A DNA stretch of 64,000 nt from Deltaproteobacteria bacterium. GTDB lineage: Bacteria; Myxococcota; Myxococcia; SLRQ01. The stretch's first letter is position 1, and every line of letters begins with the position of its first letter. Positions 1 to 64,000 of this stretch are shown piece by piece. Below the pieces are notes generated by a model, which searched no databases, was not told the origin of the DNA, and saw only the letters and a list, made by a program, of their open reading frames with translations. A program made the position numbers and the translations under genes. The stretch covers positions 62,001 to 126,000 of the forward strand of contig JARGFU010000005.1 of the NCBI GenBank assembly GCA_029210625.1, in the 5' to 3' direction.

Positions 1-2
1 TG

Positions 3-1433
3 CTCGGCGCCGGGGCGATGGGGCAGGTCTACCGGGCGATCGACGCCCTCACCGGCGAGACGGTCGCGGTGAAGATCCTGGCCCCCTCCTCCCTGCGGGG
101 CGCGGGCGGCGCCGAGGATCGCTTCTACCGCGAGGCGCGCATCGCCCAGACCATCGACGACCCTGGCCTGGTGCGGGTCCGCCACGCCCAGCCGGAGGAG
201 GGCATCCTGGTGATGGAGTTCCTCCCCGGAGGCACCCTCGCCGATCGCCTCCGCGGCGGGCGCCACCTCCCCTGGCCCGTCGTGGTCCGCCTCGGGGTGG
301 AGGCCGCGCGAGCCCTGGCCGCGGCCCACCGGCGGGGCGTGCTCCACCGGGACGTGAAGCCCGCCAACCTGCTCTTCGACGCCCTCGGCTCGGTGCACCT
401 CGGCGACTTCGGCGCGGCGCACCTCGTCTCCTTCCAGCAGACCGGCACCGGCTACCTCCTGGGGACGCTCGCCTTCATGGCCCCCGAGCAGCTGGAGGCG
501 GCGGCGCTGGACGGGCGCACCGACCTCTACGCCCTGGCCGTCACCCTCTACCGGGCGGCCACCGGCCACCTGCCCTTTCCCGGGCCGCAGGTGGCGGCGC
601 AGCAGCGCGCCGGCGCCCGGCCGCCCTCCACGCTGCAGCCGCAGCTGGAGGGGCAGGCCATCGACGCCTTCTTCGAGCGGGCCCTGGCGCACGATCGCGC
701 CGACCGCTTCGAGAGCGGCGAGGCCTTCGCCCGGGCGCTCGGCGCCCTCGCCGAGCTCGGGGGCGGCGCCGAGGCGGCCCCGGCCCCCACGCCCGCGGGA
801 GCTCCGGCAGAGGACTCCGCGCGCCCGGGGCCGCGCTTCGACTTCGAGACGGCGCTCGGTCAGCGGGTCCACCTGGCGCGCGACGCCCGCCTCGGCCGGC
901 GGGTGGTGGTGGAGACCCTCCCCGGGGACATCTCGCCCGCGACCCTGGCCCGGCTGCGCGAGCTGGCCGCGGCGGGGAACCCTCACCTGCAGCCCCTCCT
1001 CGATCTCCTCCCGGAGGAGAGCCTGGCCATCTACCATCTCGTCGAGGGGCTGACCCTCGAGGAGGAGCTCTCGCGGCCGGGCGGGGCTCCGGGCCGGGAC
1101 CGGCGGCTGCGCCTCGCCGCGGACGTGGCCCGCGCGCTGCGGGACCACCCGGGTCCCTTGCGCCCGGGGCGGATCCGCATCGTCGGGGGTCGCGCGATCC
1201 TCCTGCTGGCGGGCATCGAGGCCCTCCACGCGGGGGCGGAGCCGCCCGCCGACGCCCGCCCGGCGGTGGCCCGGGTGGAGCGCTGGCTCGCGCTCGGCGC
1301 GGACCCGGGGGAGCTCTCCCCCGAGGTGGCCGCCGGGCACCTGGCCGCGCTCCGGGAGCCCGACGCCCCCGAGGCGCCGGCCGAGGCCGAGGCGCTCTCA
1401 CGATGGCTCGACGCGGGGCGGGCCGGAGGGTAA
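3..1433 (+). CDS. Serine/threonine protein kinase with pseudokinase-like C-terminal half (5' end outside window)
   Basis: Hanks-type kinase that phosphorylates Ser/Thr on target proteins. The window opens inside the glycine loop: the first complete codons read LGAGAMGQVY, so the true start lies upstream. Counting from the loop Met, the ATP-binding Lys is residue 19 (AVKIL), the catalytic loop HRDVKPANLL is at about 110, DFG is at 130-132 and APE at 155-157. All key residues for an active kinase are present. No membrane segment is visible. After an Ala/Pro-rich linker (about 250-272), residues 273-410 look like a second kinase fold (ALGQRVHLARDARLGRRV, then LVEGLTLEEEL) with no HRD or DFG, so probably a pseudokinase; this part is inference. 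It overlaps or abuts the MshEN gene downstream and heads an apparent four-gene operon. Confidence 0.93.
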   Translation, partial: LGAGAMGQVYRAIDALTGETVAVKILAPSSLRGAGGAEDRFYREARIAQTIDDPGLVRVRHAQPEEGILVMEFLPGGTLADRLRGGRHLPWPVVVRLGVEAARALAAAHRRGVLHRDVKPANLLFDALGSVHLGDFGAAHLVSFQQTGTGYLLGTLAFMAPEQLEAAALDGRTDLYALAVTLYRAATGHLPFPGPQVAAQQRAGARPPSTLQPQLEGQAIDAFFERALAHDRADRFESGEAFARALGALAELGGGAEAAPAPTPAGAPAEDSARPGPRFDFETALGQRVHLARDARLGRRVVVETLPGDISPATLARLRELAAAGNPHLQPLLDLLPEESLAIYHLVEGLTLEEELSRPGGAPGRDRRLRLAADVARALRDHPGPLRPGRIRIVGGRAILLLAGIEALHAGAEPPADARPAVARVERWLALGADPGELSPEVAAGHLAALREPDAPEAPAEAEALSRWLDAGRAGG

Positions 1434-2731
1434 ATCCCGGACTCTTGGTCGACCGAGTGCAAGTCGAGGCGCGCTACGCGCTGCGGGAGAAGTTCGAGGC
1501 CCGGCTGCGAGCCGCGCTGGTGCGGGACGGTCACGTCTCGCCGGCCCGGATGAAGGAGGCCCTCGACCGCCAGGTCGTGCACGGCGCTCACCTCGCCACC
1601 AACCTGTGGGAGCTGGGCTTCGTCGAGGGCAAGGTGCTCACCCGCGTCTCCTGCGAGCTGCTGGGCATCACGGCCGTCGCCCCGCAGGTGATCCTCCTGG
1701 CCAAGGGCGAGATCTTCCGCCTCCTGCCGGTGCACTTCATCCAGCAGCACCAGATCCTGCCCTTCTTCGTCGAGGGCCGGACCCTCCACGTCGCCATGGC
1801 CGAGCCCTGGGACCTGCCCACCGTCGAGCGGGCCGCCCACCACTGCGGCCTCGCCGTCCGGCAGCACTTCCTGGGTGAGGTCCCCATGGCCCGGGTGCTC
1901 CACCGGGTCCTCGGCCTGCCGATCTCGGCCCGCTTCGAGCTCGGCCGCCGCCTCTTCCAGCAGGCGCGCCGCCCCGAGGGCGCCCCCACCGGGCCGCAGG
2001 GCGATCTGATCGACGAGTCGGAGTTCAACGCCCTCTACGCCAGCCACACGGCGACGCCGCTCCTGGCGGTGCCGCCGGTCGCGCCGCTGCCCCCGGAGCC
2101 CGAGCTCTCCTTCGACGTCGATCTCGAGCTCGACGCGCTGGACGAGCTCGACCTCGACGAGAGCGGGGTCGGGCTCGACGAGCCGATCCTCGAGCTCAAG
2201 CCGGAGGACATGCTCCCCGTCGAGGCGGACGTCTCCCTGGTGCCCATCGAGGACCTCGCCGAGGCCACCGCCCTCCTGGAGGCCGCCACCTCCCGCCGCC
2301 AGGTGGGCGAGGTCATGGTCCGCTTCTGCCTCTCGCGGGGCGAGCGGGTGGCGCTGCTGACCCTGGACGGGACCTTCTGGGCGGGCTGGACCGGCACCGG
2401 CGTCGGGGTCGACGTCCGGGCGCTGGAGTCGCTGATGGTGCCGGCGGAGGAGGGGACGGTCTTCGGCCTCGTCGCCTCGACCGGCGCCCACTTCCTGGGG
2501 CCCCTGCTGCCCCACCGGATCCACAAGCGCTTCCTGTCGGTCCTCGGTGAGGGGGAGCCCACCACGGTCGGCTTCTTCCCGGTCCGCTATCGCGGGCGCG
2601 TGGTCTTCGGCGTCTACCTGGACGGCGGTGGGGGGCGGACCGTATCGGTGGACATCGCCGAGATCCTGCTCCTGGCGCAGCGCGTGCCCGGAGCCCTGGA
2701 GAAACTGGTGCAGAGGAGACTCGAGAGATGA
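1403..2731 (+). CDS. MshEN (GspE N-terminal)-domain protein with C-terminal GAF-like region
   Basis: Residues about 25-150 resemble the N-terminal domain of type II secretion/pilus ATPases (MshEN/GSPII_E_N): AALVRDGHVSPARMKEALDRQ, then LATNLWELGFVEGKVL and LLPVHFIQQHQILPFFVEG. No Walker A ATPase follows, so this is a stand-alone regulatory module. Some MshEN domains bind cyclic di-GMP; whether this one does cannot be told by eye. A long acidic segment (about 200-280) links to a C-terminal region (about 290-442) whose alternating strands look GAF-like. The start is uncertain: ATG 1403 overlaps the kinase by 31 bases, while TTG 1445 and GTG 1457 in the same frame would remove the overlap. The stop overlaps the next start (ATGA). 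Its place behind a Ser/Thr kinase suggests a signalling role, possibly as substrate or partner. Confidence 0.8.
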   Translation: MARRGAGRRVNPGLLVDRVQVEARYALREKFEARLRAALVRDGHVSPARMKEALDRQVVHGAHLATNLWELGFVEGKVLTRVSCELLGITAVAPQVILLAKGEIFRLLPVHFIQQHQILPFFVEGRTLHVAMAEPWDLPTVERAAHHCGLAVRQHFLGEVPMARVLHRVLGLPISARFELGRRLFQQARRPEGAPTGPQGDLIDESEFNALYASHTATPLLAVPPVAPLPPEPELSFDVDLELDALDELDLDESGVGLDEPILELKPEDMLPVEADVSLVPIEDLAEATALLEAATSRRQVGEVMVRFCLSRGERVALLTLDGTFWAGWTGTGVGVDVRALESLMVPAEEGTVFGLVASTGAHFLGPLLPHRIHKRFLSVLGEGEPTTVGFFPVRYRGRVVFGVYLDGGGGRTVSVDIAEILLLAQRVPGALEKLVQRRLER

Positions 2732-3447
2732 GCAGCGAGGCACAGACGGCAGTCATCGTGGGGGTCGGACCGGGGCTGGGCACGGCGCTGGCCCGCCGCC
2801 TGGCGGAAGAGGAGATGAAGCTCGCCCTGGTCGCGCGCTCCAAGGACCGCATCTCCAAGCTCGCCGAGGAGCTCGACTTCATCGCCAGCGAGGCCACCGC
2901 CTACGTCGCGGACGCGACGAAGGAGAGCGACGTCCGCAACCTCTTCGAGGCGGTCAGCGAGGACCTCGGCCTGCCCGACCTCGTCATCTTCAACGCGGGG
3001 GCGAGCCAGCGGCGCAGCATCCTCGAGGTGGGCACCAGCGACCTCGAGGATCAGTGGCGGCAGAACTGCCTCGGCGGCTTCCTCGTCGGGCGCGAGGCCC
3101 TGCGGATGATGGTGCCCCGCGGCGAGGGCACGCTCCTCTTCTCCGGCTCCACCGGCTCGGTGAGCGCCGCGGCGGGCTTCGCCGGCTTCTCGGTGGGCAA
3201 GTTCGGCCTGCGCGCCCTCGCCCAGTCCATGGCGCGCGAGGTCGGCCCCCTCGGGGTGCACGTCGGGCACATCGTCATCGACGGCGAGATCCTCTCCGAG
3301 CGCAACCGCCAGGCCCTGGTCGATCGCTCGCCCGACGAGTTCCTCACCCCCGAGGCGACCGCCGAGGCCTTCCTCCAGCTGCACCGGCAGAAGCGCAGCG
3401 CCTGGAGCTTCGAGATGGATCTGCGCCCCTGGAAGGAGCGCTTCTAG
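2728..3447 (+). CDS. Atypical short-chain dehydrogenase/reductase lacking the catalytic Tyr
   Basis: A 239-residue Rossmann-fold protein of classical SDR size. The nucleotide-binding motif is GVGPGLG (residues about 11-17) instead of TGxxxGxG, followed by FNAGA in place of NNAG. The Ser is present (LLFSGSTGSVS), but the YxxxK motif reads FSVGK, so Phe replaces the catalytic Tyr while Lys is kept. This is the signature of the SDR subgroup described as classical SDR_c10, which lacks the active-site Tyr. The protein probably binds NAD(P), but its reaction, if any, is unknown. The ATG lies in the ATGA overlap with the upstream stop, and the TAG stop touches the GTG start of the esterase, so the genes are probably translationally coupled. 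Confidence 0.88.
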   Translation: MSSEAQTAVIVGVGPGLGTALARRLAEEEMKLALVARSKDRISKLAEELDFIASEATAYVADATKESDVRNLFEAVSEDLGLPDLVIFNAGASQRRSILEVGTSDLEDQWRQNCLGGFLVGREALRMMVPRGEGTLLFSGSTGSVSAAAGFAGFSVGKFGLRALAQSMAREVGPLGVHVGHIVIDGEILSERNRQALVDRSPDEFLTPEATAEAFLQLHRQKRSAWSFEMDLRPWKERF

Positions 3448-5564
3448 TGGTGCGACGCCTGTCGACCCTCCTCGTCCTCTCCCTGCTCGGACTCGCGGCC
3501 TGCGGTGAAGGCGGCGGCGGCGGCGGAGGGGGCCCCGACGGGGGGAGCGACGGCGGCAGCCGCACCTACCAGTACCGGGCCCTGGCGGGGGTCTCGATGG
3601 GGGCCATCGGCACCGGCCTCCTGGGGACCCGGGAGCCCGGCGTCTTCGACGCCCTCGGCCCCCTCGGGGGCAGCCTCGATCTGCGCTACTTCCTCCACTA
3701 CTTCGAGGACCACCCCCTCTCGGGCTTCTGCACCTACGAGGACACCCTCGCGATCCTCCAGGCGGCCGGGGGCGACCCCGAGGCCCTGAACGACATCGCG
3801 GCCATCGAGGCCTGCGCGGTGCGCGCCCCGGCCACCGAGCGCTTCGAGCACGCGATGGACTTCAACCACTGGTGGTACGACGACAACGGCGGCACCTTCG
3901 ACCGCTCGTCCTACATCGACCTGCTCGAGGACGTCTCCCAGGCGCTGGGCAACCCCGCCTTCCACAACCCCGAGAACCCCTTCTTCCCGCCGGGGGTGGA
4001 CGAGAGCGCGACCTGCGCCGACCCCATCGTCTTCCCCGGCACCGACCACGGCGGCGACGCACCGGTCTACAACGACCGCTTCAACCCCGAGGGGCGCTTC
4101 GACGTCATCACCTTCTGCGACGGCGAGGAGCCCATCGTCACCTGCGAGCAGACCGGGCAGGTCGTGGACTTCTGCGCGGGAGTGGATCCCGACACCTTCT
4201 GCGGCGCGGACGGGCCGGCGGTGCAGCTCCCCAAGAACCGCCTCAAGGCGCAGTACCCCGAGGTCTACTACCGGGAGAAGGGCAGCTTCGATCCCTGCCG
4301 CCCGCACAGCGAGCGGCTGCGGGTGGTGCTCGCCGTGGACTACGACGGCGACGGCGTCCGCGACTACGGCGAGCCGGTGATCGTCAACGGCCGCGAGCGC
4401 TGGGAGGACACCGGCGCCGACGGCTGCCCCTCCACCGAGGAGGACGGCGCGGGCGGCTGCACCACGGCCGCCGAGAGCCCCCACGATCCGGTGACCAACC
4501 CCGACCCCAACGGCGACGATCACGACTGGGAGAGGAACGCGCTGGGCACCGAGGGAGACTGGGTCTGGCAGGAGGGCGAGCCCTTCACCGACGCGGGCCT
4601 CGACGGCGTGGCCGGCACCGGCGACCACGGCGAGGGCAACGGCCGCTACGATCTCTCCGACGGCGCCGCGCGCTGGCTCACGGTCGGGCCCCGCAGCCAG
4701 CTCGAGCGCTGGAGCGACGAGGAGCTGGCGAACACCGACTTCTGGTTCGATGGGGGCATCCGCGACATCTTCAACCTCGGGGTGAGCGCGGCGCAGACCT
4801 ACGGGCACGTCGCCGCCCGCGACCCGCAGAGCCTCTTCATCCAGAACTTCCCCGAGGTGCCCACCTACGACGACGTGCCGGTGGACCCCTTCGACTTCCG
4901 GGAGGTCGACTGGGCGCGGATCCCCGGCAAGGTGCTCTTCCTCTACGGCGACCCCGACGCCACCGACGCGCAGTGGCGGGACGGCGACGGCGCCCACGTG
5001 GGGACGGTCAAGCAGGTCCTCGACCGCATGAACCTCCTCTTCGCCTGGCTCTCCGAGCGCTTCCCGGAAGGGGACGACTCCGGCGACGACTTCGGCTCCT
5101 ACTCCGAGCTCGTCCTGGACGAGAGCTACTACTCCGAGGCGCTCGGCTCCGACCGCGTCTACTCCCGGGCCCTGCCGCCGGGCTACTTCGATCCGGCCAA
5201 CGCCGAGCGCAGCTACCCGGTGGTCTACTTCCTCCACGGCTACGGGCAGGACCCCACCGGGATGAGCGGCGCCAACGTCGTCCTGACCGGCTACATGGCC
5301 GAGGCCCTCCTCGAGAAGATGATCGTCGTCTACGTCGACGGCCGCTGCTGCTTCCGCAACGCGGCCGGCGAGCGCGACTGCCACGAGCCGGCGGACGCCC
5401 CCGACAAGGGGCCGGGGTGGGTGCGCGAGTGCCACCGGGGCTCCTTCTACGTCGACTCCCAGGGCAAGGCGGCGGGGGAGGGCACCGCCTACGGGGCCTC
5501 GCTCGACGAGCTCATGGCCCACATCGAGGCCACCTACCGGGTGAAGGCCCCCGCCACGCGCTGA
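3447..5564 (+). CDS. Secreted lipoprotein esterase with circularly permuted alpha/beta-hydrolase fold
   Basis: About 705 residues. The frame is open further upstream, but GTG 3447 (or GTG 3450) directly overlaps the SDR stop and gives a lipoprotein signal (LSLLGLAACGEG, lipobox LAAC) with a Gly-rich linker. The mature N-terminus begins YRALAGVSMGAIG, the nucleophile-elbow GxSxG motif of esterase D/Fes-type hydrolases (PF00756). The part that normally precedes it lies at the C-terminus: YPVVYFLHGYGQDP (oxyanion strand), KMIVVYVDG and LMAHIEATYRVKAPATR, after which the protein stops. The family order is therefore rotated. The middle (about 150-470) holds Asp/Gly-rich loops such as DYDGDGVRDYGEP that may bind calcium. 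The catalytic acid and His could not be assigned. Likely role: surface or periplasmic ester hydrolysis; substrate unknown. Confidence 0.85.
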   Translation: MVRRLSTLLVLSLLGLAACGEGGGGGGGGPDGGSDGGSRTYQYRALAGVSMGAIGTGLLGTREPGVFDALGPLGGSLDLRYFLHYFEDHPLSGFCTYEDTLAILQAAGGDPEALNDIAAIEACAVRAPATERFEHAMDFNHWWYDDNGGTFDRSSYIDLLEDVSQALGNPAFHNPENPFFPPGVDESATCADPIVFPGTDHGGDAPVYNDRFNPEGRFDVITFCDGEEPIVTCEQTGQVVDFCAGVDPDTFCGADGPAVQLPKNRLKAQYPEVYYREKGSFDPCRPHSERLRVVLAVDYDGDGVRDYGEPVIVNGRERWEDTGADGCPSTEEDGAGGCTTAAESPHDPVTNPDPNGDDHDWERNALGTEGDWVWQEGEPFTDAGLDGVAGTGDHGEGNGRYDLSDGAARWLTVGPRSQLERWSDEELANTDFWFDGGIRDIFNLGVSAAQTYGHVAARDPQSLFIQNFPEVPTYDDVPVDPFDFREVDWARIPGKVLFLYGDPDATDAQWRDGDGAHVGTVKQVLDRMNLLFAWLSERFPEGDDSGDDFGSYSELVLDESYYSEALGSDRVYSRALPPGYFDPANAERSYPVVYFLHGYGQDPTGMSGANVVLTGYMAEALLEKMIVVYVDGRCCFRNAAGERDCHEPADAPDKGPGWVRECHRGSFYVDSQGKAAGEGTAYGASLDELMAHIEATYRVKAPATR

Positions 5565-5575
5565 TCGGATTCGGC

Positions 5576-5581
5576 TATAGT
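5576..5581 (+). promoter_or_regulatory. Possible -10 box upstream of the CNBD gene
   Basis: TATAGT lies 45 bases before the ATG at 5627 in the short gap after the esterase. No good -35 hexamer is visible at 16-18 bases upstream. A Shine-Dalgarno-like GGGGGAAGAGAG precedes the ATG. Confidence 0.3.
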
Positions 5582-5626
5582 CGTCTCTGCACCGGGGGGG
5601 TGGGTTGATCCCGGGGGAAGAGAGAG

Positions 5627-6121
5627 ATGACCGATCGGGAAGCCGTCGCGAGGATGAAGCTCGCGAAGCTGGACGCAGCCACGCTGGTCCGACAGGACCC
5701 TCTGCTCGAGCGCTCACACCTCCTGCAGGCGCTGGGGGAGGCGGCGGAGGCCGTCCTCGCCCGGGCGGGCCTGCGCCGCTATCCCGGCGGGGCGACGATC
5801 TACGGCGAGCACTCCTCGCCGGACCGGATCTACCTGCTGGCCCGGGGGGAGGTCGTCCTGCTGAGCTCGGGCGGCGCCGACGCCACGCCCCTGGTCACCC
5901 TCCACCCCGGAGACTGCTTCGGCACCGGGGCGGCCCTGGAGCCCCCCGCCCGCGCCGTCACCGTGCGGGCGGTCGGGACGGCCGATCTGGTGGAGATCCC
6001 GGCCGAGCCCCTCCGGGAGCTGGCCCGCAACGACCCGACCTTCTCGAGCTTCCTCCAGCAGTGCCACGAGCGGCTGAAGGGGGCGAAGAGCGAGCTCGAT
6101 GACTTCCTGGACCGCTGGTAG
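5627..6121 (+). CDS. Cyclic-nucleotide-binding-domain protein (stand-alone, Crp-like effector domain)
   Basis: A 164-residue cytoplasmic protein. Residues about 30-140 form one CNBD/cupin-type beta-roll: RRYPGGATIYGEHSSPDRIY, LLARGEVVLLSS, LHPGDCFGTGAAL, VTVRAVGTADLVEIPAEPL. The phosphate-binding cassette position lacks the clear Gly-Glu...Arg set of Crp, so ligand binding is uncertain. There is no helix-turn-helix after it, only a short C-terminal helix (QQCHERLKGAKSELDDFLDRW region), so it is not a Crp-type transcription factor by itself. It may act as a sensor subunit. The zinc-ribbon gene follows 12 bases later with its own SD, suggesting co-transcription. Confidence 0.82.
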   Translation: MTDREAVARMKLAKLDAATLVRQDPLLERSHLLQALGEAAEAVLARAGLRRYPGGATIYGEHSSPDRIYLLARGEVVLLSSGGADATPLVTLHPGDCFGTGAALEPPARAVTVRAVGTADLVEIPAEPLRELARNDPTFSSFLQQCHERLKGAKSELDDFLDRW

Positions 6122-6133
6122 GAGGCGAAGACC

Positions 6134-6337
6134 ATGGGAATGGACCAACACGGCTACGACGACGACGAGAAGGAAGCGGCGAAGCGCTACAACGAGTTCG
6201 AGTGCCCGGACTGTGACGCCAACAACCCCGTGGATGATGGCTTCACCGACGGCTCCGAGGTCCGCTGCTACTACTGCGGCATGGCCTACCAGGTGCAGGT
6301 CACCGAGGCCGGCAAGCTGAAGTACAAGGCGGTCTAA
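6134..6337 (+). CDS. Small zinc-ribbon protein
   Basis: A 67-residue protein with two CxxC knuckles, CPDC and CYYC, 22 residues apart, which together should bind one zinc ion (ECPDCDANNPVDDGF then VRCYYCGMAYQVQV). The N-terminus is acidic and charged (YDDDEKEAAKRYNE). The ATG at 6134 has a strong SD (AGGAGG at 6120-6125). It probably shares an mRNA with the CNBD gene just upstream. No specific function is recognisable; such ribbons usually mediate protein or nucleic-acid contacts. Confidence 0.8.
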   Translation: MGMDQHGYDDDEKEAAKRYNEFECPDCDANNPVDDGFTDGSEVRCYYCGMAYQVQVTEAGKLKYKAV

Positions 6338-6387
6338 GTATTCGAAAAAACGGGCAGGAAGGAAGTGGCTCGACCCCCGACCTCCCC

Positions 6388-6393
6388 TATAAT
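6388..6393 (+). promoter_or_regulatory. -10 box (TATAAT) upstream of the giant DUF11 protein
   Basis: A perfect TATAAT lies in the 130-base gap between the zinc-ribbon gene and the giant gene. Transcription would start near 6400, which makes the in-frame TTG at 6400 an unlikely start and favours ATG 6469. No clear -35 is visible at the usual spacing. Confidence 0.45.
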
Positions 6394-6468
6394 CGATGAT
6401 TGCCCGTCCGGTGGGGCCGCGCACGAGGGGTGCGCGGGAACACGACCACCCGGCGGCCGAAGATCATC

Positions 6469-9400
6469 ATGAGGCAGACCTTGGCGATCCCGCGAGGGAG
6501 CAGAGGCCGCGTGCCGGACCCATGGTCCGGAGGCGGCTCCTCCCTCCTCCTGCTCGTCCTGTTCCTGGCGCTCCTCGCCTGGCCCTCCCGGGCCGCGGCG
6601 GTGGTGACCGGGACCGCGCCGAGCCTCTACCAGAGCTTCACCGTCCAGGGCTCGGCCCAGACGACGGGCAACACCCTGATGATCCTCGCCCTCGAGGATC
6701 CCCGGGTGAACGACACGCTGCTGGATCCCTCCTTCACCTCCGCGAACCTCTCCGGGGTGCCCATCAACGCCACCATCGAGGGGGCCTACGTCTTCTACTC
6801 CGGCCGCACCGACGCGGTCGCCGACGATCAGTTCGACTTCTACACCCCCGATGGCGTGATGCGGCCCCTGGTGGCCGGCCTCTGCCGCAACCTCACCTAC
6901 GGCGGCCAGAGCTTCTTCTACTGCCGCCGGGACGTCACCTCGCAGGTGCGCGCCGTCTCCGCCGCCCGGGGCGGTGACGTCAACGGCGTCTACAACGTCA
7001 ACGGCGTCCAGGCCCGGGTGGGCGTGCGCGGCAGCCTCTCCAACGGCTGCGCCTTCACCGATCCCGGCTGCCAGGCCGCCTACGCCGGGTGGTCGCTGGT
7101 GGTGGTCTGGTCCAGCGAGACGGCCCCGGGGGTGCGCAACCTCCTCCTCTACGACGGCTTCTACGGCTGCGACGAGACCACGACCTCGGGGATCTCGGCG
7201 CCGATCCCGCTCTCGGGCTTCACCGTCGGCGATCCCGCCGGCGGCGAGATCGTCTTCTTCGCCCTGGAGGGCGACCCCCACCTCGGCAGCCCCCCGGGGG
7301 GCATCGAGTGGGGCGACTGGATGCAGTTCAACCCGCAGAGCGGCAGCGGGGTGCTCCTCCAGTCGGCCTCCAATCCACCGCGCAACCTCTTCAACAGCAC
7401 GGTGCAGCAGGCGGGCGTGCCCTTCAACGGGGTGGACCTCGACGCCATCGACCTGGGGCCCACCGGGCTGAACCTGCTCTCGCCCGGCGACACCAGCGCG
7501 AGCATCGTCCCCGGCTCGGGGGACGGCGTCCTCGACGGCGGCCAGCAGGGGGAGCTCTTCATCCTCGGCTGGGTGCTCCTGGGCATCGACACCATCGCCC
7601 CCTCCCTGGGGCAGGCCTCGACCAAGCGGGTGGACAAGACCACCGCGGCCTCCGGCGAGACCCTCACCTACACCCTGACCCTCACCAACTCCGGCAACGA
7701 CTTGGCGCCGGGGGTGATCGTGCAGGACGCCCCGCCGGCGGGCACGACCTACATCCCCGGCACCACCACCCTCGACGGGCTGCCCGTGCCCGACAGCGGC
7801 AGCAACAGCGCCCTGGTCTCGGGGCTGAACATCGGGGACCTCGACTACCGGGTCGGCACCACCACCACCAAGACCGTCTCCTTCCAGGTGTCGATCGACG
7901 CGGGCACCTCCGACGGCGCCTCGATCTGCAACCAGGCGACCGTCGACTCCAGCCGCTCGGTGCTCGTCACCCTCACCACCAGCCCCTGCACCACCGTCCA
8001 GGCTCCTGAGCTGCGCGACCCGCAGGTGCTGGAGGTCACCGATCTGAACGGCGGGGTGGTCCAGCCCGGGGATCGCCTGCGCTACCGGGTCCGCCTCTAC
8101 AACGACGGCAACCAGCCCGCCCAGCAGGTCCGCTACGTCCAGCCCCTGCCCGCCCACGTGAAGGACCTGGTGGTCCTGGCGGTGCCGCCGGGCGCCACCG
8201 ACGGCTCCGCCCTGCCGCAGATCGACGTCTCCAACATCACGGTGCCCGGGAGCTTCTCGGTCGAGCTCCTCTTCGAGGTGACGATCCTCGACGAGGCCGA
8301 GCTGATCGCCGCCGGCGTGCCCTCCTCGGGCATCGACGGGCTGCTGATCTCCACCCAGGGTGAGCTGCAGGCCCCCTGGCTGACCGCGCCCCTGCTCACC
8401 GACGACCCCTCCACCGCCGCCACTCCGGACCCCACGCGGGTGCGCCTCTCCTACGCGGTGGATCTGACGAGCTCGGCCAAGGCCGGGGTCGACGACAACG
8501 GCGCCCCCCTCCAGGGCCGCGACACCGTCACCTACACCCTCACCCTGCGCAACACCGGGAACCGGGCGGCCACCGCCCGCATCGTGGACAACCTCCCGGC
8601 CGAGGTGGAGGCCTGCACGATCCTCTCCTCGCCCGTGCCCGCCACCTGCAGCGCCAGTGGGGGGACCAACGGGACCGGACAGCTCGTCGCCAACGGCATC
8701 CCCGTCTCGGCGGGGGGCACCACCCTCATCAGCTTCCAGGTGCGGGTGCAGGAGGACGCCATCGACGGCGCGCTGGTGACCAACGTCGCCTCGCTGACCG
8801 CCCTCGAGACCACCGGCACCCTCACCCTGAGCTCCACGGGCCTGCGGATCCTCAACCGCGCCCACCTCTCGGCCTCCACCAAGATCGTGGTGGACGCCAA
8901 CGGCGCCCCGGTGGAGCCGGGGGATCGGCTCGACTACCAGCTGGCCATCCGCAACTCGGGCAACCGGGCGGCGACCGGCGTGACCGTCTCCGACCTGATC
9001 GACACCAACCTCTCCATCCTCTCGGTGGGGCAGGGCGGGCTGATCTCGGGCGGCCAGGTCACCTGGAACGCCATCAGCACCCCGGCGCTCGCGCGGATCG
9101 AGCCGGCCCAGGAGGTGCTCCTCGACCTCGCCGTGCAGGTGAGCACCCCGCTGCCCAACGGCACCTTGATCTCCAACCAGGGCGTCATCACGGCCCCGGA
9201 GATCACCGGGCCGGCGCTCACCGACGATCCCACCACCCTCGAGGTCGGCGATCCCACCCGGGTGCGGGTCCAGAGCCTGCCCAACTTCGTCTTCGAGAAG
9301 CGGGTGATCGATCTCGGCGGGGGCCCCGTGCGCCCCGGCGATCGGCTCCGCTACGAGCTGATCCTGCGCAACACGGGCCCCGGCGACGCCACCTCGATCG

Positions 9401-12400
9401 CCGTGAGCGACGCCCTGCCGCCGGAGCTCTCGGTGGTCCGGATCGAGAACGGCGGCACCCAGGTGGGCGGCTCGCTGGTCTGGACGATCCCCTCGATGGG
9501 GGTCTCGCCCACCGGTGACACCCTCCTGGCCTTCGAGGCGGAGCTCGCCAGCCCGCTGGCGAACGGCACGATCGTCTCCAACCAGGCCGACCTGGTCGCC
9601 GCCGAGCTCTCCTCCGCGATCCTCTCCGACGATCCGGACACGCCCCTCCCGGCGGATCCGACGCAGGTGGTGGTCTCCTCGCAGGCCGACCTCTCCGCCT
9701 CGACCAAGGCGGTGGTGGATCTCAACGGCGGCGCGCACCTGCCCGGCGACGATCTGCGCTACACCCTCGTGCTGACCAACACCGGCGACGCGCCGGCCCG
9801 GAACGTGGTGGTCAGCGATCCGATCGCCGCCTGCCTCACCTCGGTGACGCCAGGGGAGGGCGGCACCCTCGCCGGGGGCCAGCTCACCTGGAGCTCGCCG
9901 CTCACGCCGACCCTCGCCCGCATCGATCCGGGCGCGGACGTGGTCCTCACCTTCGACGCCCGGCTCGCCGCGAGCCTGCCCGACGGCACGCCCTGCGCCA
10001 ACCAGGCCACGCTCCTCTCGAGCGATCTGCCGGGCCCCGTGCTCACCGACGATCCCTCCACCACGGCCGTCGACGACCCGACCGTGATCCTCGTCGAGTC
10101 CCGCCCCTCCCTGGAGGAGAGCGAGAAGCAGGTCGAGCTCGTGGCCGACCGCAACGGCGACGGCGCCTTCAGCCCCGGGGACGGGATCCGCTACACGCTG
10201 CGGATCCGGAACACCGGCTCCGAGGACGCGACCAACGTCCGGGTGCGCGATCCGATCCCCGCAGAGCTCTCCAACGTCGTGGCCACGCCCCCCGGCACCG
10301 TGGTGGGCACGGAGCTGCGCTGGACCTTCGCCACCCTCGCCGCCGGGGCGACCCGCACCCTCACCCTCGAGGCGGACCTCGCCTCGCCCCTCGACGACGG
10401 CGCGGTGATCTCGAACCAGGCCTTCATCGGCCGCACCGGCCTCACCACCGAGGTGGCCACCGACGATCCGGCCACCCCCGAGGTCGACGACGCGACGGCC
10501 TTCACGGTCGTCTCCACCCCGGATCTCTCGGGCTTCACGCTCGTGGCGATCGATCCGAACGGCGCGCCCTTGAGGCCGGGGGACGAGCTGCGCTACCGGC
10601 TGACCCTGGTGAACGAGGGCACGGCGCTGGCCCGGGACGTCTCCGTCACCCTGCCGCTCGACCCCAGCACCAGCTTCCTCTCGGCGAGCGCCGGGGGCGT
10701 CTACGATGCGAGCGCCCACGCCGTCTCCTGGGTCATCCCCCTGATCGGCATCGGCGCCGATCTGGCGCGGATCCGGACGGTGAGGACCCTGCTGGGCTCG
10801 CCCCTCGACAACGGCCTGCCCATCACCGCCCAGGCCACCGCCACGGCCGCCGGCCTGCCGGCGTCGGTCCTCTCCGACGATCCGGCGACGGCCGCCCTCG
10901 ACGATCCCACGGTCCGCTTCGTGGTGAGCGGCGCCGACCTCCACGCGAGCACCAAGACGGTCGCCGACGCCAACGGCGGCGACGTGCGGCCCGGCGACGT
11001 CCTGGCCTGGGCCATCCAGGTGCGCAACGACGGCGACGCCGTCGCCCGCAACGTCACCGTGGACGACGCCTTCGACGGCGCGCTCACCGGCCTCTCCCCG
11101 CAGCAGGGTGGGGTGGCCGCCGGCCAGAGCGTCCACTGGGACGCCTCCACGACCCCCGCGCTGGCGGCGCTGGCCCCCGGCGAGAGCCAGACCCTGGTGG
11201 TGCTCTCGGTCGTGGACTCCCCGCAGGACGACGGCACCCTCGTCGCCAACCAGGCCCTGATCTCCGCCGACGGCCTGGTCGCGCCCGTGCCCACCGACGA
11301 TCCCGCGACCGCCGCGGTGGACGATCCCACCACGGTGGTGGTCGTGGCCGCGCCGGAGCTCTCCGCGACCACCAAGACCTTCACCGCCACCGGCGGCCTG
11401 CCCGTGCGCCCCGGCGCCGTGGTGACCTGGACCCTCTCCACCCGCAACCAGGGGGACGCCTGGGCCCGGAGCGCGACCTTGCGCGACGCGCTCGATCCCT
11501 CCCTGACCTTCGTCTCGGCCTCCGACGGCGGGGTCTACGATCCGGGGAGCCACACGGTGAGCTGGAGCCTGGGCGATCTGCCGCCCGGCCCGATCTTCGA
11601 GCGCACCCTCCTCACCCGGGTGGTGACGCCCCTGGACCACGGCACGGTGGTCTCCAACCAGGGCCTGCTCGAGAGCCCGAGCCTGGCGGCCAGCCAGCCC
11701 ACCGACGATCCCGCCACGGCGGTCGTGGGCGACCCCACCACCTTCACGGTGGAGAGCGCGCCGGATCTCTCGTCGAGCACCAAGGAGGTCGTGGACCGCA
11801 ACGGCGGCGTCGTCGAGCCCGGTGACCTCCTCGACTACCGCATCTCCCTGATCAACAGCGGCGACATGCTGGCCCCCGGCGTGGTCACCCTCGACGACCT
11901 CGACCCGCGCCTCGAGGTGGTCTTCACCCAGGACGGCGGCCTCCACGACGCGGGCGCCGGCCGCATCACCTGGCCGGCGGTCGATCTCTCTCCCTCCGAT
12001 CAGCCGGTCGTCCGGCGCTTCACGGCGCGGGTGCCCCCGCTGACCGCCAGCGGCACGGTCATCGCCAACCAGGCCCTCGTCGCCGGGGCCGGGCAGTCGG
12101 TCCCCACCGACGATCCCAGCACCCCCGAGCCGGCCGACCCCACCGAGGTGGTGGTTGTCTCCGCCCCCGACTTCACCCTCACCGAGAAGACGGTGGTCGA
12201 CGACGACGGCGGGCTGCCCCTGCCCGGCGATCGCCTCACCTACACCCTGCGGGTGAAGAACACCGGCAACACCCACGGCACGGCCGTGCGGGTGCTCGAT
12301 CCCATCGACGCCCTCCTCACCGACGTGCAGCCGGGGCAGGGCGGCAGCTTCGATGGCAGCGCCATCCTCTGGGACCAGACCACCACGCCCGCCCTGGCGC

Positions 12401-15400
12401 GGGTCGCCCCGGGCACCAGCGGGGACGTGCTCCTCACCTTCACCGCCCGCATCGCCGCGGAGGCCCGGGACGGGGATCGGATCGCCAACCAGGCCCGGAT
12501 CGAGAACGCCGAGATCGGCGGCGCCGTGGTCTCGGACGATCCGACGACCCCCGCGCCCTCGGATCCCACCGTCCTCCAGCTGGCCCTGCCGGACCTCGGC
12601 TCGGCGACGATGACCGTCGAGGATCTCGACGGCGGGGACGTGGAGCCGGGCGACCGCCTGCGCTGGACCCTGACCCTCCAGAACCTCGGCAGCCACCCGG
12701 CCGAGGACGTGGTCGTCCGCGACGCCCTCGACCCCACGCTGCTGGTCGATCCGCAGGTCCTCGGGGGCTCCCTGGAGGGCGACGAGGCCGTCTGGAGCGT
12801 CGGCACCCTCGAGCCCGGGCAGCGCGTCGAGCTCTTCCTCGAGACCACCGTGGCGGCCCTGCTGGCCAACGGGACCGAGATCCCCAACCAGGCCACGATC
12901 ACCCTCGGTGACCTGCCCACCCTCGTCCTCACCGACGATCCCGCCACCCCGGAGGAGGACGATCCCACCACCGTGGTCGTGGTCTCGGCGCCCGACCTGA
13001 TCGTGCACAAGACCGTCGAGGACCTCACCGGCGACCTGGTCGTGCCGGGCGACAGCCTCCGCTACACCCTCACCCTGGAGAACGTCGGGAACACCCTCGC
13101 CACCCAGGTGCTGGTGGAGGACACCCTGCCGGCCCTCGTGGCGAGCTGGAGCGAGAGCCCCGCCGCCGTCACCGTCGATCGCCGGCTGACCTGGACGCCC
13201 ACCGAGGTGCCGGCCCTCGCGGCCGTCGCCCCGGGCGAACCCGTGGTCCTCACGATCGACGTGGTCCTGACCTCCCCGCTGCCCGACGGAACCCTCGTCG
13301 CCAACCAGGCCCGGGTCTTCCACGCCGAGCTCCCCGCGGCCGTGCCCAGCGACGATCCCACGACGCCCGCGCCCTTCGACGCCACGGCGGTGCGGGTCTT
13401 CTCCGCCCCGCGCTTCGACCACTCCGAGAAGACGGTGGTCGATCTGAACGGCGGCCTGATCGAGCCGGGGGACCTGCTCGAGTACACCCTCGTCATCCTC
13501 AACGACGGCACCGAGGACGCCCTGGGCTCGGTGCTGCAGGATCCCGTCCCGGCGAGCACCCGCTACGTGCCGGGCACCACCCGCCTCAACGACGCGCCGG
13601 TGGACGATCCCGCCGGCGGCGGCTCGCCCCTGGTGCTCGGGCTCTCCCTGAGCTCGGCCCGCCCGGGCACCCCGGCCGGCGTGATGCTGGTCTCCGACGG
13701 CGCGGCGCCGGACGACGAGGCCGCGGTCGTCACCTTCCGGGTGCAGGTCGAGGCGGGCGTCCTCGGCGGCACCGAGATCGCGAACCAGGGGCGGATCGCC
13801 TCCCTGCAGACCGAGGCCGTCGGCACCGACGATCCCGCCACGCCCACGCCGGGCGACGCCACCGTGGTGGTCGTGGGGCGGGCCATCCACCTCGGGGACG
13901 CCGGCAAGACCTGGAGCTTCACCCGCGACGAGGAGACCCCGGGCGTGGTCGAGCCCGGCGACCGGATCGCCTTCGAGCTCTCCGTGCCGAACCGCGGCAC
14001 CTCCACGGCCCACGACGTCGAGATCCGGGATCCCCTGCCCGCGGGGACCCGCTACCTCACCGGCAGCCTCACCCTCGACGGCCGGCCCCTGACCGACGCC
14101 GCCGACGGCGACCCGGGCCAGGTGGCCCTGGGCGCCGTGCGGGTGGTCGTCCCCTCGATCGATCCGCACGCCACCGCGCTGGTGCGCTTCGAGGTCGAGA
14201 TCGAGAGCGACGCCGGCCCCACGGTGGTCAACCAGGGTACGGTCTCGGCCCTCGACGAGACCGGCGTCCGGGTGGAGGTCCTCACCGACGCCGATCCCTC
14301 GGTGCCGGGCGACCAGGCCACCGTCATCCCCATCGGCGACGCGCCGGTGCGCGACCTCTCGACCTCCCTGAAGGCCGTGGTCGATCTCGACGGCGGCGTG
14401 GTGGAGCGGGGCGACCTGCTCCAGTACCAGCTCGTGGTCCGCAACACCGGCAACGTCCCGGTCGAGGAGATCTCGCTCTCCGATCCTCTCCCGCGCCACC
14501 TGGTCTACGTCTCCCACGAGACGCCGAGCGGCAGCAGCTCGCGCTTCGAGAACCCACCGGCGGGCACCGGCCAGGGGATGCTCCACTTCTCCCTCGGGGC
14601 GCCGCTCCCCGCCGGGGAGAGCTGGCAGGGCACCTTCCTGGTCCGCATCACCCACGACGCGCCGGACGGCGCGATCCTCTCCAACCTCGCCCTCCTCGAG
14701 GCGCGTGATCTGCCCTCCCGGGAGCTGGGCCCGGCGACCGTGGTGGTGGGCGCCGCGCCGGGGACCGGGGGCTACCTCGGCCGGATCTTCCTCGACGGCG
14801 ACCGCGACGGCGCGCTCGGCGAGGGGGAGGGCGGCCTGACCGGCTACAACATCAGCGCCGTCTCTCCGGCCAGCGGCGAGATCGTGCGCTCGGCGGTGAG
14901 CGACGCGCGGGGCGACTTCGCCCTCGTCGGCCTCCCGGTGGGGCCCTGGATCCTGCGGGTGAGCTCGGCCAGCGGCACCACCTTCGTGCAGGAAGCGGTG
15001 GCCGCGGCGCGGGCCGACGCCCTCGAGGTCCACGACTGCGCCATCGATCCCTCGGGCGTGGTCTACCGCGGGGACGACGGCAGCGGCGTGCCCGACGCCC
15101 GGGTCTGGCTGCTCTACGACCAGAGCCGGGTGGGGCAGGCCCCGCTGCCCTGCGACGAGGACCAGCGCCTGGTCACCCTCGAGACCGATCCCAACCTCGG
15201 CGCCAGCGAGACCCACCCCCTGCCGCGCCCGGTGGGCACCGCCTGCCTCCTCCCCGGCCAGCAGGGCCAGACCACCCCCCGGGGTGAGTCCGCGGGCTTC
15301 TACCGCTTCGACGTACCCCAGGCCGATCCGGCCATGGCCTACCAGCTCCAGGTGGTCCCGCCGGCGCCGCAGCTCGCCTTCCCCTCGGTGGTGCGCCCGG

Positions 15401-18400
15401 CGGCGCCCGGCTTCGCGCCTCCCGGCGCCGTCGTGCCCGACCCCCGCCCGAACCTCGAGGGCGACACGACCTGGTACCAGCACTTCTCCATCGGCGTGCC
15501 CGAGGACGAGGTCACCCACAACCACGTGCCCCTCGACCCGGTGCGGGATCTGCTGCAGCTGACCAAGGTCGCGGCCCGCGGCACCGCGACGGTGGGCGAG
15601 CTGGTCGCCTACACCCTGACCCTGAAGAACCGCTCCGGCGCCGACCTGCGCAGCACCGGCGCCTCCGGGGATCTCGGCGGCACCGGGGTGCGGATCCAGG
15701 ATCTGATCCCGAGCGGGATGAAGTACGTCGCCGGGACGGCGACCGCCTCCCGGCTGCGGGTGGCGCCGGACGGTGGCCTGGTGCGGGCCTGCCCCCGGGT
15801 GGGGGAGGACGCCCTCGGCTGTCCCAGCGAGCGGGCCGAGCCCGCCCCCCTGATGGACACCCAGCAGGCGGTGGGCGGGGCCCTCTCCTTCGGCCCCTAC
15901 GACCTGCTGGCCGGTGAGCAGCTCGAGCTCCGCTACGTGCTCGCGGTGGGCGCCCGCGCCAAGCCCGGCGCCGCCACCAACCTCGCCCGGGCCACCCTGG
16001 ACGACGTCGAGGTCGGCGAGGCCGAGGCCTCGATCCACATCGTCGCCGATCCCCTCTTCGACGAGGGCACGGTGATCGGCAAGGTCTTCTGCGACGACAA
16101 CGAGGACGGGCGGCAGCAGCCCGGCGAGCGGGGGTTGATCGGAGCGCGCGTCTACTCGGACACGGGGATGGCCGCCACCTCGGACCGCAGCGGCAAGCTG
16201 CACTTCAACCGGCTGCCGCCGGGGATGCGGCTCTTCAAGCTCGATCCCTCCAGCCTGCCGCCGGCCAGCGGCCCGGTGGGCCCCCCGGGGAAGCCCCTCT
16301 TCCTGACCCGCGGCCTCGACGCGGTCCTCTCCTTCCCGGTGCGCTGCGCGCTGGCCGAGATGAAGCCCACCCAGCTGGGCGTGATGCGGCCCAGGGCGCC
16401 GCCGGCCCTGGCGGTCGTGGCGACCTCCAGCCCCCTCGACCTGCAGGTGGGGGAGGCCGAGGTCGTGATCCCGCGCCTCGATCTGCGCGTCACCGCCGAG
16501 GGCGGTACGCCGCGCTTCGACGAGCCGGGCCTCCCGGTGGGCCTCGACCAGGGCGCGAAGGCCCAGCTCCACCTGCAGGCGAGGGGCACCCCCCGCCGCT
16601 GGCGGGTGGCCTTCGCCCGGGCGCCGGTCGCGCCCGCCCTCCCCGAGGGCACCTCCGCCGAGGAGGCCGCACGCCTCCTCGGAGGCCCCGAGAGCTGGCA
16701 GCGCCTGGCCGTGCTGACGGGGGAGGGCGCGCCGCCCGCGAGCCTGGCCCTGCCCGCCGACCTGCCCCGCGGGGAGCCCCTCGTGGTCTGGGCCGGCGTC
16801 GAGGGCGAGCCGGGCCTCGCCTCCCGCAGCGCGGTGCAGGTCTTCGCGCTGGACTGGATCCCGCCGCCCTTCACGCCGGTGAAGCTCACCCTGATGGGCG
16901 AGCTCTTCCCCAAGCAGGGCGCGAAGCCGACCGCGGTCTTCCGCAAGGTCTTCGAGCCGGCCCTGAAGGCCCTGCAGGACTACCCCAGCTCGACCGTCGA
17001 GATCGCGGTCCACGTCGACGCCACCTACCGCAAGCGCGCCATGCCCCTCTCCCGGCAGCGGGCCGAGGCGATCAAGGGCTGGCTGGTCGAGAGCGGCATC
17101 GCCGCCGAGCGGATCGACGCCACCGGCAAGGGCTCGACCCGGCCGCTGGCGCCGAACATCGGCCAGCGCAACCAGCGCAAGAACCGCCGGGTCTGGGTGG
17201 CGGTGAGCGCGCCGGAGCCCGAGATCCCCGAGCTCCCCTCGATCACCCTCCCGGCCGGCTTCCAGGTCGGCGGCGCGGAGACGGCCCTCGACGGCATCGG
17301 CAACTTCGCCGACGTGGTCGAGGTCGCCCGCAACGGCCGGCTCTCCCTGAGCCTCGGCCTCGCCCGCGGCGAGCGCCTCGGCCTCCTGCGGCGCCTCGAC
17401 GCCGAGGGGCAGCCCCTCGCCCTGCCGGCCGACGATCCCGAGGCCGACGCCTTCTCGGCGGAGGCCCTGCGCCTCGCCGGCCTGCGCTGGGCGGCCAGCC
17501 CCGACACGGGTGAGGCGGCGACGACGGTGGCCGCGGCGGCCCCGGAGGCGAGCGAGGACGAGCCGGGCGTGCCGGCCTCCCTCGCGGGCGAAGACGAGGA
17601 GCCGGGCACCCCCGCCGCCCTCGCCGGGCCGGCGGCCCCCGCGGCGACCCCCACCGCGCCCGCCGCGGGCGCGGGCGCGGCCGTGGCGATGCGCCTCGAG
17701 CTGCCCCGCAGCGGCGGGACGCCCCTCCTCACCTGGGAGGGCGCGCGCCACGCGCTGCCTCTCGCCGCCGTCACCGGCCTGCGGGAGGACGAGGAGGGGC
17801 CGGTGAAGCTCGGCAAGGGCGGCCTGCCCCGCAAGCCGATCCCCTTCCTCACCCGGATGCCCGGGCAGCTGCGCGCCTCGGAGTGGGAGCTGTGGATCGA
17901 GGACACCGCCGGCCAGCGGGTCGGTCGGGTGGCCGGCACCGGCGCGCCGCCGCCGCGGATCCTCTGGGACGGCAAGGACGAGGCCGGCGCCCCGGCCCTG
18001 AAGCGGGGCGAGGGCTACCGCTTCCGCCTGCGGGTCCTCGACCAGCAGGGCAACGAGGGCAAGGGTCCCTGGGGCACCTTCGCCGTGGCGAACGTGGGCC
18101 TCTCCCGCACCCTCAACGGGCTCTTCGCGATCGGCTACAACATCGCGCCGGCCAAGCGCGCCCCGCTGCAGGCCTTCGCCCGTCGGGTGGAGGAGATGGG
18201 GCCCGGCACCCGGGTCACGGTGGTGGCCCACACCGACAACACCGGTGGCCCCGAGGCCGCCATGAGCCGCACCGACAAGCAGGCCGCGGCCGTGGCCCGC
18301 CTGCTGGCCTCCTACGGGATCCCGCCGGACCGCATCCGGCAGATCTTCAAGGGCGACACCCAGCCCCTCGCGCCGAACCTCTCCGCCCGGAACCGCGAGC

Positions 18401-21400
18401 GCAACAAGCGCATCGTCCTGCGGGCGGTGCCGGCCCAGCCGCGCTCGCCCGAGGCCCTGCCCGTCCAGTCCGGCGTGACCCTCGGCGGGGTGGCCGCGCA
18501 GGCCACCGAGGCCGGTCAGGTCTGGACCGCCACGGTGACCCTCACCGAGCCGCTGCCGGTGGTGATCCGCACGAGTGAGGGCCGCGAGGCCACCTACCGG
18601 CTCTCCCTCCAGCCCGACGCCGGGGCCGGCGCCGGCGGCGACCTCCCCCTCGATCTCGACCGCCGCTCGCTCCCCGCGGCCTGGCCGGCCACGTCGCGGC
18701 CGATCCTCCTGGCCCAGGGCACCCTGCTCGGCGACGAGGAGGACGAGGAGGAGGACGGCCCCGGCGGGCTCCGCGAGGAGCCCCTTCCGGCGCTCGTTCC
18801 CCTCGTGACCCCGGACGAGGCGGCCGCGAAGGAAGAGGAGAAGGACGAGGAGCCCGTCGCGCAGCCCGTGGCGCAACCAGTGGCGCAACCCGTCGCGCAG
18901 CCCGTCGCCGGGCCCCAAGGGGCCTTGCCCGTCGCGCAGCCCGTCGCGCAGCCCGTGGCTCAGCCGGTGGCCCAGCCCGTCGCGCAGCCCGTCGCGCAGC
19001 CGGTGGCGCAGCCGGTCGCCGAGTCCGCGCCCGCCTCGGGCACGCGCCTGGGCGATGATGACGAGGACGAGGAGGGCCCGGGCAGCGGCCCGGCCGGTCC
19101 CGCTCCGGCGCCCGAGCCGCCTCCCGCCGCGCCGCCGACGCTGGCCGAGCTCAGCGCGCCCGAGCAGGAGCTCGAGCTGGTGGTCCTCCCCCGCGAGCAG
19201 ATCGACGAGAAGCAGGTCCCGATCGTCGAGTCCCGCCTGGTGCTGCCGCCCCAGGGGGTCCCGCTGAAGGGCGCCCACCTCCCGATCTACGGCCGCACCG
19301 CGCCGGGCGCGGTGGTCACCGTGGCCGGCAAGACCCTGAAGGTCGACGCCGACGGACAATTCGCCAGCAGCATCGAGGTGCCCCGCGGCCAGTCCCTCTT
19401 CTCCCTGCGCATCCGGGACGAGGCCGGCAACGAGGCGGTCTTCGAGCGGGAGATCGTGCGGGAGCAGAGCGAGCTCTTCGTCCTGGCCCTGGCCGACGCG
19501 GCGATGGGCACCCCCGGCAACCAGCTCGACGGAGTGGGGGAGACCACCAGCCTCGACCTCGGGCCCGTCTGGCTCCACGGCCGCGCCGCCGCCTTCGTGA
19601 AGGGCGAGTGGGCGATGGAGAAGGGGCCCTGGGACGAGCTCGAGCTGCAGCTGCACCTCGACACCGCCCGCTGGGGCGAGGAGGTCATGGCCCGGGAGCT
19701 CGTGAACCCGGATCGCGGCTACCTCCTCTACGGCGACACCGGAGAGCTCGAGGCCGTGGCCGAGGCGGCGGGCCCCCTCTGGCTGCGCCTGAAGGCCGAC
19801 GAGAGCGAGCTGAACCTGGGCAACGTCCAGACCCGCCTGGGCACCGGCGGCCTCTTCGACTACCGGCGCACCCTCTACGGCGCGCGCCTGCACCTCGACG
19901 AGACCGTGGCCGAGAAGTACCGCTTCGAGGCCGACGGCTTCGGCTCCGCGGGCGAGCTGGGCCAGCAGCCGGGCCACGCCGTGCTCCAGGGCACGGGCGG
20001 CTCCCTCTACTTCCTGCCCCACCGCGACGTCGTCGAGGGCAGCGAGCGGGTGACCGTCACCGTGCGCGATCGCGAGACGGGCATGGTGCTCTTCTCCCGG
20101 CCGCTGCTGCGGAACGTCGACTACACCTTCCGCTTCGACCAGGGGCAGCTCTTCCTGAAGAGCCCGCTGCCCTCGGTGGCCCACGCCGGCTGGCTGGGCG
20201 GCACCAACGCCGCGACGCCGCTGGACGATCATCCGGTCTTCCTCACGGTGGACTACAACCACCGGAGCCTCGGCACCGAGGGCCTGATGGCCGGCGGCGG
20301 CTACCTGCGCCACACCTACGACGGCTGGCTCTCCCTGGGCGGCGGCCTCCTGGCCCAGGCCGAGGGGCCGACCAACCGGGGCTATCAGCTCTGGGGGCTC
20401 TCGGCGGAGATCCGGCCGAAGACCCGCTCCTACCTGAAGCTGGAGTACGCCCGGAGCGAGGGCACCGATCTGGCCGGCAGCTACTCGGCGGACGGCGGCC
20501 TCACCTACGCCGGGCTGATCCCGGGCTGCGAGAGCAGCACCCTCGTCAGCGAGCGCTGCGGCGCGCAGGGCAACGCCTTCATGGCCGAGGGCGCGCTCTC
20601 CTTCGGTGAGCTGGCGGGCAAGAGCAAGGACGTGGTGCTGCTCACCGGCCGCCTCGAGCTGCAGGATCCGAGCTTCTACAACTCCCAGCGGCTCCTCGAT
20701 CAGGGCCAGAGCCGGGGCGGCGTGCAGCTGGCCTGGACCATCACCGACCACGACGATCTGGTGGCCCGCTTCGATCACGTCGCCAGCCAGCTCCCCACCG
20801 GCGTGGTGGGGGAGGGGACCGGCCGCACCAAGCTCGTGCAGCGCTCCTCCTACGGCCTGCGCTACGCCCACAGCGGTGACAAGTGGCGGGCCTTCGGGGA
20901 GTGGAACGGCGCGGTGGTCAGCGACGAGGAGGTCGGCCGGATCGCCAGCGACCGCCTGCTCGCCGGCGGCGAGTTCGACCTCACCCACGGCCTGACCCTC
21001 CTCCTCGATCAGGACCTGACCCTGGGCGGCGACGACCGGATCTTCCCGCAGCTGGCCGACCGCCTCTCGACCGGGATGGGCCTGCGCTACCGCCTCACCG
21101 AGACCCTCGAGCTCTCGGCGATGGGGCGGGTGCGCTGGAGCGGCGAGAACGCCCTCACCGCCGGCGCCCGGGTGCGCACCGGCGAGACCGGCAGCGTCTA
21201 CGCGAACGAGCGCCTGGTGCGGCCGGTGGACGGCGGCTGGCGCTCCACCTCGGTGGTCGGCGCCGAGCAGAGCTTCGGCGGCCTGAACACCCACGGCGAG
21301 TACCAGGTCGACGGCGGCCTCGGCGCGAACCACGGCCGCGCCGTCCTGGGCGTGGGCCACACCTTCTCGCCCGCCAAGGGCCTGAAGCTCGACCTCGCCT

Positions 21401-22365
21401 ACGAGCGGGTGCAGGTCCTCGGCGACGTGGGCACCGCCGGCACCCTGCCGGGCACCACCATCGACCCGGCGACGGGCCGGGCGACGACCACGGGCCGGGT
21501 GGACGGCCTGCCGCCCTTCGCCAGCGTGGGGATGAACCCCGCGGGCACCTTCTATCCGGGCGCCGTGAGCCGCGACGCCGTCTCGGCCGCCGGCGCCTTC
21601 AGCCACGAGCTGATCGAGGCCACCCTGCGCCTCGAGCTGCGCTACGACAACGCCGACGACGCGCTGGCCGAGACCCTCCCGGGCGTGGCGGATCGGGTGC
21701 AGGGCGTGGTCGCCGGCAACCTGGCCTGGCACTGGAACCGCGACCTGGCCCTGGTCGGCCGCCTGAACTGGCTGGGCACCCACAACGTGCAGGCCCTGGT
21801 GGCCGAGTCCCTCTGGATGGAGTCCAGCCTGGGGCTGGCCTACCGCCCGGCGAAGAGCGATCTGATCACGGTCCTCTTCAAGGCCACCCACCTCGTCGAT
21901 CAGCGCCCGCTGGATCTCGCCCTGGGCACCAGCGACCGGCAGCTGAGCCAGATCGTCTCCCTCGCGCCGGTCCTCGAGACGCCCTGGAACTTCGCCCTGG
22001 CCGAGAAGGTCGCCTACAAGCGCACCGAGCTGCAGGTCGGCATCGGCGAGGGCCTCGCCCCGCGGGACGCCGTGGCGCACTCGGTCCTCTGGGTGAACCG
22101 CCTCGACTACCACCTCCTCGAGCACTTTGACCTCTCGGCCGAGTACCGCATCCTCTGGGTGGCGGCCGGCGCGCGCTACGCCGATCAGGCGACCGAGCTC
22201 TCGGGCGGGCTGCGTCACGGCGCGGTCTTCGAGGCGGCCTACCGCATGGGCCACCACTTCCGGCTGGGCGCCGGCTGGAGCTTCGCCTCCTTCAGCGACG
22301 ACGAGCTCGCCCGCATCGACAGCGACGCCAGCGGACCCTTCCTGCGGATCACCGGCATCTACTAG
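6469..22365 (+). CDS. Giant DUF11-repeat / OmpA-like / outer-membrane barrel protein (5,298 aa)
   Basis: One continuous frame of 15.9 kb. ATG 6469 gives an N-terminal signal (SSLLLLVLFLALLAW, cleavage after RAAA). Approximate layout by residue: 46-382, beta-rich N-domain; 383-2760, 17 tandem DUF11 (conserved repeat, Ig-like) units; 2767-2840, SdrD/Cna-B-like domain; 3025-3190, an 18th DUF11; 3200-3270, a second B-like domain (KVFCDDNEDGRQQPGE); 3471-3581, OmpA-like domain 1 ending NRRVWV; 3881-3989, OmpA-like domain 2 (AHTDNTGG, RNKRIV); 4130-4182, VAQP repeats; 4256-4330, Ig-like (IYGRTAPGAVVTVAG); about 4440-5298, beta-barrel ending in Tyr (RITGIY). The OmpA-like domains keep the Asp and Arg that contact peptidoglycan. 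It is probably an envelope-spanning surface or adhesion protein; the role is inferred. Transcribed alone. Confidence 0.93.
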   Translation: MRQTLAIPRGSRGRVPDPWSGGGSSLLLLVLFLALLAWPSRAAAVVTGTAPSLYQSFTVQGSAQTTGNTLMILALEDPRVNDTLLDPSFTSANLSGVPINATIEGAYVFYSGRTDAVADDQFDFYTPDGVMRPLVAGLCRNLTYGGQSFFYCRRDVTSQVRAVSAARGGDVNGVYNVNGVQARVGVRGSLSNGCAFTDPGCQAAYAGWSLVVVWSSETAPGVRNLLLYDGFYGCDETTTSGISAPIPLSGFTVGDPAGGEIVFFALEGDPHLGSPPGGIEWGDWMQFNPQSGSGVLLQSASNPPRNLFNSTVQQAGVPFNGVDLDAIDLGPTGLNLLSPGDTSASIVPGSGDGVLDGGQQGELFILGWVLLGIDTIAPSLGQASTKRVDKTTAASGETLTYTLTLTNSGNDLAPGVIVQDAPPAGTTYIPGTTTLDGLPVPDSGSNSALVSGLNIGDLDYRVGTTTTKTVSFQVSIDAGTSDGASICNQATVDSSRSVLVTLTTSPCTTVQAPELRDPQVLEVTDLNGGVVQPGDRLRYRVRLYNDGNQPAQQVRYVQPLPAHVKDLVVLAVPPGATDGSALPQIDVSNITVPGSFSVELLFEVTILDEAELIAAGVPSSGIDGLLISTQGELQAPWLTAPLLTDDPSTAATPDPTRVRLSYAVDLTSSAKAGVDDNGAPLQGRDTVTYTLTLRNTGNRAATARIVDNLPAEVEACTILSSPVPATCSASGGTNGTGQLVANGIPVSAGGTTLISFQVRVQEDAIDGALVTNVASLTALETTGTLTLSSTGLRILNRAHLSASTKIVVDANGAPVEPGDRLDYQLAIRNSGNRAATGVTVSDLIDTNLSILSVGQGGLISGGQVTWNAISTPALARIEPAQEVLLDLAVQVSTPLPNGTLISNQGVITAPEITGPALTDDPTTLEVGDPTRVRVQSLPNFVFEKRVIDLGGGPVRPGDRLRYELILRNTGPGDATSIAVSDALPPELSVVRIENGGTQVGGSLVWTIPSMGVSPTGDTLLAFEAELASPLANGTIVSNQADLVAAELSSAILSDDPDTPLPADPTQVVVSSQADLSASTKAVVDLNGGAHLPGDDLRYTLVLTNTGDAPARNVVVSDPIAACLTSVTPGEGGTLAGGQLTWSSPLTPTLARIDPGADVVLTFDARLAASLPDGTPCANQATLLSSDLPGPVLTDDPSTTAVDDPTVILVESRPSLEESEKQVELVADRNGDGAFSPGDGIRYTLRIRNTGSEDATNVRVRDPIPAELSNVVATPPGTVVGTELRWTFATLAAGATRTLTLEADLASPLDDGAVISNQAFIGRTGLTTEVATDDPATPEVDDATAFTVVSTPDLSGFTLVAIDPNGAPLRPGDELRYRLTLVNEGTALARDVSVTLPLDPSTSFLSASAGGVYDASAHAVSWVIPLIGIGADLARIRTVRTLLGSPLDNGLPITAQATATAAGLPASVLSDDPATAALDDPTVRFVVSGADLHASTKTVADANGGDVRPGDVLAWAIQVRNDGDAVARNVTVDDAFDGALTGLSPQQGGVAAGQSVHWDASTTPALAALAPGESQTLVVLSVVDSPQDDGTLVANQALISADGLVAPVPTDDPATAAVDDPTTVVVVAAPELSATTKTFTATGGLPVRPGAVVTWTLSTRNQGDAWARSATLRDALDPSLTFVSASDGGVYDPGSHTVSWSLGDLPPGPIFERTLLTRVVTPLDHGTVVSNQGLLESPSLAASQPTDDPATAVVGDPTTFTVESAPDLSSSTKEVVDRNGGVVEPGDLLDYRISLINSGDMLAPGVVTLDDLDPRLEVVFTQDGGLHDAGAGRITWPAVDLSPSDQPVVRRFTARVPPLTASGTVIANQALVAGAGQSVPTDDPSTPEPADPTEVVVVSAPDFTLTEKTVVDDDGGLPLPGDRLTYTLRVKNTGNTHGTAVRVLDPIDALLTDVQPGQGGSFDGSAILWDQTTTPALARVAPGTSGDVLLTFTARIAAEARDGDRIANQARIENAEIGGAVVSDDPTTPAPSDPTVLQLALPDLGSATMTVEDLDGGDVEPGDRLRWTLTLQNLGSHPAEDVVVRDALDPTLLVDPQVLGGSLEGDEAVWSVGTLEPGQRVELFLETTVAALLANGTEIPNQATITLGDLPTLVLTDDPATPEEDDPTTVVVVSAPDLIVHKTVEDLTGDLVVPGDSLRYTLTLENVGNTLATQVLVEDTLPALVASWSESPAAVTVDRRLTWTPTEVPALAAVAPGEPVVLTIDVVLTSPLPDGTLVANQARVFHAELPAAVPSDDPTTPAPFDATAVRVFSAPRFDHSEKTVVDLNGGLIEPGDLLEYTLVILNDGTEDALGSVLQDPVPASTRYVPGTTRLNDAPVDDPAGGGSPLVLGLSLSSARPGTPAGVMLVSDGAAPDDEAAVVTFRVQVEAGVLGGTEIANQGRIASLQTEAVGTDDPATPTPGDATVVVVGRAIHLGDAGKTWSFTRDEETPGVVEPGDRIAFELSVPNRGTSTAHDVEIRDPLPAGTRYLTGSLTLDGRPLTDAADGDPGQVALGAVRVVVPSIDPHATALVRFEVEIESDAGPTVVNQGTVSALDETGVRVEVLTDADPSVPGDQATVIPIGDAPVRDLSTSLKAVVDLDGGVVERGDLLQYQLVVRNTGNVPVEEISLSDPLPRHLVYVSHETPSGSSSRFENPPAGTGQGMLHFSLGAPLPAGESWQGTFLVRITHDAPDGAILSNLALLEARDLPSRELGPATVVVGAAPGTGGYLGRIFLDGDRDGALGEGEGGLTGYNISAVSPASGEIVRSAVSDARGDFALVGLPVGPWILRVSSASGTTFVQEAVAAARADALEVHDCAIDPSGVVYRGDDGSGVPDARVWLLYDQSRVGQAPLPCDEDQRLVTLETDPNLGASETHPLPRPVGTACLLPGQQGQTTPRGESAGFYRFDVPQADPAMAYQLQVVPPAPQLAFPSVVRPAAPGFAPPGAVVPDPRPNLEGDTTWYQHFSIGVPEDEVTHNHVPLDPVRDLLQLTKVAARGTATVGELVAYTLTLKNRSGADLRSTGASGDLGGTGVRIQDLIPSGMKYVAGTATASRLRVAPDGGLVRACPRVGEDALGCPSERAEPAPLMDTQQAVGGALSFGPYDLLAGEQLELRYVLAVGARAKPGAATNLARATLDDVEVGEAEASIHIVADPLFDEGTVIGKVFCDDNEDGRQQPGERGLIGARVYSDTGMAATSDRSGKLHFNRLPPGMRLFKLDPSSLPPASGPVGPPGKPLFLTRGLDAVLSFPVRCALAEMKPTQLGVMRPRAPPALAVVATSSPLDLQVGEAEVVIPRLDLRVTAEGGTPRFDEPGLPVGLDQGAKAQLHLQARGTPRRWRVAFARAPVAPALPEGTSAEEAARLLGGPESWQRLAVLTGEGAPPASLALPADLPRGEPLVVWAGVEGEPGLASRSAVQVFALDWIPPPFTPVKLTLMGELFPKQGAKPTAVFRKVFEPALKALQDYPSSTVEIAVHVDATYRKRAMPLSRQRAEAIKGWLVESGIAAERIDATGKGSTRPLAPNIGQRNQRKNRRVWVAVSAPEPEIPELPSITLPAGFQVGGAETALDGIGNFADVVEVARNGRLSLSLGLARGERLGLLRRLDAEGQPLALPADDPEADAFSAEALRLAGLRWAASPDTGEAATTVAAAAPEASEDEPGVPASLAGEDEEPGTPAALAGPAAPAATPTAPAAGAGAAVAMRLELPRSGGTPLLTWEGARHALPLAAVTGLREDEEGPVKLGKGGLPRKPIPFLTRMPGQLRASEWELWIEDTAGQRVGRVAGTGAPPPRILWDGKDEAGAPALKRGEGYRFRLRVLDQQGNEGKGPWGTFAVANVGLSRTLNGLFAIGYNIAPAKRAPLQAFARRVEEMGPGTRVTVVAHTDNTGGPEAAMSRTDKQAAAVARLLASYGIPPDRIRQIFKGDTQPLAPNLSARNRERNKRIVLRAVPAQPRSPEALPVQSGVTLGGVAAQATEAGQVWTATVTLTEPLPVVIRTSEGREATYRLSLQPDAGAGAGGDLPLDLDRRSLPAAWPATSRPILLAQGTLLGDEEDEEEDGPGGLREEPLPALVPLVTPDEAAAKEEEKDEEPVAQPVAQPVAQPVAQPVAGPQGALPVAQPVAQPVAQPVAQPVAQPVAQPVAQPVAESAPASGTRLGDDDEDEEGPGSGPAGPAPAPEPPPAAPPTLAELSAPEQELELVVLPREQIDEKQVPIVESRLVLPPQGVPLKGAHLPIYGRTAPGAVVTVAGKTLKVDADGQFASSIEVPRGQSLFSLRIRDEAGNEAVFEREIVREQSELFVLALADAAMGTPGNQLDGVGETTSLDLGPVWLHGRAAAFVKGEWAMEKGPWDELELQLHLDTARWGEEVMARELVNPDRGYLLYGDTGELEAVAEAAGPLWLRLKADESELNLGNVQTRLGTGGLFDYRRTLYGARLHLDETVAEKYRFEADGFGSAGELGQQPGHAVLQGTGGSLYFLPHRDVVEGSERVTVTVRDRETGMVLFSRPLLRNVDYTFRFDQGQLFLKSPLPSVAHAGWLGGTNAATPLDDHPVFLTVDYNHRSLGTEGLMAGGGYLRHTYDGWLSLGGGLLAQAEGPTNRGYQLWGLSAEIRPKTRSYLKLEYARSEGTDLAGSYSADGGLTYAGLIPGCESSTLVSERCGAQGNAFMAEGALSFGELAGKSKDVVLLTGRLELQDPSFYNSQRLLDQGQSRGGVQLAWTITDHDDLVARFDHVASQLPTGVVGEGTGRTKLVQRSSYGLRYAHSGDKWRAFGEWNGAVVSDEEVGRIASDRLLAGGEFDLTHGLTLLLDQDLTLGGDDRIFPQLADRLSTGMGLRYRLTETLELSAMGRVRWSGENALTAGARVRTGETGSVYANERLVRPVDGGWRSTSVVGAEQSFGGLNTHGEYQVDGGLGANHGRAVLGVGHTFSPAKGLKLDLAYERVQVLGDVGTAGTLPGTTIDPATGRATTTGRVDGLPPFASVGMNPAGTFYPGAVSRDAVSAAGAFSHELIEATLRLELRYDNADDALAETLPGVADRVQGVVAGNLAWHWNRDLALVGRLNWLGTHNVQALVAESLWMESSLGLAYRPAKSDLITVLFKATHLVDQRPLDLALGTSDRQLSQIVSLAPVLETPWNFALAEKVAYKRTELQVGIGEGLAPRDAVAHSVLWVNRLDYHLLEHFDLSAEYRILWVAAGARYADQATELSGGLRHGAVFEAAYRMGHHFRLGAGWSFASFSDDELARIDSDASGPFLRITGIY
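7617..14750 (+). repeat. 17 tandem DUF11 coding repeats (about 400-450 bp each)
   Basis: Each unit opens with a version of ASTKxVxDxNGG followed by PGDxLxYxLxxxNxG and closes with a version of TDDPATPxxDDPTxVxVxS. Unit starts fall near 7617, 8008, 8455, 8860, 9277, 9680, 10102, 10516, 10930, 11350, 11758, 12163, 12588, 12988, 13408, 13880 and 14347. Units are clearly related but diverged, so the array is old and not a recent expansion. A further unit sits apart at about 15540-16040. Confidence 0.85.
18856..19014 (+). repeat. 12-bp tandem repeat coding for (VAQP)n linker
   Basis: Eleven copies of a 12-base unit of the form GTCGCGCAGCCC encode VAQP: four copies, a nine-residue break (VAGPQGALP), then seven copies. 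Third-position variants (GTG/GTC, CCG/CCC/CCA) show that some copies have aged. The stretch is a flexible Pro-rich spacer between OmpA-like domain 2 and the Ig-like domain before the barrel. Copy number may vary between strains. Confidence 0.9.
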
Positions 22366-22476
22366 GGCGCCTCGCCGGGGAGCGGTGCCGCGTCCGTCCC
22401 CCGGACTACACTGGAGGTGCGGGCTGCGCTGCTGGAGCGTGACCCCTCACGAACCGGTCCAAGGGAGGGACGGGAG

Positions 22477-22815
22477 ATGAAGAGCGAGATCGTCGTGCTG
22501 GCCATGCTGCTGGCGGGGACCCTGGTGGGCTGCGGCAAGTCGGAGACCGGGGAGGCCTGCACGGCCGCCGAGGACTGCAAGGACACCCAGTGCATCGTGG
22601 GGGGGTCCTTCCCCGAGGGCCTCTGCACGCCCGCGTGCGACGCGAGCACCGACTGTCCCGAGGGCTTCGTCTGCATCTCCCGGAGCAGCGGCATCTGCCT
22701 GGCGACCTGTACCTCGGAAGCCAGCTGTACCGAGAGCCGCGGCACGGACTGGCAGTGCCGGGAGGAGTCCCTCGAGGAGGGCGGGGGCGTGGCGATGGTC
22801 TGCATCGGCGCCTGA
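22477..22815 (+). CDS. Small Cys-rich lipoprotein
   Basis: A 112-residue protein starting at ATG 22477, chosen because AGGGAGGGACGGGAG just upstream is a strong SD. The signal peptide ends in a lipobox (LAGTLVGC), so the protein is lipid-anchored. The mature part has 12 further cysteines in spaced pairs (EACTAAEDCKDTQC, LCTPACDASTDC, FVCISRSSGICLATC), suggesting six disulfides in an EGF- or trypsin-inhibitor-like scaffold. This style is common in secreted Myxococcota proteins. It stands between the giant envelope gene and the trp operon with no visible functional link. The family is not recognised further. Confidence 0.78.
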   Translation: MKSEIVVLAMLLAGTLVGCGKSETGEACTAAEDCKDTQCIVGGSFPEGLCTPACDASTDCPEGFVCISRSSGICLATCTSEASCTESRGTDWQCREESLEEGGGVAMVCIGA

Positions 22816-22833
22816 GGTCGGCGCCGCGTCGTC

Positions 22834-22855
22834 GGCCGGTCTCGGAAGGCCGGCC
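22834..22855 (+). terminator. Hairpin between the Cys-rich lipoprotein gene and trpE
   Basis: GGCCGG (22834-22839) pairs with CCGGCC (22850-22855) across a 10-base loop, 18 bases after the lipoprotein stop. There is no U-tract, so it may be a weak or factor-assisted terminator. The following bases (22862-22886) contain two GACAGC-type units related to the heptamer arrays seen elsewhere. Confidence 0.35.
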
Positions 22856-22909
22856 GCCGATGGCTGACAGCCGATGGATGACAGCTCCGGCCCGTGGTAA
22901 CACCGCGCG

Positions 22910-24459
<1,550 letters not shown>

Positions 24460-24463
<4 letters not shown>

Positions 24464-25050
24464 TCCTGGTGATCGACAACTACGACTCCTTCACCTTCAA
24501 CCTGGTGCAGTACCTCCTCGAGCTCGGCGCCGAGGTGAGGGTCGAGCGCAACGACGCGCTCACCGCCGCCGACGCCCTCGCCGCCGGCGCCGCGGGCATC
24601 CTGATCTCGCCCGGGCCCGCGGATCCCGACGAGGCGGGGATCAGCGTGGAGCTGATCCGCGAGGCCGCGGGGAGGGTGCCGATCCTCGGCGTCTGCCTGG
24701 GGCACCAGTCCATCGCCGCCGCGCACGGCGGGAAGGTGGTGCGGGCGCGGCGGGTGATGCACGGCAAGGTCAGCGAGATCCACCACCAGGGCGTGGGGGT
24801 CTTCCGGGGGTTGCCCGATCCCTTCCTCGCCACCCGCTACCACTCCCTCCTGGTCGAGGCGGCGAGCCTGCCCGCCTGCCTGGAGGTCACCGCCCGCACC
24901 GTGGACGGCGAGGAGGAGGAGATCATGGGGCTGCGCCACCGGGAGCACCCGGTCGAGGGGGTCCAGTTCCATCCGGAGTCGATCTTGAGCGAGCAGGGCC
25001 ACGCCCTGCTCCAGAACTGGCTCGAGGGCCTGGCAGGAGAGAAGGCATGA
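24460..25050 (+). CDS. trpG: Anthranilate synthase component II (glutamine amidotransferase)
   Basis: Class I glutamine amidotransferase, 196 residues, that supplies ammonia to TrpE. It begins [16 protein letters not shown], the classic N-terminus. The catalytic Cys is residue 79 ([10 protein letters not shown]), and the His/Glu pair is in GVQFHPESI near the C-terminus. GTG 24460 was chosen because it overlaps the trpE stop as GTGA and matches the family start; the frame is open further upstream, but that part is trpE out of frame. No second amidotransferase is present in the window, so it could also serve as PabA for folate synthesis, as in several bacteria. Confidence 0.96.
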
Positions 25051-26069
25051 AGGACGCAGCGATTAGGGAGGCCATCGCCGCACTGGTCGAAGGTCAGGAT
25101 CTGGGCGAGGAGCGGGCCCACGACGCGATGGAGGTCATCATGGAGGGCGACGCCACGCCCTCGCAGGTGGCCGGCTTCGCGGTGGCCCTGCGGATGAAGG
25201 GCGAGACCGTCGAGGAGGTCACCGGCGCGGTGCGCGCCCTGCGCGAGCACGTCACCCGGGTGAACCCCGGCGAGGGCCCGGTGGTCGACACCGCCGGCAC
25301 CGGCGGCGACGGCTCGGGCACCTTCAACATCTCCACCACCGCGGCCCTGATCGCCGCCGGCGCCGGCGCCCGGGTGGCCAAGCACGGCAACCGCTCGGTC
25401 TCCTCCCGCTCCGGCAGCGCCGACGTGCTCGCCGCCCTCGGGGTGAACATCGACGCCGACGTCCCCACCATGGAGCGCTGCCTGGCCGAGGCGCGGATCG
25501 GCTTCCTCTTCGCGAACACCCTCCACCCGGCGATGAAGTACGCCGCCGGGCCCCGACGCGAGATGGGGATCCGCACCCTCTTCAACCTCCTGGGCCCCCT
25601 GGCCAACCCCGCCTTCGCCGACCGGCAGGTGGTGGGGGTCTTCGCCCGCAAGTGGGTCGAGCCCCTGGCGCACGTGCTGCTGAACCTGGGCTCCCGGCAC
25701 GCCTGGGTGGTCCACGGGATCGACGGTCTCGACGAGCTGACCCTCACCGGCAGCTCCTTCGTGGCCGAGGTGCGCGACGGCAACGTCACCACCTTCGAGG
25801 TGCACCCCGAGCGCATCGGCCTGCGCCGCTGCAACTCCGAGGACCTCACCGGCGGCGAGATCGAGGAGAACGCCGAGATCACCCGCCGGATCCTGGGGGG
25901 GGAGGCGGGCCCCCGGGCGGACGCGGCCGTCCTGAACGCCGCCGCCGCCCTGGTGGTCGGTGGGCTGGCCGCGGATCTGCGGGCCGGGATCGAGCTGGCG
26001 CGGGAGGCCATCGCCTCGGGCGCGGCCACCCGGGCCCTGCAGACCCTGGCCGAGGTCAGCCAGGGTTGA
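25047..26069 (+). CDS. trpD: Anthranilate phosphoribosyltransferase
   Basis: Transfers phosphoribose from PRPP to anthranilate. 340 residues. The PRPP-binding Gly-rich motif is [19 protein letters not shown] (about 84-102), and the anthranilate-binding region is [42 protein letters not shown] and NLLGPLANP are diagnostic of TrpD. Start ATG 25047 overlaps the trpG stop (ATGA). The stop overlaps the TTG start of trpC (TTGA). Confidence 0.97.
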
Positions 26070-26851
26070 GCGCGCTGCCCGACATCCTGGCCCGGATCGT
26101 CGCCGACCGGCGGGCCGCGCTGGCCCTGGAGGCCCGCCTCGGGGACGAGGCCGAGCCCGCGCCAACCCGGGGCTTCCTCGCGGCCCTGCAGGCCGCGGCG
26201 GCGCCGAGGATCATCGCCGAGTGCAAGCGGGCCAGCCCCTCGGCCGGCGTCCTGCGGCTGGGGGAGCCCTGGTCGCCCGCGGGCCTGGCCCGGGCCTACG
26301 AGGCCGCCGGGGCCACCTGCCTCTCGGTGCTCACCGAGCCGCGTCACTTCTGGGGCAGCCTGGCCGATCTGGTCGAGGCGCGCGAGGCCTGCGCCCTGCC
26401 GGTGCTGCGCAAGGACTTCCTCGTCGAGCCCGCGCAGGTGCGCGAGGCGCGCCGGGCGGGCGCCGACGCCGTGCTGCTCATCGCGGCCGTGCTCCCGGGC
26501 GAGCAGCTCGGCGAGCTCCACGCGGCCGCCACCGAAGAGGGCCTCGACGCCCTGGTGGAGGTGGTCGACGAGGAGGAGGCCCGGCGCGCCGTCGACCTGC
26601 GGGCCCCCCTGGTGGGCATCAACCACCGGGACCTGCGCACCTTCGAGATCGACCTGGGCCGCAGCGAGCGCCTGGCGCCGGCGCTGGTGGCGGCGGGCTG
26701 CTTCGTGGTCGCCGAGAGCGGCCTCTCCGACCTCGCGACCCTCGAGCGGCTGCAGGCCGCCGGCGCGAGCGGCTTCCTGGTGGGCACCTCCCTGCTGCGG
26801 CAGGCGGATCCCGGCGCGGCCCTGCGCCGCCTGCGGGGAGAGGCCGCGTGA
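26066..26851 (+). CDS. trpC: Indole-3-glycerol-phosphate synthase
   Basis: Converts CdRP to indole-3-glycerol phosphate in a TIM barrel. 261 residues. Motifs: [13 protein letters not shown] (catalytic Lys), [23 protein letters not shown] (catalytic Lys), [16 protein letters not shown] and [15 protein letters not shown] (catalytic Glu). The family's NNRDL appears as NHRDL. The start is read as TTG 26066 in a TTGA overlap with the trpD stop; this gives the expected N-terminus ([19 protein letters not shown]) and follows the pattern of all other junctions in the operon. It is separate from trpF, unlike the fused enterobacterial enzyme. Confidence 0.95.
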
Positions 26852-27483
26852 GGGGAGGGTGGATCAAGATCTGCGGGGTGCGGGACCTCGGCGAGCTGGA
26901 GGCCTGCCTCGAGGCGGCGCCGGACGCGGTGGGCCTGAACCTCGTGCCGGGCTCCCGCCGCCGGGTCGACCTGGAGACCGCACGGGAGCTGCGCGCGGCC
27001 CTGCGGGGCCGGGCGGAGGCCGTGGGGGTCTTCGTGGACGCCGGGGCCGAGCAGCTGCGGGAGGTGCAGCGCGCCCTCGAGCTCGACTGGCTGCAGCTCC
27101 ACGGCAGCGAGAGCGAGGAGCTGATCGAGGCCCTCGAGGCCGAGGGCCACCGGGTGCTGCGCGCCTGCCGGCCGGGCTCGGCGGACGCCCGCGCGCTGGA
27201 GGCGCTCGCGCGCCTGCCCGCGCGGCGCCTGCTGATCGACGCGCCCGGCCCCGAGGCCGGCGGCACCGGGCGGCCGGCCCACCGGGAGGCGGCGCGCCGC
27301 CTGGCCCGGGAGTGGCCGGTGATCCTCGCCGGCGGGCTGCGTCCGGAGAACGTCGCCGAGGCCATCCGCGCGGTGCGGCCGGCCGGGGTGGACGTGGCGA
27401 GCGGCGTCGAGGGAGAGGACGGCCGCAAGGATCCCCGCAAGGTGCGGGCCTTCGTGGAGCGTGCGCGGGAGGCACTCGGATGA
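26848..27483 (+). CDS. trpF: Phosphoribosylanthranilate isomerase
   Basis: Amadori rearrangement of PRA to CdRP. 211-residue TIM barrel. It begins [15 protein letters not shown] with the catalytic Cys of the KICG motif, has VGVFVDAG and WLQLHGSES, and the catalytic Asp in LLIDAPG (family LLDA). [17 protein letters not shown] and [20 protein letters not shown] are the phosphate-binding end. GTG 26848 overlaps the trpC stop as GTGA, and the stop overlaps the trpB ATG (ATGA). Confidence 0.96.
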
Positions 27484-28703
27484 ACGACACGATCGGTGTG
27501 GGGGGGCCGGGCTTTCGCCTGGACCGGCGCCCCTTCGGGGACGGCCTCTACGGCGAGTTCGGCGGGCGCTTCGTCTCGGAGACCCTGCAGGCGGCCCTCG
27601 CCGACCTGACGGAGGCCTGGCTGCAGGCCCGCTCGGATCCCACCTTCCTGCGCGAGTACCTGGGCTGGGCCGCGGACTTCGCCGGCCGCCCGACGCCCCT
27701 GAGCGAGGCGCGGCGCCTCTCGGAGGCGCTCGGGCTGCGGATCTTCCTCAAGCGCGAGGACCTCGCCCACACCGGCGCCCACAAGATCAACAACTGCCTG
27801 GGGCAGGCGCTGCTGGCCCGGCAGCTGGGCAAGAGCAGGATCATCGCCGAGACTGGCGCGGGGCAGCACGGGGTGGCCACCGCCACCGTCGCCGCTGCCC
27901 TGGATCTGCCCTGCTGCGTCTACATGGGGAGCGTCGACGTCGAGCGGCAGGCGCCGAACGTGCGCCGGATGGAGCTGCTGGGCGCCGAGGTGCGGCCGGT
28001 CACGTCCGGCAGCGCGACCCTCAAGGACGCGATGAACGCCGCCCTGCGCGACTGGGTGAGCAACGTCGAGGGCACCCACTACCTCATCGGTTCCGCCGCC
28101 GGCCCGCACCCCTATCCGACCCTGGTGCGGGAGCTGCAGTCGGTGATCGGCTGGGAGGCGAGGGCGCAGCTCGCGGCCCTCGGGCTCACCCCGGACGCCG
28201 CCGTGGCCTGCGTCGGCGGAGGCTCCAACGCCATCGGCCTCTTCGACGCCTTCCTCGACGATCCGGGCGTGCGCCTCTTCGGCGCCGAGGCGGCCGGGCG
28301 CGGCCTCGAGAGCGGCGAGCACGCCGCCACCCTGAGCAAGGGTAGCCCCGGCGTGCTCCACGGCGCCCGCTCCTATCTCCTGCAGGACGAGGACGGTCAG
28401 GTCGAGCTGGCCCACTCGATCTCCGCCGGCCTCGACTACCCCGGCGTCGGCCCCCAGCACGCCCACCTGGCGGTGAGCGGCCGGGCCACCTACCACGCCA
28501 TCACCGACGACGAGGCCCTGGCCGCCCTGCGACAGCTCGCCCGGCTGGAGGGGATCGTCCCGGCCCTCGAGACTGCCCACGCCCTGGCGCTCCTGCCGAG
28601 GGTGGCGAGGGAGTTGGCGCCCGGCGCGGTGGTCCTCCTGGGACTCTCCGGCCGCGGCGACAAGGACCTGCCCCGCCTCGAGGAAGAGGGAGGTGCGTTG
28701 TGA
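27480..28703 (+). CDS. trpB: Tryptophan synthase beta chain
   Basis: PLP enzyme joining indole and serine to make tryptophan. 407 residues. The PLP Lys is residue 102 in [12 protein letters not shown]. Other diagnostic motifs are [29 protein letters not shown] (catalytic Glu), and the phosphate-binding loop [22 protein letters not shown] marks this as the standard TrpB1 type that pairs with TrpA, not the stand-alone TrpB2. ATG 27480 overlaps the trpF stop. The antisense of this gene is also largely open but has no support as a gene. Confidence 0.97.
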
Positions 28704-29539
28704 GCCGCATGTGCGCCCCGGGCCGCATCGCGTCGGTCTTCGAGCGAGCCCGCGCCGAGGAGCGCGCCGCGCTCATCGTCTACTTCACCGCCGGCGATCC
28801 CGATCTGGCCACCAGCCGGGAGCTGCTCGCGGCGATCGCGCGGGGAGGGGCGGATCTGATCGAGCTGGGCGTGCCCTTCTCCGACCCGGCGGCGGACGGC
28901 CCGGTGCTCGAGGCCGCGGCGGCCCGGGCCCTGGCGGCCGGCACCCGCCTCGAGGACGTGATCGCGCTCTGCCGGGAGCTGCGCGCCGGGGAGCTGGAGG
29001 GCCTTCCCGAGGGCGCCGCCGAGACCCTCGCCGTGATCCTCTTCGGCTACGCCAACCCCTTCCTGCGCCGGGGGGAGGCCCTGGCGCCCGCGCTGGCCGG
29101 GGCCGGCGTGGACGGCCTGCTCTCGGTGGATCTCCCGCCCGACTCGGGGCTGCCCCTCTACGACCAGCTGCGGGCGGCTGGCCTCGATCCGATCCTCCTG
29201 GCCACGCCCACCACCCGCGACGAGCGCCTGGAGGCGATCTTCTCCGAGGCGCGGGGCTTCCTCTACTACGTCTCCCTGGTCGGCGTGACCGGGGCCGCCC
29301 AGGGGAGCGCCGCCGATCTGCAGCAGCGCCTGGCCGAGCTGCGCTCGCGCAGCCCGCTGCCGGTGGCCGTCGGCTTCGGCGTGGACGGCCCGGAGGCCGT
29401 GGCGCGCCTGGCGCCGGTCGCCGACGGCGTGGTCGTCGGCACCGCCCTCGTGCGCCTCATCGAGGCGGGCGGCCCCGAGCTGCCCGCCCGGGTCGAGGCC
29501 TTCGTCCGCTCCCTGCGGGAGGCCTGCGCCCGTGGATGA
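28700..29539 (+). CDS. trpA: Tryptophan synthase alpha chain
   Basis: Cleaves indole-3-glycerol phosphate to indole, channelled to TrpB. 279 residues, TIM barrel. The catalytic Glu is residue 55 and the catalytic Asp residue 66 in [27 protein letters not shown] corresponds to loop 6, and [15 protein letters not shown] and [11 protein letters not shown] bind phosphate. GTG 28700 overlaps the trpB stop (GTGA). Last gene of the operon; the next gene starts 54 bases later behind its own promoter. Confidence 0.97.
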
Positions 29540-29558
29540 GCGGAGTCCCCGGCGACCC

Positions 29559-29586
29559 TTGAGCGCACGTCGCTGAGTGCTAGAGT
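29559..29586 (+). promoter_or_regulatory. Promoter TTGAGC-16-TAGAGT, apparently leaderless
   Basis: The -35 is TTGAGC (29559-29564) and the -10 TAGAGT (29581-29586). The ATG at 29594 is 7 bases after the -10, so transcription should start at or next to the start codon. No SD precedes the ATG. Confidence 0.5.
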
Positions 29587-29593
29587 CTTCCTC

Positions 29594-30529
29594 ATGAAGG
29601 TCCGAGCACTCGTCCTCCTCGCCGCCGTCCTCCCCTTCACCGCGCAGGCCGCCAAGATCGTGCCTGGCTTCACCGACGTCACGGTGGGGGAGCGGGGCAC
29701 GATCTCGGTCACCCTCACCGTGCAGGGACCTGCGAAGGGGCCCTTCAAGGTCGGGCTGGTCAACGGCAAGAAGCTCACCCGGGGCACCGCAGTCGAGCTG
29801 ACGGAGATCGCGGCCGGGGCCTTCGTGCCGGTGATGGCCGAGCTACGGGTGGGCAACAACCCCGTCGGCACCCACGCCATCGGCCTCGAGGGTCCGAATG
29901 GGATCCTGGCCCAGACCACGGTGACCATCGTCCCCGGGCCGAAGCAGGAGTCCTTCCTGGGCAAGAAGGGCAAGGAGACCACGATCGCGACCTACATCCA
30001 GAAGCGCGACGCGGATCTGAAGCGCGGCTTCATCGACGATCAGGGGGAGGGCCTGCACGCCGTCTTCTTCCTCAAGATCGCCGAGACCGGCGCGGCGCAC
30101 GAGGTCGTCTTCAAGCACAAGAACGAGGCCGTCTGCTCCGACACCGTCCACCCGGCCGGCTTCAAGGGCCAGATCGTCCGGGTCCGCGCCAGCTGCCGCT
30201 CCGGCGGTGGCGAGGAGGAGGGCGGCGCCGAGGGCGGCGACGACGCCGCCATCGTCGACGACATGGGCGACATGTCCAAGCCCATCGCCCTGGGCAGCAG
30301 CGAGCCCCTGCCCGGAGAGGGTGACATCGTGGTCGAGGACGAGACCAGCGGAGAGCTGATGCCCCTGGACTCGATCCTCGAGAAGGCCGGCCCCTGGAAG
30401 GTCGAGGTGAAGAAGGGCACGAAGGTCAAGCGGGTCCTCACCTTCAGCGTGAAGCGGAAGGCCATCGTGCCGGGGATCCCGGGCAGGGCGCCGCTGAAGA
30501 TGGCTCGGGTGCAGGTGCTCGCGCCCTAG
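29594..30529 (+). CDS. Secreted protein of unknown function
   Basis: 311 residues with a plain Sec signal peptide (VRALVLLAAVLPFTAQA, cleaved before AKIVPGF). Residues 20-115 look like an Ig-like beta-sandwich (VTVGERGTISVTLTVQGPAKG, VGNNPVGTHAIGLEGP). A second region (135-205) carries one Cys pair. A low-complexity Gly/Glu/Asp stretch (206-225) follows, then a basic C-terminal segment (WKVEVKKGTKVKRVLTF). No catalytic motif or known family is recognised. It lies between the trp operon and tetR with separate promoters on both sides. Confidence 0.8.
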   Translation: MKVRALVLLAAVLPFTAQAAKIVPGFTDVTVGERGTISVTLTVQGPAKGPFKVGLVNGKKLTRGTAVELTEIAAGAFVPVMAELRVGNNPVGTHAIGLEGPNGILAQTTVTIVPGPKQESFLGKKGKETTIATYIQKRDADLKRGFIDDQGEGLHAVFFLKIAETGAAHEVVFKHKNEAVCSDTVHPAGFKGQIVRVRASCRSGGGEEEGGAEGGDDAAIVDDMGDMSKPIALGSSEPLPGEGDIVVEDETSGELMPLDSILEKAGPWKVEVKKGTKVKRVLTFSVKRKAIVPGIPGRAPLKMARVQVLAP

Positions 30530-30555
30530 GGGCGCGGCCCCGGGCCGGGCGGGCA

Positions 30556-30584
30556 TTGACTTCCCCCCGACCCCCTCCTAGGTT
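30556..30584 (+). promoter_or_regulatory. tetR promoter TTGACT-17-TAGGTT
   Basis: -35 TTGACT (30556-30561), exactly 17 bases, -10 TAGGTT (30579-30584). Transcription would start near 30591, inside the palindrome at 30588-30603. An SD (AGGGGAG, 30611-30617) follows before ATG 30628. Confidence 0.65.
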
Positions 30585-30587
30585 GCC

Positions 30588-30603
30588 GATTGATTCGTCA
30601 ATC
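30588..30603 (+). promoter_or_regulatory. Palindromic operator GATTGA-TTCG-TCAATC
   Basis: Perfect 6-base inverted repeat with a 4-base spacer, covering the predicted +1 of tetR. The same palindrome with spacer CCCG lies at the same position relative to the acyl-CoA carboxylase promoter (50090-50105). The natural reading is autorepression by the adjacent TetR protein. Confidence 0.6.
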
Positions 30604-30627
30604 AGCAGCCAGGGGAGCGTCGTTTCG

Positions 30628-31269
30628 ATGAGCAAGAGCGCCCGCAAGACCCGCCGGGAGAGCACCGAGGCCAAGCGCCGGGCCATCCTCCGGGCCGCGG
30701 TGAAGGTCTTCGCCGAGCGGGGCTACCACGGCTGCCGGATCGCCGACGTGGCCCGGGAGGCGGACGTCGCCTACGGCCTCGTCTACCACTACTTCGAGGG
30801 CAAGGAGGCCCTGCTCACCGCGGTCTTCGAGGAGTCGTGGAACCTCTTCTCCGCGGGCATCGAGGCCCTGGTGGAGCAGGAGATCCCCTTCGAGGAGAAG
30901 ATCGAGCAGATCACCCGGGTGGCCCTCGAGGCCTACCGGGCGCACCCCCACGCCGTGCGGGTGATGGTGCTCGAGGTCGCCCGCTCGCCCTTCTTCCTGG
31001 AGCGCGGCCGGGTCGAGACCTTCGCCTCCACCTTCGAGGCCGTGAAGCGCCTCTGCCTGCGCGCGCAGGAGCAGGGCGAGGTGCGCCGGGAGATCGAGGC
31101 CGAGCACCTGGCCTACGTGCTGCTCGGCGCGGTGGAGATGCTCGTCACCGGCTTCGTCCTCGGCACCCTCGACGTCGAGGCCGAGGGGGTGGTGGAGAGC
31201 GCGACCCGCAGCACCGTCGAGATCGTCTGCCGGGGGCTCCTCCCGGTCCAAGGGAGGCCGACGCCATGA
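30628..31269 (+). CDS. TetR-family transcriptional repressor
   Basis: 213 residues. N-terminal helix-turn-helix (residues about 15-60): RRAILRAAVKVFAERGYHG, IADVAREADVAYGLVYHYF, then EGKEALLTAVFEE. The rest is the all-helical ligand and dimerisation domain. ATG 30628 was chosen for its SD and because the upstream extension lies in the promoter. It overlaps the enoyl-CoA hydratase gene (ATGA), so the two are one operon. With the shared operator upstream of the carboxyltransferase gene, the ligand is probably an acyl-CoA or fatty acid from a catabolic route (inference), as for LiuQ, FadR- or PsrA-type TetR proteins. Confidence 0.93.
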   Translation: MSKSARKTRRESTEAKRRAILRAAVKVFAERGYHGCRIADVAREADVAYGLVYHYFEGKEALLTAVFEESWNLFSAGIEALVEQEIPFEEKIEQITRVALEAYRAHPHAVRVMVLEVARSPFFLERGRVETFASTFEAVKRLCLRAQEQGEVRREIEAEHLAYVLLGAVEMLVTGFVLGTLDVEAEGVVESATRSTVEIVCRGLLPVQGRPTP

Positions 31270-32048
31270 GCGAGACCCACGTCAGCGTGACGCGAGAGGG
31301 CCGGGTGGCCCGCCTGACCATCGATCGCGAGGCGCGGCGCAACGCGCTGGCGCCCGAGACCGTCGATCAGCTCTCGGCGGCCCTCGCCGCGGCCGACGCC
31401 GACCCCGAGGTCGGGGTGATCGTGCTGACCGGGGCCGGGGAGAAGGCCTTCTGCTCCGGCGGAGATCTCGCCGGTGCGGCGATGCAGGACGGCTTCCTCT
31501 CGGGGCACGAGGCCCGGCGGGACTACGGGCAGCTCCTCCTGCAGATGCGCGGCCTGGGCACCCCGCTGGTGGCCCGGGTGAACGGCTACGCCCTCGGCGG
31601 CGGCCTCGGCCTGGTGGCCGCCTGCGATCTGGCGGTGGCGGTCGAGCACGCGAAGTTCGGCACCCCCGAGATCGATCGCGGGCTCTTCCCCTGGATGATC
31701 TCGGCGCTCTTGATGAGGGTCCTGCCCGAGAAGGTGGCCCGCGAGCTGATCTTCACCGGAGAGAAGATCGACGCCGCCCGCGCCCGGGAGGTGGGGCTGA
31801 TCAACGCGGTGGTCCCGGCCGGCGAGCTCGACGCGAAGGTCGCCGAGCTGGCCGGCAAGGTCGCGAGCAAGTCGCCGGCGATCCTGCGCCTGGGCCGGCG
31901 GGCGCTCTCGCTGGTCGACGAGCAGCCCCTCCCGGCGGCGATGGAGCTCCTGGCCGCCCTGCTCTCGGTGAACACCCTCACCGAGGATGCCATGGAGGGC
32001 GTCGCCGCCTTTCTGGAGAAGCGCGCCCCCGAGTGGAAGGGCCGCTGA
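31266..32048 (+). CDS. Enoyl-CoA hydratase/isomerase (crotonase family)
   Basis: 260 residues. Hydrates trans-2-enoyl-CoA or catalyses a related crotonase reaction. Oxyanion-hole motifs are AFCSGGDLAG and NGYALGGGLGLVAACD. Both catalytic Glu positions appear filled: FGTPEIDRG and, 20 residues on, ARELIFTGE. RGLFPWMISALLM is the substrate-side segment. ATG 31266 lies in the tetR stop (ATGA). Co-transcription with TetR and the shared operator with an acyl-CoA carboxylase suggest a role in branched-chain or other acyl-CoA breakdown. The exact substrate cannot be read from sequence. Confidence 0.93.
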   Translation: MSETHVSVTREGRVARLTIDREARRNALAPETVDQLSAALAAADADPEVGVIVLTGAGEKAFCSGGDLAGAAMQDGFLSGHEARRDYGQLLLQMRGLGTPLVARVNGYALGGGLGLVAACDLAVAVEHAKFGTPEIDRGLFPWMISALLMRVLPEKVARELIFTGEKIDAARAREVGLINAVVPAGELDAKVAELAGKVASKSPAILRLGRRALSLVDEQPLPAAMELLAALLSVNTLTEDAMEGVAAFLEKRAPEWKGR

Positions 32049-32055
32049 GGCACGA

Positions 32056-32087
32056 AGAGCGCGAGCCGGGTGCCCGGCCCGCGCTCT
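32056..32087. terminator. Bidirectional terminator hairpin between convergent genes
   Basis: GAGCGCG-A-GCCGGG pairs with CCCGGC-C-CGCGCTC around a TG turn, giving a stem of about 14 pairs with one mismatch. It lies between the hydratase stop and the end of the minus-strand lipoprotein gene. Confidence 0.6.
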
Positions 32088-32114
32088 CGCGCTCCTGCAG
32101 GGTCCTCGCGGTCC

Positions 32115-33674
32115 CTACTGGAAGGTCACCACCAGGGCCTCGGAGGAGGCCGGCGTGATGATCGGGTGCCCCTGGGGGTCCACCAGGTTCACGTAGCCCG
32201 GCTCGGTGCCCGAGAAGTTCAGGATGACGGGCTTCGAGATGTTCTGCGAGAGGCCGTAGGCCGGCAGCCGGGGAGAGTAGGGCATCTGCAGCCGGAAGGT
32301 CCGGGTGAAGCCGCTGGAGAGGAAGGGGGAGAGGGGCGCGGTCTCGAGCTGGTAGGCGGGGATGGGGTTGTTGGACTCCCACTCGCCCTGGAAGTCGCCC
32401 TTCACGCCCGAGTTGTCGAGATCGTCGTTGAAGTAGAAGGGGAACCAGTAGTTGCCCGAGGGGGGCCGGTTGCCCAGGCCGATCTCCTGGTTGAGCGTGA
32501 TCTCGATGACGTCGAAGGCGTCGAGGAGGCCGTTCCCGTTGTTGTCGATCATCCGGTAGTTGGTGCCGATGATCACGTCACCGGCCGGGGCCGCGGTGAA
32601 GAAGGAGCCGGAGAGGCGGCTCTTCGAGGCGGCGGCGGTGGTGCCGGCGGCCCGGACGTCGATCAGGACGTGGTACTTGCGGCCCTCGGAGAAGGGCGCG
32701 TTGGGGGTGACCTGCACAACGTTGCCCTCGCGCACCTCGGCGGTGCTCTCGACCACCGCGCGGCCCTCGTCGTCGAAGACGGTGGCGACCAGGCTGCCCT
32801 CGTCGAGGGGCTGGTTGTAGACCACCCGGATCGGGCCGTTGAGGCCGATCACCGAGTCGCCCGGCCGCGGCAGGCCGCCGTTGAGCAGCGAGCCGACGTT
32901 CGAGGCCAGGGCGGAGAGGGAGGTGCTGCCGCCGGGGGGCGGGAGCTCGATGGTGAAGCGGCCGCCGTGGGTCAGCAGCCACTGGGCGCTGCGCGAGTCG
33001 GCGGTGCCCTGGTAGTCGATCTGGCCGTCGCCATCGAGGTCGACCGGGCCGATGACGACATCGACGTTGCCGCCCCAGAGCGCCATTCCCTGGAGGGAGG
33101 GCAGGCCCTGGAAGCGCATGTTGCCGCTGGCGCTGGCCGCGGTGACGGTCACCCGGCCCATGGCGATGTTGCCGTTCACGTAGGCCACCGAGGCGGTGGC
33201 GCTGCCGGTCGCCGCGTCGATGGGGGTGGAGTCGAAGCCCACCACCTGCACCTCGACGCTGCCGGTCAGGGGGAAGAGGCCCACCGGACCCACGAAGGCG
33301 CCGATGTTGTCGGTGGGGAAGTCACCGTTGGCGCCCGGGATGGCGACCGCCAGGGTCACCCGGGTGTAGCCCTCCTTGGTGATCGTCACGCCGGCCTGAC
33401 CGCCGGCGGGGACGTCGAGGAAGGAGAAGGAGCCGGAGGCGTCGGAGGTGGCGTCCGAGGCCAGATCTCCGAGCGCCAGCACGATGGTGGCGCCCTCGAG
33501 GGGGGCGCCGGTGGCCGCGTCGACGACCTCACCCCAGATGGTCCCCCGCACGTCGCTGGGCTCGACCTGGGTGCGGTCGGGGCCAGCGTCGGCGTTGCTG
33601 TTGCCGCCGCCGCAGGCCACCGAGACGGCGAGCGACGCGATCACACCCCAGACGAACAGATTGACGAAACGCAT
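32115..33674 (-). CDS. Lipoprotein with carboxypeptidase-regulatory-like and Ig-like domains
   Basis: 519 residues. The signal peptide ends at the lipobox SVAC, followed by GGGNSNADAGPD. Residues about 42-110 form a carboxypeptidase-regulatory-like domain (GEVVDAATGAPLEGATIVL, DASGSFSFLDVPAG). A DLDGDGQID loop at about 215 may bind calcium. Residues about 285-370 resemble a Big_5/SbsA Ig-like domain (GPIRVVYNQPLDEGS, FSEGRKYHVLIDV). DNNGNGLLDAFD near 385 is another acidic loop. Probably outer-membrane-attached; function unknown. SD AGGAGGGACC precedes the ATG. Divergent from serA. Confidence 0.85.
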   Translation of the reverse strand: MRFVNLFVWGVIASLAVSVACGGGNSNADAGPDRTQVEPSDVRGTIWGEVVDAATGAPLEGATIVLALGDLASDATSDASGSFSFLDVPAGGQAGVTITKEGYTRVTLAVAIPGANGDFPTDNIGAFVGPVGLFPLTGSVEVQVVGFDSTPIDAATGSATASVAYVNGNIAMGRVTVTAASASGNMRFQGLPSLQGMALWGGNVDVVIGPVDLDGDGQIDYQGTADSRSAQWLLTHGGRFTIELPPPGGSTSLSALASNVGSLLNGGLPRPGDSVIGLNGPIRVVYNQPLDEGSLVATVFDDEGRAVVESTAEVREGNVVQVTPNAPFSEGRKYHVLIDVRAAGTTAAASKSRLSGSFFTAAPAGDVIIGTNYRMIDNNGNGLLDAFDVIEITLNQEIGLGNRPPSGNYWFPFYFNDDLDNSGVKGDFQGEWESNNPIPAYQLETAPLSPFLSSGFTRTFRLQMPYSPRLPAYGLSQNISKPVILNFSGTEPGYVNLVDPQGHPIITPASSEALVVTFQ

Positions 33675-33685
33675 GGTCCCTCCTG

Positions 33686-33703
33686 CTGGCGACTTGGCGC
33701 CAG
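33686..33703 (-). promoter_or_regulatory. Hairpin next to the SD of the lipoprotein gene
   Basis: CTGGCG and CGCCAG form a perfect 6-base stem with a 6-base loop, ending two bases before the SD (AGGAGGGA) on the minus strand. It could influence translation or mRNA stability; this is inference. Confidence 0.3.
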
Positions 33704-33778
33704 ATGGCTACGAAAAGGTCGAAAACGAGTTTCCCCCCAGGAATCGGGGTGGTGTCAAGCGTCCGCCTCCTAGGGCGA

Positions 33779-33807
33779 TTGACGGCCGACACGGCTCGCG
33801 GCAGGTT
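33779..33807 (+). promoter_or_regulatory. serA promoter candidate TTGACG-17-CAGGTT
   Basis: -35 TTGACG (33779-33784), 17 bases, -10 CAGGTT (33802-33807), about 63 bases before ATG 33871. On the other strand a consensus TTGACA (33758-33753) could serve the divergent lipoprotein gene, but its -10 is unclear. Confidence 0.4.
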
Positions 33808-33870
33808 GTGTCGCGCCGCGTCATTGGATCCACTGGAGTTCACTCCCCACCGTCCAGGAAGGAAGCCGAG

Positions 33871-35469
33871 ATGAGCGATTCCATCAAGCGTGTGCTGGTC
33901 TCCGACAAGCTCTCCCAGGAGGGCCTCGCCATCTTCGAGGCCGCCGAGGGCATCGAGGTCGACAACCGACCGGGGCTCTCACCCGAGGAGCTGCTGGCCT
34001 GCATCGGCGACTACCACGGCCTCGCCATCCGCAGCGGCACCAAGGTGACCGCGGAGGTGCTGGCCGCCGCGAAGAAGCTCGAGGTGGTCGGCCGGGCGGG
34101 GATCGGCGTGGACAACGTCGACCGCGAGGCCGCCTCCCGCCGCGGGGTCGTGGTGATGAACACCCCGGGCGGCAACACCGTGACCACCGCCGAGCACACT
34201 CTCGCGATGCTGATGTCGGTCTCCCGGCACATCCCGCAGGCCACGGCCACCCTCAAGGCGGGCAAGTGGGAGAAGAAGAAGCTGCAGGGCCGCGAGCTCT
34301 TCAACAAGACCCTCGGCGTGATCGGCCTGGGCGCCATCGGCCGGATCGTCGCCGACCGGGCCATGGGCCTGAAGATGAAGGTGATCGGCTACGACCCGCT
34401 CCTCGACGGCGAGGACGCCCGGACCCTGGGCGTCGAGCTGGTCAGCCTCGACGAGCTCTACCGCCGCTCGGACTACGTCACCGTGCACGTGCCGATGACC
34501 GACGAGACCCGCGGCATGATCGACGCGGCGGTGATCGAGAAGATGAAGCCGGGCGTCTTCATCATCAACTGCGCCCGCGGCGGCATCGTCGACGAGGCCG
34601 CCCTCGACCAGGCGCTCGCCGCCGGCCGGATCGGCGGCGCCGCCTTCGACGTCTTCGTCGAGGAGCCGCCCCCGGCCGATCACCCGCTGCTCAAGCACGA
34701 CACCTTCGTCTGCTCCCCGCACCTCGGGGCCTCCACCGAGGAGGCGCAGGTGAACGTGGCGGTGGCCGTGGCCGAGCAGATGGTCGAGTACCTCACCACC
34801 GGCAACCCCCGGAACGCGGTGAACCTGCCCGCGGTGCCCTCCGACGTGCGCGAGGTCATCGCGCCCTACCTCGAGCTCGCCCACCGCCTCGGGGCGCTCG
34901 CCGGCCAGCTCGCCCCGAAGGGGGCGAAGCGCTTCACCCTGACGACCGCCGGCGAGGTGGCCCAGGTGAGCAGCCGGCCCCTGGCCTCGAAGGCCCTGGC
35001 GGCCTTCGTGGGCGCGCGCCTCGACGGAAACGTCAACGAGGTCAACGCGCCGCACCTCGCCGCCGAGCACGGGCTCGAGCTGATCGAGGCCCGCGCGGGC
35101 TCGGCCGGCCGCTTCGTGAGCCTGATCCAGATCGAGGTCGAGTCCGAGGGCGGCAGCTTCGAGCTCGCCGGCACCCTCTTCGGCGAGGACGATCCCCGGA
35201 TCGTCCGGATGCAGGGCCACGACCTCGAGGCCATCCCCGAGGGGGCGCTCCTGGTCTTCCACAACGACGACCAGCCGGGCGTCGTCGGGGGGATCGGCAC
35301 CCTGCTGGGGCAGGCGGGGATCAACATCGCCGGGATGCAGCTCTCCCTCCACGACGAGACGGGCAAGGCGATGTCGATCGTGAACGTCGCCCGGCTGCCC
35401 GACGAGGAGGTGCTGGCGAAGCTGGCCGCCCTACCGCACATCCTCTGGGTGCGCACCGCGCAGCTTTGA
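33871..35469 (+). CDS. serA: D-3-phosphoglycerate dehydrogenase
   Basis: First step of serine synthesis: 3-phosphoglycerate plus NAD to 3-phosphohydroxypyruvate. 532 residues, the long (type I) form. Order: N-terminal substrate domain with VVGRAGIGVDNVD; NAD domain with LGVIGLGAIGRIVADRA and CARGGIVDEAAL (catalytic Arg), Glu in VEEPPP and His in SPHLGASTEEAQ; an allosteric substrate-binding (ASB) domain at about 315-445; and a C-terminal ACT domain (HNDDQPGVVGGIGTLLGQAG), normally the serine effector site. ATG 33871 was chosen over in-frame upstream codons because GGAAGGAAG precedes it and it matches the family N-terminus. The stop codon sits inside a heptamer repeat array. Confidence 0.97.
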   Translation: MSDSIKRVLVSDKLSQEGLAIFEAAEGIEVDNRPGLSPEELLACIGDYHGLAIRSGTKVTAEVLAAAKKLEVVGRAGIGVDNVDREAASRRGVVVMNTPGGNTVTTAEHTLAMLMSVSRHIPQATATLKAGKWEKKKLQGRELFNKTLGVIGLGAIGRIVADRAMGLKMKVIGYDPLLDGEDARTLGVELVSLDELYRRSDYVTVHVPMTDETRGMIDAAVIEKMKPGVFIINCARGGIVDEAALDQALAAGRIGGAAFDVFVEEPPPADHPLLKHDTFVCSPHLGASTEEAQVNVAVAVAEQMVEYLTTGNPRNAVNLPAVPSDVREVIAPYLELAHRLGALAGQLAPKGAKRFTLTTAGEVAQVSSRPLASKALAAFVGARLDGNVNEVNAPHLAAEHGLELIEARAGSAGRFVSLIQIEVESEGGSFELAGTLFGEDDPRIVRMQGHDLEAIPEGALLVFHNDDQPGVVGGIGTLLGQAGINIAGMQLSLHDETGKAMSIVNVARLPDEEVLAKLAALPHILWVRTAQL

Positions 35470-35527
35470 GCTGCGAGCTGCGAGCTGCGAGCTCGATCGG
35501 GGTCGACTCGTAGCTCGTAGCTCGTAG
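35467..35527 (+). repeat. Heptamer (AGCT-core) array at the 3' end of serA
   Basis: Units GAGCTGC repeat about four times from 35468, followed after a short break by CTCGTAG units to 35527. The serA TGA is the first part of the array. It is followed by CCAGAAACACGA, which resembles CCAGAAATCACGA in the element at 48.25 kb. Confidence 0.75.
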
Positions 35528-35540
35528 CCAGAAACACGAA

Positions 35541-35579
35541 GGCCCGCGAGAACCTCCTCTCGGAGGTTCGCCGCGGGCC
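35541..35579. terminator. Strong bidirectional terminator between serA and the OM protein gene
   Basis: GGCCCGCG (35541-35548) pairs with CGCGGGCC (35572-35579), then a small internal loop, then GAACCTCC (35550-35557) pairs with GGAGGTTC (35562-35569) around TCTC. Sixteen pairs in all. Confidence 0.7.
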
Positions 35580-35604
35580 GTCGCGCCGAAGGCTCTATCG
35601 AGCC

Positions 35605-36570
35605 CTAGTAGTAGACGTGGAACATCAGCCGGGCGCCCGGCTGGAAGTTCAGGGCCAGATCCAGGGTGCCCTGGCCGGTGGTCACGTCCGTGTTCGGATC
35701 GTTGGTCTGGAAGTTCCGCACGCTGATCAGAGGGTTGATCATGTCGCCGGAGAGGGCGAGGTGCGGGGTGATGAACCACTCGGCGCCGATGCCGAAGTTG
35801 ATGTTCACGCCGAGGTTCATGGCGCGGGTGATGTTGTCGGCGCCCTCGGGGTCGACCTGGATGCCGGCGACGCCGAAGCCAGCGCCGAAGATCAGCAGGG
35901 CAGAGGACTTGGCCCGGTGCATGAAGCCGTAGCGGACGTTGAGGTCGATCATCGCGCCGTAGCCGTCCCACTTGTCGAGGGTGTCGCCGGCGCTGCCACC
36001 GGAGACGTCCACCGACTGACGGGCGTTGCCCATGCCGAGGAGGATCGCCGGCTCGAGGGCGACGCTCTCACCGAAGCGGATCCGCGCGCTGGCGGTGTTC
36101 GGGGTGAGGATGTCGGTGCCGGTGCCGGGCCCGGGGCCCGCGTAGGCGGCGCCGCCACCGTTCAGGCCGGGGTTGGCGAGGCCGAGGGTCCAGCCGGTCC
36201 AGATCCAGCCGGCGCCGAAGCCGATGCTGAAGTCGGTGGGGCGGGTCTGGGTGACGGGGCCGGCCTCTCCGGTGGCCACGGCGCCGCGCTTCTCGGCCTT
36301 CTCGGCCATCTTGGCCTTGCGCTCCTCCTCCTGCTTGAGCTTCATCCGCTCGGAGTAGGAGAGGGGGCGGTCGCCGCGATCGTCGTCGTCGGCGCTGGTG
36401 CTCGAGGTGGAGGTGGTGGTGGGGCTCGGCGCCGGAGGAGGCGGAGGCGGGGGCTGATAGCCCGAGTCTCCACCCGAATCCGGGGGAACGAACTGTGCGG
36501 TGGCGGTCTGGGGAAGCACGATCATGGCTAGGGCGGCCAGGAACGCAGTTGCGGTGGCGAAACGCTTCAT
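35605..36570 (-). CDS. Outer-membrane beta-barrel protein with Pro-rich N-terminal linker
   Basis: 321 residues from ATG 36570, chosen for its SD (GGGAGGAGAG) and the signal peptide ATATAFLAALAMIVLPQTATA. A Pro/Ser/Thr-rich spacer and a charged helix (YSERMKLKQEEERKAKMAEK) precede the barrel. From about residue 105 alternating strands begin (FSIGFGAGWIWTGWTLGL) and continue to the end, LMFHVYY, with the C-terminal aromatic residue that the Bam machinery recognises. No enzyme motif. Function unknown, perhaps a structural or porin-like protein. Convergent with serA and divergent from purA. Confidence 0.82.
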   Translation of the reverse strand: MKRFATATAFLAALAMIVLPQTATAQFVPPDSGGDSGYQPPPPPPPAPSPTTTSTSSTSADDDDRGDRPLSYSERMKLKQEEERKAKMAEKAEKRGAVATGEAGPVTQTRPTDFSIGFGAGWIWTGWTLGLANPGLNGGGAAYAGPGPGTGTDILTPNTASARIRFGESVALEPAILLGMGNARQSVDVSGGSAGDTLDKWDGYGAMIDLNVRYGFMHRAKSSALLIFGAGFGVAGIQVDPEGADNITRAMNLGVNINFGIGAEWFITPHLALSGDMINPLISVRNFQTNDPNTDVTTGQGTLDLALNFQPGARLMFHVYY

Positions 36571-36605
36571 CTCTCCTCCCTTTCGAGGTGACGGTTGCGG
36601 GAGAG

Positions 36606-36633
36606 TCTCTAACAGATTCGGGCCGGGGGCCAA
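36606..36633 (-). promoter_or_regulatory. Promoter candidate TTGGCC-16-TAGAGA for the OM protein
   Basis: On the minus strand, TTGGCC (36633-36628), 16 bases, TAGAGA (36611-36606), 35 bases before ATG 36570. Confidence 0.4.
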
Positions 36634-36639
36634 GAGTGA

Positions 36640-39356
<2,717 letters not shown>

Positions 39357-39359
39357 GGC

Positions 39360-40139
39360 CTAGCCCAGCGGGCCCCGGTGGATCGCCAGGGGCCCGGCGG
39401 CCTGGCAGGTGGGCATCAGCTCGATCCGGTTGATGTTCACGTGCGGCGGGAGGGTGGCCGACCAGAAGATCGTCTCGGCGATGTCATCGGGGGTGATCGG
39501 CTCGGTGCCGGCGTAGACCTTCTTCGCGGCCTCGGCGTCGCCGTGGAAGCGCACCACCGAGAACTCGCTCTCGCAGAGGCCCGGCTCGATGTTGGTCACC
39601 CTGACCGGCGTACCGAGGAGATCGGCGCGGAGGTTCAGGGAGAAGAGCTTCACGAAGGCCTTGGTGCCGCCATAGGCGTTGCCGCCGGGGTAGGGGTACT
39701 CGCCGGCGATGGAGCCGAGGTTGACGACGTGGCCCCGCTTGCGCTCGACCATGCCCGGCAGGACGGCGTGCGTGACGTAGGCCAGGCCCTTCACGTTGGT
39801 GTCGATCATCGTCTCCCAGTCCTGCCAGCTGGCGCGCTGGGCCGGGTCGAGGCCGAGGGCGAGGCCGGCGTTGTTCACCAGGACGTCGATCGCGGCGAAC
39901 TCGGCCGGCAGGCCCGCGAGGGCGGCGTCCACCCCGGGCAGGTCACAGACGTCCAGCTGCAGGGGGTGGCAGCGCTCGCCCAGCTCCGCGGCGAGGGCCT
40001 GGAGGCGCTCGAGGCGGCGCCCGGCGGCGACGACCCGGGCCCCCTCCCGCGCGAAGCGGCGGGCGGTGGCGGCGCCGAAGCCGGAGGTGGCGCCGGTGAC
40101 GAGGACGACGAGGCTCGAGGGATCGATCGTGGGGCTCAT
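39360..40139 (-). CDS. ydfG: YdfG-type NADP-dependent 3-hydroxy acid dehydrogenase (SDR)
   Basis: 259 residues, closely similar to E. coli YdfG along its length. It oxidises short 3-hydroxy acids (L-serine, L-allo-threonine, 3-hydroxypropionate) with NADP. Motifs: VTGATSGFGAATARRF, AAGRRLERLQ (NADP-preferring Arg pair), NNAGLALGLDPAQ, DWETMIDTNVKG, catalytic Ser in NLGSIAGEYPYPGGNAYGGTK (YxxxK is YGGTK), and IEPGLCESEFS. In contrast to the SDR at 2728, all catalytic residues are present. It is the last gene of a minus-strand group with two Usp genes, 10 bases after the single Usp. Confidence 0.93.
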   Translation of the reverse strand: MSPTIDPSSLVVLVTGATSGFGAATARRFAREGARVVAAGRRLERLQALAAELGERCHPLQLDVCDLPGVDAALAGLPAEFAAIDVLVNNAGLALGLDPAQRASWQDWETMIDTNVKGLAYVTHAVLPGMVERKRGHVVNLGSIAGEYPYPGGNAYGGTKAFVKLFSLNLRADLLGTPVRVTNIEPGLCESEFSVVRFHGDAEAAKKVYAGTEPITPDDIAETIFWSATLPPHVNINRIELMPTCQAAGPLAIHRGPLG

Positions 40140-40149
40140 CCCGGGCTTG

Positions 40150-40575
40150 TTACTGCGCCTCGCCGCTCTTCACCAGCAGGACGGAGGCCGGCGCCAGCAG
40201 GCCGATCTGGTAGCTCAAGGTCCCCCAGCTCCGCGCCGGGGTCGAAGGATCGATCCGGTGGGAGGCGAGCACGACCAGCGCGTGGTCCGCGGCTTGGGTC
40301 ACGATGACCTCCACCCTGCGTCCCGCCTCGATCACGACCTCCGGCGCGCAGCCCTCGGCCTCCAGGGTCCGGGCGTGCGCCCCGAGCTGCTCGTGGGCGG
40401 CGCGCTCCAGCCGCGCGTAGAAGGCGGGCTCCTCCTCCCGGGACAGGCCGGGGATGAGCTCGACCACGTGGAGGAGGGTGAGCCGGCCACCCGGAGCGAG
40501 CAGGCTCGCGGCGAGCCGGAGCGCCTCGGTGTTGCGGTCGGAGAGATCGAGGGGAACGAGGATGGAGGAGAACAT
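40150..40575 (-). CDS. Universal stress protein, single UspA domain
   Basis: 141 residues. One UspA fold: SSILVPLDLSDRNTEALRLA at the N-terminus, LTLLHVVELIPG, and a C-terminal HALVVLASHRI ... IGLLAPASVLLVK. The ATP-binding G-2x-G-9x-G(S/T) motif is absent (ASHRIDPSTPARSWGT), so it is probably of the non-nucleotide-binding type. The SD AAGAAGGAGCC precedes the ATG. It lies 25 bases after the triple-Usp gene and 10 bases before ydfG on the same strand, so the three are probably one stress or redox operon. Confidence 0.92.
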   Translation of the reverse strand: MFSSILVPLDLSDRNTEALRLAASLLAPGGRLTLLHVVELIPGLSREEEPAFYARLERAAHEQLGAHARTLEAEGCAPEVVIEAGRRVEVIVTQAADHALVVLASHRIDPSTPARSWGTLSYQIGLLAPASVLLVKSGEAQ

Positions 40576-40600
40576 GCGGCTCCTTCTTTTGAGCTTCGGC

Positions 40601-41953
40601 TCACTCGGGGAAGGCGTGCACCACCATCACCGGGCGCTCGCTGTGGCGGAGCACCCACTCCGCGACCGAGCCGACCAGGGAGCGGCGTCCGGGCCGGCTG
40701 TGGGCACCGATGACCAGCGCGTCGGCCCCCAGGCGCTCGGCCAGGGCGACGATCTCGCGGCCGGGCTCCCCGCCCTCGATGACCTCCAGGCGGACCTCCT
40801 GCACCAGCTCCTCGGCGTCGGCGGGGATCAGGGCCTCGAAGCGCTCGCGCAGCAGGTCCCTGGCGTCGTCGTCGAGGACGCTCTGTTCGGGGGCGCGGAT
40901 CGGGCCGGGCACCACGTGGCAGACCTCCACCTCGCCGCAGGGCTCGGTCATGGCGATGGCGTGGGCCAGCACCCGGGAGGCGGCGTCGTCCACGTCGAGG
41001 GCGGCGATCACCTTCGAGTAGCGGGGCATATGCTCCAGCGCCTGGCCGACCTGCGGCTCGCAGATGCAGGCGACGGGGACCTCGGAGCGGGCCAGGAGCC
41101 GGTGGGCGACCGAGCCGCTCCAGAGGCGGGAGAGGAAGCCCCGGTGGTGGTGGCCGATGACGACGAGATCGGCCTGCTGGCGCTCGGACCAGTGGCTCAG
41201 GGGGTAGCTCACGCTGCCGATGCTGGGGGTGACGTGCACCTTCACGCTGCCCTCGCCGGGCAGCTCGCCCAGCCGGCGCTCGATCTCCCGGGCGACGATC
41301 TCCGCCACCTCGGGGTCGGCGTCGGTGAAGGTCCGCCGGCCGCGGAGCCCGAGGCGGGCGTACTCCACCGGCGGCCAGTAGAGGTGGAGGAGGGTGATGT
41401 CGCAGGGCCCCAGGGTGCGCAGGGTGTGCAGCCAGCGCATCGCCGCGCCGCTGGCCTGGGTGAGGTCGACGCCGCAGAGCACCCGCAGGTTGCGCTCTCC
41501 CCGGGCCCAGTTGGCGAAGCCGTCGTGCTTGCCGCGCACCACCAGCACCGGCCGATCCGCCCGCTCGACCAGGCGGTCGGCCACGCTGCCCAGGGGGAAG
41601 TGCTCGGTGGTGCGCCCCCCCCGGCTGCCGACCACGATCAGATCGGCCTCGTGGTCCTCGGCGAGGGTGACCATGCCCAGGGGGATGGTCCCGTCGATGG
41701 CCTGGGTGGAGACCGGGAGCCCCTCTTCGCGCAGGGGGAGGGCGAGGTTCTCCAGGGTCTCCTCGATGCCGCGCCGGAGGGTGCGGTTGAGCTCGATGGC
41801 GGTGGAGGCCTCGAGGACGGCCTGGGTGGGGACGGGCGGGTTGTAGACGTGGGCGAGGAGCAGCTCTCCCTTCGCCCGGCGGCAGAGATCGACGGCGACC
41901 TCGAGGGCAGCGCCGGCCGTCTCCGAGAAGTCGATGCCACAGAGGATCTTCAT
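40601..41953 (-). CDS. Triple-domain universal stress protein
   Basis: 450 residues from ATG 41953, with GGGAGGTACGCC as SD; upstream in-frame codons are ignored. Three UspA units in tandem: 1-145 (MKILCGIDFSETAGAA to RPVLVV), about 155-300 (LRVLCGVDLTQASGAA to VPVACI) and about 310-450 (SKVIAALDVDDAASRV to RPVMVV). Unit 1 has the full ATP motif G-SR-G-9x-GS. Unit 2 has His in place of the second Gly, and unit 3 is one residue shorter in this loop. So one intact and two degenerate nucleotide sites are predicted. Tandem pairs are common; triples are rare. Cytoplasmic; promoter not clear. Confidence 0.92.
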   Translation of the reverse strand: MKILCGIDFSETAGAALEVAVDLCRRAKGELLLAHVYNPPVPTQAVLEASTAIELNRTLRRGIEETLENLALPLREEGLPVSTQAIDGTIPLGMVTLAEDHEADLIVVGSRGGRTTEHFPLGSVADRLVERADRPVLVVRGKHDGFANWARGERNLRVLCGVDLTQASGAAMRWLHTLRTLGPCDITLLHLYWPPVEYARLGLRGRRTFTDADPEVAEIVAREIERRLGELPGEGSVKVHVTPSIGSVSYPLSHWSERQQADLVVIGHHHRGFLSRLWSGSVAHRLLARSEVPVACICEPQVGQALEHMPRYSKVIAALDVDDAASRVLAHAIAMTEPCGEVEVCHVVPGPIRAPEQSVLDDDARDLLRERFEALIPADAEELVQEVRLEVIEGGEPGREIVALAERLGADALVIGAHSRPGRRSLVGSVAEWVLRHSERPVMVVHAFPE

Positions 41954-42066
41954 GGCGTACCTCCCTTGTCGGCGCGCTCGAGCGACGGATGAGCGGTGCG
42001 AGCGAGGAGGGCGAGCCGGCCGCGAGGGCGCGTCTACTTGAACTTTCGACCCTGCCCACAACCTAG

Positions 42067-42093
42067 GCCGGGCAGGGCCGCTGTCAGCCCGGC
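42067..42093 (-). terminator. Terminator-like hairpin after the TPR membrane protein
   Basis: GCCGGGC (42087-42093 side) and its complement (42067-42073) form a 7-base stem with a 13-base loop directly after the stop of the minus-strand gene at 42095. No U-tract. Confidence 0.4.
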
Positions 42094-42094
42094 G

Positions 42095-42817
42095 TCAGGC
42101 CGCCTCGATGGCCTCGCGGAAGGGGCTGTGCTTCATGCGCTTGCGGGCCAGCGCCACCTGATGGGCAGCCGCCTCGCCCTCATCGAGGGCCGCGAGCACC
42201 CGGGAGTAGATCCAGGGACGCTCGGCGGGCACGGGCAGGTCGGCGGTGGGATCCCGCTCCAGGGAGCGGGCGATGGCCTCGCGGGCCTCCTCGTTGCGCC
42301 CCAGCTTGTGGAGGCAGAGGCCGCGCACGTAGTCGAGGATCCCCTCCTCGGGGAGCATGGAGAGGGCCGACTCGGCCTCCTCCAGCGCCTGCTCCAGGTC
42401 CTGCCCCAGGTGAGCGCGGCAGTAGGCGCGGTTCGCCACCACCAGGGCCCGGGTGCCCTCCTTGAAGCTGCCCACCCGCGCGCTCTCCAGGTTCTCCAGG
42501 GCGCGCTCGAAGCGGCCCATGGCGATCTGCACCATCGCGACGTCGATGCCCGCGATGTGCCGGATCTTGGGGGAGGGCGCCGACTCGCGGATCGCCACCG
42601 CGAGATCCAGGGCGCGCTGGAAGCGTCCCCAGCGCACGTAGATCGGGATCATCGTCGCCTGCGCGCTCATCGCCAGGGGGATCGAGATCGCCAGCCAGCC
42701 CGCCGCCAGGAGCCAGGTCACCCAGCCCAGGTCCGAGTCCAGGGCGAGCCCGACCACCACGGCCAGGCCGCCGAGCATCACCACGAGGGCCTCGAGATTC
42801 CACAGGCGGGTGAACAC
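42095..42817 (-). CDS. Membrane-anchored TPR protein
   Basis: 240 residues from a GTG start. Two hydrophobic helices at about 9-27 (LEALVVMLGGLAVVVGLAL) and 33-52 (VTWLLAAGWLAISIPLAM) anchor it in the inner membrane. The rest is three to four TPR-like helix pairs (WGRFQRALDLAVAIRES, MGRFERALENLESARV, DLEQALEEAESALSML, LGRNEEAREAIARSLERD). It has no enzyme motif and probably acts in protein-protein contacts. The gap to the divergent barrel gene is only 50 bases, so both promoters overlap there. Confidence 0.82.
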   Translation of the reverse strand: MFTRLWNLEALVVMLGGLAVVVGLALDSDLGWVTWLLAAGWLAISIPLAMSAQATMIPIYVRWGRFQRALDLAVAIRESAPSPKIRHIAGIDVAMVQIAMGRFERALENLESARVGSFKEGTRALVVANRAYCRAHLGQDLEQALEEAESALSMLPEEGILDYVRGLCLHKLGRNEEAREAIARSLERDPTADLPVPAERPWIYSRVLAALDEGEAAAHQVALARKRMKHSPFREAIEAA

Positions 42818-42853
42818 GGGCCCACCATAGCACCGGCCCGCTGGGGGGTGGGT

Positions 42854-42859
42854 TAGACT
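42854..42859 (+). promoter_or_regulatory. -10 box TAGACT of the barrel-cytochrome operon, apparently leaderless
   Basis: TAGACT ends 8 bases before ATG 42868 and there is no SD. No good -35 is visible; the region also holds the divergent promoter of the TPR gene. Confidence 0.4.
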
Positions 42860-42867
42860 CCTCCATC

Positions 42868-44268
42868 ATGGTCGGACGAGGGAGCAGGCACGCAGCCTTC
42901 ATCGCGGTGGCGCTGCTCTCGCTCGCGCCGCCCGCCGCCGCGCTCGCCGCCTCCTTCCGCCTGGAGGCGCGCAGCGAGGCCTTCCTCTCCTCGCTGCCCG
43001 CGTGGCCCACCCGCCACGACGAGGTGGTGCTCCTGGGCCGCGATCCCCTGAGCCTGCGCCTGGATCTCTTCGGGGCGGAGCTCGTCGCCGGGCAGCAGCT
43101 CGACCTGGTCTCCTCCCTGCGCCTGGGGACCGATCTGGGCTGGCGCCTCGGAGAGGCCGAGGCCCTCGACGGCGCCGACCGCCACCGCGCCGAGGCCCTG
43201 CTCCTCTCCCTGCGCTGGCGGCTGCCGCGCCTGGGCCTGGAGCTGCAGGTGGGGCGGCAGCTCGAGCTGGCCGCGGTGCGCCCCCGCTACTTCGACGGCG
43301 CTCACCTGCGCTGGCGCTGGTCCTGGCTGGAGGTGGAGAGCTTCGCCGGCCTCTCGGTGAAGGACGGCAGCCTCCTGGGGCCCTCGACCTTCGAGGCGGA
43401 CGGCGTGCGCTCCAGCGACGCGGCCCTCGCCGGGAGGGTGGACGAGGCCGCCTGGCCCTTCGTGCTCACCGAGGAGCACGCCGCCCCCACGCTACTGGTG
43501 GGGACGGGCGCCGGCGTCGCCCACCCCCGCCACGGCCGCCTCCTGGCGGGCGTCGAGCAGGCGAGCTCGGCCGGGAGCGTGGATCATCGCCTCTTCACCT
43601 TGCAGGGTGAGGGTCACCTCCACGGCGGCCACCTCGGCACCGCGCTGGCCTGGGATCTGGTCCAGGCCGAGCTCGAGCTCCTCGATCTCCAGCTGGGCTG
43701 GCGCCTGGCCGGGGCGGGGCGCCTCTCGGTCTTCCACCGGCGCAGCCGCCCGACCTTCGACGGCGACTCGATCTGGAACCTCTTCGTCCGGGGCGACCGA
43801 GACACCACCGGCGTGAGCTGGCGCTCACCGCCCTCCCGGCGCCTGCGCGGCGGCCTCTCCTTCCACGACACCCGCCTCTCGGATCCCGTGCAGGCCACCG
43901 CCGAGCACGTCCTCGGCCTTCGGGCGCACCTGGGCTACGGGGCCAGCGCGCGGCTGCGCCTGCAGGCGAGCGGGACCCTCGAGTCGGGGGGCAGCGGCAC
44001 CCGCGGCTACCTCGTCCTCGGGGGCCGCGCCCGCCTCGACCGGCGCCTCGGGGCGCAGGTGGATCTGGCCGCCGGCTGGCTCGACGATCCCGGGCGCCTG
44101 CAGGGGCTGGTGCTGGGCTCGCGCTCGGGCCTCACCTACCGCTTCGACGAGAGCGCACGGGCCGGCCTCGCCCTGGAGCTGAACCACAGCCCGCTCTCCC
44201 GCCTCGACCTGCGGGTCCTCGGCCGCCTCGAGGTGGGCCTCGACGTCTTCTGGGGAGGTCGCGAGTGA
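42868..44268 (+). CDS. Outer-membrane beta-barrel (porin-like) protein of a cytochrome operon
   Basis: 466 residues with a signal peptide (HAAFIAVALLSLAPPAAALA). The mature chain is almost entirely short amphipathic strands with aromatic girdles (LRWRWSWLEVESFAGLS, HLGTALAWDLVQAELELLDL, LQLGWRLAGAGRLSVFHRRS), up to the C-terminus LRVLGRLEVGLDVFWGGRE, so about 20-24 strands are possible. No Cys-His motif. Its stop overlaps the GTG of the 13-heme cytochrome (GTGA). By analogy to MtrB, OmbB and ExtB, it could sheath the cytochrome across the outer membrane; this is inference from context, since no sequence match to those porins can be claimed by eye. Confidence 0.82.
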   Translation: MVGRGSRHAAFIAVALLSLAPPAAALAASFRLEARSEAFLSSLPAWPTRHDEVVLLGRDPLSLRLDLFGAELVAGQQLDLVSSLRLGTDLGWRLGEAEALDGADRHRAEALLLSLRWRLPRLGLELQVGRQLELAAVRPRYFDGAHLRWRWSWLEVESFAGLSVKDGSLLGPSTFEADGVRSSDAALAGRVDEAAWPFVLTEEHAAPTLLVGTGAGVAHPRHGRLLAGVEQASSAGSVDHRLFTLQGEGHLHGGHLGTALAWDLVQAELELLDLQLGWRLAGAGRLSVFHRRSRPTFDGDSIWNLFVRGDRDTTGVSWRSPPSRRLRGGLSFHDTRLSDPVQATAEHVLGLRAHLGYGASARLRLQASGTLESGGSGTRGYLVLGGRARLDRRLGAQVDLAAGWLDDPGRLQGLVLGSRSGLTYRFDESARAGLALELNHSPLSRLDLRVLGRLEVGLDVFWGGRE

Positions 44269-45542
44269 GGCGCTCCACCGCCCTGGCGCTCGCCGCCGCC
44301 CTCGCCCTCGCGGCGGCCCCGGCGCGAGCCGAGCCCTCCCGGGCGGTCTATCCGCCCCAGCGGATCGAGCTGCGCTTCTTCCACGACCGCCACCTCGCCA
44401 CCGGGATCCTCGGCTGCACCGACTGCCACCCGGCGAAGGAGAGCCGTCGCTCGGGGGACCGCCTGCTCCCGGGCCACCCGACCTGTGGGAAGTGTCATGC
44501 GGTCACCGCGCCCGAGCCCGCGCCCGTGGCCGACCCCGGACCCCAGCCCGAGCCCGATCCCATGCTCGCCTTCTACGGCGCGCCCCCGGCGCCCGAGCCG
44601 CCGCCGCCGGCGAACGACTGCAGCCTCTGCCACCCGCGCGTGAAGGAGGGGAGGGCGCCCGTGCCCCTCACCCTGCCCGAGCCGAACCTGCGCTTCTCCC
44701 ACGCGGCGCACCTCGCGAAGGGGGTCACCTGCGAGCGTTGCCACGGCGAGGTCTCGGCCCTGGCCCTCGCGACCCGCGATCAGCTCCCCCGCATGGCGAC
44801 CTGCCTCGAGTGCCACACCCGGCCCGGGCAGGCCCCCGGCCGCGCCTCCTCGGACTGCGCCACCTGCCACCTCTCCCGCCCCGGCGGCGGCCTGCGCACC
44901 ACCTTCCCCTCGGGGCGCCTCGTGCCCACCGAGGCCTTCCCCTCCCTGGCCCACGACGAGGCCTTCCGCCACCAGCACGCCGGGCCGGCGCGCAGCCAGC
45001 AGGCCCTCTGCGCCGGCTGCCACGCCGAGACCGAGTGCCTCGACTGCCACGCCGGCACCCTCAAGCCCTTCGGCCTCCACCCGGCGGACTGGCTGGCCCT
45101 CCATCCCCTCGCCGCGCGGCAGGCGAGCCTCTCCTGCGACGGCTGCCACCGCTCCCAGAGCTTCTGCGTCACCTGCCACGAGCGCCTCGGCCTCGGCCGC
45201 GACGCCCCCACCGGCCGGGTGCGGGGCGCGCCCCCCGGCGACGAGCCCACCTTCCGGGCGGCCAACACCAACCTGCGCGTCCACCCGGTGGGCTGGGCGG
45301 ACTTCGACGCCGCCGCCAGCCCCGATCACCACAGCGTCCACGCCCGCCGGAACATCGAGGCCTGCGTCTCCTGCCACCGCGAGGAGACCTGCCTGGGCTG
45401 CCACGCCGGCCTCGAGCGCGGGGGGAGCGGCGTCAGCCCCCACCCGGCCTCGGTGCTCGAGCGCTGTGACGCCCTCTTCCGGGCCACCCCGAGGGCCTGC
45501 GCCAAGTGCCACGACACCTCCGCGGGGGCCCCCTGCCCATGA
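44265..45542 (+). CDS. Periplasmic or outer-membrane multiheme cytochrome c with 13 CxxCH motifs
   Basis: 425 residues with a Sec signal (LALAAALALAAAPARA). Thirteen covalent heme-binding motifs are visible, in order: CTDCH, CGKCH, CSLCH, CERCH, CLECH, CATCH, CAGCH, CLDCH, CDGCH, CVTCH, CVSCH, CLGCH, CAKCH. Extra His residues (FFHDRHLATG, FSHAAHLAKG, HPADWLALHPLAA) can serve as distal ligands, as in cytochrome c3/c7-like folds. A Pro-rich insert (about 85-115) separates hemes 2 and 3. No CxxCK motif, so no NrfA-type catalytic heme. Likely role: electron transfer, possibly across the outer membrane with the neighbouring barrel. It is coupled on both sides by 4-base overlaps. Confidence 0.95.
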   Translation: MRRSTALALAAALALAAAPARAEPSRAVYPPQRIELRFFHDRHLATGILGCTDCHPAKESRRSGDRLLPGHPTCGKCHAVTAPEPAPVADPGPQPEPDPMLAFYGAPPAPEPPPPANDCSLCHPRVKEGRAPVPLTLPEPNLRFSHAAHLAKGVTCERCHGEVSALALATRDQLPRMATCLECHTRPGQAPGRASSDCATCHLSRPGGGLRTTFPSGRLVPTEAFPSLAHDEAFRHQHAGPARSQQALCAGCHAETECLDCHAGTLKPFGLHPADWLALHPLAARQASLSCDGCHRSQSFCVTCHERLGLGRDAPTGRVRGAPPGDEPTFRAANTNLRVHPVGWADFDAAASPDHHSVHARRNIEACVSCHREETCLGCHAGLERGGSGVSPHPASVLERCDALFRATPRACAKCHDTSAGAPCP

Positions 45543-46285
45543 CGCGGGCGATCCCGCTGCGCGCCCCGCTCGCGCTCCTCGTCCTGGCCGGCGGCTGCCT
45601 GGAGCCCGGCGCGTCCCCCTTCGGCGCCCGCGACGAGGAGGCGCCCCTGCTGGTCGCGAGCGTCCCCTTCGAGGGGGCCCTGCGGGTGCCCCCGGACGCC
45701 GAGCTCTACCTCTCCTTCTCGGAGCCCCTGGCCGAGGGGCAACCCACGCCCGGGCAGGTCCAGCTGCGCTCGGGCGAGCTGGTGGTCCCGGTCTCCATCG
45801 ACCATCCGCGGCCGGGCCTGGTGCGCCTGCTCCCGGGTGAGCCCCTCCACCGGGGCCTGCGCTACAACCTCGGCCTCGCGAACAGCCTCCACGACCCGGC
45901 CTTCAACCCCCTCGATCCCGCGTCGCCCCGCAACCTCGGCTTCACCGTCGCCACCGCGGACGACCCCCTGCAGGTCGTCGCCACCGAGCCCGGCGAGGGC
46001 GCGCAGGGGGTCGCCCGGCGCCTCGAGATCACCCTCGACTTCGACGTCCCCCTCTCGACCCTCACCCTCGACCGCGCCCACTTCGTGCTCGAGGACGAGG
46101 CGGGGAGCAGCGTCGGCCTGCGAGCGGCCCTCGACGACGCCGAGCCCCGGCGGGTGATCCTGACCCCCTTCGCCGAGCTCCCGGCGGACACCCTCCTCAC
46201 GCTCACGGTGACACCCGGGCTGCGGGATGTTCAGAGCCGCCACCTCGCGGTAGCGTTCGTCCTCACCTTCCGCACCGCGCCGTAG
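45539..46285 (+). CDS. Ig-like (Big_5/SbsA-type) lipoprotein of the cytochrome operon
   Basis: 248 residues. ATG 45539 sits in the cytochrome stop (ATGA). The lipobox LAGGC follows a short signal, so the protein is lipidated. Two Ig-like modules are visible: VASVPFEGALRVPPDAELYLSFSE with GLRYNLGLANSLHD, and VVATEPGEGAQGVARRLEITLDFD with LPADTLLTLTVTPGLRD. This bacterial Ig-like pattern is often seen on surface proteins next to extracellular cytochromes. No heme motif. It may help surface exposure or docking of the cytochrome (inference). The asparaginase starts 16 bases later. Confidence 0.85.
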   Translation: MTRAIPLRAPLALLVLAGGCLEPGASPFGARDEEAPLLVASVPFEGALRVPPDAELYLSFSEPLAEGQPTPGQVQLRSGELVVPVSIDHPRPGLVRLLPGEPLHRGLRYNLGLANSLHDPAFNPLDPASPRNLGFTVATADDPLQVVATEPGEGAQGVARRLEITLDFDVPLSTLTLDRAHFVLEDEAGSSVGLRAALDDAEPRRVILTPFAELPADTLLTLTVTPGLRDVQSRHLAVAFVLTFRTAP

Positions 46286-46301
46286 CCACCGGAGACCCAC
46301 C

Positions 46302-47327
46302 ATGACCAGGCGTCGCGTCTGCATCCTGAACACCGGCGGCACCATCGGGATGGTGCGCACCGAGCGCGGCTACGCCCCCCAGGCCGACTTCCTCCGCCAG
46401 TACCTCGCGGCGATGCCGGAGCTGGCCTCCGAGGAGATGCCCGAGTGGCAGCTGACCAACCTCGAGCCCATCCTCGACAGCGCGGACATGCGCCCCCGGG
46501 ACTGGCTGCGCATCGCCCGGGCGGTGGCCGAGCGCTCGGGCCAGTGCGACGGCTTCGTGGTGGTCCACGGCACCGACACCATGACCTACAGCGCCTCGGC
46601 GCTCTCGTTCCTGCTGCCCGAGCTCGACCACCCGGTGATCTTCACCGGCTCCCAGCTGCCGCTCTCGCACCTGCGCTCCGACGGCCGCTCGCACCTGATC
46701 ACCGCGCTGCTGCTGGCCGCCGAGCCGGCGATCAACGAGGTGGGGATCTACTTCAGCGGCCGCCTCCTGCGCGGCAACCGCGCCCAGAAGGTGAGCGCCG
46801 ACGGCTTCGTCGCCTTCGCCAGTGGCAACCTCCCGCCCCTGGCCATGGTGGGCACCCGGATCCAGCTGCGGCACCGCCTCCTGCGGCCGAAGGGAGCGGG
46901 GATCACCGAGCCTCCGAGCCTCGCGCGCGCCCCGGAGGTGATCTCCCTGCGCCTCTTCCCCGGGCTGGACGCCCACCTGCTGCGCCGGATCCTCGAGCCC
47001 CCCACCGAGGGGGTGGTCCTCGAGACCTACGGCGTCGGCAACTTCCCGAGCCAGGACGCCGAGCTGCTCCGGGTGGTCCGCGAGGCCTGCGAGCGCGGCG
47101 TCGTGGTCGTCAACTGCACCCAGACCCACCAGGGCGCGGTCCAGGCCGGGCAGTACAGCACCGGCAAGGCCCTGGCCGACTGCGGCGCGGTGAGCGGGCG
47201 GGACATGACCCCGGAGGCGGCGCTGACCAAGCTCTTCGTCTTGCTGGGTCGGGGCCTGCCGCCGGAAGCAGTGCGCCAGGAGATCGGCCGCGATCTCGCC
47301 GGTGAGCTGACCGTCGAGACCGACTGA
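46302..47327 (+). CDS. ansA: Cytoplasmic L-asparaginase (type I)
   Basis: Hydrolyses L-asparagine to aspartate and ammonia. 341 residues with no signal peptide, which favours the cytoplasmic type I enzyme. First catalytic Thr is residue 14 in LNTGGTIGM; the second Thr-Asp pair is in VVVHGTDTMTYSASAL. Further family motifs: PVIFTGSQLPL, YFSGRLLRGNRAQKV (Lys) and LETYGVGNFP. It lies 16 bases after the cytochrome-operon lipoprotein and could be co-transcribed, with no obvious functional link. The stop codon begins a heptamer array. Confidence 0.94.
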   Translation: MTRRRVCILNTGGTIGMVRTERGYAPQADFLRQYLAAMPELASEEMPEWQLTNLEPILDSADMRPRDWLRIARAVAERSGQCDGFVVVHGTDTMTYSASALSFLLPELDHPVIFTGSQLPLSHLRSDGRSHLITALLLAAEPAINEVGIYFSGRLLRGNRAQKVSADGFVAFASGNLPPLAMVGTRIQLRHRLLRPKGAGITEPPSLARAPEVISLRLFPGLDAHLLRRILEPPTEGVVLETYGVGNFPSQDAELLRVVREACERGVVVVNCTQTHQGAVQAGQYSTGKALADCGAVSGRDMTPEAALTKLFVLLGRGLPPEAVRQEIGRDLAGELTVETD

Positions 47328-47353
47328 CAGCTGACAGCTAATAGCTGATAGCC
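47325..47353 (+). repeat. Heptamer (AGCT-core) array at the 3' end of ansA
   Basis: Four units of 7 bases (TGACAGC, TGACAGC, TAATAGC, TGATAGC) start with the TGA stop codon of ansA itself. They belong to the same family as the arrays at 35.47, 48.13 and 53.06 kb. Confidence 0.75.
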
Positions 47354-47386
47354 TCAGGTCACGCGGTCGCGCGCGATCAGCGCGCG

Positions 47387-47392
47387 TAGAGT
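47387..47392 (+). promoter_or_regulatory. -10 box TAGAGT upstream of the DUF2007-like gene
   Basis: TAGAGT lies 40 bases before ATG 47433, which has an SD (AAGGGGGAGAG). No clear -35. Confidence 0.35.
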
Positions 47393-47432
47393 AGATGTAG
47401 CAGTCCCACTCGAGCACCCAAGGGGGAGAGCG

Positions 47433-48131
47433 ATGCGCATCTGCGTGAATCCCGAGTGTCCCGATGTCATCGGTGGCTACGCGGAGTATGCCGACGCCAC
47501 CGAGACCTGCGTCCGGTGTGGCAAGGCCCTGGAGCACGTCCCGGAGAAGGAGGAGGAGCAGCTGGTCACCGTCTTCCGGGCCCCCGAGCAGGGGCAGGTC
47601 CGCCTGCTGGCCGATCTGCTGCGCGACGCCGGCCTGACCGTCTACGTCTACGGGCAGCACGAGGCCCTCACCGGCGGCGGCTACTCGATGATGGACCAGT
47701 GGCGCACCGCCTCGATCCAGGTCCCGGAGGAGGAGGCCGAGGAGGCCCGCGGTCTGATCGCCGTCGCCGAGACCCAGGGGGAGTTCTCGGACGAGGAGGG
47801 CTCCGAGGGCGAGGAGAAGAAGGAGCGGGAGACCGCCCCGCGGGTCTCGGCGCAGGTGCCCGTCACCCGGGTGGGGCTCCCCTTCGCCCTGACCCTCTTC
47901 GTCGCGCTGCCCGTCCTGCTCCTGGTCCAGCACTTCGTGCCCTTCGACCAGAACATCCTGCTGGCGATCCTGCTGGTCTTCGCCGGCGCCGCCTTCTGGG
48001 CCGGTCACCGCTACCCGGGCGTCGTGTCCCAGCACTACTGCGGCAAGTGCGGTCAGGCGTTGAGCCCGACGCAGGGCTTCTGCGACGGCTGTGATCGCAG
48101 GCTGGTCGAGGGGGAAGAGGGCGCGAGCTGA
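47433..48131 (+). CDS. Zinc-ribbon / DUF2007-like / membrane protein
   Basis: 232 residues. The N-terminus holds a zinc-ribbon-like set of cysteines (CVNPEC, then CVRC). Residues about 42-110 resemble DUF2007, the putative prokaryotic signal-transducing domain (VTVFRAPEQGQVRLLADLLRDAG, TASIQVPEEEAEEARGLIA). Next come a charged linker and two hydrophobic helices (about 150-168, VGLPFALTLFVALPVLLLV, and 174-190, ILLAILLVFAGAAFWAG). A second ribbon ends the protein (CGKCGQALSPTQGFCDGC). Probably an inner-membrane protein with both metal-binding ends in the cytoplasm. Function unknown. Its stop lies inside the left arm of the repeat element that follows. Confidence 0.82.
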   Translation: MRICVNPECPDVIGGYAEYADATETCVRCGKALEHVPEKEEEQLVTVFRAPEQGQVRLLADLLRDAGLTVYVYGQHEALTGGGYSMMDQWRTASIQVPEEEAEEARGLIAVAETQGEFSDEEGSEGEEKKERETAPRVSAQVPVTRVGLPFALTLFVALPVLLLVQHFVPFDQNILLAILLVFAGAAFWAGHRYPGVVSQHYCGKCGQALSPTQGFCDGCDRRLVEGEEGAS

Positions 48132-48477
48132 TTCGGCTGCGAGCTTCGAGCTGCGAGCTGCGAGCTCGGTCCCTGCCGGGTCGCACCTCCGGGATGCTTC
48201 GGGCCCGGTGCTGCCGGCTGTCAGCTAATAGCTGCGAACACTCTAAACCAGAAATCACGATTCCCGATCACGTTTGGCTTGCAGGCCGCACCCGCCTGCG
48301 GCGTCAGGCCTCGGTCACCTAGCTAAGGCTAGGCTCCCTCACCCTTCCTTGCATCCGGGCACGTCCGCGGCGCCATCCGCTGTTCGGGAATCATGATCTC
48401 TGGTTTGGCCGAGGACGCACCGAGGTGTGTCCCTGCAACGCCAAAGCTCGCAGCTCGAAGCTCACAGCTCACAGCTA
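48129..48477. repeat. Nested inverted-repeat element filling a 343-base convergent gap
   Basis: This non-coding stretch between convergent genes holds no ORF worth calling. Outer arms are AGCT-core heptamer arrays: 19 bases at 48141-48159 are the exact inverse complement of 48445-48463. Inner arms of 23 bases (48245-48267 and 48384-48406) match with two mismatches; the left reads AAACCAGAAATCACG and on. Inside are small hairpins, GCAGGC/GCCTGC (48281-48299) and CCTAGC-TAAG-GCTAGG (48318-48333). The stop codons of both flanking genes lie in the outer arrays. The arrangement looks like a MITE-like or REP-like element that could also act as a terminator; origin is inference. Confidence 0.75.
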
Positions 48478-50058
48478 CACCGGCCGCACCGGCCCCTTCC
48501 GCCAGGGCCGCTCCACCGTCTTGTTCCGGGTGTAGAGGAGCGCCTTCGCCAGCACCGTCCGGGTCTCGCGGGGGTCGATGACGTCGTCGACGTGGCCCAT
48601 GGCCGCGACCTGGTTGATGTCGATGTAGGGCCGGATCCCCGCGGCGAGCTGCTCCTTGATCTCCTCGGGGTTCTCGGCGGCGGCCAGCAGCTTCTGGGCG
48701 GCGATGGCGACCATCCCCTCGGCGCCCATCACCGAGATCTCGCCGCCGGGCCAGGAGACGAGCAGGTCGGGCTCGTAGGCCCGGCCGTTCATCACGTAGT
48801 AGCCCGCGCCGTAGGCCTTGCGGACGACCACCGTGAGCTTCGGGACCGTCGCCAGGCTCACCGCCTGCAGCATCTTGGCGCCGTGGCGGATGATGCCGGC
48901 CTGCTCGACCTTGGTGCCGACCATGAAGCCCGGCACGTCCTGGAAGAAGCACAGGGGGATGTTGAAGCTGTCGCAGAGGTTCACGAAGCGGGCGGCCTTG
49001 TCGGCCGAGTCCACATCGAGGATGCCGCCGTAGTACTGCGGGTTGTTGGCGACGATGCCCACCGGCCAGCCGTCGATCCGCGCGAAGGCGGTGGTGATGT
49101 TGCGGGCCCACTTCGGCTTCATCTCGAAGAGCACGCCCTCGTCCACGACCAGCTTCAGGATCTTCCGCATGTCGTAGGCGCGGCGGCGGTTCTCCGGGAT
49201 GATGTCGAGGATCTCGTCGTCGATGAGGCTGTCCGGCTCGACGCGGGTCGCTCCTCGCGGCGGCTTCTCGGTGCAGGAGCTGGGGAAGTAGGAGAGGTAG
49301 TCCTTGATGGCCTGGATGCAGGCCGCGTCGTCCTTCACCTGCAGGTCGGCGACGCCGGACTTCTCGGTGTGGACCTTCGAGCCGCCGAGCTCCTCCTCCG
49401 TGACGTCCTCGCCCACCACCGACTTCGTCAGGTAGGGCCCGCCGATGGCCATCGAGCTCTGCTCCTTCACCATCGGGACGAAGTCGGCGAGGCCGGGGAT
49501 GTAGGCCGTGCCCGCGGCGCCCGGGCCGACCATCGCGGCCACCTGGGGGATCACGCCGGAGAGGATCGACTGCTCGCGGAAGAGGTAGCCGGTGCCGGCG
49601 AACTCGGAGATGGCCCGGGGATCCATCCCCCCGTCCGCCGAGAGGCGCGCACCGCCCGAGTCGACCAGCCAGATGATGGGCAGGCGCTCCTTCAGGGCGA
49701 GATCGCGCAGGCGGGTCACCTTGTGCTCGGCCACCATGCCGATGGAGCCGCCGTAGACGGTGAAGTCGTAGGCCGCCACGGCCACCGGGCGGCCGTCGAG
49801 GGCGCCGATGCCGGTCACGCAGCCGTCGGCGGGGGAGGGCTTGGGCTGCTTCTCGGGGAGGTTGCCCTCGTGCTGGGCGTGCATGCCCAGCTCGAGGAAG
49901 CTGCCGGGATCGAGGAGGGCGTCGATCCGCTGGCGCACGTCCATCTTCCCGCGGGCGTGCTGCTTCGCCACCCGCTCGGGGCCGCCCATCTCCCGGGCCT
50001 TCTCCCGCCGGGCGGCCAGGTCCTCGACCGCGGCCCGCATCTTCTCGTTCTTCTCCAT
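48475..50058 (-). CDS. Acyl-CoA carboxylase carboxyltransferase (beta) subunit
   Basis: 527 residues from ATG 50058 (GCAGGGAGGCAGC as SD). Transfers carboxylate from carboxybiotin to an acyl-CoA (propionyl-, methylcrotonyl- or related). N-terminal AKQHARGKMDVRQRIDALLDPGS is typical of the family. Two crotonase-like halves carry the oxyanion-hole motifs: LVDSGGARL and GPGAAGTAYIPG in the N half, and FFQDVPGFMVG, RHGAKMLQA, RKAYGAGYYVM and WPGGEISVMGAEG in the C half. The biotin carboxylase partner is not in the window. The promoter carries the same palindrome as tetR at 30.6 kb, so it is probably in that regulon with the hydratase. The exact substrate is undetermined. Confidence 0.94.
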   Translation of the reverse strand: MEKNEKMRAAVEDLAARREKAREMGGPERVAKQHARGKMDVRQRIDALLDPGSFLELGMHAQHEGNLPEKQPKPSPADGCVTGIGALDGRPVAVAAYDFTVYGGSIGMVAEHKVTRLRDLALKERLPIIWLVDSGGARLSADGGMDPRAISEFAGTGYLFREQSILSGVIPQVAAMVGPGAAGTAYIPGLADFVPMVKEQSSMAIGGPYLTKSVVGEDVTEEELGGSKVHTEKSGVADLQVKDDAACIQAIKDYLSYFPSSCTEKPPRGATRVEPDSLIDDEILDIIPENRRRAYDMRKILKLVVDEGVLFEMKPKWARNITTAFARIDGWPVGIVANNPQYYGGILDVDSADKAARFVNLCDSFNIPLCFFQDVPGFMVGTKVEQAGIIRHGAKMLQAVSLATVPKLTVVVRKAYGAGYYVMNGRAYEPDLLVSWPGGEISVMGAEGMVAIAAQKLLAAAENPEEIKEQLAAGIRPYIDINQVAAMGHVDDVIDPRETRTVLAKALLYTRNKTVERPWRKGPVRPV

Positions 50059-50089
50059 GGTGCTGCCTCCCTGCTCGCACGGGCGCCTA

Positions 50090-50105
50090 GATTGACCCGT
50101 CAATC
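50090..50105 (-). promoter_or_regulatory. Palindromic operator GATTGA-CCCG-TCAATC
   Basis: Perfect 6-base inverted repeat covering the predicted transcription start of the carboxyltransferase gene. Both half-sites are identical to those at tetR (30588-30603); only the 4-base spacer differs. Confidence 0.6.
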
Positions 50106-50108
50106 GGT

Positions 50109-50137
50109 TTTCTACGGGTCCCCGCCACCGCGGTCAA
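50109..50137 (-). promoter_or_regulatory. Promoter TTGACC-17-TAGAAA of the carboxyltransferase gene
   Basis: On the minus strand: -35 TTGACC (50137-50132), 17 bases, -10 TAGAAA (50114-50109). The start would fall near 50102, inside the operator, the same geometry as at tetR. Confidence 0.6.
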
Positions 50138-50146
50138 CGGCCAAGG

Positions 50147-50764
50147 TCAGTCGTGGTCGGGCCGCAGGGCGCCGGCGGGGGCGGTGACCAGGTCGTCCAC
50201 CAGCTGGTGGAGCCCCGCCCGCAGCTGCGGCAGCGAGAGGCCGGTGCGCTGGTAGCGCCGCGGGACGTGGATGAAGCCCACCTCGGTCTCGGGGCAGAGG
50301 CGCTGCAGGTGGTGGAGCGCCAGGAAGAGGGAGAGGTTGCAGGCGAAGGTGCCCGCGTGGTGGCTGACCTCGGCCGGGACGCTGGCCTCCTGCAGGTGGC
50401 GGGCGATCCACCGGGGATCGAGGGTGCAGAAGTAGGCGTCGGGAGCCGCGCGCACGGCGCGGCCGCCGGGGGGCAGCTTGCCCCGGTTGTCGGGCAGGTC
50501 ACCCTCGAGGATGTTCACGGCGATCCGCTCGCAGTGGAGGGCGTCGTTCCCCTCGGACTCACCGAGCATCAGCCAGCGCAGGGGCCGGTGGCGGCGCAGG
50601 AGGGCGGGGATCCGGCGCCGCAGGATGTGGAAGTCCACCGGCAGCACCTCCGCCACCACCGCCTCGGGGGTCTCGCGCAGGAGCGGATCGAGGAGCCGCC
50701 GGCTGGTGTTGGTCTCGCGCCCGGCGAAGGCCTCGAAGGCGGTGACTAGGACGATGGGCTTCAT
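50147..50764 (-). CDS. Pyroglutamyl-peptidase I-like cysteine peptidase (family C15)
   Basis: About 205 residues from ATG 50764, chosen because MKPIVLVTAFEAFAG matches the family N-terminus; ATG 50779 is possible. Pcp enzymes remove N-terminal pyroglutamate using a Glu-Cys-His set. Here CERIAVNI supplies the likely Glu, HHAGTFACNLSLFLALH the Cys, and VGFIHVPRRY the His. Overall identity to classic Pcp looks modest, and the central part differs (GESEGNDALH), so substrate specificity may have shifted. Cytoplasmic, no signal. It ends about 10 bases before the carboxyltransferase promoter region on the same strand, but that gene has its own promoter. Confidence 0.88.
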   Translation of the reverse strand: MKPIVLVTAFEAFAGRETNTSRRLLDPLLRETPEAVVAEVLPVDFHILRRRIPALLRRHRPLRWLMLGESEGNDALHCERIAVNILEGDLPDNRGKLPPGGRAVRAAPDAYFCTLDPRWIARHLQEASVPAEVSHHAGTFACNLSLFLALHHLQRLCPETEVGFIHVPRRYQRTGLSLPQLRAGLHQLVDDLVTAPAGALRPDHD

Positions 50765-50823
50765 GCGCGCGGAATCCATGCTGGCGTGAGGTCGAAGCTC
50801 GGGTCAACACCCCCCCACGCCGG

Positions 50824-50845
50824 GCCGGGTCTTTGCGGACCCGGC
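50824..50845. other. Hairpin with an 8-base stem between divergent genes
   Basis: GCCGGGTC (50824-50831) pairs with GACCCGGC (50838-50845) around TTTGCG. It overlaps the proposed -35 of the methyltransferase promoter and lies 60 bases upstream of the Pcp-like gene start. Confidence 0.5.
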
Positions 50846-50862
50846 GAGGATCGATCCATACT
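50833..50862 (+). promoter_or_regulatory. Promoter candidate TTGCGG-18-CATACT for the methyltransferase operon
   Basis: TTGCGG (50833-50838), 18 bases, CATACT (50857-50862). Transcription would start near 50869, directly before the hairpin at 50871. Confidence 0.3.
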
Positions 50863-50870
50863 CGCGAGGA

Positions 50871-50892
50871 TCCGGTCCTCTCCTGGACCGGA
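50871..50892 (+). promoter_or_regulatory. 5'-leader hairpin of the methyltransferase operon
   Basis: TCCGGTCC (50871-50878) pairs exactly with GGACCGGA (50885-50892) around TCTCCT. It would lie at the very 5' end of the mRNA and ends a few bases before the SD (GAGAGGAG). It may stabilise the mRNA; function is inference. Confidence 0.4.
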
Positions 50893-50915
50893 AGATCGAG
50901 AGGAGACCGCGAGCG

Positions 50916-51488
50916 TTGGGCGCATTCGAGGATCGCATTCGCTGGAACCACCGCTACTCGAGGGCGGGCTTCAGCCCCGACTGGGCGCCGGACGTCCACC
51001 TGGTGACGCGCCTCTCGGATCTGCCGGGCGGGCGGGCCCTGGACGTCGCCTGCGGGGTGGGCGCGAACGCCCTCTTCCTGGCCAAGCGGGGCTGGGAGGT
51101 GCACGCGGTGGATCTCTCCGACGTCGCCATCGAGCGGCTGCGGCGCGCGGCGAGCGCGGAGGGCGTGCTCAAGCAGATCCGGCTGGAGCTGGCCGATCTC
51201 TCCACCTGGGACTTCCCCGAGAACGCCTACGAGGTGGTGATCTGTACCCGCTTCCTCGACCGCAGCCTCTGCTCGAAGCTGGTCCGCGCCCTCGTCCCCG
51301 GGGGGGTGCTGTACTATCGCAGCTACACCATGGATCACCTGGAGAAGAAGCCCGACTTCGAGCGCGAGCGGCTCCTGGCCCCCGGCGAGCTCCAGGTGCT
51401 CTTCTCTGACCTGCTGGAGATGCACTACGAGGAGCTCGTCGAGGAGGAGACCGTGACCGCGGCCTACCTCGGACAGAAGCCGACCTGA
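50916..51488 (+). CDS. SAM-dependent methyltransferase (TehB/class I type)
   Basis: 190 residues from a TTG start behind the SD GAGAGGAGACC. Class I Rossmann methyltransferase: motif I is ALDVACGVGANALFLAKRG (41-59), the acidic end of strand 2 is VHAVDLSDVAIERL, and EVVICTRFLDRSL corresponds to motif IV. The N-terminus IRWNHRYSRAG resembles TehB/thiopurine-type enzymes (WNxRY). The C-terminal part has MDHLEKKPDFERERLLAPGEL. The substrate cannot be told; small toxic anions or thiols are possible. The stop and the ATG of the next gene share one base (TGATG). Confidence 0.88.
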   Translation: MGAFEDRIRWNHRYSRAGFSPDWAPDVHLVTRLSDLPGGRALDVACGVGANALFLAKRGWEVHAVDLSDVAIERLRRAASAEGVLKQIRLELADLSTWDFPENAYEVVICTRFLDRSLCSKLVRALVPGGVLYYRSYTMDHLEKKPDFERERLLAPGELQVLFSDLLEMHYEELVEEETVTAAYLGQKPT

Positions 51489-52678
51489 TGCGCGCGACCC
51501 CCAAGACCCTCGTGCCGGCCTGGCTGCTCGCCGGCCTGATCCTGCTCTCGACCGCCGCGCCCGGCGCCGCCCGGGCCCAGGGGCGCAACCAGTTCCTCGA
51601 GGAGGGCAAGCGCCTCATCGCCAAGGGCAAGCCCGGCGAGGCCGTGGAGGAGCTCTCCCGTGCCCTCGAGTTCCCGGAGCTCCCCCTCGTCCAGCGCATC
51701 GAGATCCTGGGCTACCTCGGGGCGGCCCAGCACCTCGCCGGCAACGAGGCCGAGGCCGGGGACGCCTGGGAGGAGCGGGTGCGCCTCGATCCCGACGGCG
51801 ATCTCCCCGAGGACCTGCCCGGAGAGGTGCGCTCGGCCTACGTCCAGGCCCGGGCCGGGGTGGTGGTGGTCGAGCACCTCCCGCCCCCCGGCGCGCTGGC
51901 CGGACGGACGGTCGAGATCCGGGTGAACCTGCGCGATCGCTACGCCGCGACCCAGGACCTCGTCGTCTTCCACCGCCGCGCCGGCAAGACCGACTACGAG
52001 TCGACCGCCCTGGAGCGAGACGACCTGGGCTGGCACGTGAAGCTCACCATGCCGCCTCTGGCCGGCCTGGCCGCGGCCTACGAGTACGAGTACTACATCG
52101 TCGCCCAGTCCGAGCAGGGCGAGCACCTCCACAGCGCCGGCAGCGAGGATCAGCCCCTCGCCATCCGGGTGATGGCGCCCACCGACGACCCGGGGCCCCT
52201 CACCGCCACCCTCCCGGATCCGGTGAAGGATCCGGAGGTCGAGAGCGGCGGCGATCCGGCGGCCGGGGGTGGGGTGGTCATCGTCCGCAAGGACCCCGAG
52301 GGTGACGCGGGCGCGGGCACGAAGGACCCCATCGATCTGACCGCGGTGGATCTCGTCGACGCGGGCGCCACGGGCACGGGCGCGGGGCTCGACCCGGAGG
52401 ACGCGGTGGCCGTCCGCACGGGGACCGCCGGCCGCGACCGCAAGGACGAGGTCATCGAGGCCGTCGAGGTCGAGGTCGACCCCCCCGACGGCTCCCGCCC
52501 CTGGCGCAAGCCCGGCCCGGCCGCGACCCCGACGGGGAGCGCCAAGTGGGTCTGGATCACCCTCGGCGTCATCGTGGTGCTCGGCGCCGGCGCGGCGGGC
52601 GTGGTGGCGGGGACCAGCGGCGACAAGATCCCCTCGGATACCGACCTCGGAGTGATCCGCTATCCTCCGGGCTCCTGA
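51488..52678 (+). CDS. Secreted TPR-like protein with C-terminal membrane anchor
   Basis: 396 residues. The signal peptide (AWLLAGLILLSTAAPGAARA) is followed by TPR-like helices (QFLEEGKRLIAKGKPGEAVEELSRAL, IEILGYLGAAQHLAGNEAEAGDAW), then an Ig-like beta segment (RTVEIRVNLRDRYAATQDLVVFHRR, YEYEYYIVAQSEQGEH) at about 137-220. A long Asp/Gly/Pro-rich acidic linker leads to one hydrophobic helix near the C-terminus (VWITLGVIVVLGAGAAGVVAG, about 356-376). It is probably held in the inner membrane with the bulk in the periplasm. This architecture recurs in Myxococcota proteins of unknown function. Confidence 0.83.
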   Translation: MRATPKTLVPAWLLAGLILLSTAAPGAARAQGRNQFLEEGKRLIAKGKPGEAVEELSRALEFPELPLVQRIEILGYLGAAQHLAGNEAEAGDAWEERVRLDPDGDLPEDLPGEVRSAYVQARAGVVVVEHLPPPGALAGRTVEIRVNLRDRYAATQDLVVFHRRAGKTDYESTALERDDLGWHVKLTMPPLAGLAAAYEYEYYIVAQSEQGEHLHSAGSEDQPLAIRVMAPTDDPGPLTATLPDPVKDPEVESGGDPAAGGGVVIVRKDPEGDAGAGTKDPIDLTAVDLVDAGATGTGAGLDPEDAVAVRTGTAGRDRKDEVIEAVEVEVDPPDGSRPWRKPGPAATPTGSAKWVWITLGVIVVLGAGAAGVVAGTSGDKIPSDTDLGVIRYPPGS

Positions 52679-52706
52679 AGCGAAGAACACGGCAGGGACT
52701 CTTCAA

Positions 52707-53057
52707 GTGTACCTCGAACGGCGATCGGCTCTCCTCGGACTCCTCCTCCTGCTGCTCCTCTCCGCGGGCTGCGGGGCGGACACCGGGCTGCACATCATCG
52801 TGGAGTCCAGCTACGCGGTGCCCGACGAGGTCGACAGCCTCGTGATCGAGGTCAGCGGCGGCAACCAGCCGGCGCAGACCTACCCGGTGACGATCCTCTC
52901 TCCCTTCCCCCACGACTTCGCCATCGACACCGAGGGGGTCTCGGGCACCCTGCAGGTGATCATCGAGGCGATGAAGGGCACCGAGACCGTCACCACCGCG
53001 CAGATCCGCGCCGACCTGGTGAAGAACCGGGTCATCGAGTACCGGGTCAACCTCTGA
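52707..53057 (+). CDS. Small lipoprotein
   Basis: 116 residues from GTG 52707 (GGCAGGGA as SD). The signal has a long Leu run and the lipobox LSAGC, so the protein is lipidated. The mature part is one predicted beta-sandwich of about 95 residues (LHIIVESSYAVPDEVDSLVIEV, GTLQVIIEAMKGTETVTTAQIR). No family recognised. It follows the TPR protein by 28 bases and probably shares its mRNA. The TGA stop begins a heptamer array. Confidence 0.78.
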   Translation: MYLERRSALLGLLLLLLLSAGCGADTGLHIIVESSYAVPDEVDSLVIEVSGGNQPAQTYPVTILSPFPHDFAIDTEGVSGTLQVIIEAMKGTETVTTAQIRADLVKNRVIEYRVNL

Positions 53058-53340
53058 GCTGCGAGCTATGAGCTTCGAGCTTCGAGCTCTGGAGACTTCC
53101 TGGACGGGTGGTGCGGTCTTCGGTGATAGGGGCGGCAGCTCTCGGCTGTCAGCTATCAGCTATCAGTATCCGTGCTCACCGCGGTGAACCGGGCCCCAAG
53201 TCGCCCTCATCACGCTCGTCGACCCGAGACTGAAAGCTGAGAGCTGATAGCTGATAGCTGCGAGCCCCCGGGTCGAGGACGCACCAACGTGCGAACCGGC
53301 ACCGGCCAAGCTCAAAGCTCGAAGCTCAAAGCCGAGATCA
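53055..53340. repeat. Nested inverted repeats of AGCT-core heptamers (280-base convergent gap)
   Basis: Four heptamer arrays: A 53055-53090 (GAGCTTC-type units), B 53136-53168 (AGCTATC units), C 53231-53265 (AGCTGAT units) and D 53308-53337 (AGCTCAA/AGCTCGA units). B and C contain a perfect 17-base inverted repeat (53150-53166 with 53244-53260). A and D share a 12-base inverted match (53070-53081 with 53316-53327). Together they could fold into a two-level hairpin between the converging genes. The stop codons of both neighbours sit at the outer edges. No gene is visible in the gap. Confidence 0.75.
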
Positions 53341-54690
53341 GTTGTTGGGCTTCCCCGGGGTCGGCGTACCGAAGTCGCGGAAGTCGCTGGCGTTGTCCGC
53401 GGTGTCGGCTGAGCTGGCGTTGCGGCCCAGCGAGTGCTCGGAGGCGACGCCGGCGGCGGGGTTGCCCTCGCCGGCGAAGGTGAGGCCGGCGAAGGTCTGC
53501 CCGGTGGTGCCGTTGGTGTAGCCGACCGCGTCGACCACGATGCCGTCCTTCACCAGCTGGAGGCTGTCCGGGCCGTTCTGCAGGTTGGCGAACTCGGTGC
53601 GGATGTCGGCCTCGGCCAGGGTGAGCGCGTGGGCGCTGCTCTGGGCCAGGACCAGGAAGCCGTCGGCCGGCATGTTCTGGCCGGTGAGGGGGTAGCTGGC
53701 GTAGGGGGTGCCGGTCTCGCCGTTGACGCCCACCAGGCTGAAGCCGGTGAGGGAGACCGAGGGGTCGCCGACCAGCTCGATGAAGCAGTTGTCGTCGGTG
53801 CCGGTCGTGTCGTAGCGGATCTCGTTGATCAGCACCCGCACCGGGGCGCCCACGCTGACGGTGACCGTGTCGCTGGCGGCGTTGCCGCCGGTGTCGCCCA
53901 CGGTGAGCTGGGCGTCGAAGGTGCCGGCGGTGGCGTAGCCGTGGAAGGGGTCCGCCTCCTGGGCGCTGGCGCCGTCGCCGAAGGTCCAGTTGTAGGTGTA
54001 GGGCGGGCTGCCGCCGTTCACGGTGGCCATGAACTGCACGCCGAGGGGGGCGTTGCCGGTGGCCGGGAAGGCCTGGGCCGCCACCGCCAGGGGCACCGGG
54101 GTGGACGAGGCGGTGATCCGGATGCCGCTCTGGGAGGTGCCGCCCGTCGCGTCGGTGACCTGGAAGACCACGTCGTAGTCCCCGGGGTTCTGGAAGGTGT
54201 GGGTCGGCGAGATGACGCTGTCGGTCTGGCCGTCGCCGTAGGTCCAGAGGAACTGGTAGGGCGGCGTGCCACCGGCGGCCTCGCCGGTGAAGGCCACGGT
54301 GAGGGGCGCGAGGCCCAGCTCGGGCACGGCGCGGACGGTCGCGCCGAGGATCCCGGGCGTCACCGCGATGATGACCTCGGTCTGATCCGAGTCGCCGTCG
54401 ACGTCGGTGACCGTGAGGGTGACGACGTTGTCCCCCGGCATCTCGAAGGTGTGCTGGACGGCCTCGCCCTCGCCGGTGGCGCCGTCGCCGAAGTCCCAGT
54501 CGTAGCGCACCGGATCGTTCCCGCCGAGGTGGTCACCGACGAGATCGACGGTCAGGGGCGCGCGCCCGCTGTTCGGCGTCGCCCAGGCCCGGGCCGTGGG
54601 GACGGGGTCGATGCCACCCCCCTGGCCGCAGGCCAGGGAGAGGAGGAGGGCGGTCAGCGCCGCCGGGGCCAGGTTCGTCACGCGCATCAC
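53338..54690 (-). CDS. PKD- and lamin-tail-domain lipoprotein
   Basis: 450 residues. Lipobox LSLAC, then GQGGGIDPVP. Three PKD domains follow (about 33-110, 113-195 and 198-280), each with a variant of the WDFGDG motif: YDWDFGDGATGEG, LWTYGDGQT, NWTFGDGAS. Residues about 285-400 are a lamin-tail domain (LTD): RVLINEIRYDTTGTDDNCFIELVG, LTGFSLVGVNGETG, VVDAVGYTNGT. The C-terminus is Ser/Asn-rich and ends TPGKPNN. The start is GTG 54690 (GTGA overlap with the upstream stop) or ATG 54687. Surface-attached, probably binding glycans or proteins. Paralogous to the gene before it. Confidence 0.88.
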   Translation of the reverse strand: MMRVTNLAPAALTALLLSLACGQGGGIDPVPTARAWATPNSGRAPLTVDLVGDHLGGNDPVRYDWDFGDGATGEGEAVQHTFEMPGDNVVTLTVTDVDGDSDQTEVIIAVTPGILGATVRAVPELGLAPLTVAFTGEAAGGTPPYQFLWTYGDGQTDSVISPTHTFQNPGDYDVVFQVTDATGGTSQSGIRITASSTPVPLAVAAQAFPATGNAPLGVQFMATVNGGSPPYTYNWTFGDGASAQEADPFHGYATAGTFDAQLTVGDTGGNAASDTVTVSVGAPVRVLINEIRYDTTGTDDNCFIELVGDPSVSLTGFSLVGVNGETGTPYASYPLTGQNMPADGFLVLAQSSAHALTLAEADIRTEFANLQNGPDSLQLVKDGIVVDAVGYTNGTTGQTFAGLTFAGEGNPAAGVASEHSLGRNASSADTADNASDFRDFGTPTPGKPNN

Positions 54691-57600
54691 TGGATGTTCA
54701 CCGTCATCGAGAAGGTTCCGAAGTCGTCGGTGGCGCCACCGTACCCGTCGACGATCAGGTAGTAGGTGCCGCCCGCGCTGGAAGTGTAGACCACCTTCGA
54801 GAGGAGGCTCGCCACCGCGCCGTCGTCGTCGCAGACCAGCTCGTTGGACTGGGTGGTGCAGTTCGAGCGCAGGTACATCACCGAGTCGAAGCCCGTCGCG
54901 GCCGAGGTCAGCTCGGCGGTCAGGGTCTGGCCGGCCGTGAGGACCACCTCGTAGACCACGTCGGGCTCGGCGGTGTAGGGGGCCGAGATCCCGCCGCAGT
55001 TCAGGGCGTGGTAGTTGTCCACCGCGCCGGCGGTGCTGTGGGTGAGGGTGCCGGAGGCCAGCAGGGGGATGGGGAACGCGCAGGTGTCGCCCACCACGGG
55101 GTTGGCCGCGCCGGGGGAGGGGAGGTCGAGGACCACGAAGTCCACGCTGTTGTCGTCGGTGTCGGTGCTGCCGCGGGGGCGGCCGAGGGGCTTGCCCGCG
55201 GCGCCCGGGGCGGCCGCCAGCTCGCCGGAGAAGGTCGTGCCGGCGCCGAACACGCCGTAGCCGACGGCGTCCAGCACGTTGGCGTTCCAGGTCAGCAGGA
55301 GGTTGTCCGGGCCGTTCTGCAGGTCGACGCCGGCGTTCACCAGGTCGACCTGGGTCGGATCGACGGTGCCGTCCTGGGCGACCACGAGGAAGCCGTCGCT
55401 GCGCACCGAGAGGCCGGTGAGATCGATGCTGACGTACTGGCTGCCGTCCGCGCCGTTCACGCCCACCAGGGCGTAGCCGTCCAGGGAGGTGCCCGGGGGA
55501 CCGGAGAGCTCGACGAAGGTGCCGGTGTCGGCGCCGGGGGAGTCGTAGAAGACCTCGTTGATGAGCATCGGCCCGAAGACCTCGTAGGAGACGGGGCCGA
55601 TGACGCCGTTGGTCTCGTTCGACTCGGTGACGTCGTCGTTCGCGTCGATCTGCGCCCAGGCCTGATAGGTGCCCGGCTGCACGCTCAGGGCCACCGAGAC
55701 GGTCGTGGAGGCGCCCGCCGCCAGGCCATCCACCCAGGTGTAGTCGCCGAAGTCGCCGATCGCCGGGGCCGAGACCCGGTCGTAGTAGAAGTCGACCCAG
55801 GTGCCCGGGCTGGCGGTGTTGCCGGCGTTCTGGACGGTCACCGAGTAGACGACCACCGAGCCCTGCACGTCCACCTGCAGTCCGGAGATCGCGTAGTCGG
55901 GCAGGGCCTGCTGCACCACGACCTCGACGGTGGCGCTGGACGAGTCGCCGTTGGCGTCGGTGACGATCACCGAGGCGTTGTAGACCCCGTCCAGGCCGTA
56001 GGTGTGGGAGGGGTCCTCGACCGCGGCCTGCGAGCCGTCGCCGAAGTCCCAGGCGTAGGTGAGGGGGGCGTCGCCGCCGCTGGCCGTGGCGTCGAAGGCC
56101 ACCGTCAGGGGGGCCGCCCCGCTGGCCGGGGTCGCCGTCGCCGAGACCGTGGGCACCTGGTTGCTGGCCACGCCGATGATCAGGCTGTCGCTGGCCTGGT
56201 CGCCGTCGGCGTCGGTGACGGTGAGCACCACGGTGAAGGAGCCCGCGGCCGGGTAGGTGTAGGAGGTCGCCTGGCCGCTGCCGGTGGCGCCGTTCCCGAA
56301 GGCCCAGTCGTAGGTGATGGGGGCGTTGCCGCCGGTGACCGAGCCGGAGAAGTTCACCTTCAGGGGCGCGATGCCCTGGGTCACGTCGGCGAAGGCCCGG
56401 GCCGTGGGCTGGCTGTTGGAGGAGACCGAGATCGTCAGCTGCGCGCTGTCCGCGTCCCCGTCGGCGTCCATGACCGTCACCTGGGCCTGGTAGGTGCCCG
56501 CGGCGGCGTAGGTGTGGGTCGGGTTCTGGGTGGTCGAGCCCGGGGAGCCGTCACCGAAGCTCCACTGCCAGCTGAGGGGAGCGTCGCCGCCCTGCACCGA
56601 GGCGAAGAAGGAGACCGGCAGGGGCTCTCGGCCCGAGGAGGGCGAGGCCGAGGCGGTGACCTGGGGCTGGGCGTTCGTGGTGACGTTCACCACCACGGTG
56701 GTGGAGTCGGTGTCGCCGTCGGCGTCGCTGACCTGCACCGTCGCCTGGTAGGTCCCGGCGGTGGAGAAGGTGTGGCTGGGGTTCTGGAGGGTCGAGGTCC
56801 CGCCGTCGCCGAAGTCCCAGGCGAAGGAGAGCGGGGCGTTGCCGCCCTGGGCCGAGGCGTTGAAGGAGACCGTCAGGGGCGCGCGGCCGCTGCTCGGCGT
56901 GGCGCTGCCCGAGACGATGGGCACGTCGTCGTTGCCCACCTCGATCGCGGCCGAGGCGGTGGCCGGATCGCCGTTGGCGTCGGTGACCGTGAGCTGCGCG
57001 GTGTAGGTGCCGGCCGTGGCGTAGGTGTGGCTGGGGTTCTGGAGGGTCGAGGTGCTGCCGTCCCCGAAGATCCAGGCGAAGGAGAGGGGGGCGTCGCCGC
57101 CGCTCACCGAGGAGGTGAAGGCCACGGTGAGGGGCGCGATGCCCTTGTCCGGGTTGGCGGACACGCTCACGGAGGGGGCCGAGTTGTCGGTGACGACGAT
57201 CTCGACGCTGCGAGAGTCCTGGTCGCCGTCGGCGTCGACGACGGTGAGCAGCGCCGTGTAGGTGCCGGGGCTCTGGTAGGTGTGGGAGGTGCTGGCCCGA
57301 TCCGCGGTCGCGCCGTCACCGAAGTCCCAGGAGAAGGAGAGGGGGGCGTTGCCGCCGGTCGCCCGGCCCTCGAAGGCCACGGTGAGGGGGGCGATGCCCG
57401 AGGTCGGAGAGGCCGAGAGCGCCGCGGCCGGCTGGTCGTCGCTGGCGACGGTCACCTTCACCTGACCGGAGGCCGAGACCAGGTTGCTGTCCTGCACCGT
57501 CACCAGCACGTCGAACTGCCCACCGGCAGCGAAGGTGTGGGTGGGGGACTCGAGGCTGGAGCGGTTGCCGTCGGCGAAGTCCCACTCGAAGGTGTAGGGG

Positions 57601-58040
57601 CCGACGCCCCCCTGGACCCCCACCGAGAACTGCACGGAGAGCGGGGCCCGGCCGGAGGAGGGATCGGCCATCGGGGTCGCCGAGAGGGGGGCGGCGGTGA
57701 CGTCGACGGTGAGGGCGTCCTCGTCGAAGTCGCCGTCGGCGTCGGTGACCCGCAGGGTGGCCTGGTAGCTCCCGGGCAGGACGAAGGTGTGGAGGGCGTC
57801 CGCGGTGGTGGCGGTCTCGCCGTCTCCGAAGTCCCAGGCGTAGATCAGCGGCTCGTCTCCGCCCGTCCCCTCACCGACGAAGGAGACCGTCAGCGGCGCG
57901 GTGCCCGCCAGCCGATCGGCGGTGGCGGTGGCCCGGGGGACGCTGTCCGAGGGGGTGGGCTCCTGGGGACAGCCGGTCGCGGCGAGGGCCAGGAGGAGGG
58001 TGGAGAGGGAGAGGGGGACCACCGGCGAACTGCGCATCAT
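54687..58040 (-). CDS. Large lipoprotein with eight PKD domains, CARDB, lamin-tail and PPC domains
   Basis: 1,117 residues from ATG 58040 (ATG 58037 also possible). Lipobox at AATGC, followed by PQEPTPSD. Eight PKD domains run from about residue 35 to 690, each with a GxAPLTVxF start and a WDFGDG-type core (WIFGDG and WAFGNG are variants). A CARDB domain follows (about 695-800, YSVTVQNAGNTASPGTWVDF), then a lamin-tail domain (about 805-940, MLINEVFYDSPGADTG) and a C-terminal pre-peptidase-like PPC domain (about 985-1117, VYEVVLTAGQTLTAELTSA, GTYYLIVDGYGG). No protease is attached. Probably a long surface adhesin or scaffold. It forms an operon with the shorter paralogue downstream. Confidence 0.9.
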   Translation of the reverse strand: MMRSSPVVPLSLSTLLLALAATGCPQEPTPSDSVPRATATADRLAGTAPLTVSFVGEGTGGDEPLIYAWDFGDGETATTADALHTFVLPGSYQATLRVTDADGDFDEDALTVDVTAAPLSATPMADPSSGRAPLSVQFSVGVQGGVGPYTFEWDFADGNRSSLESPTHTFAAGGQFDVLVTVQDSNLVSASGQVKVTVASDDQPAAALSASPTSGIAPLTVAFEGRATGGNAPLSFSWDFGDGATADRASTSHTYQSPGTYTALLTVVDADGDQDSRSVEIVVTDNSAPSVSVSANPDKGIAPLTVAFTSSVSGGDAPLSFAWIFGDGSTSTLQNPSHTYATAGTYTAQLTVTDANGDPATASAAIEVGNDDVPIVSGSATPSSGRAPLTVSFNASAQGGNAPLSFAWDFGDGGTSTLQNPSHTFSTAGTYQATVQVSDADGDTDSTTVVVNVTTNAQPQVTASASPSSGREPLPVSFFASVQGGDAPLSWQWSFGDGSPGSTTQNPTHTYAAAGTYQAQVTVMDADGDADSAQLTISVSSNSQPTARAFADVTQGIAPLKVNFSGSVTGGNAPITYDWAFGNGATGSGQATSYTYPAAGSFTVVLTVTDADGDQASDSLIIGVASNQVPTVSATATPASGAAPLTVAFDATASGGDAPLTYAWDFGDGSQAAVEDPSHTYGLDGVYNASVIVTDANGDSSSATVEVVVQQALPDYAISGLQVDVQGSVVVYSVTVQNAGNTASPGTWVDFYYDRVSAPAIGDFGDYTWVDGLAAGASTTVSVALSVQPGTYQAWAQIDANDDVTESNETNGVIGPVSYEVFGPMLINEVFYDSPGADTGTFVELSGPPGTSLDGYALVGVNGADGSQYVSIDLTGLSVRSDGFLVVAQDGTVDPTQVDLVNAGVDLQNGPDNLLLTWNANVLDAVGYGVFGAGTTFSGELAAAPGAAGKPLGRPRGSTDTDDNSVDFVVLDLPSPGAANPVVGDTCAFPIPLLASGTLTHSTAGAVDNYHALNCGGISAPYTAEPDVVYEVVLTAGQTLTAELTSAATGFDSVMYLRSNCTTQSNELVCDDDGAVASLLSKVVYTSSAGGTYYLIVDGYGGATDDFGTFSMTVNIQ

Positions 58041-58047
58041 GCCCGCA

Positions 58048-58053
58048 GATCTA
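58048..58053 (-). promoter_or_regulatory. -10 box TAGATC, apparently leaderless, for the PKD operon
   Basis: On the minus strand TAGATC (58053-58048) ends 7 bases before ATG 58040, with no SD. No clear -35. Confidence 0.4.
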
Positions 58054-58136
58054 GCACCTTCGCGCGCCATCGTAGAGGGGCGCGCGCGACGGGTAAGGGC
58101 GGGCCGGGAGCCCCCCTCCCACCCGCGTCCCGGAAT

Positions 58137-58165
58137 TTGACGCTCCGCATTCCGCGTGGCACCGT
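58137..58165 (+). promoter_or_regulatory. Promoter TTGACG-17-CACCGT, apparently leaderless
   Basis: -35 TTGACG (58137-58142), 17 bases, -10-like CACCGT (58160-58165), 6 bases before ATG 58172. No SD is present. Confidence 0.4.
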
Positions 58166-58171
58166 CGCGCC

Positions 58172-58843
58172 ATGTCGGACAAGCGCACTTCCTTCTCCGA
58201 GCTCGCCAGGGCAGCGACCGAGGGCCGGGACGCCGAGCCTGGTGCCCTGAGCCGCCGCTCGCGCCTGGGGCTGGTCCCGGCGGACTACGCCGAGAAGACC
58301 ATGAGCTCGCTCCTCTCCCTCCACGAGGACCTCATGGCCGAGAAGGAGCGGGCCCTGGACATCACGCGGCGCCTCATGGCGGCCGAGCAGGACCGCGCCG
58401 AGCTCGAGTCCTACGTGCGCCTGCTCGAGGTCGAGCTCCACCGGCGGGGCGGCCCGGCGGTGGGCACCCTGCGGGTGGGCGGCGGCGGCGGCCTGAGCGC
58501 CGCGACCGAGACCGTGCTGCGCAGCCTGGCCCGGCCGGGCCCGGCCGCGCCGGAGGCCCCTCCGGCAGCCCCGGCGAGCGAGGCGCCAGCCGCGCCGGCA
58601 CCGGCCGTGGACCTGGCGCCCGCAGCGCCCGCAGCGCCCGCCGTGGCCGCCGTGGCCGAGGCGCCCGTGCGGGCCCCCACGGCCCCCGAGCCCGTCGCGC
58701 CCCGTCCCCCGCGCCCCTCCGCGAGCTACCGCGCCCCCGTGGCGACCGCCAGCGGCGATGCCCCGGCGACCAGGGATCGCGAGGCGCAGGAGAGAGAGCA
58801 GCCCCGCCCCCGGGCCGTCGGTGAGGGCTGGCGCCAGTGGTGA
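58172..58843 (+). CDS. Coiled-coil protein with Ala/Pro-rich tail
   Basis: 223 residues, no signal peptide. Residues about 38-92 form a heptad-rich helix (SLLSLHEDLMAEKERALDIT, AAEQDRAELESYVRLLEVEL), likely a dimeric coiled coil. After a Gly-rich turn, residues 105-223 are a disordered Ala/Pro-rich tail. No family is recognised. It may be a cytoplasmic scaffold or a polar-localised protein. The stop overlaps the GTG of the barrel gene (GTGA), so these two are co-translated. Confidence 0.72.
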   Translation: MSDKRTSFSELARAATEGRDAEPGALSRRSRLGLVPADYAEKTMSSLLSLHEDLMAEKERALDITRRLMAAEQDRAELESYVRLLEVELHRRGGPAVGTLRVGGGGGLSAATETVLRSLARPGPAAPEAPPAAPASEAPAAPAPAVDLAPAAPAAPAVAAVAEAPVRAPTAPEPVAPRPPRPSASYRAPVATASGDAPATRDREAQEREQPRPRAVGEGWRQW

Positions 58844-59436
58844 GGCGTGCCCTGAAGTCGGCGCTGCTCGCGGCGGCCCTGCTGGTCTTCGTCCCCCAGG
58901 CCGCCCGCGCCGAGGCGCAGGGACCCCTGCCCGGTGGCGGGCGGATCGACGTCGGTGGCGGCTGGCGCTACCTCCCCGGTGAGAGCGGCGGCGGCGCGGT
59001 CGCGCGCTTCGGCTGGCAGGCCGACGCCCACTGGCTCCTGGGGGTCGAGCTCGGCTTCGCCTACTTCCACCAGCAGCCGGTGGAGGGGCCGGTGCGGGTC
59101 ACCGTCGGCAAGTTCCTCCTCACCACCACCTACCAGGTGCTCACCCGGGGCCCGGTCCTGCCCTACCTCTCGGTGGGCGTGGGCTACGGCCTGATCGGCG
59201 CCGTGGCGAGCGAGCGCTACTCCGAGTCCGGGGCCACCGACTTCTTCGGCGGCGTGGGCTTCTACGTGCCCCTCACCGAGCGGATCGGGCTGGTCGTCGA
59301 GGATCGCTTCGAGCTGGCCAACGCCTCCCTCGAGGTGCACGGCATCCAGCGGAAGGTGGCCGGCGGCGGAAACCTGCTCTGGGCCGGGGTGGTCGTCACC
59401 TTCGCGCCGGAGCAGGATCGGATCCTGGCCCCCTAG
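58840..59436 (+). CDS. Small outer-membrane beta-barrel (OmpA/OmpW-like)
   Basis: 198 residues from GTG 58840, which overlaps the previous stop; GTG 58837 is also in frame. Signal peptide LKSALLAAALLVFVPQAARA. The mature chain has about eight strands: IDVGGGWRYLPGES, ARFGWQADAHWLLGVELGFAYF, VTVGKFLLTTTYQVL, LPYLSVGVGYGLIG, DFFGGVGFYVPL, IGLVVEDRFELAN, NLLWAGVVVTFAP. That matches an eight-stranded outer-membrane barrel. The C-terminus DRILAP lacks a terminal aromatic, which is slightly unusual. Function unknown. Confidence 0.8.
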   Translation: MRRALKSALLAAALLVFVPQAARAEAQGPLPGGGRIDVGGGWRYLPGESGGGAVARFGWQADAHWLLGVELGFAYFHQQPVEGPVRVTVGKFLLTTTYQVLTRGPVLPYLSVGVGYGLIGAVASERYSESGATDFFGGVGFYVPLTERIGLVVEDRFELANASLEVHGIQRKVAGGGNLLWAGVVVTFAPEQDRILAP

Positions 59437-59473
59437 GGACGCCCCGGGCTGGCTCCGGCCCCCCACCTCGGGC

Positions 59474-59479
59474 TACAAG
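59474..59479 (+). promoter_or_regulatory. Possible -10 box TACAAG, leaderless pattern
   Basis: TACAAG ends 7 bases before ATG 59487 with no SD. Weaker match than the other leaderless candidates, and no -35 visible. Confidence 0.25.
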
Positions 59480-59486
59480 CGTCCCC

Positions 59487-60431
59487 ATGGGTGAGGGAAG
59501 CGAAACCGCCAAGGAGCTCGCGGCGCTCCGCAAGGAGATCTACGAGGCGCGGACGCTGACGATCCGCAACGACAATCTCCTGAAGACCTTCCACGCGGAG
59601 CTCAAGGCCGTGGCCGACCGGCAGGCCCGGGCCGAGCGCCGGCACTTCGTCGGGCACGTCGCGGCCTACGTGGTCATCGGGGTGCTCGCGGGGGGCGGCG
59701 CGCTCTTCTACACCCACATGATGGTGGACGCCGAGCGCGCCGCGCTCGAGGATCGCATCGCCGAGGCGGAGCAGGCCCAGGAGGCGGCCCGCCTCTCGCA
59801 GGAGCAGGCGGACCAGCGCATCGAGACGATGGAGGCCCAGGCCCGCAGGGCCCTCAACATCCACCGCCTCCTCACCTCCGCCGACGAGGCGGACCGGGCC
59901 GGCGGCCTGGTGGCCCTCGAGAAGGTCGATCCAGCCGAGCTCGATCCCTTCGCCCGCACCGTGCTCCTCTCCGCCGAGGGCGAGGAGCGCCGCGAGTCCG
60001 CCCAGAAGGCCTTCGACGAGGCGCAGGCCCACTACCGCAAGGGCCGGATGCGGGAGGCCGCCGCGGCCCTCGATCAGCTCCGCCACCACCTCGAGGCCCT
60101 GCCCGCGGGCTGGGGCGCCGACCTGCGCACGATGGGCGACTACTACAGCGGCGCGACCTACGCCCGGCTCGGCCGCGGCCCCGAGGCGCGCCCCTTCCTC
60201 GAGCGCTTCATCGCCTCCGAGGCCCCCAAGGCCAACCGCGCCCAGGCCCACGTGATCCTCGGCGACGTCCTCCTGGGCGCGGGCGCCGAGGAGGAGGCCA
60301 AGAAGGTCTGGCGGGAGGGGCTGAAGGTCGACCCGGCGGGCCGGGCCACGGCCACCCTGCGCCGCAAGCTGGGGCTGCCCGCCGCGGCGGGAGCGGCCGA
60401 GGAAGACGGCGACGCCGCGCCCGCCGACTAG
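59487..60431 (+). CDS. Membrane-anchored coiled-coil/TPR protein
   Basis: 314 residues. A short cytoplasmic N-terminal helix (ETAKELAALRKEIYEARTL) precedes one membrane segment at about 56-75 (VAAYVVIGVLAGGGALFYTH). A coiled coil follows (about 80-125, ALEDRIAEAEQAQEAARLSQ), then TPR-like helices (about 165-295, KAFDEAQAHYRKGRMREAAA, AHVILGDVLLGAGAEEEAKK). The tail is acidic and Ala-rich. Likely a periplasmic-facing scaffold held in the inner membrane. Function unknown. Convergent with the next gene. Confidence 0.8.
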   Translation: MGEGSETAKELAALRKEIYEARTLTIRNDNLLKTFHAELKAVADRQARAERRHFVGHVAAYVVIGVLAGGGALFYTHMMVDAERAALEDRIAEAEQAQEAARLSQEQADQRIETMEAQARRALNIHRLLTSADEADRAGGLVALEKVDPAELDPFARTVLLSAEGEERRESAQKAFDEAQAHYRKGRMREAAAALDQLRHHLEALPAGWGADLRTMGDYYSGATYARLGRGPEARPFLERFIASEAPKANRAQAHVILGDVLLGAGAEEEAKKVWREGLKVDPAGRATATLRRKLGLPAAAGAAEEDGDAAPAD

Positions 60432-60433
60432 GG

Positions 60434-60447
60434 GCACCCCCTGGTGC
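60434..60447. terminator. Small hairpin between convergent genes
   Basis: GCACC (60434-60438) pairs with GGTGC (60443-60447) around CCCT. Only five pairs; a weak candidate terminator. Confidence 0.3.
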
Positions 60448-60452
60448 GGGAG

Positions 60453-60947
60453 CTACTTCCGGGCCGCAGCGAAGGCCCGGTCGATGCGGGCGAGGGTGTC
60501 GCCCTCGTCGGTGAGCACCCGGGTTGCCACGGTGTTGGCCACCCGCGCCAGCTCCTCCAGCTCGTCGAAGAGGTGCGCCGTGCGCGTGGCGGCGTCGGCG
60601 TCGACCTGGCAGGCCTCCCGGGCCGCGTCCACCCGGCCGTCGAAGGCGACGGAGTAGGCGCGCCAGCGCCGCAGGCCGGCGCTGCCGTCCTTGCTCGCCA
60701 TCGCCCGCAGCCCGTCGAAGTGATCCGAGATCTCCCGCCGCAGCTGCTCGGCCCGCTCGACGCAGGCCGCCGAGAGCCCGCCGGGCGCCGAGGCGTCGAG
60801 GCCCGCGGCCTTCTCGGGGGCGCCCGCGGCCAGGGTGACGACCACGCCCCGCAGGAAGAGCAGCGCGGGGACGCCTGCCATCACGAAGAAGATCACCAGG
60901 ATGGCGATGCGGTAGGGGCGATAGCGGGCGGGACGCTTGGCGGCCAT
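60453..60947 (-). CDS. Small membrane protein of unknown function
   Basis: 164 residues. A basic N-terminus (AAKRPARYRPYR) precedes one membrane helix (about 13-41, IAILVIFFVMAGVPALLFLRGVV region). The rest is helical with two Cys (SAACVERAEQL and REACQVDAD), which could form a disulfide if the domain is periplasmic. No homologous family is recognised. It starts 8 bases after a TAGAGT box without an SD. Confidence 0.72.
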   Translation of the reverse strand: MAAKRPARYRPYRIAILVIFFVMAGVPALLFLRGVVVTLAAGAPEKAAGLDASAPGGLSAACVERAEQLRREISDHFDGLRAMASKDGSAGLRRWRAYSVAFDGRVDAAREACQVDADAATRTAHLFDELEELARVANTVATRVLTDEGDTLARIDRAFAAARK

Positions 60948-60955
60948 GGCCGAAG

Positions 60956-60961
60956 ACTCTA
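60956..60961 (-). promoter_or_regulatory. -10 box TAGAGT, apparently leaderless
   Basis: On the minus strand TAGAGT (60961-60956) is followed by CTTCGGCC and the ATG at 60947. The first ten bases, TAGAGTCTTC, are identical to those before the ATG at 29594. Confidence 0.45.
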
Positions 60962-60996
60962 CTTCAGGCCGCGGGAGCCTGGTTAGGCCGGGTGGG

Positions 60997-62649
60997 TCAG
61001 AGGCCCGATCCGCCGGCCAGGCTCTGGGGCAGGACCGCCTCGAAGACCCCCGCCTCGTCGGCCCAGGCCTCGCCCACGGGGTAGAGGCGGCCGTCGGGGG
61101 TGCGGCCGACGATCTCGACCTGCGAGCCGCCGAGGGTCTCGGAGAGGGCGTCGGCCCGCTCGCCGAGCACCGTCCCCGAGAGGAGGGCCGGCGCGTCGAG
61201 GACGACCGTCTCGAGGCTCAAGTCCGCCTCGTTCACGGTGACGGCGTGGCCGACGCTCCAGGGCAGGCCCGAGCCGCCCCGCGGGCGGAAGTGCATGAGG
61301 TAGCTGCCCGCGTCCACCGGCAGGACGTACTTGCCCTCGGCGTCGGTGCGGGTCCGGAAGGTCTGCATCACCGGGGCCTCCTCGCTCGGTCCCGTCGGGA
61401 CGATGCGGGAGGCGACGACCTCCAGGTCCTCGACCGGCGTGTCGGTCTGGCCGTCCCGCACGGCGCCGCGCAGCACCGGGCGGGGCAGGAGCTGGACCTC
61501 GAGGGGGGCCGGGGCGATGGTGGGATCGCTGGAGACCACGAAGCTCGCCACGGTGGCGCTCGCCAGGGGCGAGTCCTCGGGGGTGCTGATCTGGGCCAGG
61601 TAGGTGCCGGCCAGCAGGCGCACCTCGAAGCGGCCCAGCTCGTCGGACACCGCGGTCTGGCGGAAGGTGCCCGAGGTCTCGACCTCGCCGACCAGGCTCA
61701 CCCGGGCGCCCTGCACCGGCGCCTGATCGGGGCCGACGATCTTGTTGCCGGTGACGGTGACCGGGGTCCCGTGGTCGCCGGTGAAGTAGGCCCCGAGGTC
61801 GAGGTCGTCGGCGCCGACCTCGATCGCGTCGAACTCGAGGGTGGGGCGGGACTCGGAGGGGCCCAGGCGCAGGGTCATCCGGTGGGCGCTGCCGGCGGGC
61901 GGCCGGACCACGGCCAGGCAGAAGCGCCCCTCGGGGTCGGTGTGGGAGGCCAGGCTGCGCACGCCGGTGGCGGGATCGAAGAGCTGGACCTGCAGGTTCT
62001 CCACCGGGGTCCAGTTGGCCTCGGAGACCAGGACCTGGCCGGTGAGGATCACCGGGGCGGTGGCCAAATCCAGGGGGAGCACGAAGGTGGAGTCGGCGGT
62101 GGGGACCACGCCGCTCTGCCGCACCGGGGCCGTGCACTCGCCCGCGCCCCCGCAGCAGCCGCCCGCCAGGGGCTCGGCCACCAGGTCGTAGGCCATCGGG
62201 ATCAGCGCGTCGCTGGCGCCGTCCCGCACGCCGGCCATCAGGGCCAGCTCGGCGCGGGCCTGGGTGGTGCCCTGATCGATCTCGAGCAGGGTCTCGAAGG
62301 TGCGGGAGCGGCGCAGGCCCTCGGAGGTCGTGAAGCGCGCGCTGGCCTCCACCGGGGACTCCAGGGAGAGGAGGAGGGGCTCGGCCACCAGGACCTTCAG
62401 CGGCTCGGTCCGGTCGAAGTCGATGGCCTCCACCGACTGGAAGAGGTAGCCGGAGGCGGGGAGGGGGGTGACCTCGAGGTCCAGCGCGAACTCGGGCTGC
62501 CAGGTGCAGCGGGCGAAGCTGCACTGCTGACCGGCGTAGCACTCCGAGTCGTCGAAGCACTCCACCTCCGGGAGGAAGTTCATCCCGTCCATCGCGGCGC
62601 AGCCGGCGAGGGCCGCCAGGAGCGGCAGCATGAGGAGGTTTCGCTTCAC
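60997..62649 (-). CDS. Lipoprotein with repeated carboxypeptidase-regulatory-like domains
   Basis: 550 residues from GTG 62649, which overlaps the upstream stop as GTGA; GTG 62655 is also in frame. Lipobox LAGC. The N-terminus has a Cys cluster (ECFDDSECYAGQQCSFARC) like a small disulfide domain. A GGCCGGAGEC cluster occurs at about 165. From about 195 on there are roughly four transthyretin-like/carboxypeptidase-regulatory units, marked by (T/S)DxxGxF(x)L motifs: TDPEGRFCLAVV, SDELGRFEVRLLAG, TDAEGKYVLPVDAG and ADEAGVFEAVLPQ. Probably a surface or periplasmic structural protein. Same strand and overlapping with the next upstream lipoprotein gene. Confidence 0.83.
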   Translation of the reverse strand: MKRNLLMLPLLAALAGCAAMDGMNFLPEVECFDDSECYAGQQCSFARCTWQPEFALDLEVTPLPASGYLFQSVEAIDFDRTEPLKVLVAEPLLLSLESPVEASARFTTSEGLRRSRTFETLLEIDQGTTQARAELALMAGVRDGASDALIPMAYDLVAEPLAGGCCGGAGECTAPVRQSGVVPTADSTFVLPLDLATAPVILTGQVLVSEANWTPVENLQVQLFDPATGVRSLASHTDPEGRFCLAVVRPPAGSAHRMTLRLGPSESRPTLEFDAIEVGADDLDLGAYFTGDHGTPVTVTGNKIVGPDQAPVQGARVSLVGEVETSGTFRQTAVSDELGRFEVRLLAGTYLAQISTPEDSPLASATVASFVVSSDPTIAPAPLEVQLLPRPVLRGAVRDGQTDTPVEDLEVVASRIVPTGPSEEAPVMQTFRTRTDAEGKYVLPVDAGSYLMHFRPRGGSGLPWSVGHAVTVNEADLSLETVVLDAPALLSGTVLGERADALSETLGGSQVEIVGRTPDGRLYPVGEAWADEAGVFEAVLPQSLAGGSGL

Positions 62650-63263
62650 AGGCACTGCTCGTCACGCACGTCGAGGACCCAGCGATAGGAGGCCGGGTGG
62701 GTGGAGATGCAGTCGTCGGGGTAGCCCGAGGCCGCGCAGTCCTTGGTCGCCCGGAAGAGCGGCACATCGGTGTCGTCGCCGGTGAGGGCATCGACCTCGA
62801 CCACGAAGGCCTCGAGGACGTAGACCCCCGGGGACGAGAACTCGCCGACGAGATCCGCGGGATCGAAGTCGTCGGAGCGCCAGACGGTGCCGTTCGGGTC
62901 GACCAGTCGCTGCTGGAGGAAGCCCGCGCCGTTCTGCCCCGAGACGTCGTAGTCGAGGAACCAGCGCACGGAGAGCAGCTGGTCGGTGTCCAGCTCGATG
63001 AATCGAACCGTGAAGAGGTCGGTCTGCTCCGGGCAGTCGAGGTAGAGCTGCACCACGGGCGCCGAGGGCTGCACGTTCACCAGGTCGATGGCGGGCGGTC
63101 GGTTCACGTAGATGGGCTCGGGAGGCATGGGCGTGGTGTCCTGGGGGATCAGACAACCCCCTGAGAAAGCAACCACCAGGCCAAGTGCCAACCCACTGGA
63201 AATACGGAGGAAAGCGCCCCGGGGCGGGAGCCGGAACGCGACATCGATGTCATGCCTCTTCAT
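62646..63263 (-). CDS. Lipoprotein of unknown function
   Basis: 205 residues from ATG 63263, overlapping the end of the sigma-54 activator by 14 bases. The signal is long, with the hydrophobic core [13 protein letters not shown] and lipobox SGGC. The mature protein looks like one beta-sandwich ([47 protein letters not shown]) with four more Cys near and at the C-terminus ([19 protein letters not shown]). No family recognised. Translationally linked to the lipoprotein downstream and probably transcribed from upstream of the activator. Confidence 0.77.
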
Positions 63264-64000
63264 CGGTGTTCATCCTCTCCAGGTGCCGGAAGATGGTCCG
63301 GGGATCGACCCCCAGGTCCCTCGCCGTCTTGGTCCGGTTGCCGCCGTTCCGCTCCAGCACCCGGTTGATGTAGTCGCTCTTGTAGACCTCGAGGGCCTCC
63401 TGGAGGGGCAGCACCGCCTCGAAGGAGGCCTCGTCCAGGTCGAGATCCGAGGGGGTCACCGCGCTGCGATCCGCCAGGACCACCGCCTTGCGCAGGCGGT
63501 TCTCCAGCTGCCGGATGTTCCCGGGCCAGGTGAAGCGGCGGATGGCCTTCACCGCGGCGGGGGAGAAGCTCCTCACCTTGCTGCCGTGCTCGGCGGCGAA
63601 CTTCTCCAGCAGGTAGCGGGCGATGACCAGCACGTCCTCGCCGCGGTCGCGCAGGGGCGGCAGGTGCAGCGTGATGACGTTGAGGCGGTAGTAGAGATCC
63701 TCGCGGAAGGCGCCGCTCTTGATCTCCTCCTCGAGGTTGCGGTTCGTCGCGGCCAGGATCCGGATGTCCACCCGCTGGGGCTTCACGTCGCCCACCCGGG
63801 TGATGGTCTTCTCCTGGATCGCCCGCAGGAGCTTCACCTGGAGCTGGGGTGGCAGCTCGCCGATCTCGTCGAGGAAGAGGGTGCCGCCGTGGGCGGCCTG
63901 GAAGCGGCCCTCGCGGTTGGCGGTCGCGCCGGTGAAGGCGCCCCGCACGTGCCCGAAGAGCTCGGACTCCAGCAGGTTCTCGGGGATGGCGCCGCAGTTG
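63250..64000 (-). CDS. Sigma-54-dependent transcriptional activator (5' end outside window)
   Basis: C-terminal 250 residues of an NtrC-type enhancer-binding protein; the N-terminal sensory part and Walker A lie beyond the window. Visible parts: [25 protein letters not shown] region with the GAFTGA sigma-54 contact loop, Walker [11 protein letters not shown], the sensor region [11 protein letters not shown] with [11 protein letters not shown], the R-finger region [19 protein letters not shown], and a Fis-type helix-turn-helix ([26 protein letters not shown]). It drives open-complex formation at -12/-24 promoters. Its input domain cannot be seen. The two lipoprotein genes that follow overlap it and may be in the same operon. 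Confidence 0.95.

What the first reader, a model, noticed from the sequence alone, without database searches (positions are those of the whole stretch)
3447..5564. Candidate natural circular permutation of an esterase D/Fes-type hydrolase
The nucleophile motif GVSMG starts the mature protein (YRALAGVSMGAIG), and the protein ends with HIEATYRVKAPATR. In PF00756 esterases that last segment directly precedes the nucleophile elbow. The oxyanion segment YPVVYFLHGYGQDP also lies near the C-terminus. Joining the old ends would rebuild the usual order. About 300 residues of Asp/Gly-rich sequence lie between the halves. A tandem duplication followed by loss of the outer halves would explain it.
Basis: partly seen in the sequence, partly recalled or inferred. 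Interest (0 to 1): 0.7.

Follow-up and report, generated by a model that had tools for sequence, protein, structure and literature searches.

The report
Naturally reordered (circularly permuted) esterase family
This bacterial gene encodes a membrane-anchored esterase whose chain has been re-cut so that it begins just before the catalytic serine and ends where that piece used to start. The same rearranged enzyme is found across the phylum Myxococcota, so it is a real protein shape rather than a sequencing error.

Summary
Confirmed and extended. Window 3447-5564 (+) encodes a 705-aa lipoprotein whose alpha/beta-hydrolase order is rotated: beta5/nucleophile (Ser50), beta6, a ~356-aa cap, beta7 (Asp440), beta8 and His517, then beta1-beta4 with the oxyanion HGYG, then alphaB. 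Against the solved feruloyl esterase 7xrt, a family profile matches in swapped order, with the two chain ends abutting at 7xrt residue 144. Ordinary-order esterases from related genomes show the same swap and abutment. Re-joining the halves raises the PF00756 score in 3 of 3 proteins. AlphaFold2 on 77 homologues gives one confident fold (pLDDT 95.8, pTM 0.94). Foldseek's top hit is the Penicillium PHB depolymerase 2d80/2d81, a type-2 catalytic domain in which the oxyanion hole follows the triad (PMC2666664). All 77 non-redundant homologues keep the order, triad and an EF-hand-like loop. It is not a type-2 depolymerase by NCBIfam. It is a new family showing a known kind of permutation, probably of separate origin, with an undescribed acidic, probably Ca2+-binding cap. 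Substrate unknown. The proposed duplication-and-loss origin is untested.

The parts
3447..5564 (+). CDS of the circularly permuted esterase lipoprotein, 705 aa; GTG start overlaps the stop codon of the upstream SDR gene
   Evidence: homologues
3447..3503 (+). Signal peptide with lipobox LAAC (Cys19); followed by a Gly-rich linker (residues 20-38)
   Evidence: sequence; Cys19 aligned and invariant in 12 homologues; lipobox-like signal found by pattern in 54 of 77
3561..3668 (+). Permuted N-terminal piece: beta5, nucleophile elbow GVSMG (Ser50, codon 3594-3596), alphaC, beta6 (residues 39-74)
3669..4736 (+). Cap inserted between beta6 and beta7 (residues 75-430), acidic, Cys-rich
   Evidence: model strand positions; length range 252-382 in the family
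4338..4373 (+). EF-hand-like 12-residue loop in the cap, residues 298-309 (D-x-N/D-x-N/D-G-x-x-D-x-x-E)
   Evidence: pattern in 77 of 77; D298, D306, E309 invariant
4407..4442 (+). Second acidic loop, residues 321-332 (D321-x-G-x-D325-G ... E332)
4590..4634 (+). Third acidic loop, residues 382-396 (D382-x-G-x-D386-G ... D393 ... E396)
4737..5060 (+). beta7 with catalytic acid Asp440 (codon 4764-4766, motif GGIRD), beta8, His517 (codon 4995-4997, motif GxGxHxG), alphaF; residues 431-538
   Evidence: D440 and H517 invariant in 77 of 77; strand order; acid region aligned
5061..5111 (+). Linker (residues 539-555) joining the ancestral C-terminus (alphaF) to the ancestral N-terminus (beta1)
   Evidence: 14-40 residues long, among the least conserved stretches
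5112..5540 (+). Permuted C-terminal piece: beta1-beta4 with oxyanion motif HGYG (5235-5246) and alphaB, residues 556-698
   Evidence: PF00756 profile 1-76 at residues 563-646
2728..3447 (+). Upstream short-chain dehydrogenase gene, overlapping by 1 nt; not conserved next to relatives
   Evidence: PF00106; synteny test
5627..6121 (+). Downstream cyclic-nucleotide-binding-domain protein, a conserved neighbour in a subset of relatives
   Evidence: PF00027; same strand 0-87 nt downstream in 18 of the 77 loci examined, this one included

Best explanation
The gene encodes an exported, lipid-anchored serine esterase built on a circularly permuted CE1/PF00756-type alpha/beta-hydrolase fold. The chain now starts at beta5, just before the nucleophile elbow, and ends after alphaB. 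The ancestral ends are fused by a variable linker. The rotated parts rebuild one Ser50-His517-Asp440 active site, with the oxyanion loop HGYG supplied by the C-terminal piece. A ~350-residue cap with EF-hand-like, probably Ca2+-binding, loops sits between beta6 and beta7, where hydrolases usually carry lids, and probably shapes substrate access. It most likely hydrolyses an ester substrate outside the cytoplasm. Shown by computation: order, homology, single predicted fold, conservation of the triad and of the order. Inferred: catalysis, metal binding, localisation, substrate. Not shown: how the permutation arose.
For: The profile of 77 homologues hits 7xrt in pieces 461-545 to 24-106 (i-E 1.7e-10), 589-613 to 119-144 and 5-58 to 144-197 (i-E 1.5e-5), so the new ends abut at residue 144. 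Ordinary-order Myxococcaceae-type esterases L168-L170 show the same swap and abutment; L167 also aligns the Asp region. De-permuted PF00756 scores are 34.1 vs 28.6, 42.7 vs 36.6 and 33.9 vs 26.8 bits. The de-permuted core matches 7xrt in one piece across the junction (44.6 bits). AlphaFold2 pLDDT 95.8, pTM 0.94, strand order 5-6-7-8-1-2-3-4. Foldseek's top hits are 2d80/2d81, with 270-298 alignment columns against ~150-180 for ordinary CE1 enzymes. S50, D440, H517 and the EF-hand-like loop are present in 77 of 77. The order is kept throughout the relatives. The fusion linker varies from 14 to 40 residues.
Against: No solved structure or activity exists. Model coordinates could not be read, so the distances between termini and within the triad were not measured. 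Foldseek TM-scores are low (0.34-0.37 on the target), as expected when a sequential aligner meets a large insert or a permuted chain. The oxyanion His is Pro or Gly in 6 of 77 relatives. Substrate and Ca2+ binding are inferred from sequence.
Confidence: 0.93

Rival explanations
1. A divergent type-2 extracellular PHA depolymerase: the permutation was inherited from the known permuted family, and the protein degrades polyesters.
For: Same order (triad first, oxyanion last; PMC2666664). Foldseek's best hits are the P. funiculosum PHB depolymerase 2d80/2d81. A weak de-permuted match to PF10503 (13.7 bits, below the cut-off).
Against: NF050059 (e_dPHAscl_type2) does not match the own genome at E<=0.001, nor any of 12 members at E<=10. 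2d80 is absent from the profile search of PDB sequences at E<=0.1, while CE1 enzymes reach 1.7e-20. The 305-position type-2 model leaves no room for the ~350-aa acidic cap.
Confidence: 0.12
2. Two incomplete esterase halves, or a gene-fusion or assembly artefact, with the order produced by rearranged or misassembled DNA.
For: A single gene in a draft genome could be misjoined.
Against: 77 non-redundant sequences, the homologues 34-44% identical to the query, from many assemblies keep the order; one confident compact fold; no internal stops, triad intact.
Confidence: 0.01
3. A permuted but catalytically dead fold serving as a structural or Ca2+-binding surface lipoprotein.
For: The large acidic cap is strongly conserved; the oxyanion His is replaced in 6 of 77.
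Against: Ser, Asp and His are invariant in 77 of 77, as are several glycines around them, which is unusual for a dead enzyme.
Confidence: 0.05

Closest known systems
CE1 feruloyl / acetyl-xylan esterases (PF00756), e.g. BT_4077 (7xrt) and the XynZ feruloyl esterase domain (1jjf)
   Same: Best sequence relatives; same core, nucleophile and oxyanion segments, serine-hydrolase triad
   Different: Ordinary order, beta1 to alphaF; no ~350-residue acidic cap between beta6 and beta7
Extracellular dPHASCL depolymerases with type-2 catalytic domain (P. funiculosum PHB depolymerase 2d80/2d81; NCBIfam NF050059)
   Same: Triad first, oxyanion hole C-terminal to it; best Foldseek hits (PMC2666664)
   Different: No sequence match to the type-2 model; model length 305 against a 668-residue mature domain here, so no comparable cap
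Type-1 dPHASCL depolymerases (NCBIfam NF050058)
   Same: Weak matches to 11 of 12 members (best 1.5e-7)
   Different: Ordinary order; score of the window protein 21.9 bits against a curated cut-off of 150
Esterase D / S-formylglutathione hydrolase and Fes/IroE-type enzymes
   Same: Same superfamily; weak hits (3e4d, 3gff)
   Different: Scores much lower than CE1 enzymes; ordinary order

Membership tests
PF00756 (putative esterase) superfamily | Score over the curated cut-off (22 bits) | tested here: met
   28.6 bits native, 34.1 de-permuted; all 12 members of A1 match the family, best 3.1e-10
PF00756 (putative esterase) superfamily | Ordinary order: oxyanion segment, nucleophile, acid, His | tested here: not met
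   Rotated order in the alignments and in the model
alpha/beta-hydrolase with Ser-Asp-His triad | Conserved GxSxG Ser, acid after beta7, His after beta8 | tested here: met
   S50, D440, H517 invariant in 77 of 77, positioned after beta5, beta7 and beta8 in the model
alpha/beta-hydrolase with Ser-Asp-His triad | Triad atoms close enough to act in 3D | not testable with these tools
Type-2 dPHASCL depolymerase | Oxyanion hole C-terminal to the triad | tested here: met
   HGYG at 597-600, after His517
Type-2 dPHASCL depolymerase | Match to NCBIfam NF050059 over its 280-bit cut-off | tested here: not met
   No match in the own genome at E<=0.001; none in 12 members at E<=10
Type-2 dPHASCL depolymerase | Hydrolysis of short-chain-length PHA | not testable with these tools
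   No assay
Bacterial lipoprotein | Signal peptide with lipobox Cys | tested here: met
   LAAC, Cys19; invariant column in 12 homologues; lipobox-like signal found by a simple pattern in 54 of 77
EF-hand-like Ca2+-binding loops | D-x-D/N-x-D/N-x-x-x-D-x-x-E loop | tested here: met
   77 of 77
EF-hand-like Ca2+-binding loops | Binding of Ca2+ | not testable with these tools
   No metal-binding assay

The most novel reading that the evidence does not exclude
An independent natural circular permutation of the alpha/beta-hydrolase fold, cut at about the same place as in type-2 PHA depolymerases (between alphaB and beta5). It would have arisen once in Myxococcota from CE1-like esterases, been kept phylum-wide, and been coupled to a new Ca2+-binding cap and a lipid anchor at the new N-terminus.
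Probability: 0.6. Interest if true: 0.68.

Novelty: new variant of a known kind. Interest (0 to 1): 0.6.

Why it matters
Natural circular permutations of catalytic folds that are conserved over a whole phylum are uncommon. This one comes with many homologues and with ordinary-order relatives in related genomes, so its origin and its functional consequences can be studied. If it is independent of type-2 PHA depolymerases, about the same cut arose twice, which points to a structurally favoured break point. It also explains why profile searches see only fragments of this family and leave it as a poorly described 'putative esterase'.

Tried and rejected
The first translation used the wrong frame (3448). 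Searching genomes with the 12-row alignment A1 failed twice for technical reasons. A Pfam scan of all 77 members exceeded the size limit. Whole-sequence HMM scores of de-permuted versus native profiles against the highest-scoring PF00756 proteins of the class (L099-L128) did not separate the two orders: those targets are too distant and HMMER sums the pieces, so the order of the pieces on closer relatives was used instead. The long N-terminal extensions of Polyangia members were read for a retained second esterase half (an intermediate of duplication); none was seen in the nine proteins read, and Pfam reported no domain in the extension of the two scanned. No relatives in viral contigs; one fragment match (residues 556-632) in plasmids. 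Papers on a permuted CE1 esterase: none found.

Full report
WHAT IS THERE. The gene spans 3447-5564 on the + strand (705 aa). Its GTG start overlaps the last base of the stop codon of an SDR gene. The protein begins with a lipoprotein signal (LAAC, Cys19) and a Gly-rich linker, then runs straight into YRALAGVSMGAIG. The oxyanion segment YPVVYFLHGYG and the segment DELMAHIEATYRVK, which in PF00756 enzymes precedes the nucleophile elbow, are the last parts of the chain.

SEQUENCE TEST OF THE PERMUTATION. PF00756 matches residues 563-646 with its first 76 positions. phmmer against PDB sequences finds 7xrt (feruloyl esterase) in three pieces: 561-631 to 34-104, 686-702 to 127-143 and 42-74 to 145-177. 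A profile of 77 homologues gives the same pieces with i-E 1.7e-10 and 1.5e-5 for the two main ones, the chain ends abutting at 7xrt residue 144, plus a weak, non-significant match of the Asp region to 201-246. That is the signature of a circular permutation. Joining the C-terminal piece in front of the N-terminal piece raises PF00756 scores in 3 of 3 proteins (34.1 vs 28.6, 42.7 vs 36.6, 33.9 vs 26.8 bits). For the window protein this gives one continuous match over profile positions 1-153. The de-permuted core profile matches 7xrt across the junction in one piece of 44.6 bits.

ORDINARY-ORDER RELATIVES. Genomes of the same phylum contain ordinary esterases whose alignment to the permuted profile is swapped and abuts at one point: L169 (95-163, 183-201, 200-236), L168 (165-231, 235-269, 268-304), L170 (191-258, 263-297, 296-332), and L167, which also aligns the catalytic-acid region downstream. 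None of the six ordinary-type proteins fetched shows a match to the cap. As a control on the method, the NCBIfam model of the type-2 depolymerases matches several Myxococcota proteins in two pieces in swapped order (e.g. G010:C6, G013:C204).

STRUCTURE. AlphaFold2 with 77 sequences gives one compact model (pLDDT 95.8, pTM 0.94). With only 12 sequences it was 64.4 and 0.66. Element order in native numbering is: beta5 44-49, alphaC 51-60, beta6 69-73, cap 75-430, beta7 431-437, helix 444-458, beta8 495-500, alphaF 521-538, beta1 556-563, beta2 568-575, beta3 592-596, alphaA 610-618, beta4 626-630, alphaB 682-696. The strand names are my assignment from order and motifs. Foldseek's best two hits in the PDB are the Penicillium PHB depolymerase 2d80/2d81, aligned over 270-298 columns, while ordinary CE1 enzymes align over about 150-180 columns. 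That is what a shared permuted order predicts, although TM-scores are low and coordinates could not be inspected.

FAMILY. 111 candidate relatives were confirmed in genome contigs, of which the best 80 were returned. Their titles name Myxococcota or unresolved deltaproteobacterial/proteobacterial bins. In the phylum sample, 63 of 193 genomes have a match to the protein, a few of these being ordinary esterases that match only the oxyanion segment. Full-length ORFs run colinearly with the permuted query; 77 sequences, the query included, remain after redundancy removal. Ser50, Asp440 and His517 are invariant in 77 of 77, as is Gly598; the oxyanion His597 is present in 71. Polyangia members carry an extra N-terminal extension ahead of beta5; no second esterase half was seen in the ones read. 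The linker that joins the ancestral ends is 14-40 residues long and among the least conserved stretches, as expected for a fusion point.

CAP. The Asp/Gly-rich middle is an insertion between beta6 and beta7, the usual place for hydrolase lids (PMC11878206). It holds an EF-hand-like loop D298-x-N-x-N-G-x-x-D306-x-x-E309 in all 77 sequences and two further acidic loops (321-332, 382-396) with nearly invariant acidic positions, plus conserved cysteines. Ca2+ binding is an inference.

CONTEXT. In 18 of the 77 loci, this one included, a cyclic-nucleotide-binding-domain gene lies 0-87 nt downstream on the same strand. The upstream SDR is not a conserved neighbour. The link to function is unknown.

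COMPARISON WITH THE KNOWN. Type-2 catalytic domains of extracellular PHA depolymerases have the oxyanion hole C-terminal to the triad (PMC2666664). The description of 2d80 as a circularly permuted hydrolase (Hisano et al. 2006) is from my own knowledge of that paper, not read here. The present family has the same rearranged layout but is not a member by sequence: the type-2 model does not match it, whereas CE1 feruloyl esterases do strongly. A separate origin is therefore more likely than shared descent, but no tree was made.

VERDICT. A real, phylum-wide, naturally circularly permuted esterase family; a new variant of a known kind of rearrangement. Catalysis, Ca2+ binding, localisation and substrate are inferred. 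The duplication route remains a hypothesis without an intermediate. The identical or near-identical tandem copies seen in two genomes are whole permuted genes, not half-genes.

Noticed in passing
window 5627-6121 (+): A cyclic-nucleotide-binding-domain protein (PF00027, 164 aa, no other Pfam domain) lies 0-87 nt downstream of the permuted esterase in 18 of the 77 loci examined, this one included; the functional link is unknown.
   Followed up: partly
L016 4995-7244 and 8699-10948; L017 4661-6937 and 7239-9515: Tandem copies of the permuted esterase: identical over 2250 bases in L016 and 2268 of 2277 bases identical in L017 (recent duplication or an assembly repeat).
   Followed up: partly
L062, L065 and other Polyangia loci, residues before the nucleophile: Many Polyangia members carry an N-terminal extension of roughly 150-350 residues, beta-rich by eye, ahead of the permuted esterase; in the two scanned, Pfam finds no domain there.
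   Followed up: partly
window 6400-22365 (+) and 6334-22257 (-): A giant 5321-residue ORF with many repeated domains and a VAQP tandem repeat, overlapped on the other strand by an uninterrupted 5307-residue ORF, probably a GC-rich shadow frame.
   Followed up: no
window 1403-2731 (+): 442-aa protein with an MshEN domain (PF05157) directly upstream of the SDR gene, possibly in one transcription unit with the SDR and the esterase.
   Followed up: no

Follow-up and report, generated by a model that had tools for sequence, protein, structure and literature searches.

A β-barrel, a 13-heme cytochrome and an Ig-like lipoprotein as a candidate outer-membrane electron conduit in the Myxococcota

The window analysed in this study is a 64,000-nucleotide stretch of contig JARGFU010000005.1 (assembly GCA_029210625.1, Deltaproteobacteria bacterium). 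It contains a set of three genes on the + strand, encoding in order an outer-membrane (OM) β-barrel, a cytochrome with 13 CxxCH motifs and a lipoprotein with Big_5 modules (Table 1). The first-pass annotation had described a barrel, a 13-heme cytochrome and an Ig-like lipoprotein joined by 4-base overlaps, and the open reading frames, the motifs and the recurrence of the set in other genomes all agree with it. Only these three genes recur together; the flanking genes are not conserved.

Table 1. Features of the three-gene set (positions in the window).
Feature	Position	Strand	Remarks
OM β-barrel gene	42868..44268	+	ATG start, 466 aa, mature about 439 aa
Likely barrel signal peptide (residues 1-27)	42868..42948	+	by eye
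GTGA 4-base overlap, barrel/cytochrome	44265..44268	+	sequence
13-heme c-type cytochrome gene	44265..45542	+	GTG start, 425 aa
Cytochrome c7-like stretch (residues 143-202)	44691..44870	+	PF14522
ATGA 4-base overlap, cytochrome/lipoprotein	45539..45542	+	sequence
Lipoprotein gene, two Big_5 Ig-like modules	45539..46285	+	ATG start, 248 aa, inside a longer listed ORF
Lipobox LAGGC	45584..45598	+	sequence and homologue alignment; Cys followed by Leu, not Asp
Second Big_5 module (residues 141-246)	45959..46276	+	PF13205

The window barrel has no match in Pfam, NCBIfam or the PDB sequences, and a PDB search with the barrel profile returned chance-level rows only. Its N-terminus is signal-like. Alternation of inward and outward residues was 5.4 sd above shuffled sequences, with six E. 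coli barrels (1.8 to 6.5) and three E. coli cytoplasmic proteins (-1.3 to 0.4) as controls; the window cytochrome scored -0.1 and the lipoprotein, which is predicted to be all-beta, scored 2.3. A strand scan gave about 22 strands from both the window barrel and the family profile, using a recalibrated version that was exact for 4/6 known barrels and wrong for 2/6 and whose residue propensities are approximate. An earlier version was dropped because it over-counted (LamB 22, FadL 20, shuffles 26 on average). We infer that the gene product is an OM barrel of roughly 22 strands. Such a barrel would have a backbone diameter of ~40 Å with ~30 Å free, values computed from the approximate strand count. 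AlphaFold2 run without an alignment gave low mean pLDDT values for the mature barrel (30.6) and the mature cytochrome (40.2). The first-pass annotation had proposed a comparison with MtrB profiles. Neither the window barrel nor any of 25 aligned homologues matched the MtrB/PioB family (PF11854), membership of which was rejected, and no protein of the same genome passed the PF11854 cut-off.

The cytochrome carries a likely signal peptide to about residue 22, judged by eye, and matches Cytochrome_C7 (PF14522, E 2.7e-16). Nearly all of its 13 CxxCH motifs are invariant across 26 homologues, so the motif count is not due to chance. The window cytochrome had no match to TIGR03508 (DmsE/MtrA-family decaheme) at 0.001; 4/26 aligned homologues matched it, the best at 5e-7. 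A contig scan using just the cytochrome returned four weak relatives; three were inspected, and no barrel was seen near any of these.

A cytochrome tree of 69 rows, left after removal of 19 near-copies out of 88, consists of two clades with support 100/100. All 24 rows with a Big_5 gene fall in one clade, and the 20 that have a multiheme neighbour all fall in the other. The first clade, to which the window cytochrome belongs and which has the Ig-like lipoprotein, was designated type A; the second, type B, includes the porin-cytochrome pair that was described from Anaeromyxobacter in 2014. Assignment to a type used profile score plus tree, and in two genomes (G165 and G152) tree position. The window genome has both types. 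Type A is a distinct clade, sister to the Anaeromyxobacter-type porin-cytochrome clade. Besides the heme-binding motifs, 12 further histidines reach at least 90% conservation across 52 type A loci and another reaches 79%, which is consistent with bis-histidine heme wiring.

Homology to the Anaeromyxobacter pair was examined with a single-sequence cytochrome search and a profile built from type A barrels only. These are the fair tests, since profile A2 includes Anaeromyxobacter-type rows and its type B E-values are not independent. The window cytochrome matched the cytochrome of Anaeromyxobacter genome G014 at E 4.1e-14, and the barrel profile matched the G014 barrel at E 6.8e-13 over positions 3-431. 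With 344 aa and 12 CxxCH motifs, the G014 cytochrome agrees with the values given by Shi et al. 2014 (PMC4245776) for the cytochrome of their pair. In that paper, the two-gene porin-cytochrome (Pcc) clusters of Anaeromyxobacter form Group IV (Adeh_3392 plus its porin) and are published without a surface cytochrome. Most described Pcc members have a surface multiheme cytochrome but some do not, and it is hence not defining. The window set has a porin-like gene adjoining a multiheme c-cytochrome gene, and both parts are related in sequence to Group IV, as a sister clade. Like Group IV, type A combines an adjacent barrel and many-heme cytochrome with homologous parts and has no surface cytochrome in the cluster, but it differs in its separate clade (100/100), 13 rather than 12 hemes and an added Ig-like lipoprotein. 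The small barrel, which had been taken as the mark of a distinct type, is not supported as one: Pcc porins are smaller than MtrB, with 18-22 strands predicted (PMC4245776), and ExtB has 18 (PMC6148476).

The lipoprotein has the lipobox LAGG-C, with the cysteine at position 20 (Cys20), and matches PF13205 (Big_5) over two stretches (E 1.5e-18), as do 16/16 aligned homologues at family level. A CopC-like identity was rejected (E 0.044, below cut-off). Among 51 assessable type A loci, a Big_5 lipoprotein gene adjoins the set in 42 and is absent there in nine; the count includes L103, L106, L115 and L118, whose lipoproteins are Big_5 by family match. In the type A loci measured, this gene overlaps the 3' end of the cytochrome gene by 1-10 bases. 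A multiheme cytochrome gene within 300 bp was found in 0/52 type A loci and in 20/36 type B loci, the latter being a sample of type B. In three type B loci (L137, L140, L142) genes for 12-CxxCH lipoproteins overlap the cytochrome gene by 4 bases. Since the Big_5 gene and the type B multiheme lipoprotein gene both overlap the cytochrome end, they are third genes in the same slot. The earlier suggestion that an Ig-like lipoprotein stands in place of a surface cytochrome is thus upheld, the sister clade often having a surface-type multiheme cytochrome there.

A type A cytochrome was found in 51/195 genomes of the phylum and a matching barrel in 50 of these; 144/195 genomes have neither. The one cytochrome without a barrel is in G089, which is 78% complete, and no intact barrel occurs alone. 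With Big_5 alongside in 42/51 loci, the three-gene set does recur elsewhere, as a search suggested by the first-pass annotation was meant to find. Separation of barrel and cytochrome had been named there as evidence against a conduit. The two are adjacent in 48/50 genomes having both; in the remaining two (G129 and G091) both are present on different contigs, a partial instance of such separation. In G129, G091 and G089 the cytochrome and lipoprotein genes stay together without a nearby barrel. Barrel and cytochrome decay jointly in 5 genomes of one genus, and only 13/27 genomes in the genus of G111 carry the cytochrome. Unexpected hosts of the type A set are two fruiting, aerobic myxobacteria, Myxococcus stipitatus and Cystobacter fuscus. 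The text of one study of the developmental transcriptome of M. stipitatus gave no hit for cytochrome or porin.

The three genes probably encode a trans-OM electron conduit of the porin-cytochrome kind. This reading is based on the co-occurrence of barrel and cytochrome, the homology to Anaeromyxobacter, the tree, the shared slot, the bis-histidine count and the joint decay, and the porin-cytochrome logic proposed at first pass holds in these respects. Counted against it is that many type A carriers are aerobic myxobacteria, in which extracellular respiration is not known. The separated barrel in G129 and G091, the nine loci without an adjoining Big_5 gene, the patchy presence in the genus of G111 and a strand count from a scan with two misses among six controls also weigh against it. 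In the proposed conduit, the barrel would form a sleeve in the OM, and the 13-heme cytochrome would sit in the barrel and periplasm as a bis-histidine heme chain along which electrons move between carriers in the periplasm and the cell surface. The Ig-like lipoprotein, a heme-free OM component, may dock or cap the cytochrome. As no surface cytochrome is encoded alongside, the last hemes of the chain would be the exit or entry point.

The lipoprotein could instead share the operon without any part in electron flow, as an adhesin on the surface or an assembly factor; Big_5 proteins are common (122/195 genomes at 1e-10), and the gene is not adjacent in the 9/51 loci noted above. We nevertheless consider this unlikely, because the lipoprotein belongs to an orthologue group of its own (E 6.3e-29 or better) found in 42 genomes, each with a type A cytochrome, in which the gene nearly always has the same position beside the type A set. 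The direction of flow may also be inward, with electrons supplied externally, for instance by Fe(II) or a second cell, passing through the chain to terminal oxidases. The genome has three COX1-type oxidase genes and Rhodopseudomonas TIE-1 has inward-flow conduits (PMC6148476), but a donor-side enzyme was not seen beside the operon and the Anaeromyxobacter relative increases under Mn(IV) reduction (PMC4245776), and we regard inward flow as improbable. Quite improbable is a periplasmic store or relay, with the barrel a reductase-substrate channel, the lipoprotein a tether and no electron crossing the membrane: the lack of adjoining multiheme cytochromes in type A, the cytochrome-lipoprotein pairs without a barrel in G129, G091 and G089 and the often aerobic hosts would suit it, but the cytochrome co-occurs almost perfectly with one barrel family and the sister clade is organised like known conduits, multiheme lipoproteins included.

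As a candidate conduit, type A forms a sister branch within a kind already known, where small barrels are normal, and its heme-free lipoprotein has a precedent in ExtH. MtrCAB and MtoAB share the logic of a barrel plus a multiheme cytochrome; type A differs in having no MtrB-family barrel, 13 rather than 10 hemes and no adjoining MtrC-like lipoprotein. OmbB-OmaB-OmcB of Geobacter likewise combines a small porin, a periplasmic cytochrome and a lipoprotein, but its lipoprotein is described as a 12-heme cytochrome (PMC4245776). The conduit-like extHIJKL cluster of Geobacter sulfurreducens shares a heme-free lipoprotein, ExtH, instead of a surface cytochrome; by description, ExtH is of the rhodanese family rather than Ig-like and the periplasmic cytochrome is pentaheme (PMC6148476). 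No earlier description of a conduit with an Ig-like lipoprotein was found in the literature covered, mainly main texts outside subscription journals.

The cited literature credits myxobacterial extracellular electron transfer to Anaeromyxobacter. It is a tentative and rather doubtful idea that conduits capped by an Ig-like lipoprotein, with the 13-heme chain surface-exposed, give aerobic, social and predatory myxobacteria across the phylum a so far unsuspected means of passing electrons to and from kin, prey or minerals. If type A conduits work, they would show that a heme-free Ig-like component can form the end of a conduit, a point relevant to how much of the surface cytochrome is needed. 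Extracellular electron transfer would in that case extend to fruiting, aerobic genera and would be testable in cultured carriers such as M. stipitatus and C. fuscus.

The barrel and cytochrome ORFs share a GTGA overlap and the cytochrome and lipoprotein ORFs an ATGA overlap. The first-pass description of a barrel, a cytochrome with 13 CxxCH motifs and an Ig-like lipoprotein, joined by 4-base overlaps, is thus confirmed by the ORFs, the motifs and the Big_5 (Ig-like) matches. The barrel protein has a signal-like N-terminus; searches of Pfam, NCBIfam and the PDB sequences gave no match for it. The region upstream of the operon encodes, among others, a 450-residue universal-stress-protein-like protein with three Usp stretches.

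Genes of the operon and its upstream neighbors in the window
Feature	Position	Strand	Description
Universal-stress-protein-like genes	40150-41953	-	Upstream of operon
Barrel gene	42868-44268	+	ORF; product 466 aa
Cytochrome gene	44265-45542	+	ORF; product 425 aa, 13 CxxCH
Lipoprotein gene	45539-46285	+	ORF; product 248 aa, two Big_5 stretches

The alternation of outward- and inward-type residues in the barrel protein is compatible with a β-barrel. It gave a z of 5.4 against shuffles of the same protein; for comparison, z was 1.8 to 6.5 for six barrels and -1.3 to 0.4 for three cytoplasmic proteins of E. coli. The cytochrome scored -0.1 and the lipoprotein, which is predicted to be all-β, 2.3. 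A home-made scan, exact for 4/6 known barrels, estimated 22 strands, for which a backbone diameter of ~40 Å and a free width of ~30 Å were computed. With the width of MtrA-like rods as yardstick, such a pore would be tight for a heme rod, though not impossible. AlphaFold2 run without an alignment gave no usable model.

A single-sequence search found a barrel homologue in 38/147 genomes of the class, including that of the window. Stretches were fetched around the other 37, and in 33 the cytochrome lies 3' of the barrel, with 13 CxxCH motifs in 32 and 12 in one. The genes flanking the window operon (universal stress protein, TPR protein, asparaginase and zinc-ribbon protein) matched nothing in the 37 stretches. 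Profile searches identified the window-type cytochrome in 51/195 genomes of the phylum, 50 of which also have the window-type barrel, and no intact barrel of this type without the cytochrome. The two genes are adjacent in 48 of these 50. The other two, G129 and G091, have the barrel on a different contig, with cytochrome and lipoprotein still together; the G129 barrel adjoins a MoxR-type ATPase gene, and the G091 barrel a gene that by eye resembles it. The remaining genome, G089, has cytochrome and lipoprotein without such a barrel and is 78% complete. One further locus (L058, G110) has a barrel split over two reading frames beside an intact cytochrome and lipoprotein. In family f11 (loci L112, L114-L119) the operon has TatA/B-like, PilT-like and RecA-like genes nearby, as judged by eye from translations, a neighborhood common to these loci and different from that of other families.

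A tree of 69 cytochromes resolved two clades with 100/100 support: type A, with the window cytochrome, and type B, with that of the Anaeromyxobacter porin-cytochrome pair. The 24 Big_5 rows all fell within type A, and the 20 rows that have a multiheme neighbor all fell within type B. A multiheme gene was found within 300 bp of 20/36 type B loci and 0/52 type A loci. In three type B loci (L137, L140, L142) its product has 12 CxxCH motifs and a lipobox, and the gene overlaps the cytochrome end by 4 bases, the slot of the type A Ig lipoprotein. Homology between the clades was detected independently of type B rows, the window cytochrome matching that of G014 at E 4.1e-14 and a type A-only barrel profile the G014 barrel at E 6.8e-13. 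G014 was taken as Anaeromyxobacter dehalogenans 2CP-C (PMC2330069). Its type B cytochrome (344 aa, 12 CxxCH) is probably Adeh_3392, judging by its size, its number of hemes and its map position. The cytochromes encoded in Anaeromyxobacter and Kuenenia clusters have 338-344 residues and 12-14 hemes, and Adeh_3392 is up under Mn(IV) reduction in 2CP-C (PMC4245776). The contig of the window (genome G000) also carries a type B pair, at G000:C5:239651-242037. Two 11-CxxCH genes, one containing a NapC/NirT-family match, lie just upstream of that barrel (locus L143, 7663-12842; G000:C5:239651-244842, outside the window), with smaller multiheme genes nearby.

Across 52 type A cytochromes, 12 histidines outside the CxxCH motifs are at least 90% conserved and one more is 79% conserved, a number sufficient to give each of the 13 hemes bis-histidine ligation. 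In established multiheme chemistry such a chain is read as an electron wire, which suggests that the type A cytochrome is a wire rather than a catalyst.

A Big_5 lipoprotein gene lies 3' of the cytochrome in 41/51 assessable type A loci, mostly overlapping its end, and 5' of the barrel in G160 (L108). Big_5 was confirmed in 16/16 aligned lipoproteins; most members have one Ig module and the window protein two. The 52nd locus (L068, G086) runs to the end of its contig and was excluded from the count; an orthologue is present on another contig of that genome. An adjacent Big_5 gene is absent in 9/51 loci (G030, G031, G038, G156, G161, G163, G164, G165 and G241). The last is from another phylum; its type A pair (L155) has 13 CxxCH and lacks the lipoprotein. 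The lipoproteins form a separate orthologue group (E 6.3e-29 or better) in 42/195 genomes, all with a type A cytochrome; the next match is a G109 fragment (8e-26), and the other Big_5 domains that follow score no better than 1e-19. Asp after the lipid-bearing Cys retains lipoproteins in the inner membrane (the Asp+2 rule). Leu follows the LAGGC lipobox of the window protein, and Asp occurs at this position in 0/16 aligned members, which argues against inner membrane retention and makes an outer membrane location likely.

Type A also occurs in fruiting myxobacteria, of which G111 was taken as Myxococcus stipitatus DSM 14675 (PMC3622980) and G075 as Cystobacter fuscus DSM 52655 (PMC5658505). Myxobacteria have been called strictly aerobic (PMC2330069). 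Within the genus of G111 (G095-G121), the type A cytochrome is present in 13/27 genomes, and another 5 keep only barrel fragments. In L144 the N-terminus of the barrel is fused to the lipoprotein, in L070 a cytochrome piece follows a barrel piece, and L145, L146 and L147 retain only short barrel N-termini. The set is therefore dispensable in this genus, and its parts were lost together.

Small porins, with 18-22 predicted strands, have been described in other porin-cytochrome conduits, and some of the known pairs lack a surface cytochrome (PMC4245776). The Geobacter sulfurreducens extHIJKL conduit cluster, with its heme-free lipoprotein of the rhodanese family, is a precedent for the heme-free type A lipoprotein, and related conduit clusters, where they differ, typically do so by a replaced outer lipoprotein (PMC6148476). 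Our literature search found no description of type A as a clade, of its Ig-like lipoprotein or of its occurrence in fruiting myxobacteria. The first-pass annotation proposed that the small barrel and the Ig-like lipoprotein would make this a distinct type of conduit; what sets type A apart is its separate clade and its third gene, not a small barrel. That the set is an outer membrane electron conduit is a prediction well supported by comparison.
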